Shown: positions 1 through 64,000 of the stretch, piece after piece
Layout of the letters: each line of letters starts with the position of its first letter
Position numbering within the stretch: the stretch's first letter is position 1
Source: Elusimicrobium minutum
GTDB taxonomy: Bacteria; Elusimicrobiota; Elusimicrobia; Elusimicrobiales; UBA9959
NCBI GenBank assembly: GCA_020723765.1
Contig: DYIF01000003.1
Span: forward strand, 1-64,000
Length of the DNA stretch: 64,000 bases
Direction of reading: 5' to 3'
Program-made: the position numbers and the translations under genes
The notes under the pieces: generated by a model
Database searches by the model: none
The model's input: only the letters and a program-made list of their open reading frames with translations
Told to the model about the DNA's origin: nothing

Positions 1-59
1 ATATTTTTTATCTAACGACTTTATCTTCGATGACATTTTTTATTATCTAATGCGAGATC

Positions 60-87
60 TTGACAAGAATAATTATTATTTGATAAA
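60..87 (+). promoter_or_regulatory. Putative sigma70-type promoter of perR-ahpC
   Basis: A perfect -35 hexamer TTGACA at 60-65 is followed after 16 bases by GATAAA (82-87), or after 17 by ATAAAA, in a very AT-rich leader. This is the only good promoter-like pair upstream of the first gene. The assignment is by eye; the -10 element is imperfect. Confidence 0.5.
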
Positions 88-105
88 ATTTATTTAATTT
101 GAATA

Positions 106-120
106 ATTCTAATTAAGAAT
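106..120 (+). promoter_or_regulatory. Putative PerR box (7-1-7 inverted repeat)
   Basis: ATTCTAA-T-TAAGAAT is a 15-base 7-1-7 inverted repeat in which six of seven base pairs match. That is the geometry of Fur/PerR operators. It lies between the promoter-like hexamers and the perR start, where binding would block transcription. Autoregulation by PerR and peroxide-inducible control of ahpC is an inference. Confidence 0.45.
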
Positions 121-135
121 AAACGGATAGTTAAT

Positions 136-510
136 ATGAAACGAAAACAAAGAAACACTCCTCAGAGATCGGAAATATTAAAGTATCTCGAAGGGAACAA
201 AAACCACCCTTCAGCGTATGAAGTATACTATGCCGTTAAAAAAAGAATGCCTAACGTATCCTTTGCTACCGTTTATAATAATCTGAAAAAAATGACCGAT
301 AACAAAGAAATAATGGAAATAAATTTCGGAGACAAAAAGAGATTCGATCCGGACACCTCGCTTCACGACCATTTTTTTTGCGTTAAATGTTCAAGGGTAT
401 TCGATATCCCGAAAGTTATGAAAAATGTAAGCTATAAAAACTTTAAGATATTATCGCATATGACTTATATAACGGGAGTATGCGAGGATTGTATTAAAAA
501 AGGAGGTTAG
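136..510 (+). CDS. perR: Peroxide-responsive repressor, Fur family (PerR)
   Basis: This is a 124-residue Fur-family winged-helix regulator. The DNA-binding half is residues 1-70 with SFATVYNNL as recognition region. The regulatory metal site of PerR is recognisable as H24, D71, H77, H79 and D90. An Asp at the last position, where Fur usually has Glu, favours PerR. The structural zinc site is C82/C85 and C116/C119. In PerR, iron-catalysed oxidation of the histidines releases the DNA. The gene is followed one base after its stop by ahpC, so it probably controls its own operon through the inverted repeat at 106-120. It is shorter than typical PerR (about 145) at both ends. The Shine-Dalgarno sequence is weak. 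Confidence 0.88.
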   Translation: MKRKQRNTPQRSEILKYLEGNKNHPSAYEVYYAVKKRMPNVSFATVYNNLKKMTDNKEIMEINFGDKKRFDPDTSLHDHFFCVKCSRVFDIPKVMKNVSYKNFKILSHMTYITGVCEDCIKKGG

Positions 511-511
511 T

Positions 512-1126
512 ATGAATAATTACGAAGAAAATAAAATAATAAAGGTCGGCGATAGAGTGGATGATTTTGAATTTGAAACTTACGAGCCTAAAAAGGTTTC
601 TTTTTCGAAATTTTCTTTAAAAGATTCTTTAAAGTCGAAAAAATGGACTGTTTTGGTATATTACCCGGCCGATTTCACTTTTGTCTGTCCGACCGAGCTT
701 GCGGATCTTGCCGATAATTATAAGGAACTTTCGGATATGGGAGTTAATGTGCTTTCGGTCAGTACCGACACAAAATTTGTTCATATGGCGTGGCGAGACT
801 CCGAAAAGCTTCTCAAAAACGTATCTTATCCTATGGCGAGCGACGTTTCCGGTAGGTTTGCAAAAAAATTGGGAATATACGACGAAAAAACGGGTTTGGC
901 TTACAGAGGAACAATAATAATAAATCCCGAAGGGATCTTAAGCGGAGTGGAAGTAAATTTAAACAATGTCGGAAGAAATATGTCCGAACTTGTTAGAAAA
1001 ATGAAAGCGTTTATTCATACCTATAATAACCCTTCCGAGGTTTGTCCGGCTAAATGGGAACCGGGCAAAAAAACATTAAAGCCGTCGGAGAAAATAGTAG
1101 GAAAAGTCGACGAAGCTCTAAAGTAA
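512..1126 (+). CDS. ahpC: Typical 2-Cys peroxiredoxin (AhpC/Prx1 family)
   Basis: The 204-residue cytoplasmic peroxidase reduces H2O2, organic hydroperoxides and peroxynitrite. The peroxidatic cysteine is C59 in the FTFVCPTEL motif and the resolving cysteine is C178 in EVCPAKWEPG, giving the typical intersubunit 2-Cys type. Length and C-terminal extension fit the AhpC/Prx1 class. A very strong ribosome binding site (AAAGGAGG, 498-505) lies inside the last codons of perR and fixes the start. No ahpF or thioredoxin gene is next to it, so the reductant is unknown. Cotranscription with perR implies peroxide induction. A strong hairpin terminator follows. Confidence 0.95.
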   Translation: MNNYEENKIIKVGDRVDDFEFETYEPKKVSFSKFSLKDSLKSKKWTVLVYYPADFTFVCPTELADLADNYKELSDMGVNVLSVSTDTKFVHMAWRDSEKLLKNVSYPMASDVSGRFAKKLGIYDEKTGLAYRGTIIINPEGILSGVEVNLNNVGRNMSELVRKMKAFIHTYNNPSEVCPAKWEPGKKTLKPSEKIVGKVDEALK

Positions 1127-1144
1127 TTTCTGAGCGAAATCCCC

Positions 1145-1180
1145 CCCATCCCCGCTACGGCGGGGATGGGCCTATTTTTT
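1145..1180 (+). terminator. Rho-independent terminator after ahpC
   Basis: An 11-bp perfect GC-rich stem (1145-1155 with 1160-1170) closes on a TACG tetraloop, giving cUACGg, a UNCG-type stable loop. A T-tract follows (1175-1180). It ends the plus-strand perR-ahpC transcript. The minus-strand merR gene stops at 1172, against the hairpin; read on the minus strand there is no T-tract beyond it, so efficient termination is expected only for the plus strand. Confidence 0.9.
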
Positions 1181-1507
1181 AGAAAGCTCTTCTATTATTT
1201 GTTTTATTTCTATATTTATTTTTTCAAGTATCTCTTTAGTTTTATCGTATTTTTGATTTTCTTCTTTTTCTTTTCTTTTGGAATATAAAATGTTTTTTAT
1301 TCCTTTAATCGAATATCCTTTCTCCAACAGTTGTTTTATTTTAATTATATTTTCTATGTCTTTTCTGGTATATCTTCTATGAAGACTGTTTAGTCTTATC
1401 GGCCTTATTATCTTAAGTTTTTCTTCCCAGTACCTTAACGTATAAGCTTTTATTCCGGTTATATCCGATACTTCCTGTACCGTATAATAATTTTTATTTA
1501 GATTCAT
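1172..1507 (-). CDS. MerR-family transcriptional regulator
   Basis: The 111-residue protein has an N-terminal MerR winged helix-turn-helix: residues 7-30 carry YTVQEVSDITGI and TLRYWEEK, followed by the wing with RRYTRKDIENI. A coiled-coil helix makes up the C-terminal 40 residues. It has no effector-binding domain, so it is a minimal HTH-plus-dimerisation member. It overlaps the HU gene by 14 bases; an HU/IHF gene followed by a small MerR gene is a pairing seen in many bacteria. Targets and ligand are unknown. It is the last gene of the long minus-strand run and ends at the ahpC terminator. Confidence 0.85.
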   Translation of the reverse strand: MNLNKNYYTVQEVSDITGIKAYTLRYWEEKLKIIRPIRLNSLHRRYTRKDIENIIKIKQLLEKGYSIKGIKNILYSKRKEKEENQKYDKTKEILEKINIEIKQIIEELSKK

Positions 1508-1766
1508 TATTAAAAATCGTTTTTGAAGGCTTGAATCTTATCTTTTTTAAAGGACCCACCATAACTTTTTCGTTTGTTTTAGGATTTCTCCTTAGAGCCG
1601 GCATATGTTCGACGACTTTGAATGTTCCAAAACCCGATATTACGACTTTTTCCCCTTTTTTAAGGGAATTAAGTATTATCTCGAAAACTTTATTTACCAT
1701 AAGCTCCGAGTCGAAACCTCTGGGAAAAAGCTTAGACATTTCATCTATTATCTGTTTCTTGTTCAT
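1494..1766 (-). CDS. HU/IHF-family DNA-bending protein
   Basis: This 90-residue protein has the full length and fold pattern of the HU/IHF family: two N-terminal helices, then GFGTFKVVEHMPALRRNPKT, which includes the conserved beta-arm RNPKT motif whose proline intercalates into DNA. It dimerises to bend and compact DNA. HU and IHF subunits cannot be told apart from sequence alone; the following MerR gene resembles ihfA-merR arrangements. Its start lies inside the upstream bifunctional-nuclease gene (26-base overlap), with a GAGGGGG ribosome binding site. Confidence 0.92.
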   Translation of the reverse strand: MNKKQIIDEMSKLFPRGFDSELMVNKVFEIILNSLKKGEKVVISGFGTFKVVEHMPALRRNPKTNEKVMVGPLKKIRFKPSKTIFNNESK

Positions 1767-2286
1767 TATCGTCCCCCTCTTCTTTCTCTTTGTTTTTAGG
1801 AAGATTTTCTCCTATTATATCCTTTGGAGTCATGTTTTTGAGTTTTTCTTTAAATTCGCTTACTTCTTCTTCCGTTATCGGTTTTGTGACGGTTTGAGCG
1901 GAATTAAATATTTTTTCGGCTACGTATATCGGAGAGCCGGATCTTACCGCAAGAGCTATGGCGTCCGAAGGCCTTGAGTCTATTTCTAAAATCTCTCCGT
2001 TTTTTTCTATGTGTATCTTTGCGAAATAAGTGTTATCCTCTATATCGCTTATGACGGTTTTTATTATTTTCCCGCCCAGTTTGTTTATTATTTTATATAT
2101 TAGATCGTGAGTCATTGGCCTTGGAGAAGCGTATCCCGACATCTTCATGGCTATAGCTTGAGCTTCAAAAGGCCCTATCCATATGGGAAGGAGTCTTATC
2201 CCGTTTATTTCGTCTAAAAATATTATCGATTCGGTTATGCTCGTGGCTATAGAATAAATTTTGACTTCTATTTCTTTTTCTTTCAT
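1741..2286 (-). CDS. Bifunctional nuclease family protein (BFN/DUF151)
   Basis: The 181-residue protein matches the BFN/DUF151 family over residues 5-135. Conserved features are the LPIWIG motif, the RPMTHDL segment and the SRPSDAIALAVR signature. Family members have been reported to have nuclease activity, but the physiological role in bacteria is poorly defined. The last 40 residues are acidic and charged and probably disordered. It has a good ribosome binding site (AGAGGT) and sits two bases after plsY, so it is cotranscribed with lipid and tRNA-modification genes. Confidence 0.88.
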   Translation of the reverse strand: MKEKEIEVKIYSIATSITESIIFLDEINGIRLLPIWIGPFEAQAIAMKMSGYASPRPMTHDLIYKIINKLGGKIIKTVISDIEDNTYFAKIHIEKNGEILEIDSRPSDAIALAVRSGSPIYVAEKIFNSAQTVTKPITEEEVSEFKEKLKNMTPKDIIGENLPKNKEKEEGDDNEQETDNR

Positions 2287-2287
2287 T

Positions 2288-2872
2288 TTACCTCTTGTTG
2301 AATTTAAGTTCTTCGCCTTTTAAAAGTCTTTTTATATTGGGTATGTGAGTAATAAATATGGCTACTGATACGATTACTATCATTAATTTATATTCCGTAT
2401 TTATGGAAGATAGCAAAGATGTTATGAGAAATACCGATGTCGCGGTTAAAGTTCCTACGGAAACATATCCGGTTAAAGCCGTAAAAATTAAAAATACCAT
2501 TAATGCGAGTATCAAAGTATAGGGAGTTATTACCATAAAAACTCCGGTAGATGTGGCAACGCCTTTTCCCCCTTTAAAACTCAAAAACAGGGTAAATATA
2601 TGGCCTATTATCGAAAGGGCGCCCACGAGCATTATCATATAGGGGTTTTGAAAAAATTTAAGCGATATGTATGTTGGAATAAATCCTTTTAAAAAATCGA
2701 ATATAAAAGTTACGCTTCCCCATTTTTTACCCAAAACTCTATACACGTTTGTCGCTCCCACATTGCCGGAGCCGTGCTGTCTTATGTCTATTTTGTTTAA
2801 TTTCCCCACTATATACGCCGTGGGTATGGAGCCTATAAGATAGCTCATAAGGCATATGAGAAACGTTTCCAT
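2288..2872 (-). CDS. plsY: Acyl-phosphate:glycerol-3-phosphate acyltransferase PlsY
   Basis: PlsY is the inner-membrane enzyme that transfers an acyl group from acyl-phosphate to glycerol-3-phosphate, the first step of phospholipid synthesis. The 194-residue protein has the family motifs SYLIGSIPTAYIVGK (residues 10-24), HGSGNVGATN (34-43) and SFKGGKGVAT (about 98-107), and hydrophobic segments consistent with seven membrane helices. plsX, its partner, is not in this window. It lies 12 bases downstream of hflX. No clear ribosome binding site precedes the ATG. Confidence 0.95.
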   Translation of the reverse strand: METFLICLMSYLIGSIPTAYIVGKLNKIDIRQHGSGNVGATNVYRVLGKKWGSVTFIFDFLKGFIPTYISLKFFQNPYMIMLVGALSIIGHIFTLFLSFKGGKGVATSTGVFMVITPYTLILALMVFLIFTALTGYVSVGTLTATSVFLITSLLSSINTEYKLMIVIVSVAIFITHIPNIKRLLKGEELKFNKR

Positions 2873-2884
2873 AATGTTATTATA

Positions 2885-4138
2885 TTATTTTGTTGGCTTT
2901 GCTATCAAATTTGAAAGTTTTAAATAATTTTCTTCGGTTATTTTAAGTTTTATTATCGCTTTGTTCGGAAGGTATTTTTCGTCTATTATAAAATAATTTT
3001 TCTTTATTTCGTTTATATTTTTAAAATCTTTTAACTCTAATTCCACTTCTTTCCATTTTAAAGAGAGCTTTTTGTCTATTTCCGAAAGCAAATTATCCAA
3101 TCCTATTTTTTCTTTGGCCGATATGAAAATCGGCTCTAAATTTTGAAAAGCGGATTTTATTCGGTTAGTGTCTGGTACTAAATCGATCTTATTAAAAACA
3201 TTTAAGAGAGGGATTTTGTCCGCTCCGATTTCTTTCAGAGTTTTCTTAACTACCATATTTTGCTCCTCTATTTCGGCGGTGGAATCGTGAAGGTGAATTA
3301 TTAGATCGGAGTATTTTATCTCTTCCAGAGTGGCCGAAAAAGCGGATATTAAAAGATGAGGAAGATTGTTTATGAAACCGACGGTATCGGTAAAAACCGC
3401 AAAAAATCCTTTTTTTATCATTACCTTTCTCGAAGTAGGGTCGAGTGTCGCGAATAATTTGTTGTCCGCATAAATATCGTTTTTCTTTGAAAGGGAATTT
3501 AACAGAGTCGATTTGCCGGCGTTGGTATATCCGACTATCGATATTACGGGCATCGGAACATTAAGCCTTTTTTTCCTTTGTATTTCTCTCGTTTTTTTAA
3601 CGGAAAGTATTTTTGAATTTAAAAATGAAATCCTATCTCTTAAAAAACGCCTATCGTAGTCTATTTTTCTCTCCCCGGCCCCGCCTCTTACTCCCACCGC
3701 TCCGTATTGCTGGTCCAAACTTACCCCGTGCCCCGTTATTTTTGATAGTTCGTGTTTTAGCCTGGCAAGTTCGACCTGGAGCTTTCCCTCTTCGGATCTG
3801 GCACGTTGTCTGAAAATTTCAAGTATCAAAAAAGTTTTGTCTATCACTTCCGCTTCGAAGATTTCGCTTAAATTTCTTTGTTGCCTTTGGGTAAGAGTTA
3901 TGTTGATTACGGCCATCGCGCAGTTTTCCGTTTTTATCTTGTTTCTTATTTCCTCGGCTTTTCCTTTTCCGATGTATAAAGAAGAGTTGGGCTTGTCTAT
4001 TTTAACCAGTATTTCGGAAAAAATCGGATTTTTATAATATGTGGTTAAAAGACTTTTTATTTCTTCGGACTCGTACTCGTATCCGTATGCTGTTTCTTTT
4101 TTGTTTTTATCTTTTACTATTATTACAAGAATTTTCAT
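2885..4138 (-). CDS. hflX: GTPase HflX
   Basis: This 417-residue GTPase binds the 50S ribosomal subunit and in other bacteria helps rescue or split stalled ribosomes. The N-terminal HflX domain (residues 1-190) includes the glycine-rich GVRGGAGERK segment and a coiled coil. The G domain (about 195-365) has GYTNAGKST (G1), the switch-I threonine in ATLDPTSRK, DTVGF (G3) and NKIDLV (G4). The start overlaps the end of miaA by 32 bases, consistent with the miaA-hflX coupling common in bacteria. A short C-terminal domain follows the G domain. Confidence 0.95.
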   Translation of the reverse strand: MKILVIIVKDKNKKETAYGYEYESEEIKSLLTTYYKNPIFSEILVKIDKPNSSLYIGKGKAEEIRNKIKTENCAMAVINITLTQRQQRNLSEIFEAEVIDKTFLILEIFRQRARSEEGKLQVELARLKHELSKITGHGVSLDQQYGAVGVRGGAGERKIDYDRRFLRDRISFLNSKILSVKKTREIQRKKRLNVPMPVISIVGYTNAGKSTLLNSLSKKNDIYADNKLFATLDPTSRKVMIKKGFFAVFTDTVGFINNLPHLLISAFSATLEEIKYSDLIIHLHDSTAEIEEQNMVVKKTLKEIGADKIPLLNVFNKIDLVPDTNRIKSAFQNLEPIFISAKEKIGLDNLLSEIDKKLSLKWKEVELELKDFKNINEIKKNYFIIDEKYLPNKAIIKLKITEENYLKLSNLIAKPTK

Positions 4139-5087
4139 GTTCCGTTATTACGGTTTTAGATATTTTATCGATATCGAAATCTTTTTCGTCTTCTATTTCG
4201 AAAATCAGGGATTTATATCTTGAAAACCATGTGTTTTGTCTTTTGGCGTATTCCATCGATTGCCTGGTTATTATTTCTACGGCTTCTTCTTTTGTAATGT
4301 TGCCTTCCATATAATCTATCATTGCGGGATATCCTAAAGATTTAAGCCCGGGACAGTCCTGGGGATAGCCGTTTGAAACGAGATATCTTATTTCCTCCGC
4401 CCAGGATTCGAAAACTTTTTTGGTTCTATTTTTTATTCTTTTATACAATAACTCTCTGTTCCATTTTATGAACACGAAAAAAGCGGAATTATAAGATTTT
4501 GAGTCGAATAGCGTGTTGGATATTAAGGAAGAATAGGGTTTGGAGGTTATTAACGAAACTTCTATGGCTCTTATTACTCTGTTTATGTTGTTCGGATGAA
4601 TTTTTTTCGCCGAAATCGGATCCAATTCTTTAAGTTTATTATGAAGGCTCTCTCGGCCGTTTTTGTCCGCAAACTCCTTAAGTTCAGCTCGTATCTTTTC
4701 GTTTCCCTCGGGTAAGGGATCTAAAGGATTGAATAAAGAGTTTATGTAAAAACCGGTTCCTCCGCATATTATGAAAGTGTTTGTTTTGATTTTATCGAGT
4801 GTCGATTTAAAATCGTAGAAATATTTTTGAGCGTTATATGTTTCCAGAGGATCTATGAAATCTACGAGATGGTACGGTATATTGTCTACCAGATAAATCG
4901 GGTTTTCTTTGTTAAACCAACGACCTTCGGGTTTTGACGTTCCGGCGGTAAGATGTTTGTATATTTGTCTGGAATCCGCGGATATTATCTCAACTCCGAT
5001 TTCTTTGGCTATCGCAAGCGATAATACCGTTTTTCCGCTTGCGTTTGCGCCGGTTATTACTATCGGTTTTTTAAATCTATTGAACAT
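4107..5087 (-). CDS. miaA: tRNA dimethylallyltransferase MiaA
   Basis: MiaA adds a dimethylallyl group to N6 of adenosine 37 in tRNAs that read codons starting with U. The 326-residue protein has the P-loop GANASGKT (13-20), the DSRQIY motif (38-43) and the GGTGFYINSL motif near residue 115. The product is the substrate for MiaB, encoded two genes upstream, so both steps of ms2i6A synthesis are in one operon with a PilZ gene between them. The start adjoins the PilZ stop. Confidence 0.95.
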   Translation of the reverse strand: MFNRFKKPIVITGANASGKTVLSLAIAKEIGVEIISADSRQIYKHLTAGTSKPEGRWFNKENPIYLVDNIPYHLVDFIDPLETYNAQKYFYDFKSTLDKIKTNTFIICGGTGFYINSLFNPLDPLPEGNEKIRAELKEFADKNGRESLHNKLKELDPISAKKIHPNNINRVIRAIEVSLITSKPYSSLISNTLFDSKSYNSAFFVFIKWNRELLYKRIKNRTKKVFESWAEEIRYLVSNGYPQDCPGLKSLGYPAMIDYMEGNITKEEAVEIITRQSMEYAKRQNTWFSRYKSLIFEIEDEKDFDIDKISKTVITEHENSCNNSKR

Positions 5088-5551
5088 TACTTATTGAAGT
5101 ATTCCTCGCATTTTTGGGGTTTATTGCAGAGTATGTGGGCCTTGCATGTTTCCACGCAGGCGTCCGGAAGTTTAAATGAAATTCTCATGTCGCAGTCTAA
5201 ATAATCGTTTGCCATCGCGTTTATCTTATTTTGGTTTTCTTTCGATATTTCGGTGAAAGCTATTCCTATCATATATACTTCGCCTTTTTGTTTTATCCAG
5301 GCTATCTTGCCTTTTACCGGAATTTGAGTTTTATCCAATTTTAATATCATGTTTATTTCTTTGGTATGAGGAGGTTCTAAAAACGCTATCAGTCTCATCC
5401 CGCCTGCTGACAGATCCGAAAGAATGGCCGGCTGAGAAGCGTTTGGGGATTTGTTTTCTATAAAAAATTCTATTTCGACAGGTTCCAGTATTCCATGGAG
5501 TATCGGAAGTCTCGGATGTTTTCGTCTCTCGGAGTTTGTTTTTTTAGTCAT
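5087..5551 (-). CDS. PilZ-domain protein with cysteine-rich tail
   Basis: This 154-residue protein has a PilZ domain over residues 8-115. The c-di-GMP-binding motifs are visible as RRKHPR (RxxxR) near residue 10 and DLSAGG (DxSxxG) near residue 46. The last 35 residues add five cysteines (C120, C132, C136, C142, C148), which suggests a metal or Fe-S site, or disulfides. The gene lies between miaB and miaA and overlaps miaB by 8 bases. The neighbours give no obvious link to c-di-GMP signalling. No GGDEF or EAL gene is in the window. Confidence 0.8.
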   Translation of the reverse strand: MTKKTNSERRKHPRLPILHGILEPVEIEFFIENKSPNASQPAILSDLSAGGMRLIAFLEPPHTKEINMILKLDKTQIPVKGKIAWIKQKGEVYMIGIAFTEISKENQNKINAMANDYLDCDMRISFKLPDACVETCKAHILCNKPQKCEEYFNK

Positions 5552-6776
5552 ATGCTCTCCCGTATAAAGTATTGTTTTTTATTTCGGTTATTTTAATTTT
5601 TAAAAAATCTTTTTTTTCCTCATTATTATCTATTATACAACAATTATAACCCGTATTTGTTTTTCCTTTTCTTGAGTCGTATAACAAAACTTGCTCTATC
5701 GAGCCGATTTTTTCATTCATTGTCTCTTTGGCTATTTTTTTTACTTCTTTTAAAAGTATCGAGTGCCTTCTTTCAAGTTCCGTTTCCGTTACGGTTAAAG
5801 GGTCTTTGTTTTTAAATCTGGGCGAGTATTTAAAACAGTATGCCATGGAAAATCTTATTTCTTTAACCGCGTTTATGGTATCCTCGAAATCTTTTTCGGT
5901 TTCGTCGGTATATCCGACTATTATATCGGTCGTTATGGAAGTTTTCGGGTCGGCTTTTTTTAGCTCCTGGGTTATTTCTTTGAATTTTTTGAAATCGTAT
6001 CCTCTGTTCATTTTTTTTAGTATTTTATCCGAACCGCTTTGAAGAGGAAGATGTATCCATCTTGAAATTTTAGGGTTTTTTTTATACTCTTCGAAAAATT
6101 TTGAATTAAAAAAAAGAGGATGAGGGCTTAAGAAACGTATTATTTTTATTCCTTCTATCCGCGATATTTCTTTTAAAAGGTCGGTAAAATCTTTTTTTTC
6201 TTGAAAGTCTCTATAAGAGTTTACGGTTTGTCCCAAAAGGATTATTTCTTTTACCCCGCTTAAAGCTTTGTTTTTTACGCTTTCAATTATTTCTTTAAAG
6301 GGCTTTGGTTTTTCTTCTCCCCTTACCGACGGAACTATGCAGTATGAACATTTAAGATTGCATCCTCTTATTATGGTCTCATAATCGACTTTCTTCCCTT
6401 GAGTTTTTATGTTCGCTACGACCGTATTTTTTATCTCTCTGGAAAGTATTTCGTATATCTTATCGTAGGACCTTGCTCCTATTACGTAATCTACGTATTT
6501 AAACTTGTTTTTCAAATCTTTTTGAAGCCTTTCCGCCGCGCATCCTATGAAAAAGATTTTTTTATCCTTCGTTTTCCATTTTTTTAGAGTGCCAAGGAGG
6601 CTTAAGGCTTTATCCTCCGCGTGCTGTCTTACGGTGCAGGTATTTATTATTATTATATCGGCCTTTTTGTTATCCGTTTCTTCTATCATTCCTAAATTTT
6701 CAAGAAAAGATTTTATCGAATTGGAATCGTCTTCGTTCATCTGGCATCCGAATGTTATTATTTTAAATCTTTCCAT
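5544..6776 (-). CDS. miaB: tRNA-2-methylthio-N6-dimethylallyladenosine synthase MiaB
   Basis: MiaB is a radical-SAM methylthiotransferase converting i6A37 to ms2i6A37 in tRNA. The 410-residue protein has the N-terminal UPF0004 domain with auxiliary-cluster cysteines C11, C47 and C79. The radical-SAM CxxxCxxC motif is C139, C143 and C146 (GCNLKCSYCIVPSVRG), and a TRAM-like domain covers roughly the last 60 residues. The INTCTVR motif and the conserved arginines after the radical-SAM motif favour MiaB over MtaB or RimO, as does miaA in the same operon. The start lies within the end of rsgA. Confidence 0.9.
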   Translation of the reverse strand: MERFKIITFGCQMNEDDSNSIKSFLENLGMIEETDNKKADIIIINTCTVRQHAEDKALSLLGTLKKWKTKDKKIFFIGCAAERLQKDLKNKFKYVDYVIGARSYDKIYEILSREIKNTVVANIKTQGKKVDYETIIRGCNLKCSYCIVPSVRGEEKPKPFKEIIESVKNKALSGVKEIILLGQTVNSYRDFQEKKDFTDLLKEISRIEGIKIIRFLSPHPLFFNSKFFEEYKKNPKISRWIHLPLQSGSDKILKKMNRGYDFKKFKEITQELKKADPKTSITTDIIVGYTDETEKDFEDTINAVKEIRFSMAYCFKYSPRFKNKDPLTVTETELERRHSILLKEVKKIAKETMNEKIGSIEQVLLYDSRKGKTNTGYNCCIIDNNEEKKDFLKIKITEIKNNTLYGRAYD

Positions 6777-7734
6777 TTTTTAAAAAAATCAAATACTCCT
6801 CGTATAATTTGGGATCTATTTCATTGTTTTTGACCGCTTCTTTAACCGCGCAATCCGGCTCCGTAAAATGTTTGCAATCGTAAAACTTGCATTTGTGCGA
6901 TATGGCGCGGATAATTTCAAATTTATTAATATCCGAAGAGTTGTCTGCAAAGCTGATTCCGGGGATGTCCATTATTATATGATTGTTGTTTAGTATTATC
7001 ATGTCTCTTACGGTAGTGGTTTGTTTGCCTTTCATGTTTTTCATGTTTATTTCTTTCGTTTTTTTTATGGGTTTGCCGTAGAGATTGTTTATTATCGTGG
7101 ATTTTCCCGCGCCGGAGTGCCCTATAAGAACCGAGGTTTTAAACGGAATAAGCCATTTATTTAAAGACTCATATCCGATTTTTTTTAAAGAATCCAATAA
7201 AACTATCTTTTCTTTTTCCGCTCCGATGTTTTCGGCCGTTTTTAAGACAAAATCTTTGTTTTCCGCCAGGTCTATTTTATTTATTATTAAAACATAATCG
7301 GTTTCGTTTTTAATTATAAGATTGAAATAGTTTTTTATTTTTTCTTCGCTAAAGTTTTCCTTATCGGCGGATATTACCAAAAAAGCGACATCTATGTTTG
7401 CGGCCAGTACCTGTTTATATTTTTTTTCGGGGTAGTCTCTTTCTATTTTGGAGTATCTTTCTATAACTTTTAATATCGGAAATTTTTCATATTTTTTATT
7501 CTCCGCTATTACCCAATCTCCGGTTACGGGTATCTCGTTTTTAGATTTTACCGATTTTTTTAGTTTTCCGCTCAGGAAAGAAAGATGGGTTTCAGTCGGA
7601 GAAAAGGCGATTCTGTATATTCCGCTATGCTGAGAAAATACTCTGGCCGGTTTATATAGATTAAAATCCAAATCTTTTATTTTGGATAAAACAAATTCGT
7701 TTGCACCCAATTTTTTGAGATTTTCAAATTCCAT
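6763..7734 (-). CDS. rsgA: Ribosome small-subunit GTPase RsgA
   Basis: RsgA is a circularly permuted GTPase that checks late maturation of the 30S subunit. The 323-residue protein has an N-terminal OB-fold (about 30-100), then the permuted G motifs with INKIDLA (G4) before GHSGAGKST (G1) and DIPGISF (G3), and the switch-region KGKQTTTVRD. The C-terminal zinc site follows the pattern C-x4-C-x-H-x5-C (CKFYDCKHFTEPDC). It overlaps both the upstream pyruvate kinase gene (11 bases) and the downstream miaB (14 bases). Confidence 0.95.
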   Translation of the reverse strand: MEFENLKKLGANEFVLSKIKDLDFNLYKPARVFSQHSGIYRIAFSPTETHLSFLSGKLKKSVKSKNEIPVTGDWVIAENKKYEKFPILKVIERYSKIERDYPEKKYKQVLAANIDVAFLVISADKENFSEEKIKNYFNLIIKNETDYVLIINKIDLAENKDFVLKTAENIGAEKEKIVLLDSLKKIGYESLNKWLIPFKTSVLIGHSGAGKSTIINNLYGKPIKKTKEINMKNMKGKQTTTVRDMIILNNNHIIMDIPGISFADNSSDINKFEIIRAISHKCKFYDCKHFTEPDCAVKEAVKNNEIDPKLYEEYLIFLKNGKI

Positions 7735-8746
7735 TTTTTAGATATTTTTTAGAGTATTTTATTATTCCCAGGGCCGTTTGTATCGTTTCTATCGGAAATT
7801 TCCCGACCGCCGTTTCGGCCGAAAACATTACGTAATCCGCTCCGTCTTCCACCGCGTTTGCCAGGTCGCTCACTTCCGCCCTTGTAGGCCTGTAATTTTC
7901 TATCATAGATTCGAATATTTGAGTGGCCACTATGGAAAATTTGCCCGCTTTTTTCGTTTCTTTTATTATCTTTTTTTGTATGAAAGGAATTTTGTATAGA
8001 GGAACGGATATTCCCAAATCGCCTCTCGCCACCATTAGGCCGTCCGAAACTTTTATTATGGATTTTAGGTTTTTAACCGCTCTATCGTTTTCTATTTTCG
8101 ATATTAAAATCGGAATTTTTTTGTTTTTTTGTTTTATTATTTTTTTCGCTTCTTTTATTTCTCCGGCGGTTCTTACGAAAGAAAAAGCTATCATGTCGAA
8201 ATCTTTGTTTGTTATGTATTCCATGTCTTTTATGTCTTCTTCGCTAATTAACGGAAAGTATAAATTTACCCCGGGGATATTTACGCCTTTTTTGTTTTTT
8301 AAAAAGCCGCCTCTTTTAACTTTTGTTTCTATGTCGTTTTTCGATTTTAATCTTACGGCTTCAAGTTCGATGTTCCCGTCGTCTATATAAATTTTTGTTC
8401 CTTTTTTTATTTCGTTTAAAGAGTAAGCGTAGTCGAAACTTATTATTTTATCGCTTGATTTTACGTTTCTTGCGGTTAAAACTAAATTGTTCCCGGGGTA
8501 AAGAGGTATGGGATTAGTTATATTCCTTACTCTTATTCTGTTCCCCTTTAAGTCCGCCATCGTTTTTATTTTAAAACCTTCTTTTTTCAATTTATTTATT
8601 TGGTTTAGCGCTTTATCGAATATATCCAGATCCGAATGAGAAAAATTAAATCTTATCACCGATACGCCCGATTTTACCGCTTTTAAAAGCGTAGAGTAAT
8701 CGTAAAGGCTAGGCCCGTAAGTGGCTATTATAGAAGGTTTTAACAT
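7724..8746 (-). CDS. pyk: Pyruvate kinase lacking the C-terminal domain
   Basis: Pyruvate kinase makes ATP and pyruvate from phosphoenolpyruvate and ADP. The A-domain barrel motifs are present: RFNFSHSD near residue 32, DLKGNRIR, ISKIEND (catalytic Lys), ARGDLG (metal-binding), and ATQIFESMI with PTRAEVSD. The small B domain lies near residues 70-165. The protein has 340 residues against about 470 in standard enzymes and stops right after the barrel, so the C-terminal domain, which carries the effector site in regulated enzymes, is absent. The stop is followed directly by rsgA with overlap, so this looks like the real end and not a frameshift. Allosteric control is therefore unlikely. Confidence 0.88.
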   Translation of the reverse strand: MLKPSIIATYGPSLYDYSTLLKAVKSGVSVIRFNFSHSDLDIFDKALNQINKLKKEGFKIKTMADLKGNRIRVRNITNPIPLYPGNNLVLTARNVKSSDKIISFDYAYSLNEIKKGTKIYIDDGNIELEAVRLKSKNDIETKVKRGGFLKNKKGVNIPGVNLYFPLISEEDIKDMEYITNKDFDMIAFSFVRTAGEIKEAKKIIKQKNKKIPILISKIENDRAVKNLKSIIKVSDGLMVARGDLGISVPLYKIPFIQKKIIKETKKAGKFSIVATQIFESMIENYRPTRAEVSDLANAVEDGADYVMFSAETAVGKFPIETIQTALGIIKYSKKYLKNGI

Positions 8747-8850
8747 AAATATATTTTACCAAATTAAAAATAATAACCCTCCGCGGAGAATAACTCTAAT
8801 CTCTTCTGGATAATTAAAGATACTTGGGTTCTAATTTTTAAGTTAACGGT

Positions 8851-11800
8851 TTATACTACCTTACATCTTCTTCGTTTGGATATAAGGAAGCTTCCGTTAT
8901 TTTTATGCATCTTCGCTATTATCTCGTGGTTTCCGGGAGTTATATTGTTCCAATCGTACCACCAGTATCCCACCGAGTGTCTTGCGCTTTGCCATGGACC
9001 GTTATCTATGGATACTTCCACGTTTTTAGCTTCGCTTGTTCCTATCCTTATAGTGTAGTGTCTGGATGTGATTGTTTCCATGTGTTTCGGGTAGTCTATT
9101 ACCACATACCCGTCTTCAACCGCTTTTGTCGTCGTTCTTCTGTTTTTTATCGCCGTTTTGGGCATATTCCCCTCCTCAAAATCCGCAGTTAAATTTTCAA
9201 GTTTTTTAAGTATCTTATTAAGCTCTTTTTCATGCTCGGATTTTTTGACGAAAACCATTATAACTTTTCTACCTTTTTCCTTTAAGGCAAGAAAATCTCC
9301 TTTGGCTTGAGATAGACAAAGTTTTTCAAAGGAGTAATTTTCCCCTAATATTTTTATATCTTTTTTTGATTTGGATGTCAATATCAAGAATATCCCTTTA
9401 TTCGCTCCTCCTTTAAAAAGCTGTCCGGTAGAATGCAGATATCTGGGACCGTAGGACGATATGGACGCGTTTTGAGTCGCTTTTGTGAGCAAATATGAAA
9501 ATCCTGATAATATTTTGTCGTTTTTTTCTGTTTCGTTTAGATATGCGCATATGGAGTAATAAAAAGATTCTTCTTTTTCGTTAAGAATCGCCCATATCAA
9601 ATCGTCTATTGTTTGAAGTTTTTCCGTTTCTATATTCGCCTTATATATATCTATCCCCGATATGGAATAATCCGGTTTTAGAGAAATATTTCCTTTTTCC
9701 AATAATTTTTTAGTCAGTTCCTTCGTGCTTGCGACATCCGGTTGGTCGAAAGGATTTATTTTCATGAAATATCCGCAGACCGCGGTGGCTATTTCCCAGA
9801 AATAAAACTGTTCGGCTATATCGTGAGGTTCTTTTATGTACATTTTAAGGACCGGTACGCCCTGCGATATTAAAGAGTTTGTTTTCGATTCTATTTCTTC
9901 CGATATGAAATTTTTAAACTGTATTACTACAAACATTCTGTCTTTGTCGTAGTATTCTTTTTCTTTTATCTCAGTTTCTATTACCGGAAGTATCCCTTTG
10001 CCTTCTTTTCCGGTGGATTCCGCTATTAGCTGTTCTATCCATAATCCGAATCTTTTTAATTTTTGAGGCAATACGACGGTAAGCTTGTCCTTACCGGTAT
10101 TATGATTAAGTCCCATAAAGGAACCCAAAGCCAAAGGGGTCTGATCTTCGTTTCTTGTCCGCTCGTAAGCCTGGTTTCCTTTTAAAATAAGTTTTTTAAT
10201 GTCGGATCCGAATAAAGAAGCGGGAACTAAACCGAAGTAAGAAAGAGCCGAAAATCTTCCTCCTATATCCGATGGGTTTATGAATATTTTTCTAAAAGAA
10301 TATTTTTTCGCAAGCCCCTCCAGAGATGTCCCCGAATCGGTTATCGCTATAAAATGCTCTCCCGGTTTTTTAGATAATTTTTTTATTTTAGAGTAAAAAT
10401 ATTTAAACTGAGTATTGGGCTCTACGGTTCCTCCGGATTTGCTTGAAAATATAAAAAGAGTTTCTTTTAAGGATATATTCTTTTCAACATCCCCTATCCA
10501 GTCCGGATTTGTGCTGTCTAAGACGTAAGTTTTTAAATAGCCCTTTTTCTCAAATAGGCTTCTTAATACCTCCGGGGCTAAGCTCGAGCCTCCCATGCCC
10601 ATAAGCACGCAGTATTTGTATTTTTTTTCTTTTAATATTTTATTCGTAAACTCTTCAATTTCGGTTAAATTTTTTTCCATTGTTTTAACAACATCCAGCC
10701 ACCCCAAAGAATTTTTTATTATCTTTGCGTGTTCCTTTTCTTCTTTCCATAGCGTAGCGTCTTTTGAATAAAGTCTTTCTACGAATTTTTTCTCTTTTAA
10801 CTCTTTTTGATAAGCCGAAATGTCTAAGTTGAATATCTGAATCAAAGTGTCGGTTTGAGTTGATAATTCTTTTAGCTTGATTTCGAGTTTTTCAATGATG
10901 TTTCTATACGATATTTTAAATTTTAAAATTCCGTCTCTTAAAAGTTCGGAAAATATGTCGTTTAGATCTATTTCGAGTTTTTTAAGATTGGATCTCACAT
11001 AATTGGACTCTTCTATTCTTTTATTAATGGGAGTTCTGTTTATAGCTCCGTGCTCCAAAAAAGAATATAGAGTTTGGGTCGGAAGAGTATTTATCGAATT
11101 TGAAAGGCATAACTCGTCGGCGTATAAGGTGTCTTTATAAGAAGGATTTTTGGTGCTGGTTGACGCCCAGAGAATTTTTTGCGGTCTAAACCCTTTTTCG
11201 GATAAGTTTTTAAAATTATCCGTAAAAAAGAATTTAAGATATTTTTCATAAGCGGCAACTGCCGTAGATATGGCCGCTTTTCCCCTTAGAGATAATATAA
11301 AAGATTTAGTTTCGATTTCTTTTGTGTTTGACGCCAATTCTTCCAATTTTTTGTCCACTACCGAATCTATTCTGCTTACGAAAAAACTGGCGACCGAAAA
11401 AACATCCGGGTCCATATTGTTTTGAGCCCTAAATTCTACCGCTCTCAGATAAGCTTTCGCTATTTCTTCGTAAGTTTCGGGAGAAAATATAAGAGTCATA
11501 TTTACATTTACCCCTGACTTTACGAGCTCCTCCATGGCCGAAATCCCTTCTTCAGTGGCCGGAATTTTTATCATCACATTTGGCCTTGAAATTTTTGAAT
11601 AAAGATCCATAGCCCAGTTTATTATATCTTGTTTTTTATCTATGTCCGGGGGTATCTCTATGCTTGCGTATCCGTCGGTTCCTTCGGTTTTTTTGTATAT
11701 CTCCGCCAAAATATCGCATGCTCTTTGTATATCTTCTATCATTAAAAAGTAGCATATTTCTTCGACGGAATTTGTTTTTTTTACCGCCATTTTTATGCTT

Positions 11801-11997
11801 TCGTCGTAGCTTTTCGAGTTTATTATGGCCTGTTCGAATATGGTAGGATTTGACGTAAGTCCCGTAACTCCGAGTTTTTCTATCATATTTTTAAGAGAGT
11901 TGTTTAAAAGCATGTCCCGGGATATCGTGTCGATCCATATGCTTTGTCCTATTTCCGAAAAATTTTTTTGCATTTCCATCTGTTTTGAAATGTTCAT
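8851..11997 (-). CDS. Bifunctional transaldolase/glucose-6-phosphate isomerase with extra C-terminal domain
   Basis: The 1048-residue protein fuses transaldolase (about 1-370) to glucose-6-phosphate isomerase (about 385-940). The transaldolase part has TGLTSNPTIF and the Schiff-base lysine in MIKIPATEEG. The isomerase part has MGMGGSSLAPE, SSKSGGTVEPN and GGRFSALSYFG. It joins the non-oxidative pentose phosphate pathway to glycolysis; fusions of this kind are known. Unusually, a further 104 residues (945-1048) follow, with a beta-rich tryptophan-rich segment (GPWQSARHSVGYWWYDW) resembling an Ig/carbohydrate-binding-like fold. That domain begins with its own Met and a strong ribosome binding site, so it may also be made separately. 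It overlaps rpiB (ATGA). Confidence 0.93.
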   Translation of the reverse strand: MNISKQMEMQKNFSEIGQSIWIDTISRDMLLNNSLKNMIEKLGVTGLTSNPTIFEQAIINSKSYDESIKMAVKKTNSVEEICYFLMIEDIQRACDILAEIYKKTEGTDGYASIEIPPDIDKKQDIINWAMDLYSKISRPNVMIKIPATEEGISAMEELVKSGVNVNMTLIFSPETYEEIAKAYLRAVEFRAQNNMDPDVFSVASFFVSRIDSVVDKKLEELASNTKEIETKSFILSLRGKAAISTAVAAYEKYLKFFFTDNFKNLSEKGFRPQKILWASTSTKNPSYKDTLYADELCLSNSINTLPTQTLYSFLEHGAINRTPINKRIEESNYVRSNLKKLEIDLNDIFSELLRDGILKFKISYRNIIEKLEIKLKELSTQTDTLIQIFNLDISAYQKELKEKKFVERLYSKDATLWKEEKEHAKIIKNSLGWLDVVKTMEKNLTEIEEFTNKILKEKKYKYCVLMGMGGSSLAPEVLRSLFEKKGYLKTYVLDSTNPDWIGDVEKNISLKETLFIFSSKSGGTVEPNTQFKYFYSKIKKLSKKPGEHFIAITDSGTSLEGLAKKYSFRKIFINPSDIGGRFSALSYFGLVPASLFGSDIKKLILKGNQAYERTRNEDQTPLALGSFMGLNHNTGKDKLTVVLPQKLKRFGLWIEQLIAESTGKEGKGILPVIETEIKEKEYYDKDRMFVVIQFKNFISEEIESKTNSLISQGVPVLKMYIKEPHDIAEQFYFWEIATAVCGYFMKINPFDQPDVASTKELTKKLLEKGNISLKPDYSISGIDIYKANIETEKLQTIDDLIWAILNEKEESFYYSICAYLNETEKNDKILSGFSYLLTKATQNASISSYGPRYLHSTGQLFKGGANKGIFLILTSKSKKDIKILGENYSFEKLCLSQAKGDFLALKEKGRKVIMVFVKKSEHEKELNKILKKLENLTADFEEGNMPKTAIKNRRTTTKAVEDGYVVIDYPKHMETITSRHYTIRIGTSEAKNVEVSIDNGPWQSARHSVGYWWYDWNNITPGNHEIIAKMHKNNGSFLISKRRRCKVV
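9163..9177 (-). promoter_or_regulatory. Internal Shine-Dalgarno and start codon within the tal-pgi fusion
   Basis: On the minus strand GAGGAGGGG (9177-9169) precedes ATG (9165-9163) with a 6-base gap after the AGGAG core. The ATG is in frame and is codon 945 of the fusion. The motif is as good as any intergenic ribosome binding site in the window. Initiation here would give a separate 104-residue protein equal to the C-terminal domain. Activity is inferred from sequence only. Confidence 0.55.
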
Positions 11998-12443
11998 CTT
12001 TCCTCCTCTATCTTTTTGATTTTCTCCAATCTTCTCATATGCCTTTCTTCATAAGAGAATTTAGCCGATAAAAAGGCCGAGACTATTTCTTTGGCGAGTT
12101 CCTCTCCCACGATTCTCGCTCCAAGGCATAAAACGTTCATGTCGTCGTGTTCCACTCCCTGATGAGCCGAGTATGTGTCGTGACAAAGCCCGGCCCTTAT
12201 GTTCTTAATTTTATTGGCCGCTATCGACGCTCCTACGCCGCTACCGCATATTATTATCCCTCTTTCCGATTTCCCTTCGGCGACATTTAAAGCCACCGCT
12301 TTTGCGAAATCGGGATAATCCACGCTTTTCTCAAAAGAATTTGTTCCTACGTCTATTATTTCGTGACCTTTGTTTTTTAAAAAATCGGATATGATTTTTT
12401 TGAGATTGTAGCCCGCATGGTCTGAACCTATCGATATTTTCAT
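11994..12443 (-). CDS. rpiB: Ribose-5-phosphate isomerase B
   Basis: RpiB interconverts ribose-5-phosphate and ribulose-5-phosphate. The 149-residue protein from ATG 12443 starts MKISIGSDHAGY, the conserved substrate-binding N-terminus. The family motifs CGSGVGASIAANK and HDTYSAHQGVEHDDMN are present. The usual catalytic cysteine is in the IICGSG segment. A longer frame begins 45 bases upstream, but AGGAGA four bases before 12443 and the family N-terminus choose the shorter start. It precedes the transaldolase/isomerase fusion with an ATGA overlap, grouping pentose-phosphate enzymes. It could act on allose-6-phosphate too, as some RpiB enzymes do. Confidence 0.93.
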   Translation of the reverse strand: MKISIGSDHAGYNLKKIISDFLKNKGHEIIDVGTNSFEKSVDYPDFAKAVALNVAEGKSERGIIICGSGVGASIAANKIKNIRAGLCHDTYSAHQGVEHDDMNVLCLGARIVGEELAKEIVSAFLSAKFSYEERHMRRLEKIKKIEEER

Positions 12444-12451
12444 AAACTCTC

Positions 12452-13171
12452 CTAATCTATTTTTATTAAATCTTCTTTTTTTACCCATCCCTTTATGTTA
12501 TCCTTCGGGATACCTATTTCGAAATAGTCGTCGTTTTCGGATAAGACCGTTACCACTCTTCCTTTCGGAACGGTTGCCAGGGTATTGAAATTATTTTTAG
12601 GCCCGCTTAAAACATCGGTTTCCTGAGCTATAACTCCGGGGTTATGAAATATAGAATTTTTCCTCATCATATGCCACACCCCGAATATGGAAAACAAAAA
12701 AGCGGAGATTACGATATAAGACATTAGAGAGTTATCTTTTCTTTTTGTGTTTGTTACTATTAAAAAAACGAAAATAGCAAAAAATAATTCAAATAACGCC
12801 GAAAGTTCGTTATCGCTGAAAAAATAATATACGGAATATGCGAAATCCGGGATATCTTTTGAAAAAAGTATTTCTCCGTTATCCCCGGCGGCTTTTAACA
12901 TGTTTTCTTTTATCCTGGCGTCTCTCGGTAAGATTTTAAAGGCTTTTATGTATTGACTGAGCGCCGTAGTCTTATCCCCCATTTTATAATGACAATTTCC
13001 TATATTGTATATTAAATAAGGATTTTCTCCGTCGTTTAGTTTTTGATATATTTCGAGAGCTTGTTTGTAATCTCCGTTTTTGTATTTTTCCGCGGCTTCG
13101 TTTAAACTTTGAGAAAAAACAAATCTAAAATCGAATAATAAAATAAAAACTATAAACAAAATTTTTTTCAC
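12452..13171 (-). CDS. batE: BatE-like protein (TPR plus SH3-like domain)
   Basis: This 239-residue protein has an N-terminal signal peptide (1-20), two TPR units (about 22-90), a central pair of membrane helices (about 122-165) and a C-terminal bacterial SH3-like domain (about 178-239, ending in GWVKKEDL). This architecture is that of BatE in Bat aerotolerance operons. The start codon is GTG (13171), supported by AAGGAG eight bases upstream, and overlaps the batD stop. It is the last bat gene. Its biochemical role is unknown; the TPRs suggest assembly with the other Bat proteins. Confidence 0.8.
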   Translation of the reverse strand: MKKILFIVFILLFDFRFVFSQSLNEAAEKYKNGDYKQALEIYQKLNDGENPYLIYNIGNCHYKMGDKTTALSQYIKAFKILPRDARIKENMLKAAGDNGEILFSKDIPDFAYSVYYFFSDNELSALFELFFAIFVFLIVTNTKRKDNSLMSYIVISAFLFSIFGVWHMMRKNSIFHNPGVIAQETDVLSGPKNNFNTLATVPKGRVVTVLSENDDYFEIGIPKDNIKGWVKKEDLIKID

Positions 13172-14988
13172 TTTGAAAACTCCTTTTCGATTTTTTCCAT
13201 CAAATTAAAGGTTTCGGTTATTAGTTTTTCCATTTCTTCTTTTTTAATTTCCGACGCGGCGTAGTTTAAAAATTCTATCTTTTCTATTGTTTTTTTAAGT
13301 TCCGAAAGAAGCTCTTTTGAAAAATCTTTTTTCTCCGATAATATCTCCGCTTCCAATTTGGAAAATGTCAAATGGCCGATATTTTTTTTAAGTTTTGCCG
13401 AAATATAGTCGTATATAGAATCGTAAATAATACCTAAAATCTTTTTCGACTCCGGCTCGAATTTGACTGTTTTTATTTTTTCTTTGAAATTTGATAACGC
13501 TTTTTTGTAAGCGTACTCCTTCGGGTTTGAGGCGATAATTTCCAATTTTTTGTTTGTAAAATAATTTATTAATAAAATTAAAATTAATACGGCGTTTATA
13601 TACATTTTAAATTCGTTTATAAATTTCGAAGCCTTGAATATTAATACGCTTTTGCTTTTTTCGTATACGTAGTTTATGTCCGAGTCTTTTTTGGAAATTT
13701 CGTTTTGTATGGGGGTTTTATCGAAGTCGTAGGTTTTCCCATCCTTCGGTTTTAAAACCTTTATTTTTATAGGCTCGGAATAAATCGTTTCGTATTTTTG
13801 AGAATCTATGTTAAAAAAAGTAAATTTTATCGGATCTATTTTTATTTCCCCTTCACGCGTGGGACTTATTATATAAGTTATTTTTTTTGTTCCTCCCACG
13901 ATATCGTTGTTTTTTGACAGGGTTTCGGAAGAAAGCACGTCGTAGACCTTGAAATTTTCCGATTTAAATTCCGGGGGATTAATGGATTTGACATTACCTT
14001 TGCCTGTAATTTCAACCGTCAGATTTATCGCGTCTCCCATGTTTACGGTGTTTTGATCCGCTTTTGCTGTAATGAAAAAGTTTCCCACCCCGTTTGAAAA
14101 GTCGGCCGGGGGATTGGATAGGGGGTTTATCTGGATTTCTATCGGTTTGGTTTGAAGTTTAACCTCTTTCGTATTGACGGCTTTGGAAAAGAATTTTTGT
14201 ATGAAATTCGGGTCGAATGGGTCCAGTTCTTCTTCGCTTTGGCTTTGAGTATAGGCTATTATGGTTGCCGGAGATACGCTCGCTTTCCCTGGCATTATTC
14301 CAAATAACGCAGTTTTAACCTCCGCGTAATAATATCTTACTCCGTTTATTACTTCGGTTCCGGTTTTTACCGGAGGAAGTTCTTCCGATATCAAATTTGA
14401 GTAGCTTGGCGGAAGATACTGAGGATTTGAGGATATCGGAAGAGCGGTATAAAATTTTATAGATAGAGTTATCTGTTCTCCGGGATAAGCTGATTTTTTA
14501 TCGGTATATGCTTTTACGAATATCAGTTCGTCCGAGGATATGTTTTGTTTTTTTTGTTTCGGCTGTTTTGGATATGTCTGTTGGGAGGGCTGGTTTGAAA
14601 AAGAGGGCGGAGTTACTTCCACCTCTATTTCTTTCGTAAAATATTTTTCGTTGCCCGTAAAAATTCCGATTTTTGGTATTACGAATTTGCCGGTTTTTTT
14701 GGGAGTTAAAGTATAAGAAAATTCGGCGGTGGAGGATATCTGGCCGTTTACAACCGAGATGTTGCTCGATTTGCCGGAAGAGTAAATGTTGAAATCGAAT
14801 ATGGCCGGGAGATCCGGTTTTGCGTTTAAAGCGTTTGTGCCGGTAACGGAAATTGTCAGCGTAAAGCTTTCGTTTATCGGAACGGTTTTTTTATCAACCC
14901 AGGCGCTAACTACCGTATTTTGAGAACTTAAAACAAGTTCAAAGCAAAATAAAAACGGCAGTAAGAGTAATTTACCAATCAAATTCAT
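13168..14988 (-). CDS. batD: BatD-like membrane protein
   Basis: The 606-residue protein has a signal peptide (about 1-22), several beta-rich extracytoplasmic domains up to about residue 440, one transmembrane helix near 455-475, and a helical cytoplasmic tail. Motifs such as SFTLTISVTG near the N-terminus and the position between batB/C and batE identify BatD (oxygen-tolerance protein family). It probably forms the periplasmic part of a membrane complex with the BatA and BatB VWA proteins. It overlaps batB/C by 17 bases. Confidence 0.85.
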   Translation of the reverse strand: MNLIGKLLLLPFLFCFELVLSSQNTVVSAWVDKKTVPINESFTLTISVTGTNALNAKPDLPAIFDFNIYSSGKSSNISVVNGQISSTAEFSYTLTPKKTGKFVIPKIGIFTGNEKYFTKEIEVEVTPPSFSNQPSQQTYPKQPKQKKQNISSDELIFVKAYTDKKSAYPGEQITLSIKFYTALPISSNPQYLPPSYSNLISEELPPVKTGTEVINGVRYYYAEVKTALFGIMPGKASVSPATIIAYTQSQSEEELDPFDPNFIQKFFSKAVNTKEVKLQTKPIEIQINPLSNPPADFSNGVGNFFITAKADQNTVNMGDAINLTVEITGKGNVKSINPPEFKSENFKVYDVLSSETLSKNNDIVGGTKKITYIISPTREGEIKIDPIKFTFFNIDSQKYETIYSEPIKIKVLKPKDGKTYDFDKTPIQNEISKKDSDINYVYEKSKSVLIFKASKFINEFKMYINAVLILILLINYFTNKKLEIIASNPKEYAYKKALSNFKEKIKTVKFEPESKKILGIIYDSIYDYISAKLKKNIGHLTFSKLEAEILSEKKDFSKELLSELKKTIEKIEFLNYAASEIKKEEMEKLITETFNLMEKIEKEFSK

Positions 14989-16642
14989 TTTTTATCGCTC
15001 CCTGATTGTTAGGTTTGGACTGAAGTTGCTTTAAATTCTGTTTTTCCTGATTTTTTATCATGTCTAAAAATTGTTCCGCTTGTTTTTGTTTTTCTTTCTT
15101 TTGCTGTTCTTTTTTTTCCTCTTCTTTTTTTTGCTTTTCGTTTTGTTCGTTGTTTTGATTCTCGTTTTTATCCTTATTATCGTTATTATTTTCGTTTTTT
15201 TTGTTATCTTTGGATTGGTTTTTTGAAGAGGCTTGTTTCTTTTTCAATAAAAGCTCTAAATTAAATTTGGCGTCGGAGTTAGTAGGGTCCGACAATATCG
15301 CTTTTTTGTAGTATTCTTCCGCGTTTTTTATATCCTGTTTCATATAATAAGAATTGCCTATGTTATATAAAGCTTTGGATAATATTCGAGGATTTTTTAT
15401 CTCAGAATATTTTTCTATCGCTTTATCGTAATTTTCGTTTTTATATAGAGAATTTGCCAAGTTGAACTTTATTTTATCGTTTTCAGGGTTTTCTTTTTCT
15501 GCTTTTTCGTAATACTCTTTTGCTTTTATATATTCTTGTTTTTTATAAAAATTATTTCCTTTCTCTGCGGTAAACTCCGATTTTATATTTTGAGAAAAAA
15601 TTGGACCTACGGAAAAGAAAAATAAGAATATAAAAGATCCCAATTTTAAAGCGTTTCCAGTTTGTTCCTCCATAATAATAAATTCTATCAAAAATAAAAT
15701 AAAGGCTACAATTAGAAAATATTGGAATCTGTTGTGGTATGTTTCCGTTTTGTTCGAATTTTTTAAATTTTGAGTTTTATTTAGAGATTTTTTAATTTCC
15801 GACGCTACAAACTCCGGATTTGTATATTTTATGTACTTCCCTTGCGTTTGTTGCGCTATCTTTATAAGCGTCGATTCGTCCAATTTCGTTATGACGGTTT
15901 TGCCGTATTTGTCTTTTTTGTAAGATTTCGTTTCCTCGTCGTATACGAGCTCTCCTTGAGCAGTACCTATGCCTACGGTTATGAATTTTATTTTTAAGTC
16001 CTTTGCTTTTTTTATCGCTTCGTCTATTTTCCCGGAGTGATCTTCTCCGTCGGTAAAAAGAATTACGGTGTTATCTCCTTTGTAATAATTAAGATATTCC
16101 GATGCGGTTTCTATGGCGTCTGCTATGTTAGTTCCGGGATAGGGAAGCATATTAGGCGTCAGTATATCTATAAAATAAGAAACGGCGTCTATATCGTCCG
16201 TCAAAGGACACTGAAGATACGCCTTGTCTTGAAAAGCCATTAAAGAAATTCTATATCCGTTTAAATTTTCTATCAAAGATTTAATCGAAAGCTTTACATT
16301 ATCCAGTCGCGATGGTTTTAAATCCTTTGCGGACATCGAAAGAGAAGTATCGACCACTATGGCAACATTGGCCAGATAAGCGGGTTTTTCCTTGTACTCT
16401 ATTCCCCATTGAGGACCCGAGGAGGATAAAAGGGCGAAAAGTACGGCTATTAAAAATAATATATCTTTTGTTCTTCTTAAATTTTTTACGTTTTGAGGCA
16501 GAATGTTTGAAAGTATTTTTTCGTCGAAAATGGCCAGCGTTATTTTTTCTCTTCTTAAAAGAAGCTGAAGATAAATTACTATAAGAATTAAAAACGCGGC
16601 TATGCCGATAAAAAGATTTTTCTGGTATTGAAATAATTCCAT
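14972..16642 (-). CDS. BatB-BatC fusion (VWA domain plus TPRs)
   Basis: The 556-residue protein joins BatB and BatC. Two N-terminal membrane helices (about 10-28 and 58-75) precede a VWA domain (about 90-290) with an intact MIDAS start DTSLSMS. Two more helices (about 308-350) follow, then three TPR units (about 355-465). The tail (about 470-530) is a low-complexity K/E/N/Q-rich linker, which is BatC-like. BatB and BatC are usually separate genes, though fusions occur. It lies one base after batA. The VWA and TPR parts suggest protein-protein assembly at the membrane. Confidence 0.87.
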   Translation of the reverse strand: MELFQYQKNLFIGIAAFLILIVIYLQLLLRREKITLAIFDEKILSNILPQNVKNLRRTKDILFLIAVLFALLSSSGPQWGIEYKEKPAYLANVAIVVDTSLSMSAKDLKPSRLDNVKLSIKSLIENLNGYRISLMAFQDKAYLQCPLTDDIDAVSYFIDILTPNMLPYPGTNIADAIETASEYLNYYKGDNTVILFTDGEDHSGKIDEAIKKAKDLKIKFITVGIGTAQGELVYDEETKSYKKDKYGKTVITKLDESTLIKIAQQTQGKYIKYTNPEFVASEIKKSLNKTQNLKNSNKTETYHNRFQYFLIVAFILFLIEFIIMEEQTGNALKLGSFIFLFFFSVGPIFSQNIKSEFTAEKGNNFYKKQEYIKAKEYYEKAEKENPENDKIKFNLANSLYKNENYDKAIEKYSEIKNPRILSKALYNIGNSYYMKQDIKNAEEYYKKAILSDPTNSDAKFNLELLLKKKQASSKNQSKDNKKNENNNDNKDKNENQNNEQNEKQKKEEEKKEQQKKEKQKQAEQFLDMIKNQEKQNLKQLQSKPNNQGAIKNEFDW

Positions 16643-16643
16643 A

Positions 16644-17624
16644 TCAGGGCACCGTCATTATCAAAGTTTTTTCTATTATTACCGTCGCAAAACTAAATAA
16701 AATAGCGGGTATCAAAAACATATTGTAAAGTTCCGATACCTCGGTATTATATTTAACTTCGAATTTTGTTTTTTCAAGCCTGTCTATTTCCGAATATATT
16801 TTTTCAAGTTCTTGAGAAGATGTCGCTCTGTAAAATTTCCCGCCGGTCGTATCGGCGATTTTTTGGAGTTGTTCGTCGTTTAAATCGTCGTCTATTGTTA
16901 TATAGGGTTGCAACGGATTTCCGGTGGCTATTTGTGCCGGCCCTTTGGAGGCGGTGCCTATCGTATAAATTTTAATGTCGAATTCCGAGGTAAGTTTTGC
17001 TGCCGTCAACGGATCTTGAACGGTTCCGGTATTTGAGCGTCCGTCGGTTAAAAGTATCATTATTTTGCTTTTTGCTTTGGATTTTTTGATATGATTTGTG
17101 GCTACCAGTATCGCGTCGCCTATAGCCGTTCCGTCGGATTTGGTCATCCCGGGCTGTATTCTGTCTATAAATCCGTTTACCGCTTCGTGGTCTAAAGTCA
17201 AAGGACAGCTTAAATACGCCACTCCTCCAAACACCACCACCCCGATCCTATCGTTTTTTCTTTTCAATACGAAGTTTTTGGCGTTTAATTTTGCCGCCTC
17301 TATTCTCGAAGGGACTATGTCCATTGCCGTCATAGATAGAGAGGTGTCTATTACAAGCATTATATCTATTCCCTCCGTAGGAGGAATTTCTCCTTTTAAA
17401 ATCTTCTGCGGTCTTGCCAGAGCGGTTATTAATAATAAAAGTATTATAAATCTCGAATAGAAAGGAAAATTTTCGACCAAAAATATTTTTAGGTTATAAA
17501 CCGGATTTATTTCCAAAGGAAAGTTTGTTCTTAAAAATTTGAATTGATAATTTTTGGATACGTAAAAAGCGGCGATAAGAAGAGGTATTACGAGTATAAA
17601 GAAATGAGGATTTTTAAAACTCAT
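16644..17624 (-). CDS. batA: BatA-like VWA membrane protein
   Basis: The 326-residue protein has two membrane helices near the N-terminus (about 10-25 and 55-70), a VWA domain (about 88-290) with MIDAS motif DTSLSMT and TDGRSNTG, and a C-terminal membrane helix. This is the standard BatA plan. It overlaps the preceding gene (ATGA), so translation is probably coupled. In Bacteroides the bat operon contributes to oxygen tolerance, and metal-dependent VWA interactions are thought to hold the complex together. The function here is inferred from synteny. Confidence 0.87.
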   Translation of the reverse strand: MSFKNPHFFILVIPLLIAAFYVSKNYQFKFLRTNFPLEINPVYNLKIFLVENFPFYSRFIILLLLITALARPQKILKGEIPPTEGIDIMLVIDTSLSMTAMDIVPSRIEAAKLNAKNFVLKRKNDRIGVVVFGGVAYLSCPLTLDHEAVNGFIDRIQPGMTKSDGTAIGDAILVATNHIKKSKAKSKIMILLTDGRSNTGTVQDPLTAAKLTSEFDIKIYTIGTASKGPAQIATGNPLQPYITIDDDLNDEQLQKIADTTGGKFYRATSSQELEKIYSEIDRLEKTKFEVKYNTEVSELYNMFLIPAILFSFATVIIEKTLIMTVP

Positions 17625-18529
17625 TTTTTCTCCTCCATAGCTTTGATTCTCTCTTCCTCTTCTTTTCTTTTTTTATCTTGAGACAGTTTTTCCAAATATT
17701 CTACGATTTCTTTTAAAAGCGATAAGTCATCGTTTGCTTTTTGTTCTTTCGGAATATATTTAGCGAATTTGACCATATCGCAGATATCCAGAAGGTCTCT
17801 TATTTTTATCGCCGAATTTATATCCGATATGTTTTTCATTTTTTTGATAATGTCGTTGGTCGTCATTTTTACCGCTTTTATATCATATTCCCCGGAGAGA
17901 TATTCTCTTAATATGTCCGAAATTTCCGAGTAGTACTCTTTGAACATTCCCCGACTTAAGTAGTCTATGGATGCGAGATTCGATATCGCGTCCATCGCTT
18001 TTTGATAAGGAGTTCTAAAGTCGGGTTTTTCGCTTTGAATCTCCAAATTTTCTTTTTTGGTTTTCGATAATTTTTTATACAAGAAATAAAGCAATAGTAT
18101 TATTAATAAGGCGATAAGTATTTTAAGCCATAGAAGAAAAGAAAAATTTTGAACGATATCTTTTATTTCGTCTTTTTCCGAGGGATTATAAAGAGGTTTT
18201 ATTTCCAAACTTATAGGATATGATTTAACGGATGCGTTTTTGTCTTTCAAATATATTTCAAGCGCCGGAAATGTGGATATACCGACGTTGAAGGGAATAA
18301 GGTATATTTCGGCTCCATTTTTTTCTTTTTTTATATTTAAAAATCCGAAATCCGAATCCGATAAAGGTGTTGTAGATATCTCCAAGTTTTCTCCGGGAAT
18401 ATTTTCCACTTCCAATTTTAGCGAAAATTTCTCTCCGAATTTTATTTCTTTCGGTTTGTAAATCTTAACCGCATCCTGGGCGGCTAAGTTAAAAGAAATT
18501 AATAAAATAAAAATTATAAATTTATTCAT
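17621..18529 (-). CDS. Bat-operon membrane protein (BatZ-like position)
   Basis: The 302-residue protein has a signal peptide (1-17), a beta-rich periplasmic domain (about 20-125), one transmembrane helix (about 133-152) and a charged helical cytoplasmic domain ending in a K/E-rich tail. I do not recognise a sharply defined family. Its place between the DUF58 gene and batA is that of BatZ/DUF4381-type proteins in other bat operons. Both ends overlap neighbours by four bases, so it belongs to the operon. Confidence 0.65.
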   Translation of the reverse strand: MNKFIIFILLISFNLAAQDAVKIYKPKEIKFGEKFSLKLEVENIPGENLEISTTPLSDSDFGFLNIKKEKNGAEIYLIPFNVGISTFPALEIYLKDKNASVKSYPISLEIKPLYNPSEKDEIKDIVQNFSFLLWLKILIALLIILLLYFLYKKLSKTKKENLEIQSEKPDFRTPYQKAMDAISNLASIDYLSRGMFKEYYSEISDILREYLSGEYDIKAVKMTTNDIIKKMKNISDINSAIKIRDLLDICDMVKFAKYIPKEQKANDDLSLLKEIVEYLEKLSQDKKRKEEEERIKAMEEKK

Positions 18530-19416
18530 TTTCCTTTTGCTATTTTTATTTTCCTTTTTTTGAAGAAACTTACCACGGTGGAGAATATGTCGGATTCCGT
18601 GTTTATTTCCATAAAATCTATGCTTTGAGAATTAAAAAGTTTCTTTAGATTTTCTCTTTTGGTTTTAAATTCGGCATTATATTTTTCAATCAAATATTTG
18701 TCCGATAAATCCACATAACCTCTTTCGTTTTTTTCTAAGTTTATATAAGAAACTAACGCGGGATGTGTCGTAAGATTTAACTCCATTTTATCGTTTATTA
18801 TAACTGGAATCAAATCGTGTTTTTGTTCCGTTATTTTTACCGCCTTTTCAAAACCGTTATCCATAAAATCCGATATGAATATTATTACCGCTTTTCTTTT
18901 TAATATATGATTTATATTTTTAAGCGCTTCGGATATGTTTGTTCCAGTAGATTTTGGGGAATAGGCTATCATCTCTCTTATTATTCTTAATATGTGGTTT
19001 TTCCCTTTTTTTGGCGGTATGTAGAGTTCGGTGGAATCGGAAAAAAGATAAAGACCGGTTTTGTCCCCGGTTTTTAAAGCGGCAAACATAAAAAGCGCGG
19101 CAAGCTCCGCGGATAATTCGTTTTTCATTTTGTTTTTGGTTCCGAATATGTGAGAGCCCGAAACGTCGCAGGCGACCATAACGGTAAGCTCTCTTTCTTC
19201 GTTAAATTTCTTTACATACGGCTTTGAAGTTCTTGCCGTGATATTCCAATCTATCGTTCTTACGTCGTCTCCTACCACATACTCCCTTACCTCGGCGAAC
19301 TCCATTCCTTTTCCTTTAAACACGCTTAAATACTGTCCTTGAAAGCTTTCGCTTACAAGCTTTCCAGTTTTTATTTCTATGTCTCTTACTTTTTTGATTA
19401 TTTCGTAAGTATTCAT
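18526..19416 (-). CDS. DUF58 domain protein of the MoxR/Bat operon
   Basis: This soluble protein has the DUF58 signature VREYVVGDDVRTIDWNITAR near residues 40-60 and a VWA-like domain with MIDAS-type ACDVSGS. DUF58 proteins almost always accompany MoxR AAA+ ATPases and are thought to link the ATPase to the membrane VWA proteins. I chose ATG 19416, just after the moxR stop; an in-frame ATG at 19431 overlaps moxR and adds five residues. Neither has a clear ribosome binding site, so translational coupling is likely. Confidence 0.88.
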   Translation of the reverse strand: MNTYEIIKKVRDIEIKTGKLVSESFQGQYLSVFKGKGMEFAEVREYVVGDDVRTIDWNITARTSKPYVKKFNEERELTVMVACDVSGSHIFGTKNKMKNELSAELAALFMFAALKTGDKTGLYLFSDSTELYIPPKKGKNHILRIIREMIAYSPKSTGTNISEALKNINHILKRKAVIIFISDFMDNGFEKAVKITEQKHDLIPVIINDKMELNLTTHPALVSYINLEKNERGYVDLSDKYLIEKYNAEFKTKRENLKKLFNSQSIDFMEINTESDIFSTVVSFFKKRKIKIAKGK

Positions 19417-19420
19417 TTTA

Positions 19421-20413
19421 TTAAGGCACATCTATAGTTTCAAAAATGGTTTTTATTACGGTTTCGCTTGTTATCTCTTCGGCTTCAGCTTCGTAACTCA
19501 ACATTATTCTGTGTCTCAATACATCGAATCCCACGGCTTTTATGTCCTGAGGAGTTATATAAGCTCTTTGTTGTATGAAAGCGTAGGCTTTTGCCGCTTG
19601 AATTAAAAATATGGTGGCTCTTGGGCTAGCGCCGTATCTTATCCAATTTTTTATAGATTCCAATTTGTATTTTTCCGGAAACCTCGTGGCGTTTACTATA
19701 TCCACCACATAAGATTTTATTTTGTCGTCTACATAAATCATATTTACCAGGTTCCTTGCGGAAACTATTTTGGATATTTCTATTATCTGATTGGGCCTTG
19801 GAATGCTTCCGGTCGTTATTATGTCTATGATTTTAACCTCTTCTTCTTTTGAGGGATATGTTATGTTTACCTTCAACATAAATCTGTCTACCTGAGCCTC
19901 CGGTAGCGGATACGTACCTTCCTGTTCTATCGGATTTTGAGTGGCCATTACGAGGAAAGGATCTGGCAGTTTATAAGTGGAGTCTCCTATGGTTACCTGT
20001 CTTTCCTGCATAGCTTCTAACAATGCGCTTTGAACCTTTGCCGGAGCTCTGTTTATTTCGTCCGCAAGTATTATATTTGCGAATATCGGACCTTTTTTAA
20101 TCATGAAGTTTCCGCTTCCCTGATGATATATTAAAGTTCCTGTGATGTCCGCGGGAAGCAGGTCCGGAGTAAACTGTATCCTCTGATACTGAGCTTTTAT
20201 CGTATCGGATAGCGTTTTTATGGTGGTGGTTTTCGCAAGTCCCGGAAGTCCTTCTACAAGGACATGCCCGTTGGCTAAAAGCGCAACTATCAAAGAATTA
20301 ACGAGTTCTTCTTGTCCCGAAATTACTTTGGCTATTTCTCTTTTTACGTCCGCTATAAATACGGCTTCTTCTTTTACCTTTTCGCTTAACTTAGATATTT
20401 CCATGTTTTCCAT
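19421..20413 (-). CDS. MoxR-family AAA+ ATPase
   Basis: The 330-residue AAA+ ATPase has Walker A GLPGLAKT (55-62), Walker B ILADEINRAP (about 115), sensor 1 ATQNPIEQEGTYPLPEAQ and a C-terminal lid domain. MoxR ATPases are chaperone-like enzymes that act with VWA-domain proteins, here DUF58, BatA and BatB/C downstream. A good ribosome binding site (AAGGAG, 7-base spacing) supports the start. About 75 bases separate it from the upstream RDD gene, the largest gap nearby, so the bat operon may have its own promoter there, though no clear one was seen. Confidence 0.93.
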   Translation of the reverse strand: MENMEISKLSEKVKEEAVFIADVKREIAKVISGQEELVNSLIVALLANGHVLVEGLPGLAKTTTIKTLSDTIKAQYQRIQFTPDLLPADITGTLIYHQGSGNFMIKKGPIFANIILADEINRAPAKVQSALLEAMQERQVTIGDSTYKLPDPFLVMATQNPIEQEGTYPLPEAQVDRFMLKVNITYPSKEEEVKIIDIITTGSIPRPNQIIEISKIVSARNLVNMIYVDDKIKSYVVDIVNATRFPEKYKLESIKNWIRYGASPRATIFLIQAAKAYAFIQQRAYITPQDIKAVGFDVLRHRIMLSYEAEAEEITSETVIKTIFETIDVP

Positions 20414-20489
20414 AAAGTTCTCCTTGGATATGATGAAAATGAAAAAGATTCATATATAATATTTTACAATATTGGTATGTGCCGATTAT

Positions 20490-21350
20490 TTATTGTTCTT
20501 GAATCTGGAGATTGGATATTTCAACCCGAGTTTTTCTCCAGTTTTTAGCTTTTGCGGTTATGACATAAGTTTTACCGTCGCTTGCCATTTCAAGAGAACC
20601 CTCCGCAAGGGTTTTCGAAAGCTCATATCTTACCGCCTTTATGTCTCCAGTAAGTTCGGCTAATTTCTTTATGTCGTTTGTGTAAAAACCGTATTTTCTG
20701 TAATGTATTTCTTGAAGTTTCGCAAGCTTCGCCAGAGTTCTTCTCGCCTCGTTTATTTGTTTTTTTTCGGAAGGGGTTACTTGAAGAACCGTTCTATTGG
20801 CCCATCCCGCCACAAAAAACGCCATAAGTCCCCAGGATAAAACGAGTATGGCACCTTCGGTAAAAGGAGATTTTTCTCTGGTTCTTATCACTCTCGAGGA
20901 TGCTAATAGATCGTGCAAAGAAATTCTATTTTTATTGGTTAAAGCTGCGATATAGCCTAAGTTTAAAGTAAAAGAGCTTATGAAGTATCCTATTACTCTT
21001 ATAAAAGCTTTTATAATCGATAAATTTTCGCCGTTTTTGGAAACTACTCTTATTCCCAACAGTTTTTTACCCAAAGTGACTCTTCCGCCGGAAGTAAAAA
21101 TTACTTCGTAGATTATAAATAAAGCTATCCAAGCCCATTTCCATTTGGACGCCAAAGAATCGGAATATATTAAGTAATTGTTTTTTATTAAAAAAGTAAG
21201 GCTATAGTAGTTTAAAAATACGAAAGGCAGAGTGTCTATAAGGTATGCCAGAAACCTCTCGTTAAACCCGGCTATTCGATAAGTTTCTTCTTCCTTCGTC
21301 GCCTCTTCTTTTTTAATATCGTTTAAGTCGAGGTTTATCTCTCCGTTCAT
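20490..21350 (-). CDS. RDD-family membrane protein with pilin-like C-terminal segment
   Basis: The 286-residue protein has an RDD domain (about 25-165): R(F)LAYLID near residue 32, GRVTLGKKLLGIRVV near 100, and SLHDLLASSRVI near 145. Three or four membrane helices are expected. A further helix (about 168-185) is followed by a soluble tail resembling the globular part of type IV pilin-like proteins (LAKLQEIHYRKYGFYTNDI). RDD proteins are often transporters or membrane scaffolds of unknown function. The fused tail is unusual. A strong AAGGGGG site fixes the start. Confidence 0.75.
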   Translation of the reverse strand: MNGEINLDLNDIKKEEATKEEETYRIAGFNERFLAYLIDTLPFVFLNYYSLTFLIKNNYLIYSDSLASKWKWAWIALFIIYEVIFTSGGRVTLGKKLLGIRVVSKNGENLSIIKAFIRVIGYFISSFTLNLGYIAALTNKNRISLHDLLASSRVIRTREKSPFTEGAILVLSWGLMAFFVAGWANRTVLQVTPSEKKQINEARRTLAKLAKLQEIHYRKYGFYTNDIKKLAELTGDIKAVRYELSKTLAEGSLEMASDGKTYVITAKAKNWRKTRVEISNLQIQEQ

Positions 21351-21374
21351 AAAAAAACCCCCTTAAGCGGACGT

Positions 21375-21803
21375 TTATCTGTTATCCTGCTTAATCTGGC
21401 ATTTGATGCAGTATCTTGTGTAAGGAAGAGCCTTTAGTCTTTTCGGTTCTATCGGATTTTTACACAGGTCGCATGTTCCGTATGTTTTATTTTCTATTTT
21501 CTTTAAAGCCACTTCTATGTCTTTCAATATGTTTTTTTCGTTGGACGAAAGGTCGAAAGTTATCTCTTTTTCTATGGTTTGCGTCACATCGTCGATTTCG
21601 TCTCCTATATCTTTTGTGTTTTCGTAAGTAATCTGGCTTTTTATGTCCGAGGTTATCTCTTCCTTCATTTTTAGCAATATTTCCTTAGCTTCTTTAAAAT
21701 TGTCGGATATTTTTAACGAAGGTTGTTTTTTGTTTTTGGCCGTTTTTTTAATAACCTTAACTCTTTGTTTTTTTTCTTTTTTGTTTGTTTTTTTGGATTT
21801 CAT
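21375..21803 (-). CDS. TraR/DksA-type zinc-finger protein
   Basis: The 142-residue protein starts with a lysine-rich segment (1-30), then a helical coiled-coil region, and ends in a C4 zinc finger, CDLCKNPIEPKRLKALPY followed by RYCIKC. That is the pattern of the DksA/TraR family. Coiled-coil members reach into the RNA polymerase secondary channel and modulate initiation with ppGpp. The acidic coiled-coil tip of true DksA is plausible here (IGDEIDDVTQ) but not certain. The basic N-terminal extension is unusual. Good ribosome binding site GGGAGA. Confidence 0.82.
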   Translation of the reverse strand: MKSKKTNKKEKKQRVKVIKKTAKNKKQPSLKISDNFKEAKEILLKMKEEITSDIKSQITYENTKDIGDEIDDVTQTIEKEITFDLSSNEKNILKDIEVALKKIENKTYGTCDLCKNPIEPKRLKALPYTRYCIKCQIKQDNR

Positions 21804-21822
21804 ACTCTCTCCCTTTCGCTTT

Positions 21823-22779
21823 TTAGTATCTGGATGTTGAGAAAAAAACCGGCTTTTTCTCCGTTATTATTTTTTTATTTTTTTCTATTTCTCTCTTCAT
21901 ATATAGCGGTATGTTAAACAAGTTTTTCATTACGTTTAAATCTATTAGTCCGTTCTTTTTGGAAAATCCTTTTTCCAATTTTTTTCTTATCTCGTTTTCG
22001 GAAACTTTGAATATGTCGTAATCGGAAGCTATTATATAGCTCCATGGCATATCGTAACTTGGTATGAAAAACGAGTATGAAGCCACATATTTAAAAACTT
22101 TCGATAAAGTGTGATATAACGCCGGATGGAGTTCTAACTGAAGCATATGTCCTGGGCCAGCTTGCATGGCGAATATCCCATCCTTGTTAAGCTTGGTTTT
22201 TAATATTTTATAAAACTCCATCGTATATAATTTATAAGCCGGTCCGCCTTCTATCGGGCTTGGAAGATCGGAATATATTACGTCGAATTTAAGTTTTGTC
22301 TTTTCTATAAATTTTCTCGCGTCCTGGATCAAAAGAGTGGATCTTTTGTCTTCAAAAGATCCTTTATGCCAGCTTTCTAAATATTTTTTCGCAAATTTTA
22401 TTATGTTATGGTCTATGTCGACCATTACGGCGTGTTTTGCGTTTTTATAAGAGAGAATTTCTCTTAATGTCGCCCCTTCTCCTCCTCCTAAAATCGCGAA
22501 TGTTTTGGGGTCTTTATGCAGTAATACGGAAGGGAGAACCAGGGCCTCGTGATATATAAACTCGTCCAATTCGCTCGATTGAGTTTCTCTGTCTATTATT
22601 AAAACTTTTCCGAAAGAATAAGTTTCCACCAGAGTGGCCGTTTGAAATTCGGTCTTATAGGATTCTATATATTTTTTTATTTGATGAGCGTGAAACTCGC
22701 CTTTTGTAAAATACTCTACAAACCATTCTCCTTTGGGAAAATTTTCGGAGTCGGTTTTTATCCATTTCGGCTTAATCAT
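21823..22779 (-). CDS. speE: Spermidine synthase (aminopropyltransferase)
   Basis: The 318-residue enzyme transfers an aminopropyl group from decarboxylated S-adenosylmethionine to putrescine. Motifs present are the SAM-binding GGGEGATLRE (about 109-118), the DIDHNIIKFAKK acidic strand, the catalytic region YSDLPSP and GPAYKLYTMEFY. It overlaps speD, which supplies the aminopropyl donor, by eight bases. It is slightly longer than typical SpeE, with a lysine-rich C-terminus. A thermospermine or agmatine aminopropyltransferase cannot be excluded, because substrate choice is not readable from sequence. Confidence 0.9.
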   Translation of the reverse strand: MIKPKWIKTDSENFPKGEWFVEYFTKGEFHAHQIKKYIESYKTEFQTATLVETYSFGKVLIIDRETQSSELDEFIYHEALVLPSVLLHKDPKTFAILGGGEGATLREILSYKNAKHAVMVDIDHNIIKFAKKYLESWHKGSFEDKRSTLLIQDARKFIEKTKLKFDVIYSDLPSPIEGGPAYKLYTMEFYKILKTKLNKDGIFAMQAGPGHMLQLELHPALYHTLSKVFKYVASYSFFIPSYDMPWSYIIASDYDIFKVSENEIRKKLEKGFSKKNGLIDLNVMKNLFNIPLYMKREIEKNKKIITEKKPVFFSTSRY

Positions 22780-23128
22780 CCAATAAAACTCCTCTTTGCA
22801 TTTTCATTACGCTAAAATATTTCGCTTTTAATTTTTTCTTTATTATTTTAAACGATTTCCATGGGTCTGAGTGATCCCCGCACGTAAAAAAATCTACCGA
22901 AGCGAATTTATGCTCCGGCCAGGTATGAATTGAAAGATGCGATTCCGCGACAACTATTACTCCGGATACCCCGTATGGGTTGAATTTGTGAAATATGGAG
23001 TCTATTACGGTGGTGTTCGCTTCTTTCGCGCAGGTCATCATCGTTTCCTGTATGTAATCCACGTTCGATAATAATTTCGAGTCGCATCCGTATAACTCTA
23101 CGATAAGATGTTTTCCAAGAGCCTTCAT
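22772..23128 (-). CDS. speD: S-adenosylmethionine decarboxylase proenzyme (SpeH type)
   Basis: This 118-residue prokaryotic class 1B enzyme decarboxylates SAM to feed spermidine synthesis. The chain is cleaved between E62 and S63 (AESHLSIHT), which turns the serine into a pyruvoyl cofactor. H68 and C83, the other catalytic residues, are at their canonical positions. It is the first gene of the long minus-strand run; the 97-base region upstream is shared with the divergent amidotransferase gene. No clear ribosome binding site is visible. Confidence 0.95.
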   Translation of the reverse strand: MKALGKHLIVELYGCDSKLLSNVDYIQETMMTCAKEANTTVIDSIFHKFNPYGVSGVIVVAESHLSIHTWPEHKFASVDFFTCGDHSDPWKSFKIIKKKLKAKYFSVMKMQRGVLLDD

Positions 23129-23225
23129 ATCTTATTATTTTATCATAATTTTATTATTTTTTTGTTTAGATTTTGCATATTCCCCTCATTTGCCTTGACC
23201 GATATAATTTTGCTAAACTTATAAT

Positions 23226-24053
23226 ATGTGCAGAATGATAGCTTTGATATCCGAAAAAAAATTATCTCCGCTCGATATTAGGTATCATTTATATTCGGCC
23301 GATAAATCTTTGGTAAAACAAGCCGATTACGATTTAAAAAGGTTGCAAAGAGACGGTTGGGGCGTAGGATATTACGATGAAAAATCTAAGCCCGTTGTTT
23401 TAAAAACGCCCAATCCCATTTACGAAGAGAAAAAAAAGGTTGAAGATATTTTCGGTAAGATAAACTCCGGGGTTTTTATAGCTCATGTAAGGTACGCTTC
23501 AAATCCTAAAAACCTGGATAAAAACAAATTAATAGGACTTCGAAATACTCAGCCTTTTTCTTACTCTAACTTTATATTTTCTCATAACGGAACTCTTTCC
23601 ATAGTCGATGAGATTTTTTTGAATTTAGGCAAGTATTCCAAATATGTCGAAGGCGTTAACGATAGCGAAGTGCTTTTTTGGAACTTTATAAAGCATATGG
23701 ACGCCTACGGCAAAGCTTCGACTGCTCTTGAGATGATGAGAGACGAGATAAAAACCGTATGGATATCCGTTAAGAAAAAATATTCTTTTAAAAGTCCATA
23801 TAATGGTTTGAATATTTTCGTTTCGGATTCGAAGTCGTTATTCGTATTATGCGATTTTAAGACGGAAGAAGAAAAATATTCTATTATGACGAAGGGATGG
23901 GAGTACGGAAGTTTCGCTTATAGAAAAGAAAAAGATTTTTTTATAGTATCGAGCGAACCTACCGACGGCGGAAACTGGAACAAAATGCCTCAATCTTCGG
24001 TAATGGTCGTAGGATCCGACCTAAATTTTAAAATTAATACCCTGGAGGGGTAA
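23226..24053 (+). CDS. Class II glutamine amidotransferase
   Basis: The 275-residue protein is an N-terminal nucleophile (Ntn) amidotransferase: after removal of Met1, C2 is the nucleophile (MCRMIAL). RDGWGVGYY, AHVRYAS and FSHNGTL are the glutamine-site motifs of the YafJ/EgtC-like group. No synthase domain follows, so the acceptor of the ammonia is unknown. The obligatory Cys2 fixes the start at 23226, although no ribosome binding site is seen. It overlaps the HEAT gene by one base (TAATG), so the two are probably cotranslated. Confidence 0.88.
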   Translation: MCRMIALISEKKLSPLDIRYHLYSADKSLVKQADYDLKRLQRDGWGVGYYDEKSKPVVLKTPNPIYEEKKKVEDIFGKINSGVFIAHVRYASNPKNLDKNKLIGLRNTQPFSYSNFIFSHNGTLSIVDEIFLNLGKYSKYVEGVNDSEVLFWNFIKHMDAYGKASTALEMMRDEIKTVWISVKKKYSFKSPYNGLNIFVSDSKSLFVLCDFKTEEEKYSIMTKGWEYGSFAYRKEKDFFIVSSEPTDGGNWNKMPQSSVMVVGSDLNFKINTLEG

Positions 24054-24679
24054 TGTTTAGAGGTTTTATCATTTTATTGATTTTTATAGGCGCGATATAT
24101 CTTTTCATGAACAAAAAGAAACAGGAAGTCATAGAAAAGCAAAAATTGGAAGAAATAAAAAAACAGGAGATTAAAGAAATAGATCCCACTCTTCCCGAAG
24201 ATATTAAAAGCGATTATATGTTGAATTTTTCCAAAAATACCATCGAGACTTTAAAAAATTTGGTATCGGATACCAATGAGAATATCAGGTTTTCGGCTAT
24301 AGAGCTTTTATGGCAGTTAAAAGATAAAGATATACCGAAAATAATAAAAAAGAGTTTCGATAACGAAACAGAGTCTTCCGTCAAGATAAAGATAATCGAT
24401 ATGCTTTCGAAAGAAAAGACCAAACTTTCGTTGCACTTAATAGCTTACGCACTAAAAAATTACGATAAGGATACCAAGGTGAAAGCCTGCGAGGTGTTAG
24501 GCGATTTCGTAGACAAAGAAACGATAGATTTATTGACTCCCGCGCTTAAAGATTACGACGAAGAAGTAAAATCCAAGGCGATGGATTCGATAAAAAAAGT
24601 CAGAAAACTTATAGAACAGCATAGAGAACATAAACTTAAAGAGATATTCGAACCCAAACCCATATTTAAAGTCGAATAG
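24053..24679 (+). CDS. Membrane-anchored HEAT-repeat protein
   Basis: The 208-residue protein has an N-terminal membrane helix (about 4-18), a charged helical linker and three or four HEAT-like helical repeats over about 55-195 (for example NIRFSAIELLWQLKD and KVKACEVLGDFVD). HEAT repeats form protein-binding solenoids, so it probably scaffolds something at the inner face of the membrane. A specific function cannot be given. Ribosome binding site GGAGGGG lies at the end of the amidotransferase gene. Confidence 0.75.
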   Translation: MFRGFIILLIFIGAIYLFMNKKKQEVIEKQKLEEIKKQEIKEIDPTLPEDIKSDYMLNFSKNTIETLKNLVSDTNENIRFSAIELLWQLKDKDIPKIIKKSFDNETESSVKIKIIDMLSKEKTKLSLHLIAYALKNYDKDTKVKACEVLGDFVDKETIDLLTPALKDYDEEVKSKAMDSIKKVRKLIEQHREHKLKEIFEPKPIFKVE

Positions 24680-24693
24680 TATCCTTTCCTCGT

Positions 24694-25488
24694 ATGAAAA
24701 TAAATTCCAAAGTCATATGCGGAATTCTTAACGTTACTCCCGATTCTTTTTCGGACGGCGGACTTTATTTAGAAAAAGAAAAAGCGGTGAGTAGAGCGGT
24801 TTTGATGGCGGAAGAAGGAGCGAAATGGATAGACATAGGGGGCCAATCCTCAAGACCTTTTTCAAACCCGATATCCGCCTCGGAAGAGATGAATAGAGTT
24901 ATTCCTGTTTTAACGGAAGTAAGAAGAAAACTTCAAAATGTCGTTATTTCGATAGATACGTATTATCCGGAGGTCGCCATAGAGGCGGTAAAAGCCGGAG
25001 CGGATGTAATAAACGACATAACCGGGCTTAGAGACGAGAATATGATCGAAGTAGTATTGCGATATAAAAAACCTGTCGTTATAATGCATATGAAAGGAAC
25101 CCCTTCGGATATGCAAAAAGAGCCTTTTTACGAAGATGTTGTCGATGAGATAAAAAATTTTTTTAATGAAAAGATAAAAACGCTTAATAAATACGGTTAC
25201 GACGATATTATTTTGGATCCAGGAATAGGTTTCGGTAAGAATTTGGAACATAATATAGAAATAATAAAAAATATGAAGATTTTTAAATCATTGGGCTATC
25301 CCATAATGTTCGGTCCTTCAAGGAAATCTTTCATAGGAGCGATATCGGGAGAAAAAAAACCCGAGAAAAGAGTATCGGGGACTGTATCCGCCTGCCTTTA
25401 TTGCTACGAGTTTGTAGATATTTTTAGAGTTCACGACGTTTATGAAATAAACCAAGCTTTTTCGGTTTTTGAAAAACTTTTAAAATGA
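24694..25488 (+). CDS. folP: Dihydropteroate synthase
   Basis: FolP condenses 6-hydroxymethyl-dihydropterin diphosphate with p-aminobenzoate. The 264-residue TIM barrel has GILNVTPDSFSDGG (9-22), DIGGQSSRP (about 48-56), the DVINDITG motif near residue 108, and FGPSRKSFIG. All are canonical. Its stop overlaps the start of the folK-folC fusion (ATGA), so three consecutive folate steps are on one transcript. folE lies about 9 kb away on the opposite strand. Confidence 0.96.
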   Translation: MKINSKVICGILNVTPDSFSDGGLYLEKEKAVSRAVLMAEEGAKWIDIGGQSSRPFSNPISASEEMNRVIPVLTEVRRKLQNVVISIDTYYPEVAIEAVKAGADVINDITGLRDENMIEVVLRYKKPVVIMHMKGTPSDMQKEPFYEDVVDEIKNFFNEKIKTLNKYGYDDIILDPGIGFGKNLEHNIEIIKNMKIFKSLGYPIMFGPSRKSFIGAISGEKKPEKRVSGTVSACLYCYEFVDIFRVHDVYEINQAFSVFEKLLK

Positions 25489-27110
25489 TAGCTTTTATAT
25501 CCATCGGTTCCAACATAGGCGATAGAATCAAAAACATAAAAAATGCGATAAGAGCGATTTCGAAAAAAAATAAGGTTTTGTCGGTATCTAAATTTTACAT
25601 AACCAAACCGATGTATTACGAAAGCCAGCCCTATTTTATAAACGGAGCGATTAAAATCGAAACCGATTTGTCGCCCGATGAGCTTTTAGTTTTTTTAAAC
25701 GATATAGAAAAAAAATTGGGTAGGAAAAGAATTTTTAAAAATTCTCCGAGAACCATAGATTTAGACATAATTTACTATGGCAATAAAGTAATAAACCGTG
25801 ATAATCTTAAAATTCCTCATCCTAAACTTTACGAAAGAGCCTTTGTTTTGGCTCCCATGAACGATGTGGCTAAAAATTTTAAAGACCCTTTAAAAAACAA
25901 AAAGGTTTGCGAGCTGCTTTTAAATCTCGATTTCGATAATAAAGATATCTTGCGAGTTCCCGACGAATACGGCGAAGTTTATTCTTTTTTAAATAATATA
26001 AGCCTTAGAAAAAGAGAAGATTTTAAAACGGATTATATAAAGAAAACGCTCGATGTTATTGGCAATCCTCAAACTAAAATAGGAAGGGTAATACACATAA
26101 CAGGCTCTTGCGGGAAAACTTCAACCGCAAAATATATAAACGATTTGTTAAAAGGCTCAGGATATAATGTATGTTTGTATACGAGCCCTCATATAAAAGA
26201 TTTAAGAGAAAGAATAATGATAGATTCTAAAATGATTTCAAAGGCGTCTTTTTATAAAAATTTAATAAACATAATTTCAAAAGCCGAGATTTTGCACTCT
26301 CCTTTTGAGTATATTACGTTAATCGCTTTATCGGAGTTTTCTCGAAAAACTCCCGATTTTTCGGTGATAGAAGTAGGTATGGGCGGAGAAAACGACGCAA
26401 CCAACGTTTTCGATTATAGCTACTCTGTTTTTACTACAGTTACTTCGGAGCATAAGAAATATCTTGGAAATAGTTTAAAAAAAATAGTTCTGAACAAATC
26501 CGGAATAATTAAAAATAAAGGAAAGGTTTTTGTAAGCTCTACCAACAAACTGGAAGCTATAAAGATTTTGAAAGAAAAAGCGAAACGAAAAAATTGCGAA
26601 TTTTATTTGTTTCCCCGGCAAAAAAATAGCGATTTTGATTTTATTAACAAAGAGTTTTCCAAGTTTATAGTATCGAATATTTGCGAGTTAAAAGAATCTA
26701 AATTGAAAAATTTCGATTGCAGAAAACAATCGATAAAGTATAAAAACTCGGAGATTTTAATAGACGGAGCGCATACCCCGCTATCGGTTAAAATGCTTTT
26801 AAAATCTTTGAGTAAAGATTATAAGGCCTGTCTTTGCGGTTTTATGCGGGATAAAGAAATAAAAAAAATGATTCAAATCATTAAAAAGGAAGGGTTTAGA
26901 ATATATTTGGCCCCTTCGTATGCTCCTCGAAGCTTTGACCCTTTTGAATTTAAAAAATACGGTATAGTTTTTAAAGATTTGCGTTTGGCTTTGGATAAAA
27001 TTATAAAGAAAGAAAAAAAATTGGTTGTCACGGGGAGCCTTTATTTCTGTTCCGATGTAATAAAAATAATAGAAAATAAAAAAATAGAATATTTTAAAGA
27101 GTTGTTATAA
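25485..27110 (+). CDS. FolK-FolC fusion (HPPK plus dihydrofolate/folylpolyglutamate synthase)
   Basis: The 541-residue protein joins HPPK (about 1-155) and FolC (about 165-541). HPPK adds pyrophosphate to the pterin and shows SIGSNIGDR, the metal-binding RTIDLDIIYYG and HPKLYERAFVL. FolC is a Mur-ligase-fold enzyme and shows TSPHIKDLRERI, VIEVGMGGENDATN and DGAHTP. Its P-loop, TGSCGKTST, differs from the common FolC GTNGKGS and looks more Mur-like. With folP upstream, the fusion covers pyrophosphorylation and glutamylation, the steps flanking FolP. It ends one base before the converging PorV-like gene. Confidence 0.88.
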   Translation: MIAFISIGSNIGDRIKNIKNAIRAISKKNKVLSVSKFYITKPMYYESQPYFINGAIKIETDLSPDELLVFLNDIEKKLGRKRIFKNSPRTIDLDIIYYGNKVINRDNLKIPHPKLYERAFVLAPMNDVAKNFKDPLKNKKVCELLLNLDFDNKDILRVPDEYGEVYSFLNNISLRKREDFKTDYIKKTLDVIGNPQTKIGRVIHITGSCGKTSTAKYINDLLKGSGYNVCLYTSPHIKDLRERIMIDSKMISKASFYKNLINIISKAEILHSPFEYITLIALSEFSRKTPDFSVIEVGMGGENDATNVFDYSYSVFTTVTSEHKKYLGNSLKKIVLNKSGIIKNKGKVFVSSTNKLEAIKILKEKAKRKNCEFYLFPRQKNSDFDFINKEFSKFIVSNICELKESKLKNFDCRKQSIKYKNSEILIDGAHTPLSVKMLLKSLSKDYKACLCGFMRDKEIKKMIQIIKKEGFRIYLAPSYAPRSFDPFEFKKYGIVFKDLRLALDKIIKKEKKLVVTGSLYFCSDVIKIIENKKIEYFKELL

Positions 27111-27111
27111 A

Positions 27112-28116
27112 CTATTCGGCTTTTTCTTTAGGGATATGAAAATATATGGATTTTTCTTTTCTTTCAAAAACAGGTTCTTTTATCGGGAAATCGAATGATA
27201 GCGAAATGTTGCTCGCGTTTCCTAAATCTTTCATTGAAGAAAATGAATAATCTATAGATAAGAATTTTAAGTTTAGTCCAAATCCGAATGAAAATCCGCC
27301 GGTTCCATGTTTTGCTTTCTGAGTATTTATCCCCCCTCTTAAAGCGAAGCTTGCGTTTTCTCCGGTTTTTAGATTAAGTTCGGTTCCCAAATTTAAGTAA
27401 TAACTGTCGTTTTTCGGTAAAACTATATCGGTAGCAAACATTAAGCTCGGGAAAGGATATATAGCGCTTCCTATCTTAAACTTTAAGGGTATGGGTACCG
27501 ATTCCCGGTCGTATCTTAAGCCGGAACCTAAATTTTGCATTAAGAAGCTGAGTTTATAAGGTATGTATGTAAATTTAAAAACCCTTATTCCCATATCGAA
27601 AGCCGTAGCTTTTGCGGTATGATATATTGTGGAGTTTATATATTTATAGGCTATACCCATTGAAACGTCGGTTTCTCTGTCGGAAAATTCGGTTATACCT
27701 TTGGAATAGCCTACGGTAATTACTTTGTCTTTAGGCGAGAATTTCCCTATTATGTTTTGGTTTATATCGGTATGTTCTATGCTTCCTATGTCCGTTATAA
27801 ATCCGGATACCGATATTACCGAATCGTAAGATATCCTTTGAGCGTAGGATATAAACTGATACTTTATGTCTTCGACATAACTTGCGTTTGATAGCATTAT
27901 CGAAAATTTCGGTATTTCTATAAGACCCGCGGGATTTGAGTAAATGGCAGAAGCGTCGTCTATTACGGCGGTTTGAGCTCCTCCCAGGGCTATTACTCTC
28001 GGATTTATATCAAGATTTAAAAAATCTCCCGAAGTAATACCGGCGGCGTCGGACGAAAAATAATTTTCGGCTCTTAAATGTGGTATTAAAAGAAATATTA
28101 TTATAAAAAATTTCAT
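27112..28116 (-). CDS. PorV/PorQ-like outer-membrane beta-barrel protein
   Basis: The 334-residue protein has a signal peptide (1-16) and the N-terminal signature of PorV/PorQ proteins: residues 40-70 carry ALGGAQTAV and ASAIYSNPAGL. The rest is alternating strands ending in an aromatic-rich C-terminus typical of outer-membrane barrels. PorV is the shuttle or acceptor component of type IX secretion. The gene is translationally coupled (ATGA) to the upstream giant protein, which ends in a T9SS-like domain. That adjacency suggests cargo and barrel work together. No other secretion-core gene is in the window. Confidence 0.8.
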   Translation of the reverse strand: MKFFIIIFLLIPHLRAENYFSSDAAGITSGDFLNLDINPRVIALGGAQTAVIDDASAIYSNPAGLIEIPKFSIMLSNASYVEDIKYQFISYAQRISYDSVISVSGFITDIGSIEHTDINQNIIGKFSPKDKVITVGYSKGITEFSDRETDVSMGIAYKYINSTIYHTAKATAFDMGIRVFKFTYIPYKLSFLMQNLGSGLRYDRESVPIPLKFKIGSAIYPFPSLMFATDIVLPKNDSYYLNLGTELNLKTGENASFALRGGINTQKAKHGTGGFSFGFGLNLKFLSIDYSFSSMKDLGNASNISLSFDFPIKEPVFERKEKSIYFHIPKEKAE

Positions 28117-31100
28117 CTTTCCACCGCTATTTTAATGGTTTTTGACCCTATGTTGGACTTTATATGGCATAAATAAACGCCGCTTCCTACCATCTGGCCT
28201 TTTGAATTTAGTCCTTCCCAGTATGCGGTACCGGTGCTATCGGATTCCGTTTCAAAAACTTTTTGACCGGAAATGGTATAAATTTTTATTTTAGATTTTT
28301 CCGGAAGATTGGTTATCGTTATCATCCCCTGCCCAGGCCTGTTGGGATAGAAAGGATTCGGGAAGACCTTTATGTTATTAAGGTCTGATGCTGGAGACAA
28401 TATTATAAGCTGATATAGACTGAAGTGGTTTAAATCCGCCGTTATTTTCCTAAGTCCGGAGTCTACAACCGTTTTTACGGGCAGGCACTGCCCGGTGTCA
28501 GGGTTATATCTGGCAAGCGCAATTTTGGATTTGTTAGTATTAATATCCGGAGGCTTGGTCGGATTGATGGCTTCGTCCGAGAAATAATCGAAGGTAAATT
28601 TGACCGGCACATAAGGTTCGGCGTTTGCGTAAATACCGAAAGTAATTGTGCTTCCGCCGAATGTATAACCGCAAGGGTTTGAATTAAGTTTGGCAACAGC
28701 TAAAGGCTGCGGAGTATTAAAGGATTCTTTTGGAACATATAAAACCACGGGTCTGTTATCTATAAGTATTCCGGTTATCTCCGTATCTGCGTTGGGGTCT
28801 GTTACGCCGGCAATTGAAGAAGGCGGAGCTCCGGCGGGACCCGCTAATGTTACGGCGGGAGTAGTGGTTTGTATTTCCGCGGTAGGCTGACCTTCCACAT
28901 TCCTTGCGGAAACGTCAAAATAATAAGTGGTATTTATCCATAAGCCGTTAACCACATAGCTTGTTCCTTTATACTCTTTTCCGAAAGGAACGGGTGTTGA
29001 AACATAAGGAGATTCGAAACTGACGCTTGTGGCTCTTACCTGATATATGGTATCGGGAGAGTTTTCTTTGGGGTCCCAGTTGACCGTAACCCCGCTTAAA
29101 GTTACCGAGGTTACATATACTCTTCCCACCGGTTGAGCTAATGTGTATTTATAGCCCAGATTGGCGGCCGTATCGGTTATTTTATCCGCTTCGTTTAATG
29201 CGTATACTCTTGCGTAATATTTATAATTGGGTTTAAGTTCGGAGACATATTCGTATATGTATGGGAATGTCGTAGAGTCGGTTTTTACTTCATAAGATTT
29301 ATAAGAAGCGAAGTTTGGGTCTTGGGAAATGTCCAATCTATATCTTGTAACATCGGTATTGCCGTTTGCGTCCCAGTTAACTTTAAAGCTTCCGGTAGTA
29401 ACCTGAGTAAAAACATTATTGGATGGCGCCGGAACCGCGGCTAAAGTATAAACTCCTCCGGATATTGAAAACGGCCCGTATATTAGTTGGTTGTAAGTCG
29501 CGGCGTCCTGTTTATAAGATCTTACTTTCACTACATAAGAAGTATTTGTAGACAGATTTACCTGAGTATAATAGTTGTAAGGAGTAGAACTTAAAAATAC
29601 CGATACGTCTTCCAATTCTTTGGTATAGAAATTGGTGGAAACTTTATACTCGTATATTTCGTAACCCGTGGCTCCCCCTGATTTGTTCCACGACCATTTT
29701 ATGGATGTGGGAGATAGAGGAGTGCCGTCGAGAGCTATTATGTTTCCGACGGTTATCGTGGATACCGGGTTGTTAAAAGTTGAAGAAAGCGGGTTTTGTA
29801 TATCGTAGACCGTTTCAACGCCGTTTCCGTTTCTCGCCTTTACCCTGAAATAGTATCTCCAGTTGGGCTCTAAGTTCCTTATAGTTAATGTAGTAAGCTT
29901 GTAATTATTTACAAACGACATCATCGTCGCATATTCCGAAAAGTCGCTGTAAGTCGATATTTCCACCTGATAAGCGGTATAGTCAGGATTATTATTTGAT
30001 CCGTCCCATGCCAAATCCACTGTATCGAAGCTTGCGTAAGTTACGGCTAAATCTTTTGGCGGATTTGCTTTTGTATATACCGTGCTTTGAGCTACCGCAT
30101 AAGTGGAAGGGTCTGAAAAACCTCCTATGTTATAACACCCTACTTTTATCGCCGAAGGAGTGTTAGGCAAAAGTCCGGTCTGATAATATGTAGCGGGAGC
30201 GCTTAAAGGGGATGGGAAGGGAACGGTTGTTATGAATACATCCGATGCGGAAAATACGGCAAAACCGTTTGCGTTATCTACGGTATTTAAACTCCAGTTC
30301 CATCTTATCGATGTAGTGCTTGCCGATTCGGCCGCCGCCAAGTTTGTTATAGAGCAAGAGGGTCTCGGAGTAGATACCTGAATTATGTAAGGATCCGAAC
30401 ATATGTTTGTCGTACAATCGTATAGATAATACCAGCCGTATGGAGCGGACGATATCTGAGGCGGTATGTTTATAGTTATGGTCGAGAGTGTCGTATTCCA
30501 GTTTGTGTTAACCGAAGTATTATAAAGCATTGTGGAAAGATTTATCATAAAGTTTTCGTTTAGAGATCTTAAAACTATATGAGGCTTGTAAAAATCGGTA
30601 TTTCTTCCCGCCGATCCCCCTCCCGATACTTCTGTTACCGAATGAAGATTGGAATATGTGCTTACGAAAGTTATGAATTCTCCGTTATCGGCTCTTAATG
30701 TGGCGGAAGATATAGAGGGTTTTCTCGGCACAAGAGATTCTAAATTTTCCTGATCTGGAGTTACTCCCGTATAATATATTTTTTGTACGCTATCCAAATA
30801 TTTATTGGCCCCGTCAAATCCACCGATTGTTATTATGCTGTTGCTTTGATCTAAAATCGTTTTAGAACCTATTCTCTTATTTATGGTTCCATGGTTTGCC
30901 GCCAATAATATATGGTTATTGTAATATTCAACAAGGCTTCTTACTAGCTCGTTAGGATCTACAGATTCACCACCGACCAAAACTATATCGTTATTTGGAA
31001 GCAGTAAGGCGTTATGGTTTGCTCTTGGTATATAAACGTCGTTTTGAGAGTCCGAAGGTTTATCGAAAACTTTTGGTAAAGTAATTACAGACCATGCTTG

Positions 31101-33944
31101 AGTGTCAGGGTTGTAAAGCTCATATTGGTCCACTACATACGAGCCGTTGCTCCCTCCTATTACCACAACAGTCCCGTCATCTAATAAAGTTGCGGTATGA
31201 GCTTTTCTTTGATTATTCATAGATGTAGTATTAGAAAAATTATTGTTTGAAATATCGAAAAGTTCGCAGTTGTTTATTACGTTATTTGTTCCGTTTACTC
31301 CTCCGGCTATTAAAACTCTATTGTTTTTTAATAAAGTCGCGGTGTGTTCGCTTCTTCTATTAGCCATAGTTGTAGGTAAGGATACCCATATATTTGCGGT
31401 AGATATAAAAATTTCACCTTCTCTTAAGTAAGACCCGGAATTTGAACCGCCCAAAACAAGAACGTTGCCGTTTGGAAGTAAAGTGGCGGTATGCAAAAGT
31501 CTCGCGTTTGTCATATCGGCGGTTTGAACTATTTTTTTAACATCGGGGTAGTATATATCGCATGTTTTAAGCGAAGCGTCTTCTTTCGTTTTCCCGCTTG
31601 TTCCGCCTACGAGTAAAACTGTTCCGTTCGGAAGAAGAGTCGCGGTATGATATGCCCTGGATACAGTCATCGTTGCCACTATTATCCAATCTTCCAGTTT
31701 TCTGTCGTACAGCTCGCAGGTATTGAATGTTTGTATACCGTCGGTTCCACCGCAAACCAGTATATTTCCGTCTTTTAATACCGTAGCCGTGTGAAAAGCT
31801 CTTTTATTGTTTAATTTTTTCAAATCCAACCATTGAGTTTCCGGGTATAAAATCAAATAAAGTCCGGAAGATGAAGGTGACATAATTGGAGTAGTTCTAT
31901 TGCAATTGGAAGGATTTGATTCGCAATTTTGTCCGCCCAATCTAAAAAGAGTTCCGTTTCTCGTAACTAAAGTTGAGTGGTTGTATGTTTGAAGACCTGT
32001 GATAATTCCCATTTTATCCGAAGGATTTAGATAGAATGTATTTGTTTTTGGATAGTATAAAGAGAAGTTTCCAAATACCATCCTTCTTATCACTATGGTG
32101 GAAGGATCTACGGTAAAGTTTACTTCTTGATTTATAGTAATCTGATTTGCGGTAAAAGAAAGATCAAATGATATGCCTAGTAGATTAGATGATACGTCGT
32201 ATGGGAACGGGATTGCATGATCGGTTGTATTTGTTATAACTCCTTCTATACCGGTCAAATTTACGCTGGTGTTTACTCTACCGTTAACTACCGTAGCTGA
32301 TATTGGCCCATATCCGTTATTTAACTGAACCGATGTAAGATTATCGGAAAAAGCTAAACTTTTAAGTGTGACCGTTCCGGTTATAGTCGCTCCATTATAC
32401 ATATCAGAAATAGGAAAATTTAATCCTATTGTCCCGGTCGAATTAGTTATATCCCTTATTGTTCCGGAGCTTAAATTACCTCCGCCTAAAAGATTTAACC
32501 TAAAACTTCCAGCTGTTGTCATATCTGTCATTAGAGGAATAGGTTTAAAAACTGCATATGAACCTGCACTTTGGTGAGGATTATATAAAGTCAATACGGT
32601 GTTTTCTTTTTCAAACCAACCGAATCCTTTGTTTTTGTCTCCAGTTACTTCAAAAGTATCCAATTGAGCGGTTGTTTTGCCGAAATATATGTCTACATTT
32701 CTAATCGCTATAGTTGGGGCTCCTTGAGAGCTTGGAGGCATAAAAATGTCGCCATCTACTACTCTTCCTAAAACCTGCCTTGAAAGCTGAGCCTGAAGAG
32801 GTAATCTAATAACAGATCCGGCAGCTATGCTTATTATTCTATTACCAGTGGAAACTGTTACTACGGGATTGGTGAAATTTACCGATGAAGGTGTGGATAT
32901 AGTTATTGATGGTTGAAAATAAGTCGGGGCTATATTACCAAACCCACTGTCTACAAAAATTTTTCCGTCGGTTAGCAAAGTGGAATTTAAATAAGCGGCT
33001 CTAAAAGGAAGAGGAATATTACCGGTAGGCGCTCTTGCGCCGTTTTGGTCGAAAACTTCCATTACATCCACAAAACCATGCGTTCCCTGATTTTGTTGTG
33101 TTTGTGTGGCCGCATTGTCTTTTGAAAATATATCAAAATTATTGTATCCGTTGAAACCGCCTATCAAAACTGTAAAACCGTTAGGTAATGTTGTAGCCGT
33201 GTGATATGCTCTACCTGATAATAAAGAGGGACCTGGAGCAAATACTCCGGTATTAGGATCGTATAACTCCGTGGTTAGCATATAATCGCCAGCTACGCTG
33301 CTGTAACCTCCGGCTATGAAAACCTTTCCGTTTGGGAGAAGGTTTGCGGAATGGCCGGTTCTTGAGCTTGTCATAGTGGGGCCGGGTTTAAACTGAGTAG
33401 TACTTGTTATAAATATCTCACAGGTATTATGTGTCGTTCCAGCCAAATTTTTGCCGCCGCATATTAAAACATTACCGGCATCCGGTCCTTGAGTTAATAA
33501 AGTGGCGGTATGTTCCATCCTATTAACGGACATAGCTACGGTTTGTCTTGTGGGATTGTTTAGAGGGTTTTTATAATCTATGGTTAATATGTCCGCCGTA
33601 TTGCTAACGCCCGGTTCAAATGTGAATCCTCCTGTTATTAGAATTCTACCGTCCGGCAATAGAGTCATGGTATGACTTGCTCTTTCTACGCTTAAAATAT
33701 TTGAATATTGTTTATAGTAAGGCCCATCTAATGGACCTAATGGTGAAACACCTATTGAAACACCTTTTGTATGAGGAAAATGAATAAAACAATCGTCGTT
33801 AAAAGCAGCATTTGAATTGTTGCCTCCGCAAATTAATATGTTTGAATCCGGAAGCAAAACCATTCCCGTATTGCTTTGAGAAAATAGAAAAGAGTTTAAA
33901 AAAAAGAGAATTTGTAAAATTATATATCTTTTAAATAAGTTCAT
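28113..33944 (-). CDS. Giant secreted kelch-repeat/FN3 protein with type IX-like C-terminal domain
   Basis: The roughly 1943-residue protein has a signal peptide, then a kelch block (to about residue 300) with repeats like HTATLLPNGxVLxxGG. A beta-rich insert follows (about 330-640), a second kelch block (about 650-1060, six or more repeats), a galactose-oxidase-like E-set domain (about 1075-1190) and four or five FN3 domains (about 1195-1690). The last 80 residues (from VFPNPFYPN) resemble a T9SS type A sorting domain or FlgD-like Ig fold. The frame opens with TTG at 33950, but ATG 33944 is more likely. It is a probable surface or extracellular protein. Catalytic galactose-oxidase copper residues were not identified. 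Confidence 0.85.
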   Translation of the reverse strand: MNLFKRYIILQILFFLNSFLFSQSNTGMVLLPDSNILICGGNNSNAAFNDDCFIHFPHTKGVSIGVSPLGPLDGPYYKQYSNILSVERASHTMTLLPDGRILITGGFTFEPGVSNTADILTIDYKNPLNNPTRQTVAMSVNRMEHTATLLTQGPDAGNVLICGGKNLAGTTHNTCEIFITSTTQFKPGPTMTSSRTGHSANLLPNGKVFIAGGYSSVAGDYMLTTELYDPNTGVFAPGPSLLSGRAYHTATTLPNGFTVLIGGFNGYNNFDIFSKDNAATQTQQNQGTHGFVDVMEVFDQNGARAPTGNIPLPFRAAYLNSTLLTDGKIFVDSGFGNIAPTYFQPSITISTPSSVNFTNPVVTVSTGNRIISIAAGSVIRLPLQAQLSRQVLGRVVDGDIFMPPSSQGAPTIAIRNVDIYFGKTTAQLDTFEVTGDKNKGFGWFEKENTVLTLYNPHQSAGSYAVFKPIPLMTDMTTAGSFRLNLLGGGNLSSGTIRDITNSTGTIGLNFPISDMYNGATITGTVTLKSLAFSDNLTSVQLNNGYGPISATVVNGRVNTSVNLTGIEGVITNTTDHAIPFPYDVSSNLLGISFDLSFTANQITINQEVNFTVDPSTIVIRRMVFGNFSLYYPKTNTFYLNPSDKMGIITGLQTYNHSTLVTRNGTLFRLGGQNCESNPSNCNRTTPIMSPSSSGLYLILYPETQWLDLKKLNNKRAFHTATVLKDGNILVCGGTDGIQTFNTCELYDRKLEDWIIVATMTVSRAYHTATLLPNGTVLLVGGTSGKTKEDASLKTCDIYYPDVKKIVQTADMTNARLLHTATLLPNGNVLVLGGSNSGSYLREGEIFISTANIWVSLPTTMANRRSEHTATLLKNNRVLIAGGVNGTNNVINNCELFDISNNNFSNTTSMNNQRKAHTATLLDDGTVVVIGGSNGSYVVDQYELYNPDTQAWSVITLPKVFDKPSDSQNDVYIPRANHNALLLPNNDIVLVGGESVDPNELVRSLVEYYNNHILLAANHGTINKRIGSKTILDQSNSIITIGGFDGANKYLDSVQKIYYTGVTPDQENLESLVPRKPSISSATLRADNGEFITFVSTYSNLHSVTEVSGGGSAGRNTDFYKPHIVLRSLNENFMINLSTMLYNTSVNTNWNTTLSTITINIPPQISSAPYGWYYLYDCTTNICSDPYIIQVSTPRPSCSITNLAAAESASTTSIRWNWSLNTVDNANGFAVFSASDVFITTVPFPSPLSAPATYYQTGLLPNTPSAIKVGCYNIGGFSDPSTYAVAQSTVYTKANPPKDLAVTYASFDTVDLAWDGSNNNPDYTAYQVEISTYSDFSEYATMMSFVNNYKLTTLTIRNLEPNWRYYFRVKARNGNGVETVYDIQNPLSSTFNNPVSTITVGNIIALDGTPLSPTSIKWSWNKSGGATGYEIYEYKVSTNFYTKELEDVSVFLSSTPYNYYTQVNLSTNTSYVVKVRSYKQDAATYNQLIYGPFSISGGVYTLAAVPAPSNNVFTQVTTGSFKVNWDANGNTDVTRYRLDISQDPNFASYKSYEVKTDSTTFPYIYEYVSELKPNYKYYARVYALNEADKITDTAANLGYKYTLAQPVGRVYVTSVTLSGVTVNWDPKENSPDTIYQVRATSVSFESPYVSTPVPFGKEYKGTSYVVNGLWINTTYYFDVSARNVEGQPTAEIQTTTPAVTLAGPAGAPPSSIAGVTDPNADTEITGILIDNRPVVLYVPKESFNTPQPLAVAKLNSNPCGYTFGGSTITFGIYANAEPYVPVKFTFDYFSDEAINPTKPPDINTNKSKIALARYNPDTGQCLPVKTVVDSGLRKITADLNHFSLYQLIILSPASDLNNIKVFPNPFYPNRPGQGMITITNLPEKSKIKIYTISGQKVFETESDSTGTAYWEGLNSKGQMVGSGVYLCHIKSNIGSKTIKIAVER

Positions 33945-33998
33945 TTTCAATATATGATACCAGAAAATATGTTACAAAATTATTAATTTTTTTTAAAA

Positions 33999-34487
33999 TC
34001 ATTTTATTTCTAACAAAGAAAAAGCCCCGTCCTTGGATTTTTTCGCTTTCGGATCCAGAATCTTTTTACCGTCCACCATAAAGTAATATTTATATTCCCC
34101 CGGGTCTTTGATGGTAAGTTCCATAATCCAATCGCCGTTTTCTTTTTTCATATCCCTTTCTTTCCATCCGAAGAAACTTCCGTTAAGTTTTACCTTTTTA
34201 GCTTTTTTAGTTTGATATTTTATTGTTACTTTATGAAGTTTGGGCTGTTCCGATTGAGCGTTTTGAATCTGTTGTATGTTTTCGACTGTTTTTGTCTCCG
34301 TTTTGACTTCCATACTTTTAGTTTCAGATGTTTTCGTTTCTTCGGTATTTGGAGTTTTTATTTCGGTTATCTCTACGGTATCTTTATAAAGATAAATCAT
34401 AAGTCTATCGTAAATCATTTTTCCTGATAATATAAAAATAGCACCGGCTATTATTATTTTAATTAAAACTTTGTTTCTTTCCGTCAT
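33999..34487 (-). CDS. Membrane-anchored protein with AMPK/CBM48-like domain
   Basis: The 162-residue protein starts MTERNK at ATG 34487, with AAAGGGG upstream; an in-frame start 30 bases earlier is less likely. A membrane helix (about 9-28) is followed by a Thr/Glu/Lys-rich linker (about 40-85) and a C-terminal E-set domain (about 88-162) with VKLNGSFFGWK and GEYKYYFMVDG. That pattern is typical of the glycogen-binding domain of AMPK-beta and CBM48 proteins. It may tether glycogen or another glucan at the membrane or outside it. No glucan enzyme is adjacent. Confidence 0.75.
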   Translation of the reverse strand: MTERNKVLIKIIIAGAIFILSGKMIYDRLMIYLYKDTVEITEIKTPNTEETKTSETKSMEVKTETKTVENIQQIQNAQSEQPKLHKVTIKYQTKKAKKVKLNGSFFGWKERDMKKENGDWIMELTIKDPGEYKYYFMVDGKKILDPKAKKSKDGAFSLLEIK

Positions 34488-34515
34488 TTTATCCCCTTTA
34501 ATCTTTATTAACATC

Positions 34516-34534
34516 AAAGCTTATTCTAAGCTTT
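34516..34534. repeat. Hairpin AAAGCTT-attct-AAGCTTT
   Basis: A perfect 7-bp stem with a 5-base loop lies just upstream of the CBM48-like gene on the minus strand. There is no T-tract on either side, so it is not a standard terminator. It could be an operator or part of the remnant DNA that continues to the tRNA gene. Confidence 0.4.
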
Positions 34535-34691
34535 AGCGAAGTAGAAAAAGCGGGCGATGGGAATCTCCCGCAAATCAAACTCGCTCACCGCTCGTTTTTT
34601 CGCGGGCCGCTCCTCGTCAAACTGAATTGCAAATGTTTGACTGCGGACTTTCGATTCCCGCGAAATGCTTTCCGCATTTCTTAGAAAAAAG
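34535..34691. other. Non-coding spacer with tRNA-derived fragments and inverted repeats
   Basis: No convincing gene is seen. The spacer contains a 16-bp direct copy of the tRNA-Gly 3' end (34550-34565) and a 10-bp inverted copy of its T-arm sequence TTCGATTCCC (34650-34659). It also has a 7-bp inverted repeat (GTCAAAC 34616-34622, GTTTGAC 34635-34641) and a 7-bp hairpin (34662-34680, loop tttcc). It is more GC-rich than neighbouring spacers. It may be a remnant of tRNA duplication or of an integrated element. Confidence 0.55.
34542..34565. repeat. Partial direct copy of the tRNA-Gly 3' end
   Basis: TAGAAAAA followed by GCGGGCGATGGGAATC matches the 3' end of the tRNA-Gly gene and its flank at 34682-34708. 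The match is 16 bases exact plus a similar A-rich flank with a small insertion. Direct repeats of tRNA 3' ends are typical of attachment sites, but no integrase lies nearby. Confidence 0.6.
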
Positions 34692-34762
34692 AGCGGGCGA
34701 TGGGAATCGAACCCACGTCTAATGCTTGGGAAGCACTCGTTCTACCATTGAACTACGCCCGC
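34692..34762 (-). tRNA. tRNA-Gly(CCC)
   Basis: The 71-base gene folds as a cloverleaf on the minus strand: acceptor GCGGGCG/CGCCCGC, D-arm GTTCAATGGTAGAAC, and anticodon stem AGTGC/GCATT. The seven-base loop TTCCCAA gives anticodon CCC, which reads GGG. The T-arm GTGGG-TTCGATT-CCCAT follows. The discriminator base is T and no CCA is encoded, so the end must be added by the nucleotidyltransferase encoded at 36-37.5 kb. A short T-run follows the gene. Confidence 0.95.
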
Positions 34763-34805
34763 AAAATATAAAGAGAACTTATTATTTATAAAATTATACT
34801 AAAAA

Positions 34806-35360
34806 TTACCCTTTTTTTATCAAACTTAAAAACTCGTTCCTGATTTTGGCGTCTTTTTCAAAACACCCTAACATCGAGCTTGTTATGGCGACTGATGTGT
34901 CGTTTTTTATTCCTCTTGACGTCATGCATAGATGTTGAGCCTCCATTATCACGCCGACTCCTTTCGGTTTTATTTTGTTATATATTGTTTTGGATATTTC
35001 TACGGTAAGCCTTTCTTGAACCTGAAGTCTTTTAGCAAATACTTCCACAAGTCTCGGTATTTTGGATAAGCCTATTATGGTTCCGTTAGGAATGTAGGCT
35101 ATATGAGCTTTTCCAAAAAACGGCAGCATATGGTGTTCGCACATAGAATAAAAAGTTATATCCTTTACTATAACCATTTCTTTGTAATCCACCTTGAAAA
35201 AAGCGTTGTTTAAGATTTTATCTATGTCTTTTTCATAGCCGCTTAAAAGCTCCGATAAGGCGCTGTTTACTCTTTGAGGAGTTTTTCTTAGCCCCTCTCT
35301 ATCCGGATTTTCTCCTATTTTTATAAGGATGTCTTTGATGTTTTTAGAAATGTCTTTCAT
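34806..35360 (-). CDS. folE: GTP cyclohydrolase I
   Basis: FolE converts GTP to 7,8-dihydroneopterin triphosphate, the first step of tetrahydrofolate synthesis. The 184-residue protein has the zinc-binding MCEHHMLPFFGKAHIAYIP and a second zinc cysteine in AQHLCMTSRG, plus GLSKIPRLVE and RLQVQERLT. It is unlinked to folP-folK/C at 24.7-27.1 kb. It is flanked by a tRNA gene and an unknown gene and appears monocistronic. Confidence 0.96.
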   Translation of the reverse strand: MKDISKNIKDILIKIGENPDREGLRKTPQRVNSALSELLSGYEKDIDKILNNAFFKVDYKEMVIVKDITFYSMCEHHMLPFFGKAHIAYIPNGTIIGLSKIPRLVEVFAKRLQVQERLTVEISKTIYNKIKPKGVGVIMEAQHLCMTSRGIKNDTSVAITSSMLGCFEKDAKIRNEFLSLIKKG

Positions 35361-35427
35361 AATTAAATTTTAGCAAATTTTGTATCCTTTAAGTTATCGG
35401 TAGGATATCTATTAATTCGATGTGTTT

Positions 35428-35934
35428 TTATTTGGATATGTTATACAGCCATCTGGAAGTGGCTAAAGTTTTGTTGGCCGATTCTATTATTTCTTTTATT
35501 TCCTTTTCTACCTTTTCTCTTTGAAGATTTGCCGACAAAAGGTCTTTGGCCGGTTGAGTTTTGATTTTTGACGAGGATGGGCTTAGCCTATAACTTGAAT
35601 TCAATGTTTTTTGTAATCTTAAAAATTTGGTTTTTATCTTTAACGAGTATAACTTCATTAATTTGAATTTTGATTTGTCTTCTTTGGATATTTTGCAATT
35701 TAAAAGCAATTTTGTTTGTTTTGAGTATGTTTCGTTCAGCTCTTTTTTTATTTGCGAGAGGTTTGAGTCGAAATTTTCGGTATTTGGGATTAAAGTCGCA
35801 AGGTCTATTTTATTATCTATGTTTACAAAATCGTTTATTATTGAATCCAGGTTTAAGCTTTCTGTGGCGTTCTCGTTTTGATTTGAAAATCCGCTTATTT
35901 GGAACATCGCCAATATTATTATCGCTTTTAGCAT
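35428..35934 (-). CDS. Hypothetical secreted helical protein
   Basis: I do not recognise this 168-residue protein. The first 17 residues are hydrophobic and look like a signal peptide. The rest is mostly helical and rich in Lys, Ser and Leu, with no cysteine pair or catalytic motif. Coding is supported by a strong ribosome binding site (GGAGG), codon use like its neighbours and a complete frame. It stands alone between folE and the CCA-adding enzyme, with 67- and 81-base gaps. Confidence 0.6.
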   Translation of the reverse strand: MLKAIIILAMFQISGFSNQNENATESLNLDSIINDFVNIDNKIDLATLIPNTENFDSNLSQIKKELNETYSKQTKLLLNCKISKEDKSKFKLMKLYSLKIKTKFLRLQKTLNSSYRLSPSSSKIKTQPAKDLLSANLQREKVEKEIKEIIESANKTLATSRWLYNISK

Positions 35935-36015
35935 ATCGTCCTCCGACTATATTATACTTCGAGCGGCTTTATAAATTAAGGGGCGTTGGTTTATAGGTTA
36001 AATAGGTCTTTTTTC

Positions 36016-37482
36016 CTACTGGTTTTTAAGGGATTTTACGTAATTAACGGCTTCTTGTTTGGTTTTTATTTTTCCTTCTATCTGTAGATTTATCAATTTT
36101 CTTATTATATCTCCTACTTTGGGAGATGGAGGAATCGCCAGTATCTTCATTATCTCGTTTCCGTTTAATAAAGGTTTTAAATAGTATACGAATCTATATT
36201 TAGAATAATTTTTGCATATCATATTTACGACTTGCAAGAATCTTAATGTTTTTTTATATCCGGTTTTTGGAAGTTTTGTCTTTATTTCGAAAGGTTTTTC
36301 TTTTGTTTTGTTGCCGTTAATCTTAAGCGTTTTTTCGCTTATGTAGCTTGAATGGTCCGCCCATGAAAGTATAAGTAGTCCCAATGTGAATTCTTTTAAG
36401 TCGTAAAATATCCTTAATATCGCTTTTTTGGTTATTATATTGTTATGAGCGATGTTTCCTATTCTAAGATGGTTCGATATTACGGTTTTTATGTATCTTA
36501 TTTCGTTGTTTGAGTATCTAAGGTTTTTAAGCGTTTTTTCGGCCAGCACCCCTCCGTATTCTTCGTGTCCGAAAAATCTTAATCTGTCCTTTATGTATTT
36601 CGCTTTATGGGGTTTTGCTATGTCGTGAAGCAAAGCCGCCATTTTAATCAAGGCTTTTTGCTTTTTTACTTCTTCTATCAGTTTGCTTTGAAGATTTAGA
36701 TATTTTGAAATATCGGGGAATAATATATCCAATCTTTTTATTACGTTAAAAGTATGTTTTAATACCCCGCCCTTCCCGTAATAAATCTCCGCGCATTTTA
36801 TTTGCAGTTTAAGTTCCGGGAATATTTCGAAAAGAATTTCGGTATCGGCCATTTTTGATAGTACTTTGGCGGATTTGTCCGTTTCAAGTATCTTTACTAT
36901 TTCTTCTCTTATCCTTTCCGGCGAAGATTGAGATATCAAATTTTTATGTTTTTTGATAAATTCTTCCGTTTCTTTGTCTATTTTAAAATCCAATACGGAG
37001 AAGAATCTATAAGCTCTTAGCATTCTTAATGGATCTTCCTCTATCGATTTTTCGCTCAAAGCTTTTATTTTTTTTCTCTTTATATCCTTAACGCCTCCGA
37101 CTATGTCTATTATGTCCTTTTGTTTTATTTTGAGATTAAAAGAGTCTTTTTTTATGTTTATCTTCACCTTTTTAATATCTATCGCAAGGGCGTTTATGGT
37201 AAAATCTCTTCTAATTATGTCGGATTCTATGTCTTTTATGGGAGACATGTCTATCGTCAGATCTCCTAAAACATTTATTCTGTATATTCCCCTTTCTTTG
37301 TCCAGAGGAAATATGTTTTGAGTTTTCGATAAGTTTTTTATTATTTTAAAAAAATCTTTTTCGGCCGTTTTTATTGCTACGTCCAAATCCTTTATTTTTT
37401 CCCCGATTAAATAATTCCTTACGGCTCCGCCGACTATGTATGAATCGTATTGCGATAAGATTTTTATGACTTTAAGGCTCAT
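36016..37482 (-). CDS. CCA-adding tRNA nucleotidyltransferase/poly(A) polymerase family with HD domain
   Basis: This 488-residue class II nucleotidyltransferase begins with the catalytic head (VGGAVRNYLIG near residue 17, metal-binding DLDVAI near 33, RRDFTINALA near 92). A neck and RNA-binding region follow with DPLRMLRAYRF, then an HD phosphohydrolase domain (LLHDIAKPHK near residue 287). It probably adds or repairs the 3' CCA of tRNAs, which fits the nearby tRNA-Gly that lacks encoded CCA. CCA addition and poly(A) addition cannot be separated safely by eye; A-adding and CC-adding pairs also exist. Confidence 0.88.
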   Translation of the reverse strand: MSLKVIKILSQYDSYIVGGAVRNYLIGEKIKDLDVAIKTAEKDFFKIIKNLSKTQNIFPLDKERGIYRINVLGDLTIDMSPIKDIESDIIRRDFTINALAIDIKKVKINIKKDSFNLKIKQKDIIDIVGGVKDIKRKKIKALSEKSIEEDPLRMLRAYRFFSVLDFKIDKETEEFIKKHKNLISQSSPERIREEIVKILETDKSAKVLSKMADTEILFEIFPELKLQIKCAEIYYGKGGVLKHTFNVIKRLDILFPDISKYLNLQSKLIEEVKKQKALIKMAALLHDIAKPHKAKYIKDRLRFFGHEEYGGVLAEKTLKNLRYSNNEIRYIKTVISNHLRIGNIAHNNIITKKAILRIFYDLKEFTLGLLILSWADHSSYISEKTLKINGNKTKEKPFEIKTKLPKTGYKKTLRFLQVVNMICKNYSKYRFVYYLKPLLNGNEIMKILAIPPSPKVGDIIRKLINLQIEGKIKTKQEAVNYVKSLKNQ

Positions 37483-37519
37483 AAACTAAATTTTAACATT
37501 TTTATATTGATTTAAGTCA

Positions 37520-38401
37520 TTATCTTGTTTGTTTCGGGTCGAATATATCCCTGAAGGAATCTCCTATAAGATTAAATCCGTAAACAAAAAAGAATATAAA
37601 AGCCGACGGTATTATTACTATATGAGCGTATTCTAAAGGGTTTGATAAACTGGATATTATCCAGTTTCTCGACATCGATATCACCTGCCCCCAATCCGCA
37701 TATCCCTGCGGAGAGCCTAAACCTAAAAAGCTTAAAGAAGATGCCATTAAAACTATGTTTGCTATGTCCAAGGAGGCCATTATTATAAGATTATATATCG
37801 CATTGGGTATTATGTGTTTTTTTAGTATCCAGAAAGAGTTTGCTTTTATTATCCTGGAATACTCTATATAATCCATAGATTTTATTTTTAATATCTCGCT
37901 TCTAAAAAGTCTTGCGTAACTCGGCCATGAAACAAAGGCTAATGCTATCACTATTTTCTCCATTCCCGGACCGAGTATGCTCGCTATTACCATGGCCAAG
38001 ACCAAAGAAGGTATGGATAAAATCATATCCGTAAATCTCATTATTAACTCGTCGGTTAATCCTCCGTAATATCCGCTTAACCATCCTATAATGATTCCTA
38101 TTAAAGCCGAAATCACGACCACTGTTACGCTTATCTTAAAAGCTAATCTTGTTCCCCAAACCATGGAGTAAAATATATCGTATTGGTTTTGAGTGGTTCC
38201 GAAAGGGGCTTTTAAAGAAGGTTTTTGAGGTATGGGCGAAAAGCTGTGTTGTTTGGATATGTAGGGGTCGTTTGGATTATATTTTCCGGCTATAAACGGA
38301 GCGAAGATTCCAACTAAGATATATAAAGATATTATAAAGACGCCTATTTTGCTTTGCTTGTTCGATATTAATTTTTTAAATATATCTTTTAAGCTATTCA
38401 T
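37520..38401 (-). CDS. Peptide/oligopeptide ABC transporter permease, DppC/OppC type
   Basis: This 293-residue inner-membrane permease has an N-terminal OppC-type helix, six membrane helices in all, and the ABC-permease EAA loop (about 180-200: YSRIIKANSFWILKKHIIPNA). The FGTTQNQYDIF segment and GLGSPQGYADWGQ near the end are typical of DppC/OppC. It overlaps the dppB-like gene by eight bases. It pairs with the permease and two ATPases upstream to import peptides or, in some family members, nickel or sugars. Confidence 0.92.
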   Translation of the reverse strand: MNSLKDIFKKLISNKQSKIGVFIISLYILVGIFAPFIAGKYNPNDPYISKQHSFSPIPQKPSLKAPFGTTQNQYDIFYSMVWGTRLAFKISVTVVVISALIGIIIGWLSGYYGGLTDELIMRFTDMILSIPSLVLAMVIASILGPGMEKIVIALAFVSWPSYARLFRSEILKIKSMDYIEYSRIIKANSFWILKKHIIPNAIYNLIIMASLDIANIVLMASSLSFLGLGSPQGYADWGQVISMSRNWIISSLSNPLEYAHIVIIPSAFIFFFVYGFNLIGDSFRDIFDPKQTR

Positions 38402-39425
38402 ATCTTATCCTCGGGTCTACGACGGAGTACAATATGTCTATTATTAAATTCCCTATTAAAAACAAAGCCGATACCACTATCGCAAAGCCCATTACCCCGC
38501 TTATATCCAGCCTTAAAGCGCATTTTACCCCCCAGCTGCCTATTCCGGGCCAGTCGAAAATTGTTTCCGTTATTACCACCCCTCCTAAAAGTCTTATTAG
38601 CTGTAATCCTCCTACCGTAAGTTGAGGTATAAGAATATTCTTTTTTATGTGTTTTTTCATTATATAATCTTCATCGAGCCCCTTTGCTCTCAAAGTTCTT
38701 ACATAATCTTTATTGAGTTCTTCTATTACGGATGTTCTTGTTATTTTTATAAATACCGCGGATGTCCCGAGGAATATTGAAAAAGCCGGGAGAAATAGAT
38801 GTTTTAGACAATCCATTAAAACTTTAATATCAGCGTTTAGTATGGAATCTATAATCATAAAACCGGTGTATTTTTTAAAAGACAGCGAAGATATCATAAT
38901 GTCGGTATAAGCGGAGTATCTTCCGGGCTCAAAGATACCCAAAATTCCATAGAATATCAAAAGCAAAAAAATCCCTATTATAAAGGAAGGAATGGAATAA
39001 AAAAAAGAAGAAACGGAAGATATTATTTTATCGACCAATTCCCCTTTTCTTCTTGCCGATAACACTCCTAAAAAATTTCCTATTAAAAATATCGGTATTA
39101 TTGAAAAAACGGTAAGCTCTATAGTGGCCGGTATATAGGTTTTAACGGCTTTTAAGACGTCCATTTTGGCGGTTTGAGAATATCCTAACTCTCCGGTAAA
39201 CGTTCTTTTAAGCCAGTTCGAGTATTTTTTTATTATGGAGGAGTCTAAGTCGTATTTTTTTATTATTTCGGATATCTCTTCGTTTGTTAATTCCTTATCG
39301 GAGCTTGAATATGCCGTGGCCAGAGTTTGGGGCGGCAGGATGTTTATAGCGGAAAAAAGTATGAATGTTATTCCCAAAAAAGTAATCGGAATGGATATTA
39401 TTTTTCTTTTTATAAACTTACTCAC
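38394..39425 (-). CDS. Peptide/oligopeptide ABC transporter permease, DppB/OppB type
   Basis: This 343-residue permease begins with the DppB/OppB-type N-terminal helix (KRKIISIPITFLGITFILF) and has a long loop with KYDLDSSIIKKYSNWLKRTFTGELGYS split across residues 55-80. The EAA loop is in the LRAKGLDEDYIMKKHIKKN region. The start codon is GTG (39425), supported by AAGGAG eight bases upstream, overlapping the M20 peptidase gene. It forms the transmembrane channel with the DppC-like protein. Confidence 0.92.
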   Translation of the reverse strand: MSKFIKRKIISIPITFLGITFILFSAINILPPQTLATAYSSSDKELTNEEISEIIKKYDLDSSIIKKYSNWLKRTFTGELGYSQTAKMDVLKAVKTYIPATIELTVFSIIPIFLIGNFLGVLSARRKGELVDKIISSVSSFFYSIPSFIIGIFLLLIFYGILGIFEPGRYSAYTDIMISSLSFKKYTGFMIIDSILNADIKVLMDCLKHLFLPAFSIFLGTSAVFIKITRTSVIEELNKDYVRTLRAKGLDEDYIMKKHIKKNILIPQLTVGGLQLIRLLGGVVITETIFDWPGIGSWGVKCALRLDISGVMGFAIVVSALFLIGNLIIDILYSVVDPRIRYE

Positions 39426-40518
39426 GTCCGAGCTCCTTTATTAATGTCAAAATAATTTCAAAAGATTTTTTAAACTCCGAAAGGTCCAGATACTCTTCGT
39501 CGCTATGAACGTTTTTCATTCCCGTCGGAATGTTTGGAGTTATTATCCCCATGCGGTAAAAATTATTGGCGTCGGTTCCTCCGAAGCTTTCGGTGAAATT
39601 CGGGGTTATTCCGTTTTTTAAGTACGATTTTTTTAGCGTTTTAATAAAATGGTTGTTTGGTTTTATTGAAAAACAATCGAATCTTTTTGTGATTTTATAA
39701 AAATAATTAGGAGAGCCGTTAATATGTTTTTGTTTTTTTATCGTTTGTTTTACGATTTTATCTATGGTTTTTTCTATTTTATCCATTTCTTTTCTATCAA
39801 ATCCTCTTATCTCCCCTTTTATTTTCGTTTTTTCCGGCACTATGTTGATTCCATTCCCGCCTTCTATAAATCCGATATTTAGCGTAGTATTTTTAGATAA
39901 TCTTCCCGTATCGATTTTATCTATTATCTTTGCCATTATCTTAATGGCCGAAATTCCTTTTTCAGGATCTACTCCCGAGTGAGCCGCTTTGCCTTTTATT
40001 TCTATTTCGAAATTATCCACTCCCACCGATTTTATTACGACGTTTTCAACGCTTTTTTCGTTATCAAGGACAAGACCGAACTTTGAGTTTAACATCTTTT
40101 TATCCAGTTTGGAACTTCCCAAAAGCCCTACCTCTTCTCCAACGGTAAATACCAGCTCAAGCGGCGGATGAGGTATTTTATTTTCAAATAAAGTTTTTAC
40201 CAATTCTATTATTATAGCGATACCCGCCTTGCAATCGGCTCCCAATACGGTTTTGTTTTCGGTTTTTATCCTGTTTTTTTCTATTTTAATAATCGGTTTT
40301 TTTGAAGTTTTAACCGTGTCTAAATGAGCCGATAGAAGAAAAGGATTTGTATTTTTGTTTCCGTTTATTTTAACGATTATGTTCCCGTTTTCGTCTCGTA
40401 AGATTTCATCGGAAAATTTCCGCAATTTTTTTATTAAATAATCTCCCAATTTCTTTTCGTTTCCGGATGGCGAGAGTATACGGGCCATTTCGATGAAGTT
40501 TTTTGTCATTCTTTCCAT
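39418..40518 (-). CDS. M20-family metallopeptidase (PepT-like)
   Basis: The 366-residue cytoplasmic enzyme has the two-metal site of the M20 clan: SAHLDTVK (His-x-Asp), the bridging Asp in GADCKAGIA, the catalytic GEEVGLLGS glutamates, and SFGGTDANNF near the C-terminus. A lid/dimerisation domain lies around residues 180-290. It sits between the ATPase and permease genes of a peptide importer and overlaps the permease, so it probably hydrolyses imported di- or tripeptides. Exact specificity is inferred. Confidence 0.85.
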   Translation of the reverse strand: MERMTKNFIEMARILSPSGNEKKLGDYLIKKLRKFSDEILRDENGNIIVKINGNKNTNPFLLSAHLDTVKTSKKPIIKIEKNRIKTENKTVLGADCKAGIAIIIELVKTLFENKIPHPPLELVFTVGEEVGLLGSSKLDKKMLNSKFGLVLDNEKSVENVVIKSVGVDNFEIEIKGKAAHSGVDPEKGISAIKIMAKIIDKIDTGRLSKNTTLNIGFIEGGNGINIVPEKTKIKGEIRGFDRKEMDKIEKTIDKIVKQTIKKQKHINGSPNYFYKITKRFDCFSIKPNNHFIKTLKKSYLKNGITPNFTESFGGTDANNFYRMGIITPNIPTGMKNVHSDEEYLDLSEFKKSFEIILTLIKELGRE

Positions 40519-40519
40519 T

Positions 40520-41386
40520 TTACCTTCCGCATTTTAAAAAATGATTTTCATTTATTTTAACGGTTTCGTTTAGATAATCTTCGCATAATTTTTCATACTC
40601 GGGGCATACCCCCGAAAATACGCATTTGGAATAAGATTCTCTTTCTTTTATTTTTAGATTTTTCTTTTCGCTATCGGTAGATAGTATGGATGATATTAAT
40701 ATTTTGGTATACGGGTGAGCGGGTTTTTTAATTATTTCCTCGGTATCTCCCCATTCCATAAGATTTCCGCGGTATAAAATTATCGTTTTATGGGCTAAAT
40801 AATATATCGAGGATATATCGTGAGATACGAATATCATTGTAAATTTTTTCTCTTCCCATAAATCCTTTAATAAATTTAATATCTGAGCCGATACGGATAT
40901 ATCCAGACTGGATATCGGTTCGTCGCATATTAAAAGTTCCGGTTCGGTTATTACGGCTCTGGCTATAGCCACTCTTTGTTTCTGACCCCCGGAAAGTTGA
41001 TGAGGATATTTTGTTTTTATTTCTATAGGCAAACCGACTTTCTTAATGATATTTTCGGCTTTTTCTTCCAGAACTTCCGTTCTTTTTTCTCCGCTTATTA
41101 TCAAAGGTTCGGCTATTATGTCTCTTATCCTCATCCTGGGGTTTAAGCTTGAAGAAGGGTCTTGAAAAACAAACTGAAGTTTTGTTTTTTCAAATTTTTT
41201 TATCGTTAAACTTCCTTCTGTAGGTTTTTCGATTCCCGATATTATTTTGCAAAGCGTGGTTTTCCCGCTTCCCGATTGCCCCAAAACGCCTATTATTTCT
41301 CCTTCTTCCACTTCTAAATTTATATCTTTTAACGCGTAAAAATTTCCGTATTTTACCGACAAATCTTTTATGCTAATTATTTTCAT
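40520..41386 (-). CDS. Peptide ABC transporter ATPase, DppF/OppF type
   Basis: This ABC ATPase has Walker A GQSGSGKTT, Q-loop FQDPSSSLNPRM, signature LSGGQKQRVAIARA, Walker B LLICDEPISSLD and the H-loop FVSHD. The C-terminal oligopeptide-transporter extension is cysteine-rich (CVFSGVCPEYEKLCEDYL and a final C), the place where OppD/F-type ATPases can carry an Fe-S cluster. I chose ATG 41386 because the domain begins there; an in-frame ATG lies 18 bases upstream within the previous gene. Confidence 0.92.
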   Translation of the reverse strand: MKIISIKDLSVKYGNFYALKDINLEVEEGEIIGVLGQSGSGKTTLCKIISGIEKPTEGSLTIKKFEKTKLQFVFQDPSSSLNPRMRIRDIIAEPLIISGEKRTEVLEEKAENIIKKVGLPIEIKTKYPHQLSGGQKQRVAIARAVITEPELLICDEPISSLDISVSAQILNLLKDLWEEKKFTMIFVSHDISSIYYLAHKTIILYRGNLMEWGDTEEIIKKPAHPYTKILISSILSTDSEKKNLKIKERESYSKCVFSGVCPEYEKLCEDYLNETVKINENHFLKCGR

Positions 41387-41388
41387 AT

Positions 41389-42342
41389 TTAAACATTCCA
41401 GCATCTATAATAACCGCTTTCCGTTATTTTTTCGCTCGGGCTTTTGGCGCATTTTTCATCGGCGTAATCGCATCTATTTATAAATCTGCAACCTTCGGGC
41501 GTTTCGGAGATTGAAGGGGTGGATCCTTTTATCGATTTAAGCCTGTTTTTATTATCCATTTTTATTACGGAATTTAAAAGCGCTTTTGTGTAAGGGTGGC
41601 GCGGATTTTTTACTATGTTTTCCGTTTTCCCCGCTTCCATTATCTCACCGAGGTACATAACATAAGTATATTCGGAATAATTGGATACTATCGAAAAATT
41701 ATGAGTTATCAGTATAACCGATAATTTTTTTTCCTTTTTAAATTTTTCTATCGTATCGAGTATTTCCATCTGGGTAACGACATCCAGAGCCGTGGTCGGC
41801 TCGTCGGCTATTAAAAGTTTCGGTTCCGATATTAAGGCCATAGCCAGAAGTATTCTTTGTCTTTGTCCGCCTGAAAAATTATGAGGGTAAAGGTTAATTT
41901 TAGAGGAAGGTATAGAAAGCTCGGTTAAAATTTCTTTCGCTTTTTTTATCGCGGTTTCTTCGTCGCACAGATTGTGTTTTGTAAGAATCTCGGTAATTTG
42001 AGTTTTAATATCCACTACCGGGTTTAATGCGGTCATCGGTTCCTGAAAAACAAAAGATATTTCTTTACCCCTTATTTCTCTTATCTGTTCTTCGGATAGT
42101 TCGGTTAAATCTTTTGAGTCGAATATTATACTTCCTTCTTTTATTTTTAGATTTTTTTCTAAAAGTTTTATTATAGATAATGCGGTTATCGTTTTCCCGC
42201 TTCCCGATTCCCCCACTATAGCTACCGTTTTTTCTTTGGGTATGGATAGGTTTATTTTGTTTATTATATTGAAATGGCGGTCTTTTATTAAAGCCTGAAC
42301 CGATAGATTTTTAATCTCGAGTATGTAATTGTCATCAGACAC
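41389..42342 (-). CDS. Peptide ABC transporter ATPase, DppD/OppD type
   Basis: The 317-residue ATPase has Walker A GESGSGKTI, FQEPMTALNP, signature FSGGQRQRILLAMAL, Walker B LLIADEPTTALD and the H-loop ITHNF. The C-terminal extension has CRFINRCDYADEKC and a final cysteine near the end, the OppD-type cysteine set. The start is GTG at 42342 with GGGAGAG upstream, directly after dtd. It pairs with the DppF-like ATPase. No substrate-binding protein gene accompanies the set. Confidence 0.92.
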   Translation of the reverse strand: MSDDNYILEIKNLSVQALIKDRHFNIINKINLSIPKEKTVAIVGESGSGKTITALSIIKLLEKNLKIKEGSIIFDSKDLTELSEEQIREIRGKEISFVFQEPMTALNPVVDIKTQITEILTKHNLCDEETAIKKAKEILTELSIPSSKINLYPHNFSGGQRQRILLAMALISEPKLLIADEPTTALDVVTQMEILDTIEKFKKEKKLSVILITHNFSIVSNYSEYTYVMYLGEIMEAGKTENIVKNPRHPYTKALLNSVIKMDNKNRLKSIKGSTPSISETPEGCRFINRCDYADEKCAKSPSEKITESGYYRCWNV

Positions 42343-42795
42343 TTATCTCTCCCTGCTGTTTATTATTATGGTTACCGGACCCTCGTTTTTTATATCCACC
42401 GACATTTCTGCACCGAATACCCCGGTTTTTATTTTGTTAGGTTCGTATTTTTCTTTTAATTTTTTTACGAAATCTTCGTAGATTTTTTCCGCTTCCTTCG
42501 GCTTCATCGCTTTTGTAAAATCGGGTCTTCTTCCCTTTTTGGTATCTCCAAGCAAAGTAAATTGCGATATTACCAGAGCCTCGCCGTTTATGTCTTTTAA
42601 AGACAGGTCGAATTTGCCTTCGGTGTTTGAGAATATTCTAAGGTTTAATATCTTGTCGCAGAGCCATTCTATGTCTTTGTCGCAGTCGTCTTCGGCTATT
42701 CCTATTAAAATATTTAATCCTTCACCTATTCTGGAGTGTAAATTATTACCTATTGTTACGGAGGATTCCTTTACTCTTTGAACGACGCATATCAT
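42343..42795 (-). CDS. dtd: D-aminoacyl-tRNA deacylase
   Basis: Dtd removes D-amino acids wrongly attached to tRNA. The 150-residue protein is full length, with the family motifs MICVVQRV at the start, ISQFTLLGD around residue 77 and NEGPVTIII at the end, where GP is the cis-proline motif that gives chiral selection. It is 15 bases after the barrel-sandwich protein gene and immediately before the peptide transporter ATPase, so it is probably cotranscribed with both. Confidence 0.95.
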   Translation of the reverse strand: MICVVQRVKESSVTIGNNLHSRIGEGLNILIGIAEDDCDKDIEWLCDKILNLRIFSNTEGKFDLSLKDINGEALVISQFTLLGDTKKGRRPDFTKAMKPKEAEKIYEDFVKKLKEKYEPNKIKTGVFGAEMSVDIKNEGPVTIIINSRER

Positions 42796-42810
42796 ATCCG
42801 AGGATTTTTG

Positions 42811-43932
42811 TTATTCCTCGAGTATTTCGACGTTGGCTCTCGGAACCATCACTTTTTCCCCTCCGTCGAGTTCCACTTCAAGCACTCTTACGTGGCTTTC
42901 GGTAGGTATTATGGTGGGCTCGGGAGGAAGTTTAGATACTTTGCCTATAAGTCCGAAGTAAGGTTCTCTTATTATTCTTACCTTGTCGCCTATTTCCATC
43001 CATGTTCTGGACTCGTCTTTTCTTTTAACGTCCAGTTTGGGAGAACCGCATATTATTATCTCGGGTCTCATAACGCCGGCTCTTATTTGCGTCGCTCCGC
43101 TGACCGACGCCTTTTCCCCTTCCCTTGTTTTTAAAAGTTTGAAAGTATATTCCGCCATTCTTATTTGTCCAAAACCTTCGGTAACTATTATCGTGGTTCC
43201 TAATTGTTCGCTTCCTGTTACGGCCACTCCTATGTCGTAACCCAATAATTGTCTTAAATCTTTATCGTGTATTCCGCCGACCACTATGGCATGAACGCCC
43301 ACTTTGATGGCTTTTTTAATCGCATCAAGCCCGGCGTGTCTTCCCCCCACTATTATCTTGCCTTTATCGGTATCTTTTATGTCTTCCGATAAAAGTTCGT
43401 CGTTTGGAGTCTGAACGGCCACCCTTATCTCTCCGTTTGTCTCTCCGCCTATTCCGAATATCCCCTGTATAAAAGTGCCTTCCGTTTCTATTTCGACTCC
43501 GAAATTCTCTTCCACTTTTACCACCTTGCCTTTTATATAAGCTTTTAGCGGAAGTATTTTGGGAGGCTCTCTAAATAGAACCTGTCCGGTTATTTCGGAT
43601 ACCGAGTCTATGGTGCCTGTAATTGGAGCTTCGACTTGAGAGCGCAAAAACTTTATGAAAGATTTGGTTTCCGCTATTACCTCTCCTTTTTTTACGGCGT
43701 CCCCTTCTTTTTTTAACATATAATTTTTAAGTTCGGATGGTTCGCATCCAAGCCTGTTTGCTATGTTTACCGAATAAACTTTGCCGGGAAGTTCCGCTTC
43801 GGCTACCACGTCTAAAGCGTCGACTTCTTTCCCGACGCTTACTAGAACCTTCCCCGGTATCGGGAGAACTCTTTTCTTTTTTATTAAGGTTAACGGTAAA
43901 ACTTTAAGTCCTGGCGTATATGCGTGAGCCAT
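42811..43932 (-). CDS. Barrel-sandwich/KOW-like protein of the GlmL cluster, function unknown
   Basis: I do not know the function of this 373-residue soluble protein. The N-terminal third (about 15-125) has two biotinyl/lipoyl- or RnfC-like barrel-sandwich halves (VLVSVGKEVDALDVVAEAEL and LKKEGDAVKKGEVIAE) without a modifiable lysine motif I could identify. A central alpha/beta part has GGRHAGLDAIKKAIKVGVHA and VGGIHDKDL. The C-terminal 65 residues look like an SH3/KOW beta-barrel. It lies eight bases after the GlmL-family gene, and that pairing suggests a joint role. Confidence 0.7.
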   Translation of the reverse strand: MAHAYTPGLKVLPLTLIKKKRVLPIPGKVLVSVGKEVDALDVVAEAELPGKVYSVNIANRLGCEPSELKNYMLKKEGDAVKKGEVIAETKSFIKFLRSQVEAPITGTIDSVSEITGQVLFREPPKILPLKAYIKGKVVKVEENFGVEIETEGTFIQGIFGIGGETNGEIRVAVQTPNDELLSEDIKDTDKGKIIVGGRHAGLDAIKKAIKVGVHAIVVGGIHDKDLRQLLGYDIGVAVTGSEQLGTTIIVTEGFGQIRMAEYTFKLLKTREGEKASVSGATQIRAGVMRPEIIICGSPKLDVKRKDESRTWMEIGDKVRIIREPYFGLIGKVSKLPPEPTIIPTESHVRVLEVELDGGEKVMVPRANVEILEE

Positions 43933-43940
43933 AATTCCTC

Positions 43941-45737
43941 CTATTTTTCGGGATACATATTTATTTTGTTAAACCACTTCGTCAAATTCTCGACTCTTTT
44001 TTGTTCGGACTTGGGAAGTTCGAGCGGTCTTCCTCTTCCGTCGAATAATATTCCGCCTACTCCGCCCTGAATCTTGGATTTGAATTTGGAGTTTTTACCC
44101 TGTCCGGCGTCGAAACCTTTTAACGGTTTTAAAGTTATTTCGGCTTCTTCGTCTTTTAACTCAACAAGATACATCTCTCCAAATCTCAGGCTTCCGTCTA
44201 TTTTCTTGCCTTCTTTGGTCTCTATCTCCCACTCGAGTATCAACTCCCCTTCTTTCGCCAATCCAACCGGGGCTATGGTGGTTCCGAGTTTTATAAGACA
44301 ATCGTTGTAGAAAACATCCAATGAAGCTTTTTCGCTTATCTGAGACAAAACCCCTAAGTGAGGCATCATAAATATAGAGTCGACCGCAAGCATGGTTATC
44401 CCTTCCAATTGATATGAGTCCGTCATTAAAACCATAGATTGGACTCTTCTTGGAGAATGCGCCAAAACACCTCCGGAGCCTATTACGTAATTTAGGTTCA
44501 TCATATTTATTAAAGATTGCCCGGTGGATGTTTGGTCGAAGGCGTCGGAAATGGATCTTTCCTGCTGAACTCCTTTAAGTCCGACGGCCAAAAGTTTATG
44601 CTGGTCCAAAGCCAATCTTAAAGCCTCTCTGGCCACGGCGTGCTCTATCATAAGATCTTCGACCGTTTGCGGTATTGTCGTCGGTCTTATCATTTTGTTT
44701 TTTAGTCTGTTCCTTACTTCCTGTTCGTCTATTTTAAAAGGCAACCATCTCATTATGTTAGCCACCCCCGCTTCGGCCATAACGTTCGATACCGAGTAGC
44801 TCATTCCTAAGTTTGCGCTTACGGTTCTGTTGAATATCGTATCGAAAACGGAGAAAACGTCGGTTGTCGCTCCCCCTATATCCACAGCAAGAACGTTATA
44901 GTTTTTCGCTCTTGCGAATTTTTCGGTCATAAGTCCGACCGCCATCGGAGTGGGCATTATCGGAGCGCCTACCATCTTCATAAGTTTGGGGTATCCCGGA
45001 GCCTGTTGCATAACATGCTCTAAAAATACGTCGTGGATTTTGTGTCTTGCCGGCATAAGATTTTCTTTTTCTAAAACCGGCCTTAAGTTTTCGGTTATCA
45101 TCAAAGCGGTTTTTTCGTCCAGTATCTCTTTTATTTTGTCTCGAGCGGCGCTGTTTCCGGCGAATATGACCGGAAGCTTATAAGAGGCCCCGAGTCTTGG
45201 CTTGGGGTCCGCCGCTTTTACAAAGTTGGCAAGTTCCACTACGTGAGTTATGGTTCCTCCGTCGGTTCCTCCGGATAATAGTATCATATCCGGTCTTAAT
45301 TGTCTTATTCTTTCTATTTTTTCATGGTCCGCTCTTCCGTCGTTTGATGCTATTATATCCATTACTATCGCTCCGGCTCCTAAAGCGCATCTTTGAGCCG
45401 ATTCCCCCGTCATGGCTTTTACGGCGCCGGCTACCATCATCTGTAGGCCTCCGCCCGCGGAGCTTGTGGATACGTATATATCGACTCCGGTATTTCCTTT
45501 ATTTGGAGTTATTACTTTGTCCCCGTCTAATATTTTTCTTCCGCTTAACTCTTCGACTTCTATTATCGCGTTTTTTACTCCGCAGGTAACGTCTTCAAAC
45601 GGAGCCTCTACGGTAGTGGGAGCTTCTCCTCTAAAGGTTTGTCTGTAAGTGTCTCCTTTTTTTTCTATCAAAATCGCTTTTGTGGTGGTGCTTCCGCAGT
45701 CCGTCGCTATTATTACGTTTAAATCCTTATCGCTCAT
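43941..45737 (-). CDS. GlmL/MutL-family ASKHA ATPase without a linked mutase
   Basis: The 598-residue protein belongs to the GlmL/MutL family. It has the ASKHA phosphate-1 loop ATDCGSTTTKA (11-21) and a second nucleotide motif DIGGATTDVFS near residue 290, with LLSGGTDGG between them. In clostridia GlmL is a partner or reactivase of the B12-dependent glutamate mutase, but no mutase subunit (GlmS/GlmE) or B12 gene is in the window. Here it is flanked by the barrel-sandwich protein, a 99-residue protein and four membrane proteins. It probably acts as an ATP-driven factor for that system. A strong ribosome binding site (AGGAGGT) precedes it. Confidence 0.85.
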   Translation of the reverse strand: MSDKDLNVIIATDCGSTTTKAILIEKKGDTYRQTFRGEAPTTVEAPFEDVTCGVKNAIIEVEELSGRKILDGDKVITPNKGNTGVDIYVSTSSAGGGLQMMVAGAVKAMTGESAQRCALGAGAIVMDIIASNDGRADHEKIERIRQLRPDMILLSGGTDGGTITHVVELANFVKAADPKPRLGASYKLPVIFAGNSAARDKIKEILDEKTALMITENLRPVLEKENLMPARHKIHDVFLEHVMQQAPGYPKLMKMVGAPIMPTPMAVGLMTEKFARAKNYNVLAVDIGGATTDVFSVFDTIFNRTVSANLGMSYSVSNVMAEAGVANIMRWLPFKIDEQEVRNRLKNKMIRPTTIPQTVEDLMIEHAVAREALRLALDQHKLLAVGLKGVQQERSISDAFDQTSTGQSLINMMNLNYVIGSGGVLAHSPRRVQSMVLMTDSYQLEGITMLAVDSIFMMPHLGVLSQISEKASLDVFYNDCLIKLGTTIAPVGLAKEGELILEWEIETKEGKKIDGSLRFGEMYLVELKDEEAEITLKPLKGFDAGQGKNSKFKSKIQGGVGGILFDGRGRPLELPKSEQKRVENLTKWFNKINMYPEK

Positions 45738-46033
45738 TTTACCTCCTCTTTTAACTTTTCTCTAAAAAATTCAAGCCCTTTCGGATTTTCAAGTATTTCG
45801 GATATTTTTTGCATTTCATCTTTTGAAAATATAAATCCCAATGTGGGTTGGGCAAAATAGATAAGATTTGAGGTTAGGGTATGTATAGGTCTTGTGCTTT
45901 CGGCAAACATTAACGCGATGTCTTCTAATTTCCTTTTTTTAATTTTTTCTACGGCTTTAATTATAATCTCTTTTTCGGGTTCCGTTAAATCTCTGCCGTT
46001 ATTTATTTTAAACGCGTTTGACCATATGCTCAT
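45734..46033 (-). CDS. Small conserved-looking helical protein beside GlmL
   Basis: This 99-residue soluble protein is mostly helical, with no cysteines and no signal peptide. Residues about 33-65 (RKLEDIALMFAESTRPIHTLTSNL) and a final helical segment are its most distinctive parts. I cannot name a family with certainty. It overlaps the GlmL-family start by four bases, which argues for a true gene and a joint function. A 47-base gap separates it from the DUF192 gene. Confidence 0.65.
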   Translation of the reverse strand: MSIWSNAFKINNGRDLTEPEKEIIIKAVEKIKKRKLEDIALMFAESTRPIHTLTSNLIYFAQPTLGFIFSKDEMQKISEILENPKGLEFFREKLKEEVK

Positions 46034-46080
46034 ATCTTAAATTATACTAAAAAATATTATTTTAATATATTCGAATCAAG

Positions 46081-46551
46081 TTAGCTTCCGAGCCATTTTA
46101 TTTTTAATTTATCGCCTTTTTTAAGTCCCAATTCAAAAGCCTTTTTCGCATTTATTTCTATGACGTATTTGGCCCTGGAACTGACCATCGGAATATCTTT
46201 ATCCGAAGTCTTTTCGTTTGTCGAGCTTACGTTTTCAAAAATATCGTTTATCCTCATATTTTTAGACAAAAAAATTATATCGAGCGGTATATATGTGTTT
46301 TTCATCCAGAAAGTTTTTTGGTCTTCTTCTTCAAAAACAAATATCATTCCGCAGGTTTGGCATAGCTCTTTTCTAAACATTAATCCCAATTTTCTCTCGG
46401 CTTCGGTTCTGGCTATTTCTAAGTTTATATTTCCTTTTTCGGTCAATAAAACGGCTTTTTCAGCGTTTTTGATATCGGTTCTATTATAAAAATAAAAGAT
46501 CGAAATAATAAAAACGCCGGTTATTAAAATAAATATTTTATTTTTTTTCAT
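46081..46551 (-). CDS. DUF192-family secreted protein
   Basis: The 156-residue protein has a membrane helix or signal sequence (about 5-22) and a DUF192 domain over about 32-153: the RTEAERKLGLMFRKEL segment, GMIFVFEE, FWMKNTYIPLDIIFL and the closing VIEINAKKAFELGLKKGD. DUF192 proteins are widespread, usually exported, and of unknown function. It overlaps the unknown gene upstream by 14 bases. Confidence 0.85.
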   Translation of the reverse strand: MKKNKIFILITGVFIISIFYFYNRTDIKNAEKAVLLTEKGNINLEIARTEAERKLGLMFRKELCQTCGMIFVFEEEDQKTFWMKNTYIPLDIIFLSKNMRINDIFENVSSTNEKTSDKDIPMVSSRAKYVIEINAKKAFELGLKKGDKLKIKWLGS

Positions 46552-46978
46552 TTAAAAACTCTTTTTCTATTATCGGTTTTATTATTTTAATGTCGTCTAC
46601 GGTTTTTTCTATTTCTTTTTTTATTTTTGCGGAAAATTTTAGATTTTCATCTATCGGATATCCCCTTTCTTTTGCGATCCGAAATATGTCTTTATTTTTC
46701 TCGGTTTCTTTAACTATCCCGGATAAATCGGATTTTGTGTCTTTCAAATATTTAAGCAAAAAAATCAGCTCGGTTCTGGAAACTCCGTTTCTTTTTATTA
46801 AATATATATTGGTAATCGATTGAGTATCGGTTGTTATGTCGAAATCCAAATTTTCCTTAAAATATTTTATCGTTTGATTGGTAAATTCTTTATCGTATAA
46901 AGAGTCAAGAGTGGTGTAATTAGTTGCGGAATTGTCCAGAGAAAAAAGATTGAGCGAAAGTAATATCGAAAAAAACAT
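46538..46978 (-). CDS. Hypothetical secreted helical protein
   Basis: The 146-residue protein starts MFFSILLSLNLF, a short signal-like hydrophobic stretch. The remainder is helical and charged with no recognised domain. An open frame runs 41 codons further upstream, but it crosses the AsnC-type gene in another frame. The TGATG overlap at 46978 (stop of one, start of the other) picks this start. Function is unknown. Confidence 0.6.
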   Translation of the reverse strand: MFFSILLSLNLFSLDNSATNYTTLDSLYDKEFTNQTIKYFKENLDFDITTDTQSITNIYLIKRNGVSRTELIFLLKYLKDTKSDLSGIVKETEKNKDIFRIAKERGYPIDENLKFSAKIKKEIEKTVDDIKIIKPIIEKEFLNEKK

Positions 46979-47211
46979 CAGATGGATGTGGTTACAAGCG
47001 TTTCCGTAGATAAAACTCCCGGAATGTTTCTTATCTCGTTTACCACAACCTGAGAAAGCTGTTCCAGATCTCCGGTTTCCATATCGAGCACCAGGTCCCA
47101 TCTTCCGAAAACCGCCGACATATGAACCACTTCTTTTATTGTTCTCAGTTTTGTTAAAACCTGCTTTTCTTTTCCCGGCACCATCTTAACCAAAACAAGC
47201 CCTGTTACCAT
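46978..47211 (-). CDS. Stand-alone Lrp/AsnC effector-binding-type domain
   Basis: The 77-residue protein is a single ferredoxin-like RAM domain with the pattern VPGKEKQVLTKLRTI, VFGRWDLVLDME and IRNIPGVLSTETLV. It lacks the helix-turn-helix of Lrp/AsnC regulators, so it cannot bind DNA by itself. Such domains bind small molecules, often amino acids, and oligomerise. The gene lies between membrane-protein genes of the GlmL cluster and has a good GGAGG site. A role as a sensor or allosteric subunit is an inference. Confidence 0.8.
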   Translation of the reverse strand: MVTGLVLVKMVPGKEKQVLTKLRTIKEVVHMSAVFGRWDLVLDMETGDLEQLSQVVVNEIRNIPGVLSTETLVTTSI

Positions 47212-47226
47212 AGAGCCTCCGAATAA

Positions 47227-47970
47227 TTAGGAGTTTTTAGCTATAACTTTATTTAAAACAAATTTTTCAAGAAGGAAATATATTACCAGACCGACTATTA
47301 TCCAGTTTGTGGCGTAAAAATACTGAGCGTTCGAATATCTTACAAGAAGATCGAATCTTCCGTAAAGCAACGAAAATCTCGCCATAACCGTATTTCCGAA
47401 AGATGCTCCGAAGTAAATCATTAAAAAGTATATTCCGAAGTTTGATATCTTTTTAACCGCTCCTTTGTGTTCTATTGAGAAGAAGAAATAAAACAAAACC
47501 GATATGGAGCCGATTAAAAGTATCAAAGCGTTTATTAATTGTCCGGGAGTAAGATTGACTATGTTGGCGAAAGGTTCAATCGTTCCTAATATCTGGTTTG
47601 TAAAATCGGTGGCAAGTCCCGCCGGAAGAGCAAGTCCAGCGGAGTATCCCATCATAAAAGTAAAACCGTATCTGGATAGCCAGGATATCCTCGGTATAAA
47701 CTGAGTTATCAACGAAAGCCCTAATATTGTCGGTATTATTATCATCCATATGGTAAACCAATTACCGCTAGCCCATGCGACTTTCATCGGCTCCCAGACT
47801 TTTACTTTTATAATCTTATATATTATCAGTTGTATATGCCACGCAAGACCGGCTCCTATATAAAGATGTTCCGCCGCCTTAAAAAAAGGATTGTCTTTAT
47901 ATAAGAACGAAAATATAAAAAGAGTAAGCCCCGCGGCTACCCATGCTCCCAGTATAGTTGAAAATTCCAT
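47227..47970 (-). CDS. Polytopic membrane protein of the GlmL cluster
   Basis: The 247-residue protein has about seven predicted membrane helices, with short loops and almost no soluble domain. Conserved-looking stretches are FKAAEHLYIGAGLAWH (about 32-47), GYSAGLALPAG (about 112-122) and GASFGNTVMARFSLLYGR (about 196-213). I do not recognise a transporter family. The next upstream gene is 10 bases away. It may form a channel or a membrane base for the cluster. Confidence 0.7.
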   Translation of the reverse strand: MEFSTILGAWVAAGLTLFIFSFLYKDNPFFKAAEHLYIGAGLAWHIQLIIYKIIKVKVWEPMKVAWASGNWFTIWMIIIPTILGLSLITQFIPRISWLSRYGFTFMMGYSAGLALPAGLATDFTNQILGTIEPFANIVNLTPGQLINALILLIGSISVLFYFFFSIEHKGAVKKISNFGIYFLMIYFGASFGNTVMARFSLLYGRFDLLVRYSNAQYFYATNWIIVGLVIYFLLEKFVLNKVIAKNS

Positions 47971-47980
47971 ATTCTCTCCT

Positions 47981-48802
47981 TTATGAAAGTTTAAGTATAA
48001 GTAAAACTATGTTTGAAAATATTATAAAAAGTATAACCAGAAGATGCGCTATGTTTAAAGCGTCTATTCCGCTCGTTCCTTTTCCGGGTTCGGATATAAG
48101 CCTTTCATACTCCGCCGCTCCTTTCATTCCGCCTATTAGTCCTTTAAGTTGTTTCTTCTGAAGGTAAGGGCCGTATCCGACCTGGCTTATGGCGGTAACC
48201 CCGCCCATTACCGGAACTCCGTATTTATCTCCGACGAAAACTATCCAGCTATCAAGCAAAGCGGTTCCGGTTATATCGATCACCGCCGAAATGTCCTTAT
48301 AATTTTTTATCTTTTTCATCATCTCAAAATTTTTTAAAATTTTATCGTCTTTGTCTTTATCGTAAATGGCGTATATATCCGAAGACATTTGAGTTAACGC
48401 CGCAAGGACGTTGGGCATATAAGGTAGAACGACGTAATCTTTACCGTACTCCTTTCCGTATTGCTGAGGTATGTTTCTTATATGCTCGTCTATAAGACCG
48501 CCCGAACCCGCAAGAAAGGTCATTATGATTACTTTTAAGTTTTTCTTAAAAGCGTGCTTTAATATCGCCGCCGATTGCGGATGAAGCTCCGGTGCTGTTG
48601 ATGGATCGTAGTCCATTGAAAGTATTATAGTAGATCCTTCGGGAAGTTTTTCTATAAAGTTATAGGTATCCTGAACTCCGCTCGATATCGATTTTGAGGA
48701 TATACCTATCGGTTTTATTATAGGTATAAGTATAGAAAAAGTTAAAAGAAGAAACAGCCATCTTCTATCTATTTTTAAAAGTTTGTTTAATGTTTCTTTC
48801 AT
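47981..48802 (-). CDS. Membrane protein with alpha/beta soluble domain, GlmL cluster
   Basis: The 273-residue protein has a membrane helix near the N-terminus (about 14-32) and one at the C-terminus (about 250-270). Between them is an alpha/beta domain with GSTIILSMDYDPSTAPEL and a glycine-rich end (GLIGGMKGAAEYERL). The repeated strand-helix pattern recalls Rossmann-like or periplasmic-binding folds, but no family is identified. It sits between two polytopic membrane proteins with gaps of 10 and 14 bases, and a good AAAGGAG ribosome binding site. Confidence 0.7.
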   Translation of the reverse strand: MKETLNKLLKIDRRWLFLLLTFSILIPIIKPIGISSKSISSGVQDTYNFIEKLPEGSTIILSMDYDPSTAPELHPQSAAILKHAFKKNLKVIIMTFLAGSGGLIDEHIRNIPQQYGKEYGKDYVVLPYMPNVLAALTQMSSDIYAIYDKDKDDKILKNFEMMKKIKNYKDISAVIDITGTALLDSWIVFVGDKYGVPVMGGVTAISQVGYGPYLQKKQLKGLIGGMKGAAEYERLISEPGKGTSGIDALNIAHLLVILFIIFSNIVLLILKLS

Positions 48803-48816
48803 CGATTTTCTCCTTT

Positions 48817-49485
48817 TTAATCTTTACCCATATAACCGCGTTCTATTCCGAATATTATTTTTAATGAAGTTACGGCCGCGCCTATCGCTATGCCTATCAT
48901 TATGCCTCTTTTTCCGGCCGTGGAAGGAACGCTTATAATCCAGTTCTTAATATCGGCTATCGTGGTATTGGTCCAGGCGAAAAGCTTATCCCATATTATC
49001 TCGCCCAAAGGAATGTTTCCCAACATTAAAACAAGACCGGCTATAAATAACAAAAACGCGGGGAATGATTTGATTCTAAAAGACCTGTATGCGGTCGATA
49101 TTATGAAAAAGGCGAGAACCGAAAACATAGTCGCGCTTAGCGGATTATATATGTTATTGAAACTCCATCCTAAGAAGGTTATCTTTCCGTTGTCGGATAT
49201 CTTTCCGTCGCTTACTATAGCCGCAACCATTATCACGAGAAACCCGAAATAAACGAATAAACTATATCCCCACCCGTCCACTTTTCTTTCTATTTTTTTG
49301 TAATGGGCGTAGAACAAGCTTATAGCTCCTAAAAATAACGCAAAGGCCGCTACGATATTTTGCCATATGTTTATCCACTCCAAATAATTTTCGGATTTCC
49401 TATGAGGGACGTAATAAGACGCTAAGGTCATTATCCCGAATACGAACACTATGGCTAACGGTATATGTTTTTTTATAAGATTCAT
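48817..49485 (-). CDS. Polytopic membrane protein of the GlmL cluster
   Basis: The 222-residue protein has about six membrane helices. A charged loop lies near residues 58-66 (HYKKIERKVDGW) and a polar segment near 90-110. The C-terminal part has GKRGIMIGIAIGAAVTSLK followed by IFGIERGY. No family is recognised. It is one base after the DUF6754-like gene and 14 bases before the next one, which places it firmly in the operon. Confidence 0.7.
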   Translation of the reverse strand: MNLIKKHIPLAIVFVFGIMTLASYYVPHRKSENYLEWINIWQNIVAAFALFLGAISLFYAHYKKIERKVDGWGYSLFVYFGFLVIMVAAIVSDGKISDNGKITFLGWSFNNIYNPLSATMFSVLAFFIISTAYRSFRIKSFPAFLLFIAGLVLMLGNIPLGEIIWDKLFAWTNTTIADIKNWIISVPSTAGKRGIMIGIAIGAAVTSLKIIFGIERGYMGKD

Positions 49486-49486
49486 A

Positions 49487-50761
49487 TTACCTCACCTTCA
49501 ATATATCCAGTATGGTATTAGTAATGTTAATAGCTCCCGCTTTTGAAGAAATAACGAGAACTATCGATAAAAGCGCAGCGAAAATTATAAAGAAAAGCTT
49601 TCCGAAATCCTGAACTTTTAACGCGCTTACAAGCATCGGTTCTTTTGAAAGATAAGCTCCGGCCGCATAGAGTTCTTCTCCGATTAACGTGTAGTCGCAG
49701 GCCGTTACGAAAAACGGTAACTGGTGGTCTATGTCGGTTCCGGCTATTTGTATGGCTCCGGCGCTTGCTCCCACTTCGGCAAGGAGCAAAGATTCGGCCA
49801 TAAAGTATCCCATATAAAAGCATGCCGCGGGTTTTTCCCTCGTTATCATACCGTCTACCGCCGCCGCATATGCGAACTGGTCCTGAGTTATAAACATGTT
49901 TATATCGTCTCTGTAAGAATCGGGTCTTTCTGCTTCTATATAAGCTTGTTTTATCGTTTCTTTTGCTACGGTAAATACTATTGGGTCGTAATGCGGTACT
50001 TTTATGTTTGCGTCGTACTGGGCTATTTTTTTGCCCACTTCTCCGAGTATAAAAACCGAGGCTATGGTCGATATGTTGGACATAGATCCTATCCCGGGAA
50101 CATAAATAACCGGTTTTCCCATCTCGGTGGCTCTTCCCACCGCCTCGTCTATGGCGTCAAGACCGGCTATCCTTCTTATAAATAATTCTCTTTTTTTAGC
50201 GTGAGATACCACCATAAAAAACACCAGAGATACGAGTAAAACTATTATAAGGCTGTTAAGCCTGTCCGCTCTAAACCAATTCCCTATGGCTATCGCCGAT
50301 ACCGTTTGAGACTCGGATTTTTGTTTTTTGGATATAACGTTTAATTTAGCATAGAGTTTAAAGCCGTTAGAATATTCCTTAAAAAATTCTTCTTCCTGTA
50401 TATTGAAGACTTTCATTATTTCGATGACGCACGCGTTTTTGTTCTCTTTTTTGTTCCATATCCAGAAAGGAAGGTCTATATTTTGCGAAGTAAAACTTCC
50501 TTCTTTTTGTTCTTTTACTTTTTTCCAGTTTTTTTCGTCTGTAGATACCATTATCTCGTATATAAGATCTTTGTCGTCGTTGGTATCCCATTTAAGTATT
50601 AAAGAATCCCCTCTGTCGCTCGGATAATCTAATAGTTCAAGCCCTGGTAATTCTATTTTTACGTTTTGAGGCTCTACCTGTTTTTTCGGTTTGGAAGGTA
50701 GCGCGTTTATGTTGGAAATTATAAAAACAGATATCAAAAAAAACTTAATCTTTCTTATCAT
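49487..50761 (-). CDS. DUF6754-like membrane protein with FN3-like ectodomain
   Basis: The 424-residue protein has a signal peptide (about 1-20), an FN3-like beta-sandwich (about 33-165), a membrane helix (about 172-190), a soluble alpha/beta domain (about 200-385) and a final membrane helix. Within the soluble domain, GRATEMGKPVIYVPGIGSMS, ITQDQFAYAAAVDGM and AGTDIDHQLPFFVTACDY are distinctive and fit my recollection of DUF6754. The function of that family is unknown to me. It is the first gene of the cluster that runs down to the GlmL-family gene. Confidence 0.7.
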   Translation of the reverse strand: MIRKIKFFLISVFIISNINALPSKPKKQVEPQNVKIELPGLELLDYPSDRGDSLILKWDTNDDKDLIYEIMVSTDEKNWKKVKEQKEGSFTSQNIDLPFWIWNKKENKNACVIEIMKVFNIQEEEFFKEYSNGFKLYAKLNVISKKQKSESQTVSAIAIGNWFRADRLNSLIIVLLVSLVFFMVVSHAKKRELFIRRIAGLDAIDEAVGRATEMGKPVIYVPGIGSMSNISTIASVFILGEVGKKIAQYDANIKVPHYDPIVFTVAKETIKQAYIEAERPDSYRDDINMFITQDQFAYAAAVDGMITREKPAACFYMGYFMAESLLLAEVGASAGAIQIAGTDIDHQLPFFVTACDYTLIGEELYAAGAYLSKEPMLVSALKVQDFGKLFFIIFAALLSIVLVISSKAGAINITNTILDILKVR

Positions 50762-50803
50762 ATTAGTTAATATAACATTTTTTTAAGATTAAAATCAATA
50801 AAA

Positions 50804-51652
50804 TTAAAATATCTTTATTTCCGATTTTTCTTTTAATATATTTAAAACCCTGTTTTTATTTTGGTTTATAATCTCGAATTTTATCGAACCTTTTATTTTT
50901 TCTTTTATATCTTCAAACGGTATCGTCCGTTCGTTTTTTTTATCTTCGACTTTTATTATCGAATAACCGTTTCCCGTTTTAATCGGTTTTGTGTATTTAT
51001 TGGCTTCCATCGCAAAGACTTCTTTTTCTATTTCCGGTATTAACATTCCTTTCGTAATATACCCCAGGTCTCCTGCTTTCTTTTTTAAATTTTCATCCAC
51101 CGATTTTAATTCCGCCATTTTTTCGAAATTCGCTCCGGCCTCAAGAGCTATGTATACGTCGTTGGCTTCCTGTTCGGTATTTACAAATATCTGTCTGAGT
51201 TTGACGGACTGCGGTATTTTAAACTGCTCGGGATTTGAGTCGTAATATCTTTTGGCGTCTTCATCGGTTACGTTTAAATTTAATATCGAGATTAACGCTT
51301 TTTGAGCGAGTAATTCGTTTTCTATCATTTTGGAATAATCTTTTTCCGATATATTCATTTTTAAAAGCTCTTTTTTAAAATCCTTTTCCGAATTAAATCT
51401 CGATTTTATGTTGTTTATTATATTTTGGACCTCGTTTTTTTCGACTTTTATGTCGTTTTTATTCGCGTAGTTTATAAGAAGTTTTTCGGAAATTAAATCG
51501 TCCAAAGTCTTTGTAAAGTAGTTTGCCGACATTTTCACATAGACTTCGTTTAGAGTTATATAAGTTTTGTCCACCTGAGCTATTTTTTTCTCCTCCGCTT
51601 TTAACAAAGATACAAATGCGCATACAAAAACTAAAAATAAAAAGTTTTTCAT
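50804..51652 (-). CDS. Parvulin-type peptidyl-prolyl isomerase (SurA/PrsA-like foldase)
   Basis: The 282-residue exported foldase has a signal peptide (1-19), an N-terminal SurA-like helical chaperone domain (about 22-135) and a parvulin domain (about 145-250: VKLRQIFVNTEQEA, GDLGYITKGMLIPEIEKEVF and GNGYSIIKVED). It probably assists folding of periplasmic or outer-membrane proteins, which fits the barrel and surface proteins in this window. It has a good GGAG ribosome binding site, with 42 bases to the DUF6754-like gene. Confidence 0.9.
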   Translation of the reverse strand: MKNFLFLVFVCAFVSLLKAEEKKIAQVDKTYITLNEVYVKMSANYFTKTLDDLISEKLLINYANKNDIKVEKNEVQNIINNIKSRFNSEKDFKKELLKMNISEKDYSKMIENELLAQKALISILNLNVTDEDAKRYYDSNPEQFKIPQSVKLRQIFVNTEQEANDVYIALEAGANFEKMAELKSVDENLKKKAGDLGYITKGMLIPEIEKEVFAMEANKYTKPIKTGNGYSIIKVEDKKNERTIPFEDIKEKIKGSIKFEIINQNKNRVLNILKEKSEIKIF

Positions 51653-51665
51653 TTCTCTTCTCCTT

Positions 51666-52736
51666 TTATTTGTTTATATAGATTTTTTGTGTGGGATAAG
51701 CAAATTCTATGTTTTCTTTTTTAAATTCTTCGGCTATATTATGCAAAAGCTTTTCATGAGTTTGCATATATAAAGCGTAATCAGGAGATGTTATATAGTA
51801 AACCGTTTCAAAATCTATCGAATAATTGTTAAAAACGGATAAATTGGATCTGTCAAACCTCGTATTGTTTAATTTTTCGACCGATTTTTTTATTATTTCC
51901 GGTATTATTTTGATTTTTTCGATTGGAGTTTCGTATATAACCTGAGTATTAAATACGACTCTTCTTTCTTTCATGGTGGAAAAATTCTGTATCATTTCGG
52001 ACATTATCTTCGAATTTGTTATTATCAAAAGCTCTCCTCTAAGCGTTCTTATTTTGACCGATTTAAGCCCTATCTCTTCGACGGTTCCGGATAGATTTTG
52101 AGAAGGCAGTAAGATAAAATCGCCTATCTTAAAAGGTTTGTCTAATATTATCACGAAAAAGTTAAAAATATCTCCGAGTATCGTTTGAGAAGCAAATGCC
52201 ACCGCCACGCCGCCTATTCCAAGACCAGTTAAAAGCGCTCCTACTTTTACTCCGAAGTTATGAAGCAGAAATAAAACCGCTATTATCCATATTATCACCT
52301 TAAATATCACTCTTAAGGTTTTTATCGATTTTTCATAATCCGTTCCGGATATTTCATTTAACCAAAAGTTTAAAATTTCATCCAAAGAAGCCACTATCCT
52401 GTAAGTTATCGTTATTATCAAAAGATATTTTATGGAATTGGAGACAACCGAGGGCATTATCAGATTTTTGGTGGCTAAATATACGGAAAGTATCTGGTAC
52501 TCGTGCCATTTTATGTTTTTTATTAAGTTTATAAAAACGTCGTCTAATTTGGTTTCGGTTTTTTGAGCTATTTTTTCTATTTTTTTAAGAGCGGTATTTT
52601 TAAAGTAATATAAAATTTTTAAAATTACAAAAAAAAGTATTAAAGAAAATATATACCCGTATAAACTGTTTGAAAACATTTTTAAACTTAAAAAGTCGTG
52701 TAACTTGGATATATACAAATCATAAAACTCAACCAT
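51666..52736 (-). CDS. Small-conductance mechanosensitive channel (MscS family)
   Basis: The roughly 356-residue channel has four or five membrane helices. The pore-lining TM3 region is GALLTGLGIGGVAVAFASQTILGDIF, split across about residues 185-215, and is followed by the beta domain start KPFKIGDFILL and a C-terminal alpha/beta domain. MscS channels release solutes on hypo-osmotic shock. The frame opens with TTG at 52751, but ATG 52736 is more likely. A TATAAT motif lies just seven bases before that ATG, and no ribosome binding site is visible. Confidence 0.9.
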   Translation of the reverse strand: MVEFYDLYISKLHDFLSLKMFSNSLYGYIFSLILFFVILKILYYFKNTALKKIEKIAQKTETKLDDVFINLIKNIKWHEYQILSVYLATKNLIMPSVVSNSIKYLLIITITYRIVASLDEILNFWLNEISGTDYEKSIKTLRVIFKVIIWIIAVLFLLHNFGVKVGALLTGLGIGGVAVAFASQTILGDIFNFFVIILDKPFKIGDFILLPSQNLSGTVEEIGLKSVKIRTLRGELLIITNSKIMSEMIQNFSTMKERRVVFNTQVIYETPIEKIKIIPEIIKKSVEKLNNTRFDRSNLSVFNNYSIDFETVYYITSPDYALYMQTHEKLLHNIAEEFKKENIEFAYPTQKIYINK

Positions 52737-52788
52737 AAAAATATTATACAATTTTTATTTTTTTGAATATTAAGATAGAAAAAAAGTC

Positions 52789-53190
52789 TTACTTATAATG
52801 CAGTTTTAATTTTGTTCTATCTAATTGGGCAAGTTCGAAGTCCTCGCTTGATTTTAAGGCTTTTTTGGGACAGATGTCTACGCACTGAGCGCAGTATATG
52901 CATCTGTCCAAATTCATTATGCAATCGAATTTTTTCTTTTGAGGTATTGGGTTACCGTCCGGCCCCGTTTGGGCGGCGGGTTGAGTATCGGAAATTATTA
53001 TTTCTATGGCTTTTGAAGGACACACCCTCATGCACATCTTGCATCCTATGCATTTTTCGCTTTCGAAAAGTATTCTGGCTCTGAAATTGGGATATACTTT
53101 CGCTTTTTCAAAAGGATATTTGGATGTAGCCGGCTTTTGGGTTAATTGCTTTATCGCTTCGGGAAGTAATCTTAATGGTTTTTTCTTCAT
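52789..53190 (-). CDS. Ferredoxin-like subunit of group 4 [NiFe]-hydrogenase (NuoI-like)
   Basis: The 133-residue protein carries two 4Fe-4S motifs, CIGCKMCMRVCPSKAI (about 48-63) and CIYCAQCVDICPKKAL (about 95-110), in the NuoI/HycF arrangement. It passes electrons between ferredoxin and the small subunit of the complex. The frame opens at GTG 53196, but AAAGAGGTGAAT before ATG 53190 selects the later start. It is the last gene of the hydrogenase operon, with four bases to the upstream gene counted from the longer start. Confidence 0.92.
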   Translation of the reverse strand: MKKKPLRLLPEAIKQLTQKPATSKYPFEKAKVYPNFRARILFESEKCIGCKMCMRVCPSKAIEIIISDTQPAAQTGPDGNPIPQKKKFDCIMNLDRCIYCAQCVDICPKKALKSSEDFELAQLDRTKLKLHYK

Positions 53191-53200
53191 ATTCACCTCT

Positions 53201-54139
53201 TTAAAATTTTAATCTTATGTATAAGTCTATAAGTATCTGTATTACCGCTACGGGAACGAGATACTTCCATGAAAACTTAACCATCTGGTCTACCCTTACT
53301 CTCGCCATAAGAACTTTAAAGAGAGTAAGTATAAGGCATACTACCAGAGTTTTTATTATAAATATGGCAAACCCGAAAAATCCGGATATGTTATGAAGTC
53401 CGCCTAAAAATACCGCATTTATTAAGGCCGCTAAAACTACCATTTCTATATCTATGGCCAATAGAAAAATTCCCAAAAGCCTTCCAGAATATTCGGTAAA
53501 CTGGCCGCCGACTATTTCGTTTTTAGCGTGCGGGGTATCGAAAGGAACTCTTTCCAGTTTTCCCTGAGAAGCCAAAAGCGCAACTATAAAACCCGGAATG
53601 TTTACCAGTATCATCAATGGGTTTTGAGTGAAATATTCGGATATTTTATAAACGGACCAGCTCTGCGCTATTATGGCGCAACCCGCGAACGACAAAAACA
53701 ACGGCACTTCATATCCGAAAAGCTGTGTCATAACTCTCATGGAACCTATCGTGGAATAAGGGCTTGTGGATGACCATCCGGCTAAAAAGAAAGTAACGGT
53801 CGGAATGGTCAAAAGGTATACTATAACCACTATATCCCCTTCAAAACTGACCATCGGAGTTCCCCAGACCGGTATCATAAATATCGTAGTTATTATGCTT
53901 GCCAGCGCTATATACGGAATAGATTTGAAAAGTATCTCGTCCGCATTATCCGGGATTACTACTTCTTTGGATATTAATTTTATAAAATCAGCAATCGGCT
54001 GATAAATGGGCGGTCCGACCCTGTTTTGCATTACGGCCGTTACTTTTCTGTCTATCCATTGTATCAAAGTGGCGTATGCTCCCAGGAAAACAAAGCCGGG
54101 AAACACCGCTATATACAATAAAGGCATTATCGTATCCAT
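53201..54139 (-). CDS. Membrane anchor subunit, NuoH-like
   Basis: The 312-residue subunit has about eight membrane helices and the NuoH signatures WIDRKVTAVMQNRVGPP near residue 30 and FDTPHAKNEIVGGQFTEYSG near residue 200. In group 4 hydrogenases this subunit (MbhM/EchB/HycD type) joins the catalytic arm to the proton- or sodium-pumping modules. It has an AGGAG ribosome binding site. Complex I NuoH looks very similar, so the assignment to a hydrogenase rests on the adjacent catalytic subunits. Confidence 0.93.
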   Translation of the reverse strand: MDTIMPLLYIAVFPGFVFLGAYATLIQWIDRKVTAVMQNRVGPPIYQPIADFIKLISKEVVIPDNADEILFKSIPYIALASIITTIFMIPVWGTPMVSFEGDIVVIVYLLTIPTVTFFLAGWSSTSPYSTIGSMRVMTQLFGYEVPLFLSFAGCAIIAQSWSVYKISEYFTQNPLMILVNIPGFIVALLASQGKLERVPFDTPHAKNEIVGGQFTEYSGRLLGIFLLAIDIEMVVLAALINAVFLGGLHNISGFFGFAIFIIKTLVVCLILTLFKVLMARVRVDQMVKFSWKYLVPVAVIQILIDLYIRLKF

Positions 54140-54165
54140 ATTAACTCCTGTATTATAAAGGCGTT

Positions 54166-55353
54166 TTATTTAAAGCTTACGCCTTTCTTTTTATAAAATT
54201 CTATAGAGTACTTTCTTAAGCCTTCCCAATCGAAAACCTCTTTTTTGCCGGTTTTATAGTCGTAAACCACCGCTCTGTCGGTGCAGCTCATGCAAGGGTC
54301 TATGGCGGCGATCGTTATTATGGCGTCCGCAAGATATCCGTTTTTAAGACAATACGGTATCGACTGGAAATTGGCAAGCGTCGGCGCTCTTACTTTCACC
54401 CTCTCGGGATACTCGGTTCCGTTCGCTTTTACGTAATGAATATCTTCCCCTCTCGGCGCTTCATATCTAAAAACCGCTTCTCCGGGGCCTATCTTCCAGG
54501 GCACTTTTACCGATATCGGGCCTTCCGGAAGATTTTTTAATATCTGTTCTATCATTTTATAAGATTCTATGGTTTCAAGCACTCTTACAACCGCTCTTCC
54601 AAATACGTCTTCGGTATTGTGAGTTATAACCTTGAAATCTAATTGGTCGTATATAAAATAAGGCTCGTCTCTTCTTACGTCGATATCCACTCCGCTTGCT
54701 CTGGCGGTAGGGCCTACGGCGTTTAATTCCAGGGCGACATCTTTGGGAAGTTTTCCCACATTCTGGGTTCTTGCCAGAAATGTCGGCTCTTCCGTTACCA
54801 CTCCGACATAATACGAAGTTCTTTCGTGGAGAAACTTTATTTTTTTCAATATTTCTTCCGCCTGCTCTTTCGTTATGTCTCTTCTTACTCCGCCTATCGT
54901 ATTTATTCCGTAATGAACTCTGTTTCCGCTTATCATTTCAAGGCAATCTAAAACCTGTTCTCTGTCTCTCCATGTATACATAAATAAAGTATCGTAGCCC
55001 AACTCAAACGCAGCAACCCCAAGCCACAATAAATGAGAGTGAACTCTTTCAAGTTCGGCCACAAGAGTCCTTATTGCTTTTGCTCTTTGAGGAACCTCGG
55101 CTTTAGCTATCTCCTCTACTGCGTTTATATAGCAGCTTACATGAGAATGAGAGCATATTCCGCATATTCTTTCTATAAGATAAATATCCTGTATGTAATT
55201 TCTGTTTTCCGCGGCTTTTTCGACACCTCTGTGATTGTATCCTAAATTAACTGTTGCATCGACTATCTGCTCGCCGTCCAATACCAACATAAAGTTTTCC
55301 GGTTCTTTTAACGCCGGATGCTGGGGTCCTAACGGTATCTGTATTTTTGACAT
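54166..55353 (-). CDS. Group 4 [NiFe]-hydrogenase large subunit
   Basis: The 395-residue subunit is related to complex I NuoD but keeps all four nickel ligands: C64/C67 in ERICGICSHSH (L1 motif) and C354/C357 in DPCMSCTDR (L2 motif). NuoD lacks these. It should therefore make or oxidise H2. A 35-residue tail follows R360, matching the peptide removed by a maturation endopeptidase in HycE-type subunits. No maturation genes (hypA-F, hycI) are in the window. It has the AAGGAGG site and overlaps the NuoC-like gene by one base. Confidence 0.93.
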   Translation of the reverse strand: MSKIQIPLGPQHPALKEPENFMLVLDGEQIVDATVNLGYNHRGVEKAAENRNYIQDIYLIERICGICSHSHVSCYINAVEEIAKAEVPQRAKAIRTLVAELERVHSHLLWLGVAAFELGYDTLFMYTWRDREQVLDCLEMISGNRVHYGINTIGGVRRDITKEQAEEILKKIKFLHERTSYYVGVVTEEPTFLARTQNVGKLPKDVALELNAVGPTARASGVDIDVRRDEPYFIYDQLDFKVITHNTEDVFGRAVVRVLETIESYKMIEQILKNLPEGPISVKVPWKIGPGEAVFRYEAPRGEDIHYVKANGTEYPERVKVRAPTLANFQSIPYCLKNGYLADAIITIAAIDPCMSCTDRAVVYDYKTGKKEVFDWEGLRKYSIEFYKKKGVSFK

Positions 55354-55844
55354 TATTCCTCCTTAGCGCATTTTTCATCTAACATTTTGTTAAGTTCTTC
55401 CAACTTAACTTCTTTTCTGAGCGGATGAACCCCTTTAGGAAATCCTTCGGGAAGAGGATAGTTTCGCCCTTCCGGAAGTCCTTCTATTTTTATTCCGAAC
55501 AAATCTTCAAGCTCTCTTTCATAAGATGTGGCTACCGGATAAACTTCGAGAACGGACTTTAAAACGGGGTTTGTTTTCGAAGTTCTTAGTTTGATATTTA
55601 CGAGGGTTTTATGGTCGGTTATATGATATATCGCTCCCAATTTTTCGCCTTCGTCAAATCCGGTTATGGTGGATAAGTGATAATAACCTTTGGTTTTTAA
55701 AAATCTCATTACTTCCAGAGCTTTATCTGAGTTTACGTCTATCCAGACTCTTGTTTTCCTTGTTATGGAAGCGTTCTCGATAACGGCGCCGAATTTTTCT
55801 TTAAGTTCTTTTACAAGTTCTTCCTCTTTTATTATATCGCTCAT
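55353..55844 (-). CDS. NuoC-like subunit of the hydrogenase complex
   Basis: The roughly 163-residue soluble subunit matches the NuoC/HycE-N 30-kDa family. Signatures are the YHLSTITGFDEG segment, DLFGIKIEGLPEGRNYPLPE and the closing HPLRKE. It supports the large subunit structurally. The frame opens at GTG 55850, but ATG 55844 has AAAGAGGTGATT ahead of it. It is a separate gene here and not fused to the large subunit as in HycE. Confidence 0.92.
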   Translation of the reverse strand: MSDIIKEEELVKELKEKFGAVIENASITRKTRVWIDVNSDKALEVMRFLKTKGYYHLSTITGFDEGEKLGAIYHITDHKTLVNIKLRTSKTNPVLKSVLEVYPVATSYERELEDLFGIKIEGLPEGRNYPLPEGFPKGVHPLRKEVKLEELNKMLDEKCAKEE

Positions 55845-55846
55845 AA

Positions 55847-56302
55847 TCACCTCTTTGAAACTGTTTTAGAGTTTTTTTCAAGCTCGGTTATAAGTTTTAC
55901 CACCGCGTCTATTATCGCTTCCGGCCTTGCGGGGCAGCCCGGTATATAAGCCGATACCGGTATGACTTTATCTATTCCGCCGACAACGCTATAACAACCG
56001 TCGAAAACTCCGCCGGAGCACGCGCAGGTCCCAACCGCTAAAACAAACTTCGGGTTAGGCATCTGGTCGTATATCCTTTTAAATCTTTTCGCCTGTTGTC
56101 TTGTCAAAGGACCGCTTACTATCATTACATCCGCGTGTCTCGGAGTTCCTTTTAAAACTATACCGAATCTTTCTATGTCGTATTTCGGTGTGAGCGCATC
56201 GACTATTTCTATGTCGCAGCCGTTGCATGCGCCGGTGTTGAAGTGTATTATCCATGGAGATTTAAGTCTGGACCATAATATTATTTTGTCTTTTAATTTC
56301 AT
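55847..56302 (-). CDS. Group 4 [NiFe]-hydrogenase small subunit
   Basis: The 151-residue subunit carries the proximal 4Fe-4S cluster. The ligands are C26 and C29 in GACNGCDIE, then C93 (GTCACSGG) and C123 (PGCPARPE). The CxxC pair is the hydrogenase form; complex I NuoB has adjacent cysteines (CC). That supports the hydrogenase call for the large subunit. There are two further cysteines at 95 and 103 of unknown role. It lies four bases after the NuoA-like gene. Confidence 0.93.
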   Translation of the reverse strand: MKLKDKIILWSRLKSPWIIHFNTGACNGCDIEIVDALTPKYDIERFGIVLKGTPRHADVMIVSGPLTRQQAKRFKRIYDQMPNPKFVLAVGTCACSGGVFDGCYSVVGGIDKVIPVSAYIPGCPARPEAIIDAVVKLITELEKNSKTVSKR

Positions 56303-56306
56303 AAAT

Positions 56307-56633
56307 TTATCCTATAAAAAGTATCGAAAGTATGACTATTACTATTACCGTATATATGAACGGTATCAAAAAGGGTATCGAACCCGAAAAAGCTAAAGTC
56401 ATAAGCATCAACGCCGCTACGTGAAGTATGGTAAAGAATATGGCATAAGGATAAAACTCCTCATATCCCGGCGTTACTTTTTGGGCCGGAAAATCTTCTC
56501 CGCATGCGTATGTTTTGGATGTTTCCGGGTTTTTTTCGGTTTTAGGCTCAAATCCTTTTATCAATTTGCCGAAAATCAAAACCACCGCTAAAGATATTAT
56601 GAAAGCAAAAGGCGGGTAAAGATATATTTCCAT
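56307..56633 (-). CDS. NuoA-like subunit
   Basis: The 108-residue protein has three membrane helices (about 8-24, 62-82, 88-106) and a NuoA-like loop with TYACGEDFPAQ, resembling the YECG motif of complex I subunit A. Many group 4 hydrogenases lack this subunit, so its presence places the complex nearer the complex I end of the family. AAGGGG ribosome binding site. Confidence 0.85.
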   Translation of the reverse strand: MEIYLYPPFAFIISLAVVLIFGKLIKGFEPKTEKNPETSKTYACGEDFPAQKVTPGYEEFYPYAIFFTILHVAALMLMTLAFSGSIPFLIPFIYTVIVIVILSILFIG

Positions 56634-56636
56634 AAA

Positions 56637-56945
56637 TCACCCCTTTAAGTTTATTATTTTTGTTATGTCTATGCTTTGATTTAGCCTGTAGTATTTTACC
56701 ACCAAAGCCAGACCGCTTGCTATTACTACCGCTTCAACAAGTATCATAACTATTATTATGTTCTGAGCTAAGTTAATGTTATTTGTGGCAAGACCCGCGG
56801 TTATTACCGCTATAAGAGCGGACTTGGATATTATTTCAAAACCTATCAAAAGCTTAATGATGTTTTTCGATACCACCATGCAATACGCGCCTATAAAGAA
56901 GAGTATCGATATGAAAAACCAATCTATCGGAAAATTATAGATCAT
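56637..56945 (-). CDS. NuoK/MrpC-like subunit
   Basis: The 102-residue subunit has three membrane helices and the NuoK/MrpC-type motifs, with glutamates in LIGFEIISKSALIA near residue 33 and in MILVEAVVIASGLALV near residue 68. These acidic residues line the proton path in complex I. It overlaps the NuoJ-like gene by four bases (ATGA). Confidence 0.88.
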   Translation of the reverse strand: MIYNFPIDWFFISILFFIGAYCMVVSKNIIKLLIGFEIISKSALIAVITAGLATNNINLAQNIIIVMILVEAVVIASGLALVVKYYRLNQSIDITKIINLKG

Positions 56946-57448
56946 ATTTTCCCTCCGTTATCCGCTTCTTTTCTTTTAAAAAATATGTGTTTTATTACAA
57001 ATACGCTTGAGGCTAAAAGGGTAAGCTGGCCTATTATATCCACTCCTCTATATAGCCATATTAGCTTACCTATGGGTTCCTCTTTTTGAGTGTTATAAGT
57101 GGAAAATATCTGAAGCTTTGAAAAGTATTCAGGAACGATTATTGAAGCGGATATTATAAATCCTATAAGCAGAAGCGGGAGTAAAACATATTTAACCCTG
57201 TTTTCTTTAATGTTTTCCTCATCGTGTTTTACAAGGCTTACCGCGCTTACGAACAAAACGGTTATAAGGCCCGCGCAAACCGATAATTCGAAAACCGCGG
57301 CCCAGGGGGCGTTATAAGCAAAGAGCAGAATGGAAACTCCTATGCTAAGCAAAGCCAACATTATGGCGGAATTTATCAACTTTTTAGATATGACCGCGAC
57401 TACCGCTCCCATTATTATTATGAAGTATATCAAAAGATAAAGTGTCAT
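56942..57448 (-). CDS. NuoJ/MrpB-like subunit
   Basis: The 168-residue subunit has about five membrane helices with the NuoJ-like segment AAVFELSVCAGLITVLFVSAVSL, split across residues 49-72. The acidic residue in it fits both NuoJ and the DUF4040-type MbhD family. It probably connects the NuoK-like subunit to the antiporter-like subunits. The exact family label is uncertain because the sequence is diverged. Confidence 0.78.
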   Translation of the reverse strand: MTLYLLIYFIIIMGAVVAVISKKLINSAIMLALLSIGVSILLFAYNAPWAAVFELSVCAGLITVLFVSAVSLVKHDEENIKENRVKYVLLPLLLIGFIISASIIVPEYFSKLQIFSTYNTQKEEPIGKLIWLYRGVDIIGQLTLLASSVFVIKHIFFKRKEADNGGKI

Positions 57449-57460
57449 TTATTCCTCCGA

Positions 57461-58861
57461 TTACATTATTATCTTTTCCAGATAAAAGTAAACTCTATTG
57501 AAGAATATTCCCGATAATATTATTATAATGCTTATGGTTATTACGGGAATAAGAAGCTGAAACTTGGCTTCTTTTACCTCGGTCAATTTTTCGGACAATT
57601 TTCCAAAAAACACCTTTTTCTGCATTATCATAAAATAAGCTAAAGTAAGTATGCTCGCTATTAACGCTATTACCGCGTAATATTTGTTACCGCTTTGCCA
57701 CAAGGCTATTATTATTAAAACCTTGCTCCAGAACCCTGAAAGCGGAGGAACTCCGGCGGTTGAGAGAAGCGCTATTACCGATGTCCAGCTGGTATAAGGC
57801 ATCTTTTTCTCAAGGCCTTTTAATTCTTCCATATTAGTAGTTCCGGTATTCTTCTCGACGCAGGCCGAGTTTAAGAAAAGCACAGTTTTGAAAGTGGCGT
57901 GGTTTACCAGATGAAATACCGCGGCGAATATCCCCAAAGGTGAGAAAGTGGCGGTGGCGAGTATTATATACCCCATCTGGCTTATGCTCGAATAAGCGAG
58001 CATTCTCTTAAAATCCTTTTGAACCATCGCTCCGAAAGCTCCTATTAAAACCGAAAGCATTCCGGTGAAAAGCAAAAGGGCCGATATTTTGTATGTCGCG
58101 CCGGAGTTATAAAGTATCTGAGATATTTTTATTATCGCGTATATTCCGCCTATTTTTGTGACTATTCCGGCAAGATATGCGGATATCGGAGAGTAAGAAC
58201 CCTGGTAAACATCTGGAGTCCAGAAATGAAAAGGAGCTATTCCCGATTTTATAAGAAAACCTATTATTATCATAGAAAGGGCTATGACAGTTAGAAAGTT
58301 TATGTTTGTAAACTTTATGGTATCGAAATCGAAACTTCCGTAGTTAAGCATAAGTATCGATATTCCGAATATTATAAGCACCGATGCTGGAAAGGTAAGA
58401 AAAAAGTATTTTATACTCGCTTCTATGGAGTTTTTGGAGTTTGAAGAAGTTATTAAAGCGAAAGAACAAACGCTTATCGCTTCCATAAATATGTATAGAG
58501 TGAAGAAATCTCTCGACATAACAAGCGAGCACATTGCGGAAACCGAAATCAATATAAGAGAATAATAGGAGTTTGAGTTTGTGTCGTTTTCAACCTCGTA
58601 ATATGTCGAGAAAAAAACTACGGCCAGTCCCACAAGATATATAGTGAAAATCATAAGAAGAGTAAAAGCGTCGAATGTAAACGAAGAATAATCCATTTTT
58701 ATTATATAGTGGAGTATTATATATCCGACGTTTATAAGTCCGCTTAAAAGAGTGACGTTTGCCAGTATTTCGGTTATTCTTCTAGATTTCCTCGATATGA
58801 AAGGGATGGCGAGGGCAGAGCATAAAGGAATCAAGCTATAAGATAAGAAATCAGTTACCAT
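57461..58861 (-). CDS. Antiporter-like subunit, NuoN/NuoM-type
   Basis: The 466-residue subunit has about 14 membrane helices of the proton-conducting NuoL/M/N family. Recognisable parts are YIFMEAISVCSFALI (TM5 glutamate), SGIAPFHFWTPDVYQGS near residue 205, and MLAYSSISQMGYIIL near residue 287. Its layout is closest to NuoN or MrpD. It is one of three such subunits. It has a strong GGAGGA ribosome binding site and overlaps the NuoL-like gene by seven bases. Confidence 0.9.
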   Translation of the reverse strand: MVTDFLSYSLIPLCSALAIPFISRKSRRITEILANVTLLSGLINVGYIILHYIIKMDYSSFTFDAFTLLMIFTIYLVGLAVVFFSTYYEVENDTNSNSYYSLILISVSAMCSLVMSRDFFTLYIFMEAISVCSFALITSSNSKNSIEASIKYFFLTFPASVLIIFGISILMLNYGSFDFDTIKFTNINFLTVIALSMIIIGFLIKSGIAPFHFWTPDVYQGSYSPISAYLAGIVTKIGGIYAIIKISQILYNSGATYKISALLLFTGMLSVLIGAFGAMVQKDFKRMLAYSSISQMGYIILATATFSPLGIFAAVFHLVNHATFKTVLFLNSACVEKNTGTTNMEELKGLEKKMPYTSWTSVIALLSTAGVPPLSGFWSKVLIIIALWQSGNKYYAVIALIASILTLAYFMIMQKKVFFGKLSEKLTEVKEAKFQLLIPVITISIIIILSGIFFNRVYFYLEKIIM

Positions 58862-60738
58862 TTTATTCCTCCGAGATATATTAAGTATGCGGTAGCGAAA
58901 ACAAATATGAAGAACATATAAAGAGAATAACTGCCGCTATGAAGTTTCGAAACCTTATCCGATACATAGAGGGTTATCGAAACCGGTATGTCGTCTATAA
59001 GTTTGTCAAAGAATCTGTCTATCTTGAAAAGTAACGATGAGAAAGAAGAAAATATTTTTCTGAATATTTCGTATAAATCGAAGTACCCTTTTTCCGCCAT
59101 ATCGTATGTTTGATGCAACACCGGGGCGTAGTGTATGTGATCCGACGATTTGTATGCTTTTCCGGATAATCTAAATCCAAGTATGTGATTTGAAACGGCT
59201 ATTATTATGACAACTAAGGATAAGAGAAATAGATTATCGAAATGGAATCCGCTAAGCTCGCCGTCGGCTACAAAGCCCAAGGCCATAAGCGAAGGAGATA
59301 TCAATTTGGATATCGGAAGATGGGCTCCGAAACCGAATATCACGCATATTGCGGCAAGAGCAATCATCGGTATCAACATTGAGTAAGGCGCCTCTTTAGT
59401 GTCTTTTAGGTTTTCGGGGGTTTTGCCGAAAAATACGCTATGTCCCAATTTAAGAAAGGAAGCCAAAGTTAAAATGGATCCGATTTCCGCGGCATAGAAG
59501 AATATGGTGTATCCGCTCATAATTGTTCCTTTATAAACAAGTTCCTTCGAGAAAAAACCGTTTAAAGGAGCGATTCCCGATATGGCCGCCGCGGCTATTA
59601 TGAAACAGACGGCGGTTATAGGCATCCTTGAAAATAACCCGCCCAATTTTGATATGTCGTTGGTTTGGGTTTGATTTTCAACGGCCCCCGCGGTCATAAA
59701 CAAGCATGATTTATAACTTGCGTGGTTTATCATATGGAAAAGACCGCCGGCTATTCCTACCGGATTTAACGTGCCTATGCCTAATATCATGTATCCCGTC
59801 TGGCTTACGGCGTGATAAGATAAGAGTCTTTTATAATCGTTTTGAATGAACGCCATCATGACGGCGACGAGTATCGTTATTGCACCTATGGACATAAGTA
59901 TAATCTGCATTGTCGAATTTATTTGATATATATATAACGAAATTCTCGCAAGAAAATAAATTCCCAAAAGCTTATCTATCGCCGCGGGTATATAAGCCAT
60001 GAAAGCGGCATTTGAGTTTAAAGCGGCGTCCGGTATCCAGGTATGAAACGGAAAAGCGCCGGCTTTAGTTAAAGCTCCTATTAAAAGAAGCACGTAAGCT
60101 ACGGTTCCCCAACCGCTTAGTATTAATTTGTTTTGGGATATTTTCGACATCAAGAAAGTATCGGAAATGTAGCCTATTATTATTATTCCGAGCATCATCG
60201 CTATGTCGCTTATACCGTTTATTAAAAAAGTTTTTAAAGCGGTTTTTTTGCACGCTTGAGTTTCTCCCGATATGTATACGAAGACATACAATAAAACGAC
60301 CATGGATTCCCAGAAAAATAACATTGATATCAAATTATCGCTTATCACCGAACCGGCCGCCGCGGTCTGAGTGAGCATAAGCAGAAAATAAAATATTTTT
60401 GAAGATCCTCTGTTTTTTACCGATATGCCGTAGAGAGAGAGTAAAAGAGAAAACATCGATACCCCAAAGAGTAGAAAAGCGGAAAGCTGATCTATTCTGA
60501 AAGAAATCGAAGAAAGGTTTCCAAGCCACTTTATATGATACTGCAGGTTATCGGATTGCAGAACAAACTTCAGTATTACGATTGAGGCCGCAAACGAGAC
60601 GCCGGTAACCGCGAAAGATAAAACTTCTTTCAGATATTTTGTTTTATCCGATATAAGAAGCAAAAGTACCCCGGATATAAGGGGCAGTAAAAGAGGTATT
60701 AGTACCAGGTTTGATATATTGGAATTTAATTCGTTCAT
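58855..60738 (-). CDS. Antiporter-like subunit with long C-terminus, NuoL/MrpA-type
   Basis: The 627-residue subunit is a NuoL-like antiporter homologue (about 1-490). It has MLFFWESMVVLLYVFVY with the TM5 glutamate, AGAFPFHTWIPDAA near residue 228, and LLSYHAVSQTGYMILGIG. The last 130 residues include an amphipathic stretch and a terminal membrane helix, as in NuoL's lateral helix. It overlaps both neighbours by a few bases. Confidence 0.9.
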   Translation of the reverse strand: MNELNSNISNLVLIPLLLPLISGVLLLLISDKTKYLKEVLSFAVTGVSFAASIVILKFVLQSDNLQYHIKWLGNLSSISFRIDQLSAFLLFGVSMFSLLLSLYGISVKNRGSSKIFYFLLMLTQTAAAGSVISDNLISMLFFWESMVVLLYVFVYISGETQACKKTALKTFLINGISDIAMMLGIIIIGYISDTFLMSKISQNKLILSGWGTVAYVLLLIGALTKAGAFPFHTWIPDAALNSNAAFMAYIPAAIDKLLGIYFLARISLYIYQINSTMQIILMSIGAITILVAVMMAFIQNDYKRLLSYHAVSQTGYMILGIGTLNPVGIAGGLFHMINHASYKSCLFMTAGAVENQTQTNDISKLGGLFSRMPITAVCFIIAAAAISGIAPLNGFFSKELVYKGTIMSGYTIFFYAAEIGSILTLASFLKLGHSVFFGKTPENLKDTKEAPYSMLIPMIALAAICVIFGFGAHLPISKLISPSLMALGFVADGELSGFHFDNLFLLSLVVIIIAVSNHILGFRLSGKAYKSSDHIHYAPVLHQTYDMAEKGYFDLYEIFRKIFSSFSSLLFKIDRFFDKLIDDIPVSITLYVSDKVSKLHSGSYSLYMFFIFVFATAYLIYLGGIKW

Positions 60739-62165
60739 TTTACGCTAACCCCCATATACATAATTTCGGATGTCGTGTTGGCGTAAGAGTAAGGATAAGA
60801 TATCATTACGCCGAGCACAAGTCCCACAAAAGCTAAAAACAAAACGCTTGCGACCATTGTGGGAGACCCTTCTGAAGGGGCGTTTATCTTTTCGTTTCCC
60901 AAGAATACTTTGTAGAACAGCCTTGAAAGATAAAGCATGGTAAGTATCGCTCCTACGAAAAATATAGACGGGACTATTATATCGTTGGTTTCGATCGCTC
61001 CTTTAAAAACTATGAATTTCGCAAAGAAACCGCCGAAAGGCGGAAGTCCCATGACCGAAAAAGAAGAAAGCGCGAAAGCAAGCGCCGTTAAAGGCATTGT
61101 CTTTACAAGCCCCCCCATTTTTGTTATGTCTTTGGTATGTGTTTTTTGTTCTATGATGCCGGCGCACAAAAACAAAGAAGCTTTTGCGATGCTATGCATA
61201 AGTATATAAAGTATTCCTCCGGCAAACGCCATCTTCGAACCGCTAGCAAGACCAAGGAAAATAAAAGAAAGCTGGCTGATTGTGGAATACGCGATTATCC
61301 TCTTTATATCCGTTTCTATTAAAGCCGCTCCCCCGGATACTAAAGCCGTTATTCCGGTTATTATTAAGACGGCATAATTGAAACTTTCCGGGGTATAAAA
61401 AACCGTTCCGAAAATCTTTGCGTAAGCAAAGGTACCTATTTTAACCAATACCGCGGCGTGAAGAAGCGAGGTTACGGTTGACGGAGCGACACCGGCGTCC
61501 GGAAGCCATGTGGAAAAAGGAAGTATGGCCGATTTTGAAAATATTCCGAATAATATCAATACGGCCGGCAAGACGGCTATTTCTCTCGCTTTTAAATCGG
61601 AAAGGTTTAAGGTTTGATTGTTCAGATATATGTATATTATGCCTATAAGCATTACCACCGCTCCGAACATGGTTACGAGTATCGTTTTGTTGGCCTTTGT
61701 AACGTCTTTCTCCCCTCTAAAAAATCCGACCAATCTCCAGGAAGCAAAACCCGTAAGTTCCCAGAATATGTACATCCATAAAAGGTTGTCGGAATAAACG
61801 AGACCCATCATTGAGCCCATAAACAATATTACCATGGTATAGTACTCCGTCTGGTTTTCGTAGTGGGATATGTAATCTATCGAGTATATTACTATTACGA
61901 GAGAAGTAAGAGAAGAAACCACGGCCATAAAAGCCGATAAAGGGTCCAATTTAAAAGCGAAATCGAAACCGAAAGGAAAGGTTATGGCGAATCGTATCCC
62001 TTCCGAGAAAGCCGATTGCATTAACATGGAATTAAGAATAAAAGTTATAGCCGCTATTACCACCGCCATAACGTTTCTTAAATCCTTTGATATTTTATTA
62101 AATATTGGGAGCGTGAAAGCGCCGAGAACCGGTATAAGGACTGCTAAAATTAAGGTTTTATCCAT
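60735..62165 (-). CDS. Antiporter-like subunit, NuoM/MrpD-type (first gene of hydrogenase operon)
   Basis: The 476-residue subunit is another NuoL/M/N-family pump with YIFWELTGFASWRLVGF (TM5 glutamate), SAILPFSTWLPDAG near residue 220, and RIIAYSTISQLSFIFLG. The frame opens 30 bases earlier, but AAAGAGGTATAT before ATG 62165 selects this start. It is the first of eleven genes. Three antiporter subunits with a hydrogenase core imply coupling of H2 chemistry to proton or sodium transport. Confidence 0.9.
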   Translation of the reverse strand: MDKTLILAVLIPVLGAFTLPIFNKISKDLRNVMAVVIAAITFILNSMLMQSAFSEGIRFAITFPFGFDFAFKLDPLSAFMAVVSSLTSLVIVIYSIDYISHYENQTEYYTMVILFMGSMMGLVYSDNLLWMYIFWELTGFASWRLVGFFRGEKDVTKANKTILVTMFGAVVMLIGIIYIYLNNQTLNLSDLKAREIAVLPAVLILFGIFSKSAILPFSTWLPDAGVAPSTVTSLLHAAVLVKIGTFAYAKIFGTVFYTPESFNYAVLIITGITALVSGGAALIETDIKRIIAYSTISQLSFIFLGLASGSKMAFAGGILYILMHSIAKASLFLCAGIIEQKTHTKDITKMGGLVKTMPLTALAFALSSFSVMGLPPFGGFFAKFIVFKGAIETNDIIVPSIFFVGAILTMLYLSRLFYKVFLGNEKINAPSEGSPTMVASVLFLAFVGLVLGVMISYPYSYANTTSEIMYMGVSVK

Positions 62166-62237
62166 ATATACCTCTTTAATATAAATTAAATTCATTTTAT
62201 CAAAAAAATAAAATAATTAAAAATTAGTAAATCTAAA

Positions 62238-62264
62238 TTTGATATTAGTTTAGCTAATATTAAA
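62238..62264. promoter_or_regulatory. Inverted repeat upstream of the hydrogenase operon
   Basis: TTTGATATTAG (62238-62248) and CTAATATTAAA (62254-62264) pair over 11 bp, with one G-T pair and a 5-base loop. It lies in the 118-base gap between the ispH stop and the first hydrogenase gene start. It could be an operator for hydrogenase expression or a weak terminator for ispH; it has no GC-rich stem or following T-tract, which favours an operator. Confidence 0.4.
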
Positions 62265-62283
62265 CCCAAAAAAACTTGAATAA

Positions 62284-63927
62284 TCAAAAAAATATCAACA
62301 TTATAAAAGGGAGTTCTATTAAGAATTCCGAAAGTATTATATCCGGAATGTTTTTTCTTTTTATCAAACTGGAAAGTATTAAATAATAAATCGGAAGCAA
62401 AACCGCGGACGGTTTTATCTTATGGTAATTTAACGAAACTAATAAAAGAGTCGATAACAATAAATTTAGTATTAAATAAATTTTTTTCTCGTTAAGATAA
62501 TAGATGATGCTTTGTTGGGATATTATTATGTCGTTATGTTTTTGCAGAAGGCTTATCATTATATTTCTTATTACGGAAGATATTAAAACGAAAACGAGCG
62601 ATAAATAAAATATTTTGGTATTTAACTTGTCGCTGGCTATAGCCGGTATGAAAGAGATTATATAAACCCATCCCAAAGAAACGAATATGTCTTTTCCCAT
62701 AGGAATTTTTAAAGAGGATTTGAGTTTTACGTATAAAAGCCCAGGTACCGCAAATAAGGATATTAATATCGGATAGGTTATCCCCATATTAAAAGATATT
62801 GCGATGGATAATAATATCGATAAAAAAGAAATATATTTGATTATTTGTCCGTATTTTAAAAAGATTATTTTTTTAATATCCTTTTCGAGATTTTCTTTTT
62901 CGAAACTTCTGTTTATTATATGAACTCCCATTATGGCGAGAGACAGGGCAAAAGCCAGAGGTATATCTATTTCAGATTTGAAACTTTTATATATGAGCGA
63001 TATTAATCCGAAAGAAGCAAAGCCGGTAAATATTCCGCTTACCACAAAAAAATTCAGAAACTTCGATAATACCGTTTCGTTTTGTGATATATCTTTTATC
63101 TTCTTTTCCACCCTTTCTATAAGCCATACGGGGGTCGAGGCCCCGGCGGTTACGAATATGGTTTCTTTGTCCTTTATCGTTTCGCCGGTAATTTCGCTTT
63201 CGTTTTCCACTAAAATCGTTTCTTTCGAAAGTTTTTTGCATATCTGATAAAGCCTCTGGGTATTGGCGGAATGTTTTCCTCCTATCACTACCACAAGGTC
63301 CGAAATTTTTGAAAACTCCACCGTCTCCCTTTGCCTTAGTTTCGTAGGGGTACATATGGTGTTTGATATTACTAGTTCTTTTACTTTAGGCTGTATAGTT
63401 TTTATGACTTCAAAAAACAAATCCTCTTCCTGAGTAGTTTGAGAAACCAGATTAGCTTTTTCCAGTAACGGTAGTTTTTCCGCTTCTTCTTTGGAATTTA
63501 TCACATAACATTTATCTCCCGCATATCCTCTAAGCCCTATAACCTCCGCATGATCGGGGTCTCCAAGTATTATGGTGTGGTATCCCTTTTCTATATATTT
63601 GGTTATTACATTATGAACGTTTTTAACTAAAGGACAGGTGGCGTCCACTATGTTTAATCCCGCTTCTTTTAATTTCTTCTCCGTTTCGGGTGGTATTCCG
63701 TGAGCTCTTATTACGAGTATGCTGTTTTCTTTGTCTTTTATTTCGGATATATCTTCTATCGCTTTTATGCCTCTTTCGGTTAAATTTTTTATGACGTCTT
63801 TGTTGTGTATTAAAGGTCCTAAAGTGTATATTTTTTTGCCGGTTTTTTCCGAAAGTTCTATAACCTTGTTTATAGCGTTATTTACTCCCGGGCAGAACCC
63901 CGCGTTTTTAGCTATTATCAATTTCAT
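62284..63927 (-). CDS. IspH fused to a UbiA-like membrane domain
   Basis: The 547-residue protein has IspH (4-hydroxy-3-methylbut-2-enyl diphosphate reductase) at about 1-280, with Fe-S cysteines in GFCPGV (C12), DATCPLV and NTICTPT. Supporting motifs are AHGIPP and PDHAEVIG. The last 265 residues hold eight or so membrane helices. The GKDIFVSLGW segment and IRNIMISLLQKHND resemble UbiA prenyltransferases, but the Asp-rich motif is degenerate (HIINRSFEKEN). IspH makes IPP and DMAPP; the membrane part could use or handle a prenyl diphosphate, or only anchor the enzyme. The gene is monocistronic or last in a unit that begins outside the window. Confidence 0.85.
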   Translation of the reverse strand: MKLIIAKNAGFCPGVNNAINKVIELSEKTGKKIYTLGPLIHNKDVIKNLTERGIKAIEDISEIKDKENSILVIRAHGIPPETEKKLKEAGLNIVDATCPLVKNVHNVITKYIEKGYHTIILGDPDHAEVIGLRGYAGDKCYVINSKEEAEKLPLLEKANLVSQTTQEEDLFFEVIKTIQPKVKELVISNTICTPTKLRQRETVEFSKISDLVVVIGGKHSANTQRLYQICKKLSKETILVENESEITGETIKDKETIFVTAGASTPVWLIERVEKKIKDISQNETVLSKFLNFFVVSGIFTGFASFGLISLIYKSFKSEIDIPLAFALSLAIMGVHIINRSFEKENLEKDIKKIIFLKYGQIIKYISFLSILLSIAISFNMGITYPILISLFAVPGLLYVKLKSSLKIPMGKDIFVSLGWVYIISFIPAIASDKLNTKIFYLSLVFVLISSVIRNIMISLLQKHNDIIISQQSIIYYLNEKKIYLILNLLLSTLLLVSLNYHKIKPSAVLLPIYYLILSSLIKRKNIPDIILSEFLIELPFIMLIFF

Positions 63928-63931
63928 AAAA

Positions 63932-64000
63932 GTTTAAAGTTCAAAGTTCAATGTTCAAAGTTCAATGTTTAAAGTTCAATGTTGTATGTTCAAAGTTGCA
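63932..64000. repeat. Heptanucleotide tandem repeat, runs off the window
   Basis: Read on the plus strand, the last 69 bases are ten consecutive heptads with consensus GTTYAAW: GTTTAAA, GTTCAAA, GTTCAAT, GTTCAAA, GTTCAAT, GTTTAAA, GTTCAAT, then GTTGTAT, GTTCAAA and the truncated GTTGCA. It starts five bases upstream of the ispH start and includes its 5' leader. The right end is cut by the window. Confidence 0.9.

Follow-up and report, generated by a model that had tools for sequence, protein, structure and literature searches.

In the type A route of the type IX secretion system (T9SS), as described for Bacteroidota, the C-terminal domain (CTD) of the cargo is held inside SprA by loops of PorV, and the pair leaves sideways (PMC10994853). 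According to one account, a single PorV is common to all type A cargo in Bacteroidota, and the carrier of a type B cargo, as for PorP/SprF in Flavobacterium johnsoniae, usually has its gene immediately downstream and is presumably required in an amount that matches the cargo (PMC12618676). This type B carrier has been proposed to place or anchor its cargo (PMC12618676, PMC9143113). In the absence of PorU, PorQ and PorZ, PorV may keep hold of the cargo, as suggested in PMC7323717; PorZ is itself described as a surface protein handling LPS (PMC8545088). One study confines T9SS to Bacteroidetes, with 60 of 97 Bacteroidetes genomes positive and none in other clades (PMC4793230), and another limits it to the Fibrobacteres-Bacteroidetes-Chlorobi group (PMC11205867). 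Among open-licence papers we found none that treats Elusimicrobiota in connection with type IX genes or with kelch proteins.

Here we present a gene pair from a 2.1 Mb, 98% complete genome of this phylum, located in a window of 64,000 nucleotides (the whole stretch of DNA analysed). From sequence and predicted structure we consider it reasonably likely that the pair, a giant kelch protein and a PorV-family barrel, forms one unit of a sortase-less, T9SS-like export and display route in Elusimicrobiota, in which each cargo would have its own cognate PorV. The features of the locus, all on the minus strand, are as follows.

27112-28116, minus strand: open reading frame (ORF) of the PorV/PorQ-family outer-membrane barrel, 334 aa, the proposed cognate carrier or anchor
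27115-27186, minus strand: conserved C-terminal peptide past the last barrel strand (alignments; model pLDDT mostly <50)
28113-28116, minus strand: 4 bases shared between the cargo stop and the PorV start
28113-33950, minus strand: ORF of the giant kelch/E-set/FN3 protein (the cargo), 1,945 aa, frame opening with TTG
28116-28400, minus strand: type-A-like sorting tail, residues 1851-1945 (TIGR04183)
28836-30365, minus strand: FN3 repeats, about residues 1196-1705 (PF00041, four stretches)
30366-30755, minus strand: galactose-oxidase-like E-set, about residues 1066-1195 (fold match only)
30756-31850, minus strand: second kelch propeller, galactose-oxidase-like, about residues 701-1065 (kelch profile and fold match)
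32016-32870, minus strand: strand-rich insert, about residues 361-645 (long strands in the model)
32871-33875, minus strand: first kelch propeller, N-terminal part, about residues 26-360 (kelch matches, beta model; borders approximate)
33999-34517, minus strand: gene that opens the conserved cluster; its 172-aa product has a hydrophobic segment at the N-terminus and an AMPK1_CBM/CBM48-like domain

The cargo probably starts at the ATG at 33944, which lies two codons inside the TTG frame and was the start used in an earlier note on this DNA. That note had claimed that the two genes are translationally coupled, and the 4 bases shared by the cargo stop and the PorV start make this plausible. The AMPK1_CBM-type product scores 39 bits with PF16561 (cut-off 26.8), and its gene beside the cargo hints at a polysaccharide connection.

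The barrel belongs to the PorV/PorQ family, reaching 142.3 bits with NF033709 against a curated cut-off of 90. It stays below the cut-offs of the two equivalogs, with 57.6 bits against 250 for PorV (NF033710) and 115.6 bits against 220 for PorQ (NF033711). The best VIA matches of its AlphaFold2 model (pLDDT 79.7) are PorV chains of the SprA complex (8gl6_F, Z 33.0; 6h3i_F, Z 32.7), followed by FadL (Z 29.7). By sequence, a 31-row PorV profile run against 177,635 PDB sequences matches only the PorV of the SprA complex (E 5e-16). The PorV-like barrel proposed earlier is thus upheld; its label of acceptor is better replaced by cognate carrier, perhaps anchor too. The peptide past the last barrel strand is strongly conserved in close orthologues only, and distant ones end short.

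Profile searches with the whole cargo return Kelch_4 (E 1.9e-43) and fn3 (E 3.5e-27, four stretches), and an AlphaFold2 model spans residues 24-1205 with a mean pLDDT of 85.8. Repeats and predicted model agree on two propellers and a strand-rich insert, consistent with the two kelch propellers, one interrupted by a beta insert of about 300 residues, and the FN3 repeats that had been read from the letters. The predicted first propeller has a conserved Cys164/Cys177 pair, and residues 261-645 are the least conserved stretch (mean 0.49). The modelled residues 701-1193 match galactose oxidase and GlxA with Z 35-38 over about 420 aligned residues at 2.4-2.7 Å, well above the Z of 28 for Keap1 and other plain kelch propellers. 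The galactose-oxidase-like E-set is therefore recovered by the fold of propeller and E-set together; by sequence the E-set gives no significant match, the best E of 0.05 belonging to chance hits.

Galactose oxidase and GlxA are AA5 copper radical oxidases that share this propeller-then-E-set fold; in the cargo, by contrast, it is joined to a second propeller, FN3 repeats and a sorting tail. The copper ligand set of AA5 enzymes comprises two His (one in the E-set), two Tyr and a thioether Cys. Across 39 aligned sequences, neither a His in the cargo E-set nor a Cys in propeller 2 is conserved, and the His residues that are conserved in propeller 2 correspond to the kelch His found once in each blade; a copper oxidase activity of the giant is accordingly set aside. 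For the earlier description of a copper-free relative of galactose oxidase, the kinship holds at the level of fold, and the ligand set looks incomplete as judged by conservation rather than by residue-level superposition.

The C-terminus of the cargo was also claimed to be of the sorting type, and profile models bear this out. The cargo scores 34.7 bits with the type A model TIGR04183 (cut-off 23) and, as a whole protein, 24.7 bits with Por_Secre_tail, below the cut-off of 27. The tail alone reaches 27.0 bits with PF18962, which equals its cut-off, and 14.7 bits with FlgD_ig (PF13860), short of the 27 bits required. We thus reject a FlgD-only reading of this tail, though it may apply to some other pairs. 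In the PDB the nearest matches of the tails are type IX CTDs, those of PorZ (E 5e-8), PorU (1e-5) and SprA-bound NucA (1e-4), and FlgD follows at 4e-4. The tail is the most conserved part of the cargo, with a mean of 0.76 versus 0.49-0.72 elsewhere. An invariant late lysine (position 90 in the first alignment row) falls opposite a lysine of the NucA tail bound to SprA and may be the one described as contacting PorV in PMC10994853.

Conservation was assessed within the family and across the phylum. In a survey of 59 family genomes including our own, 44 have a single cargo match that begins no later than residue 144 and reaches the C-terminus, with 38-52% identity once self is excluded, and several further genomes have split matches. 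Among 149 phylum genomes an N-terminal cargo profile matches in 46, and over its full length in only about 23, split matches counted (14/14 in the family of our genome, 7/7 in f7, one in f8 and 1/43 in f2, where most of the other genomes measure 1.2-1.8 Mb). We then compared 79 kelch loci, of which 47 are titled Elusimicrobia or grouped with them (five titled only 'bacterium' were grouped by us) and 32 come from other groups. The sequence of 40 of the 47 includes the cargo end with its tail. Since overlapping longer ORFs can hide a PorV gene, it was sought in all frames, and it lies downstream of the cargo at 39 of these 40 loci; the sequence of the single exception stops 68 bases past the cargo. 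The AMPK1_CBM gene lies upstream at 36 of the 39 Elusimicrobia-group loci with room for it. Tail, PorV and AMPK1_CBM gene are absent from all 32 loci of other groups. At one locus (L131:3854-9468) the giant occupies two overlapping frames, a frameshift or sequencing error. Another tail-bearing protein, of about 1,200-1,260 residues, is likewise widespread; in many family genomes it matches the FN3-to-tail part of the cargo (about residues 1300-1945).

The kelch giant and its PorV do not stand alone as a pair. Its genome holds about 15 PorV-family genes (17 rows), eight of them above the cut-off, and a large tail-bearing ORF precedes seven of these eight as well as one below it (C21). A tail profile finds 11 tail-bearing ORFs, including by construction the nine large ORFs of this genome from which it was built, and eight of the 11 have a PorV-family gene immediately downstream; the three unpaired ones are frames of 184, 509 and 13,077 residues. 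The paired cargos have unrelated bodies, which are of kelch, PQQ-type propeller, FN3, sortilin-type propeller and carboxypeptidase-regulatory-like kinds. Going by profile scores, several partner tails resemble FlgD no less than they resemble type IX CTDs: among the seven other paired cargos, the tails of L018, L021 and L022 exceed the FlgD_ig cut-off, L018 gives no type IX match of any kind, and L025 bears FlgD_ig repeats. The 13,077-residue frame (G000:C6, from about 189635 upward, minus strand; L031, L245) has a tail like those of paired cargos and no adjoining PorV-family gene; past one opposite-strand gene lies a 279-aa ORF of unknown type. Elsewhere (G000:C6:138724-147000, L016) a 4,363-residue frame overlaps the start of a 1,045-aa tail-bearing cargo that is followed by PorV, giving three closely packed genes.

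Gene order was followed across the phylum in the 40 strongest PorV rows outside this genome, with about 4 kb upstream and 1.5 kb downstream examined. A tail ORF ends within 800 bp upstream in 26 of the 40 and is found in 30 across the examined stretch; none lies downstream, and the remaining 10 have no tail ORF in that stretch. For 34 pairs, tail and PorV distances are correlated (Mantel r 0.668), and none of 2000 within-genome partner shuffles, whose mean is 0.302, reaches the observed value. The eight tail-PorV pairs of this genome alone give r 0.661, reached by 11 of 5000 shuffles. Duplication of linked genes, without binding, could also be a source of this co-variation.

The genome encodes a homologue of SprA/Sov (P0003, 1,757 residues), which scores 126 bits with TIGR04189 (E 6e-37), below the equivalog cut-off of 200. 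Outer-membrane barrels often end in a strand with a terminal Phe, and so does P0003. In the PDB, a 19-row phylum-wide SprA profile matches only SprA chains (E 2.5e-36), with an alignment colinear over SprA 150-269, 697-778 and 1132-1577; a single-sequence search of the PDB gave no match. Pfam SprA_N matches only one of the 19 homologues, which leaves TIGR04189 and the profile match in the PDB as the basis of the case for SprA. The homologue is present in 129 of 149 phylum genomes and the PorV family in 132, with both in 126, neither in 14, SprA only in three and PorV only in six, one of which (G048) is 99% complete. The Fisher p of 1.4e-12 for this co-occurrence overstates the evidence, as the genomes are not phylogenetically independent and all 14 double absences fall in one clade of mostly small genomes, f10. 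Within f10, many small genomes of genus g24 jointly lack SprA and PorV genes.

The search for further type IX components covered SprA, PorU/C25, GldM and GldL, the last three without a positive-control genome. On those terms, the PorU profile matches this genome only at non-catalytic C-terminal positions 874-1094, mostly at tails, the C25 sortase domain has no match, GldM (PorM) is found neither here nor in any genome searched, and GldL (PorL) is not found here and gives a weak match in 1 of 149 genomes. A full T9SS in this genome is not supported by these sequence searches. The earlier note would have given up its reading had the genome shown no type IX genes and the tail matched FlgD only; this is not the outcome, since an SprA homologue is present and the cargo tail scores higher with type IX models than with FlgD_ig. 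In the same genome (G000:C2, L023:7418-15529) a PorV barrel is fused to TPR repeats, and after it come two long ORFs and a pair of genes like MotA and MotB; the arrangement might supply energy to an SprA route that has neither GldL nor GldM.

In the route that we favour, Sec would export the giant protein to the periplasm. Its C-terminal tail would then enter the SprA-like outer-membrane channel, where its own co-translated PorV-family barrel would catch it, and cargo and carrier would exit the channel sideways as a pair. As the searches gave no PorU-type sortase, the most likely course is that the cargo retains its tail and remains on its PorV as an anchor. Outside the cell, the anchored propellers and E-set would bind polysaccharide or another polymer. 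The surface-display pair proposed earlier gains indirect support from the SprA homologue, the class-wide conservation of the pair and the tail-PorV co-variation. The analysis shows the homologies, the gene pairing with its conservation, the co-variation and the presence of the SprA homologue; secretion, binding, location at the surface, anchoring, ligand and source of energy are inferred, as is the adhesion or polymer binding that the earlier note had thought possible.

Three other explanations deserve weighing. A complete but diverged type IX system, with a sortase and a motor that the profiles are too distant to recognise, would cut the tail and attach the cargo covalently or release it, leaving PorV as a mere shuttle. 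SprA, the PorV family and CTDs are indeed all present, MotA/MotB-like genes lie near the PorV-TPR gene, and GldM and C25 were sought without a positive control; yet one recycled PorV serving all cargo would not call for a co-varying PorV for each, PorU matches are confined to non-catalytic positions mostly at tails, and GldL is a weak match in a single genome. We hold such a system to be unlikely. Less probable still is an ordinary FadL-fold outer-membrane channel beside a structural protein that is periplasmic or otherwise exported and ends in a FlgD-like Ig tail, with no type-9-like transport. The strict order of cargo then PorV, the co-occurrence of an SprA homologue with PorV, the preference of the cargo tail for type IX models and a PorV profile that matches only PorV in the PDB all weigh against it, even though the FadL Z nearly equals that of PorV and several paired tails match FlgD_ig.

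The giant might instead be a fixed part of the export machine in a PorZ-like role, and not one cargo among many. PorZ is found at the cell surface and, like the giant, combines propellers with a type A CTD, and its CTD is the best PDB match of the tails. That match is confined to the CTD, however, and the other domains differ, PorZ having to our knowledge neither FN3 nor a galactose-oxidase-like E-set. A full-length giant in 44 of 59 family genomes and the adjoining AMPK1_CBM gene would suit a machine part; PorZ is described as handling LPS (PMC8545088). Most SprA-bearing genomes of the phylum lack the giant, whose full-length count is about 23 of 149, so that it cannot be a general machine part. 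We rate this the most improbable of the three.

The preferred reading, a route of cargos with cognate PorVs, can be placed between the two described types. With type B of F. johnsoniae (SprB-SprF) the Elusimicrobiota pairs share a downstream carrier gene, a large adhesin-like cargo and one carrier per cargo, whereas their tail is type-A-like and their carrier belongs to the PorV/PorQ family. With type A of Bacteroidota (SprA, PorV, PorU) they share the SprA homologue, the PorV-family barrels and type-A-like CTDs with the invariant late lysine; in contrast to that route, the genome has many PorVs each with a cargo, and PorU, GldM and GldL were not found. The pairs thus appear, by sequence, to join type-A-like tails and PorV-family barrels to the one-carrier-per-cargo layout of type B. 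More tentatively, and at somewhat less than even confidence, Elusimicrobiota may have an early-branching or reduced form of T9SS, in which type-A-like cargos stay on dedicated PorVs, the cargo-specific carrier either came first or replaced a shared PorV and sortase, and the motor is not GldL/GldM.

Through an SprA homologue in most sampled Elusimicrobiota and numerous PorV-cargo pairs, a phylum that has received little study would gain a route for protein export and display. The matched pairs make the specificity between carrier and cargo testable via tail swaps, and the route would provide a reference case for studying how SprA, carriers, a sortase and a motor were joined into one system.

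Follow-up and report, generated by a model that had tools for sequence, protein, structure and literature searches.

A recurrent seven-gene locus that sets a GlmL-family ATPase beside predicted inner-membrane proteins in Elusimicrobium minutum and other bacteria

Background

GlmL and the diol-dehydratase-type reactivases are thought to reset enzymes, GlmL by removing a damaged cofactor or an inhibitor from glutamate mutase. The KamB/KamC and DdrA/DdrB reactivases likewise employ an ATPase in resetting another complex, and pair that large ATPase with a small partner. The GlmL (or MutL) proteins of glutamate mutase operons (NF040745, TIGR01319; PF13941) are ASKHA ATPases; the genuine GlmL gene of Peptoclostridium sits in the order glmS–glmL–glmE. 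DUF6754 (PF20539) is a Pfam family of proteins with an ectodomain, a transmembrane (TM) segment and a cytoplasmic part; the domain is of unknown function. The open-access literature yielded no paper on the seven-gene system described below and nothing useful on DUF6754, PF13941 or 'glutamate mutase L'.

The window (the whole 64,000-nucleotide stretch of Elusimicrobium minutum DNA that was analysed, from an Elusimicrobiota genome of 2.1 Mb, 98% complete) carries an ATPase gene of this superfamily in different company. Its product, here called MutL, has the ASKHA ATPase domain and nucleotide motifs in common with GlmL, but is ~600 aa long, bears a C-terminal extension and has no glmS or glmE alongside. 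KamC is MutS-like, whereas MutL is ASKHA; the Ddr families (DdrA/DdrB) are unmatched by window proteins; and the presumed target differs from those of the KamB/KamC and Ddr reactivases in being a membrane complex. The barrel-sandwich domain of RnfC/NqrA is weakly matched by the BSH protein of the locus. However, BSH falls below the RnfC cut-off, three membrane proteins (TMA, abTM and TMB) are unmatched, and the other core genes match no Rnf/Nqr family, so that the locus does not qualify as an Rnf/Nqr redox complex. Rnf/Nqr complexes have Fe-S cysteines; in contrast, the alignments of BSH, TMA, TMB and the 99-aa protein contain no conserved Cys, which disfavours Fe-S chemistry in these four. 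No database family was found that names the system, and four core proteins match no described family. What the gene system does could still prove to be something familiar, such as transport or enzyme reactivation.

The locus and its genes

A preliminary description of this DNA spoke of nine co-directional genes and a barrel-sandwich gene; all ten are present on the minus strand at 42811-50761, with short gaps or overlaps between them. They are given here in the direction of transcription, with two preceding genes:

51666..52751, minus strand: MscS-type channel, a neighbour kept in Elusimicrobiota
50804..51652, minus strand: SurA/PpiC-type peptidyl-prolyl isomerase, in 23 loci (each Elusimicrobiota-type) a neighbour of the membrane quartet
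49487..50761, minus strand: DUF6754 protein (core), 424 aa (PF20539, E 2e-110, 368 bits vs cut-off 27)
48817..49485, minus strand: TMA (core), 222 aa, six TM segments, without known family
47981..48802, minus strand: abTM (core), 273 aa, without known family
47227..47970, minus strand: TMB (core), 247 aa, about six TM segments, without known family
46978..47211, minus strand: stand-alone RAM (AsnC/Lrp ligand-binding) protein, non-core neighbour (PF01037, E 5e-15)
46538..46978, minus strand: small exported protein, non-core neighbour (start corrected from 47101)
46081..46551, minus strand: DUF192 exported protein, non-core neighbour (PF02643, E 7e-31)
45734..46033, minus strand: 99-residue protein (core), no TM segment
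43941..45737, minus strand: MutL/GlmL-like ASKHA ATPase (core), 598 aa (PF13941, E 4e-122, 409 bits)
42811..43932, minus strand: BSH protein (core), 373 aa, no TM segment, weak RnfC_N match

The start of the MutL gene is overlapped by 4 bases of the gene for the 99-aa protein. The small exported protein most likely starts at ~46978, with an ATG overlapping the RAM stop, since the longer reading frame from 47101 extends back into the RAM gene. The window's TMA, TMB, abTM and 99-aa proteins have no Pfam family matches; when every member of their alignments was scanned against Pfam, only stray hits in one to three members, at ~1e-3, were returned. A sequence search of the PDB found no convincing solved relative of these four, of MutL or of the DUF6754 protein, and nine window proteins gave no match to the PADLOC anti-phage defence models.

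A GlmL-type ATPase apart from B12 mutases

MutL has phosphate-1 (ATDCGSTTTK), phosphate-2 (DIGGATTD) and adenosine (GSGG) motifs, which hardly vary at all among its relatives, and a C-terminal extension of ~115 aa that is missing from genuine GlmL. The homologous ATPase domain and the three nucleotide motifs place it in the MutL/GlmL superfamily (PF13941), and MutL is presumably an ASKHA ATPase that binds and hydrolyses ATP. It lies outside the narrower families, scoring 227 bits against a cut-off of 475 for GlmL (NCBIfam) and 213 bits against a cut-off of 600 for the GlmL-related ornithine degradation protein (OR-4). Peptoclostridium GlmL is 27% identical to it across most of the GlmL length; MutL proteins of other phyla are 59-78% identical to the window's copy. 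'Glutamate mutase L' is thus a misleading name for proteins of this type.

Glutamate mutase E (PF06368) exceeded the cut-off in none of 55 MutL-bearing genomes, the window's included, in a search that found the genuine protein, as positive control, at 783 bits. The surmise that there is no B12 mutase stands for the neighbourhood and, genome-wide, for glutamate mutase E and methylmalonyl-CoA mutase, both absent from the window's genome; it fails for lysine 5,6-aminomutase, which is present on another contig in a lysine-fermentation operon (locus L164, G000:C18:8000-24000: KamA, KamDE, KamC, KamB-like, Kdd, Kce). The aminomutase, together with the membership of MutL in the GlmL superfamily, might suggest that MutL is the displaced accessory of a B12 mutase encoded elsewhere in the genome. 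That operon carries its own reactivase, however (KamC above the cut-off; a KamB-like protein at 87 bits, below the cut-off of 210), the aminomutase family is missing in 8 of the 17 MutL genomes from Elusimicrobiota and in all 22 from elsewhere (30/39), and with glutamate mutase E uniformly absent under a working control we find a displaced accessory scarcely credible. A GlmL-type protein always linked to a mutase is therefore not what these genomes present.

The same genome contains, at G000:C20:146238-166650, seven genes with B12-binding domains (449-510 aa, within 21 kb), possibly encoding B12 radical-SAM proteins; this contig bears 10 of the 14 B12-binding matches genome-wide.

BSH comprises a barrel-sandwich-like N-terminal part (vs RnfC_N, 7e-05 for the window protein, below the Pfam cut-off; 5e-06 for the best member), a conserved middle and a KOW/SH3-like C-terminal part with weak KOW/Spt5 matches. 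Flavin attachment at its 'SGAT' (compare NqrB/RnfG) was considered and rejected: its Ala position is variable (Q, T, R), and the Asp normally found in front is missing. MutL-BSH fusion proteins of 845-959 aa occur in three genomes reached through WOR-3/Stahlbacteria loci (L150, L151, L152), away from the membrane quartets, and divergent adjacent MutL-BSH pairs in two genomes (L160, L161; RecO follows in L160), away from membrane genes. The fusions, and adjacency in the two divergent forms, argue that MutL and BSH probably act together. The L160/L161 pairs may represent a second MutL-BSH system, likewise undescribed.

The membrane proteins

The predicted layout of the DUF6754 protein, its domains assigned to sides of the membrane by signal sequence and the positive-inside rule, is a signal sequence, an FN3-like ectodomain (~40-160), a TM segment, a cytoplasmic alpha/beta domain (~195-375) and a further TM segment. 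An AlphaFold2 model bears out the FN3-like ectodomain noted at the outset; among PDB structures the model matches Ig/FN3 domains best (for example 5n48_D, fibronectin EDB, TM-score by target 0.72). Mean pairwise identity is 66% in the cytoplasmic domain and 27% in the ectodomain; the corresponding values are 72% for MutL (78% for its ATPase part), 60% for BSH, 46-50% for the remaining membrane proteins and 41% for the 99-aa protein. The gradient recurs between tandem DUF6754 copies, with 55-92% identity in the cytoplasmic domain vs 23-67% in the ectodomain (two L126 tandem pairs at 20-23%, involving a degenerate or misread copy, being left out). The ectodomain is absent altogether from the second copy in L172, from L174 and from L176, and in L165, of the Planctomycetota sample, it is replaced by ~840 aa without a Pfam match in a protein of at least 1108 aa. 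Quartets often come in multiples, with 2–7 DUF6754 matches to a single MutL; DUF6754 and MutL matches stand at 7:1, 6:1, 5:1 and, several times, 3:1, some of the DUF6754 matches being partial. Apparent BSH-DUF6754 fusions in L166 and L168 proved to be an artefact of ORF choice (the upstream part resembles BSH in the wrong frame). In profile comparisons the DUF6754 cytoplasmic domain gave no signal of homology to abTM, nor did TMA to TMB.

abTM is laid out as a TM segment, a Rossmann-like domain predicted to lie outside the cytoplasm, and a second TM segment. Its model (pLDDT 94) shows the Rossmann-like domain flanked by the two TM helices and has no convincing match in the PDB (best E 2e-3, low TM-scores). 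The positive-inside signal is moderate: 4.1 K/R in the 15 residues before TM1 vs 3.9 in the two 15-residue ends of the large domain taken together. TMA is predicted to be N-in/C-in, with conserved H61, R134, R137, R193 and E215; TMB, whose topology prediction comes without a clear positive-inside signal, has conserved N27, E34, E167-H168, R198 and R205. Conserved residues of the 99-aa protein are A7, F8, R34, E45, P49, G54 and E82. Its gene directly precedes that for DUF6754, with no MutL between, in L046, L174 and L177 (no MutL was found in the L046 genome), an arrangement that may put this protein with the membrane half.

Conserved residues are packed at enzyme-like density into the DUF6754 cytoplasmic domain (E323, E329, Q338, T342, Q347, C355, D356, E362, E363), and abTM has an acidic cluster (conserved D64-x-D66-P67, E72, D122, D150, E231, E233). 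Either or both might be the catalytic part of a membrane-bound enzyme, for which MutL, BSH and the 99-aa protein would be a true reactivase, removing damaged cofactor or inhibitor; the homology of MutL to GlmL fits this scheme. But Pfam recognises no B12-binding or other cofactor domain in any core protein, no enzyme family is recognised by sequence or fold, and the lack of conserved Cys in four of these proteins, mentioned above, also tells against it. We consider an enzyme with its reactivase unlikely, if still a serious competitor.

Gene order in relatives

Gene order was compared across 19 genomes from the phylum Elusimicrobiota together with the best 80 of at least 569 confirmed relatives from a scan of GTDB genomes, a set that leans to relatives close to the window sequence and samples phyla to that limited extent; lineage names are the submitters' bin names. 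The order is 99aa–MutL–BSH–DUF6754–TMA–abTM–TMB, usually in one operon outside Elusimicrobiota. The window has it as two blocks, 99aa/MutL/BSH separate from DUF6754/TMA/abTM/TMB (the quartet), and in this split Elusimicrobiota arrangement other genes sit between the blocks. Among the best 80 of at least 569 relatives, the exact seven-gene order is found in 31 of the 43 loci with MutL in range, the deviations being mostly contig ends, ORF artefacts of the simple caller or the split arrangement, and the quartet order in 68 of the 80. Median intergenic gaps are a few bases, except about 84 between MutL and BSH. In the same best-80 set, MutL adjoins the quartet in Elusimicrobiota, Nitrospirota, Methylomirabilota, Planctomycetota (including anammox lineages), Gemmatimonadota, Zixibacteria, Desulfuromonas SDB and Latescibacterota. 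Bins of WOR-3/Stahlbacteria, TA06, Edwardsbacteria, Poribacteria and Hyd24-12 have the quartet without a nearby MutL, most of them with MutL elsewhere in the genome.

Judged by gene order, this co-location is beyond chance, since different phyla share both the gene families and their order. Contamination of bins does not account for a pattern that appears in hundreds of genomes, some on multi-megabase contigs (L170, L171, L175). Scattering of the genes among relatives, which would have spoken against a system, was not seen, and the presumption that a GlmL-family ATPase belongs here to a membrane system not described before, and is no accessory of a mutase, gains accordingly from the ordered gene set and the absence of mutase E.

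The three interposed genes fare otherwise. RAM, the small exported protein and DUF192 lie near the core, beside 99aa-MutL-BSH, in some Elusimicrobiota loci only, and the operon occurs elsewhere without them; the comparison of loci rules them out as parts of the system, contrary to the preliminary description. The RAM protein had been the main ground for the idea that the complex senses a small molecule, and that ground falls away. An envelope small-molecule sensor or regulator that includes RAM would account for the recurrence of the trio in those loci; the trio is absent from the loci of other phyla, though, and the core genes include no regulator, and we judge a sensor very improbable indeed. 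A gene of ~720 aa between BSH and DUF6754 in Elusimicrobiota was likewise considered as a missing core part and set aside, being absent in other phyla; where tested, its product is like a PMT-type glycosyltransferase, unmatched, or (L039) an unrelated solute-binding protein.

Co-occurrence and spread

A search of genomes for co-occurrence, suggested at the outset, supports a connection between ATPase and quartet. DUF6754 is found in 19 of 199 genomes of the phylum Elusimicrobiota, MutL exceeds its cut-off in 18, all within those 19, and it does so in 0 of the 180 genomes without DUF6754. Among DUF6754 genomes reached through other loci, 43 of 45 have MutL, the exceptions being G226 and G228. 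Genome G129 (Elusimicrobiota, ~94% complete) retains the 99-aa protein, DUF6754, TMA and abTM, and MutL was not found in it; given these three genomes, the ATPase may be dispensable, lost or unassembled. In the phylum to which a Nitrospira genome belongs, 31 of 148 genomes have DUF6754, and in that of a Brocadiaceae genome 50 of 199 do; it is absent from all 14 named control genomes. Phyla are largely kept together in the MutL tree (divergent forms lie on long branches, their placement unsure); this grouping looks like mainly vertical inheritance.

These counts bear on the proposal that MutL-BSH has an independent cytosolic role, perhaps in contact with RNA or the ribosome as the KOW-like domain might suggest, and that the operon reflects co-regulation only. 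Divergent pairs and fusions apart from quartets, the weak KOW/Spt5 matches and the distance of MutL from DUF6754 in several genomes are in its favour. Gene order conserved over many phyla, near-perfect co-occurrence and the 0/180 without DUF6754 make it highly unlikely.

A working model

That the seven core genes encode one machine, an ATP-dependent membrane complex reset or switched by MutL-BSH (perhaps with the 99-aa protein), is a proposition that we regard as evenly balanced. The membrane half would be an inner-membrane complex of DUF6754, TMA, abTM and TMB, in which DUF6754 would connect a variable exposed ectodomain, through its TM helix, with a strongly conserved cytoplasmic domain, and abTM would expose its acidic Rossmann-like domain at the outer face. 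In the cytosol, the MutL-BSH ATPase unit and the 99-aa protein would make up the other half; BSH and the 99-aa protein would mediate the docking of MutL on the conserved DUF6754 cytoplasmic domain, and MutL would spend ATP to switch or reset the membrane complex in the manner of GlmL or a reactivase. A single ATPase unit could serve several membrane complexes differing in ectodomain: the conservation gradient and the copy numbers are what would be expected if one such unit recognises several complexes with different outside specificities. We infer the physical complex, ATP hydrolysis, the direction of work, the docking site and the envelope target or substrate from comparison of sequences. Against a single machine, the divergent MutL-BSH pairs lie apart from membrane genes, and MutL-BSH may have a role of its own. 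An ATP-dependent membrane complex, as originally suggested, in our view stays the best reading.

More broadly, and with somewhat more doubt than belief, we propose an undescribed class of ATP-driven envelope machine, present in many phyla and inherited for the most part vertically, in which one GlmL-type ASKHA ATPase, bound to a barrel-sandwich adaptor, would power or reset several four-protein complexes of the inner membrane that are interchangeable with one another. If that is true it would be, as far as we know, the first case of a GlmL-family ATPase running a membrane system. The fixed seven-gene order over ~8 phyla and an ATPase roughly 60-80% identical among them point to a function that is probably basic. 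The system is present in Nitrospira (nitrite oxidisers), anammox bacteria and other environmentally important bacteria, and its occurrence there and in finished genomes of the Planctomycetota sample makes it testable.

Neighbouring genes

Neighbours outside the seven genes vary by phylum and point to no substrate. Some are nevertheless of envelope type: Elusimicrobiota have PpiC/SurA and MscS, two planctomycetes have upstream genes that look ExbD-like by eye, and a Zixibacteria genome has a MotA/ExbB-family gene adjoining MutL-BSH. These neighbours, the repetition of quartets, the variability of the ectodomains and the presence of two polytopic proteins whose TM segments contain or flank conserved charged or polar residues could be taken as signs of an ATP-powered transporter or envelope-assembly machine, in which TMA and TMB would form the path and the ectodomains bind different substrates. 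Such neighbours are lineage-specific, however, the core proteins have no homology to any transporter, and GlmL-type ASKHA ATPases are not, to our knowledge, known to power transport; a transporter is decidedly unlikely.

Candidate functions drawn from neighbours (Memo in Nitrospirota, SecG in two lineages, PpiC/MscS) were dropped, as none recurs across phyla. The Memo-family protein (PF01875), with an N-terminal extension of ~125 aa, is encoded downstream of TMB at L073:13782-15044 and in 23 other Nitrospirota loci; the gene immediately ahead of 99aa-MutL encodes SecG in two lineages that are far apart (L066:5757-6110 and L158:3246-3620). In the window, PpiC/MscS and the membrane quartet are adjoined at 52789-62195 by a complex-I-like operon (NuoI, H, D, C, B, A, K and J with antiporter-like subunits, by eye; NuoEFG not seen), and complex-I-like genes also lie near the quartet in several relatives. 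At 62284-63927 is a gene for an IspH-like protein (by eye) of 547 aa, which is above the usual length and possibly a fusion of IspH with ribosomal protein S1.
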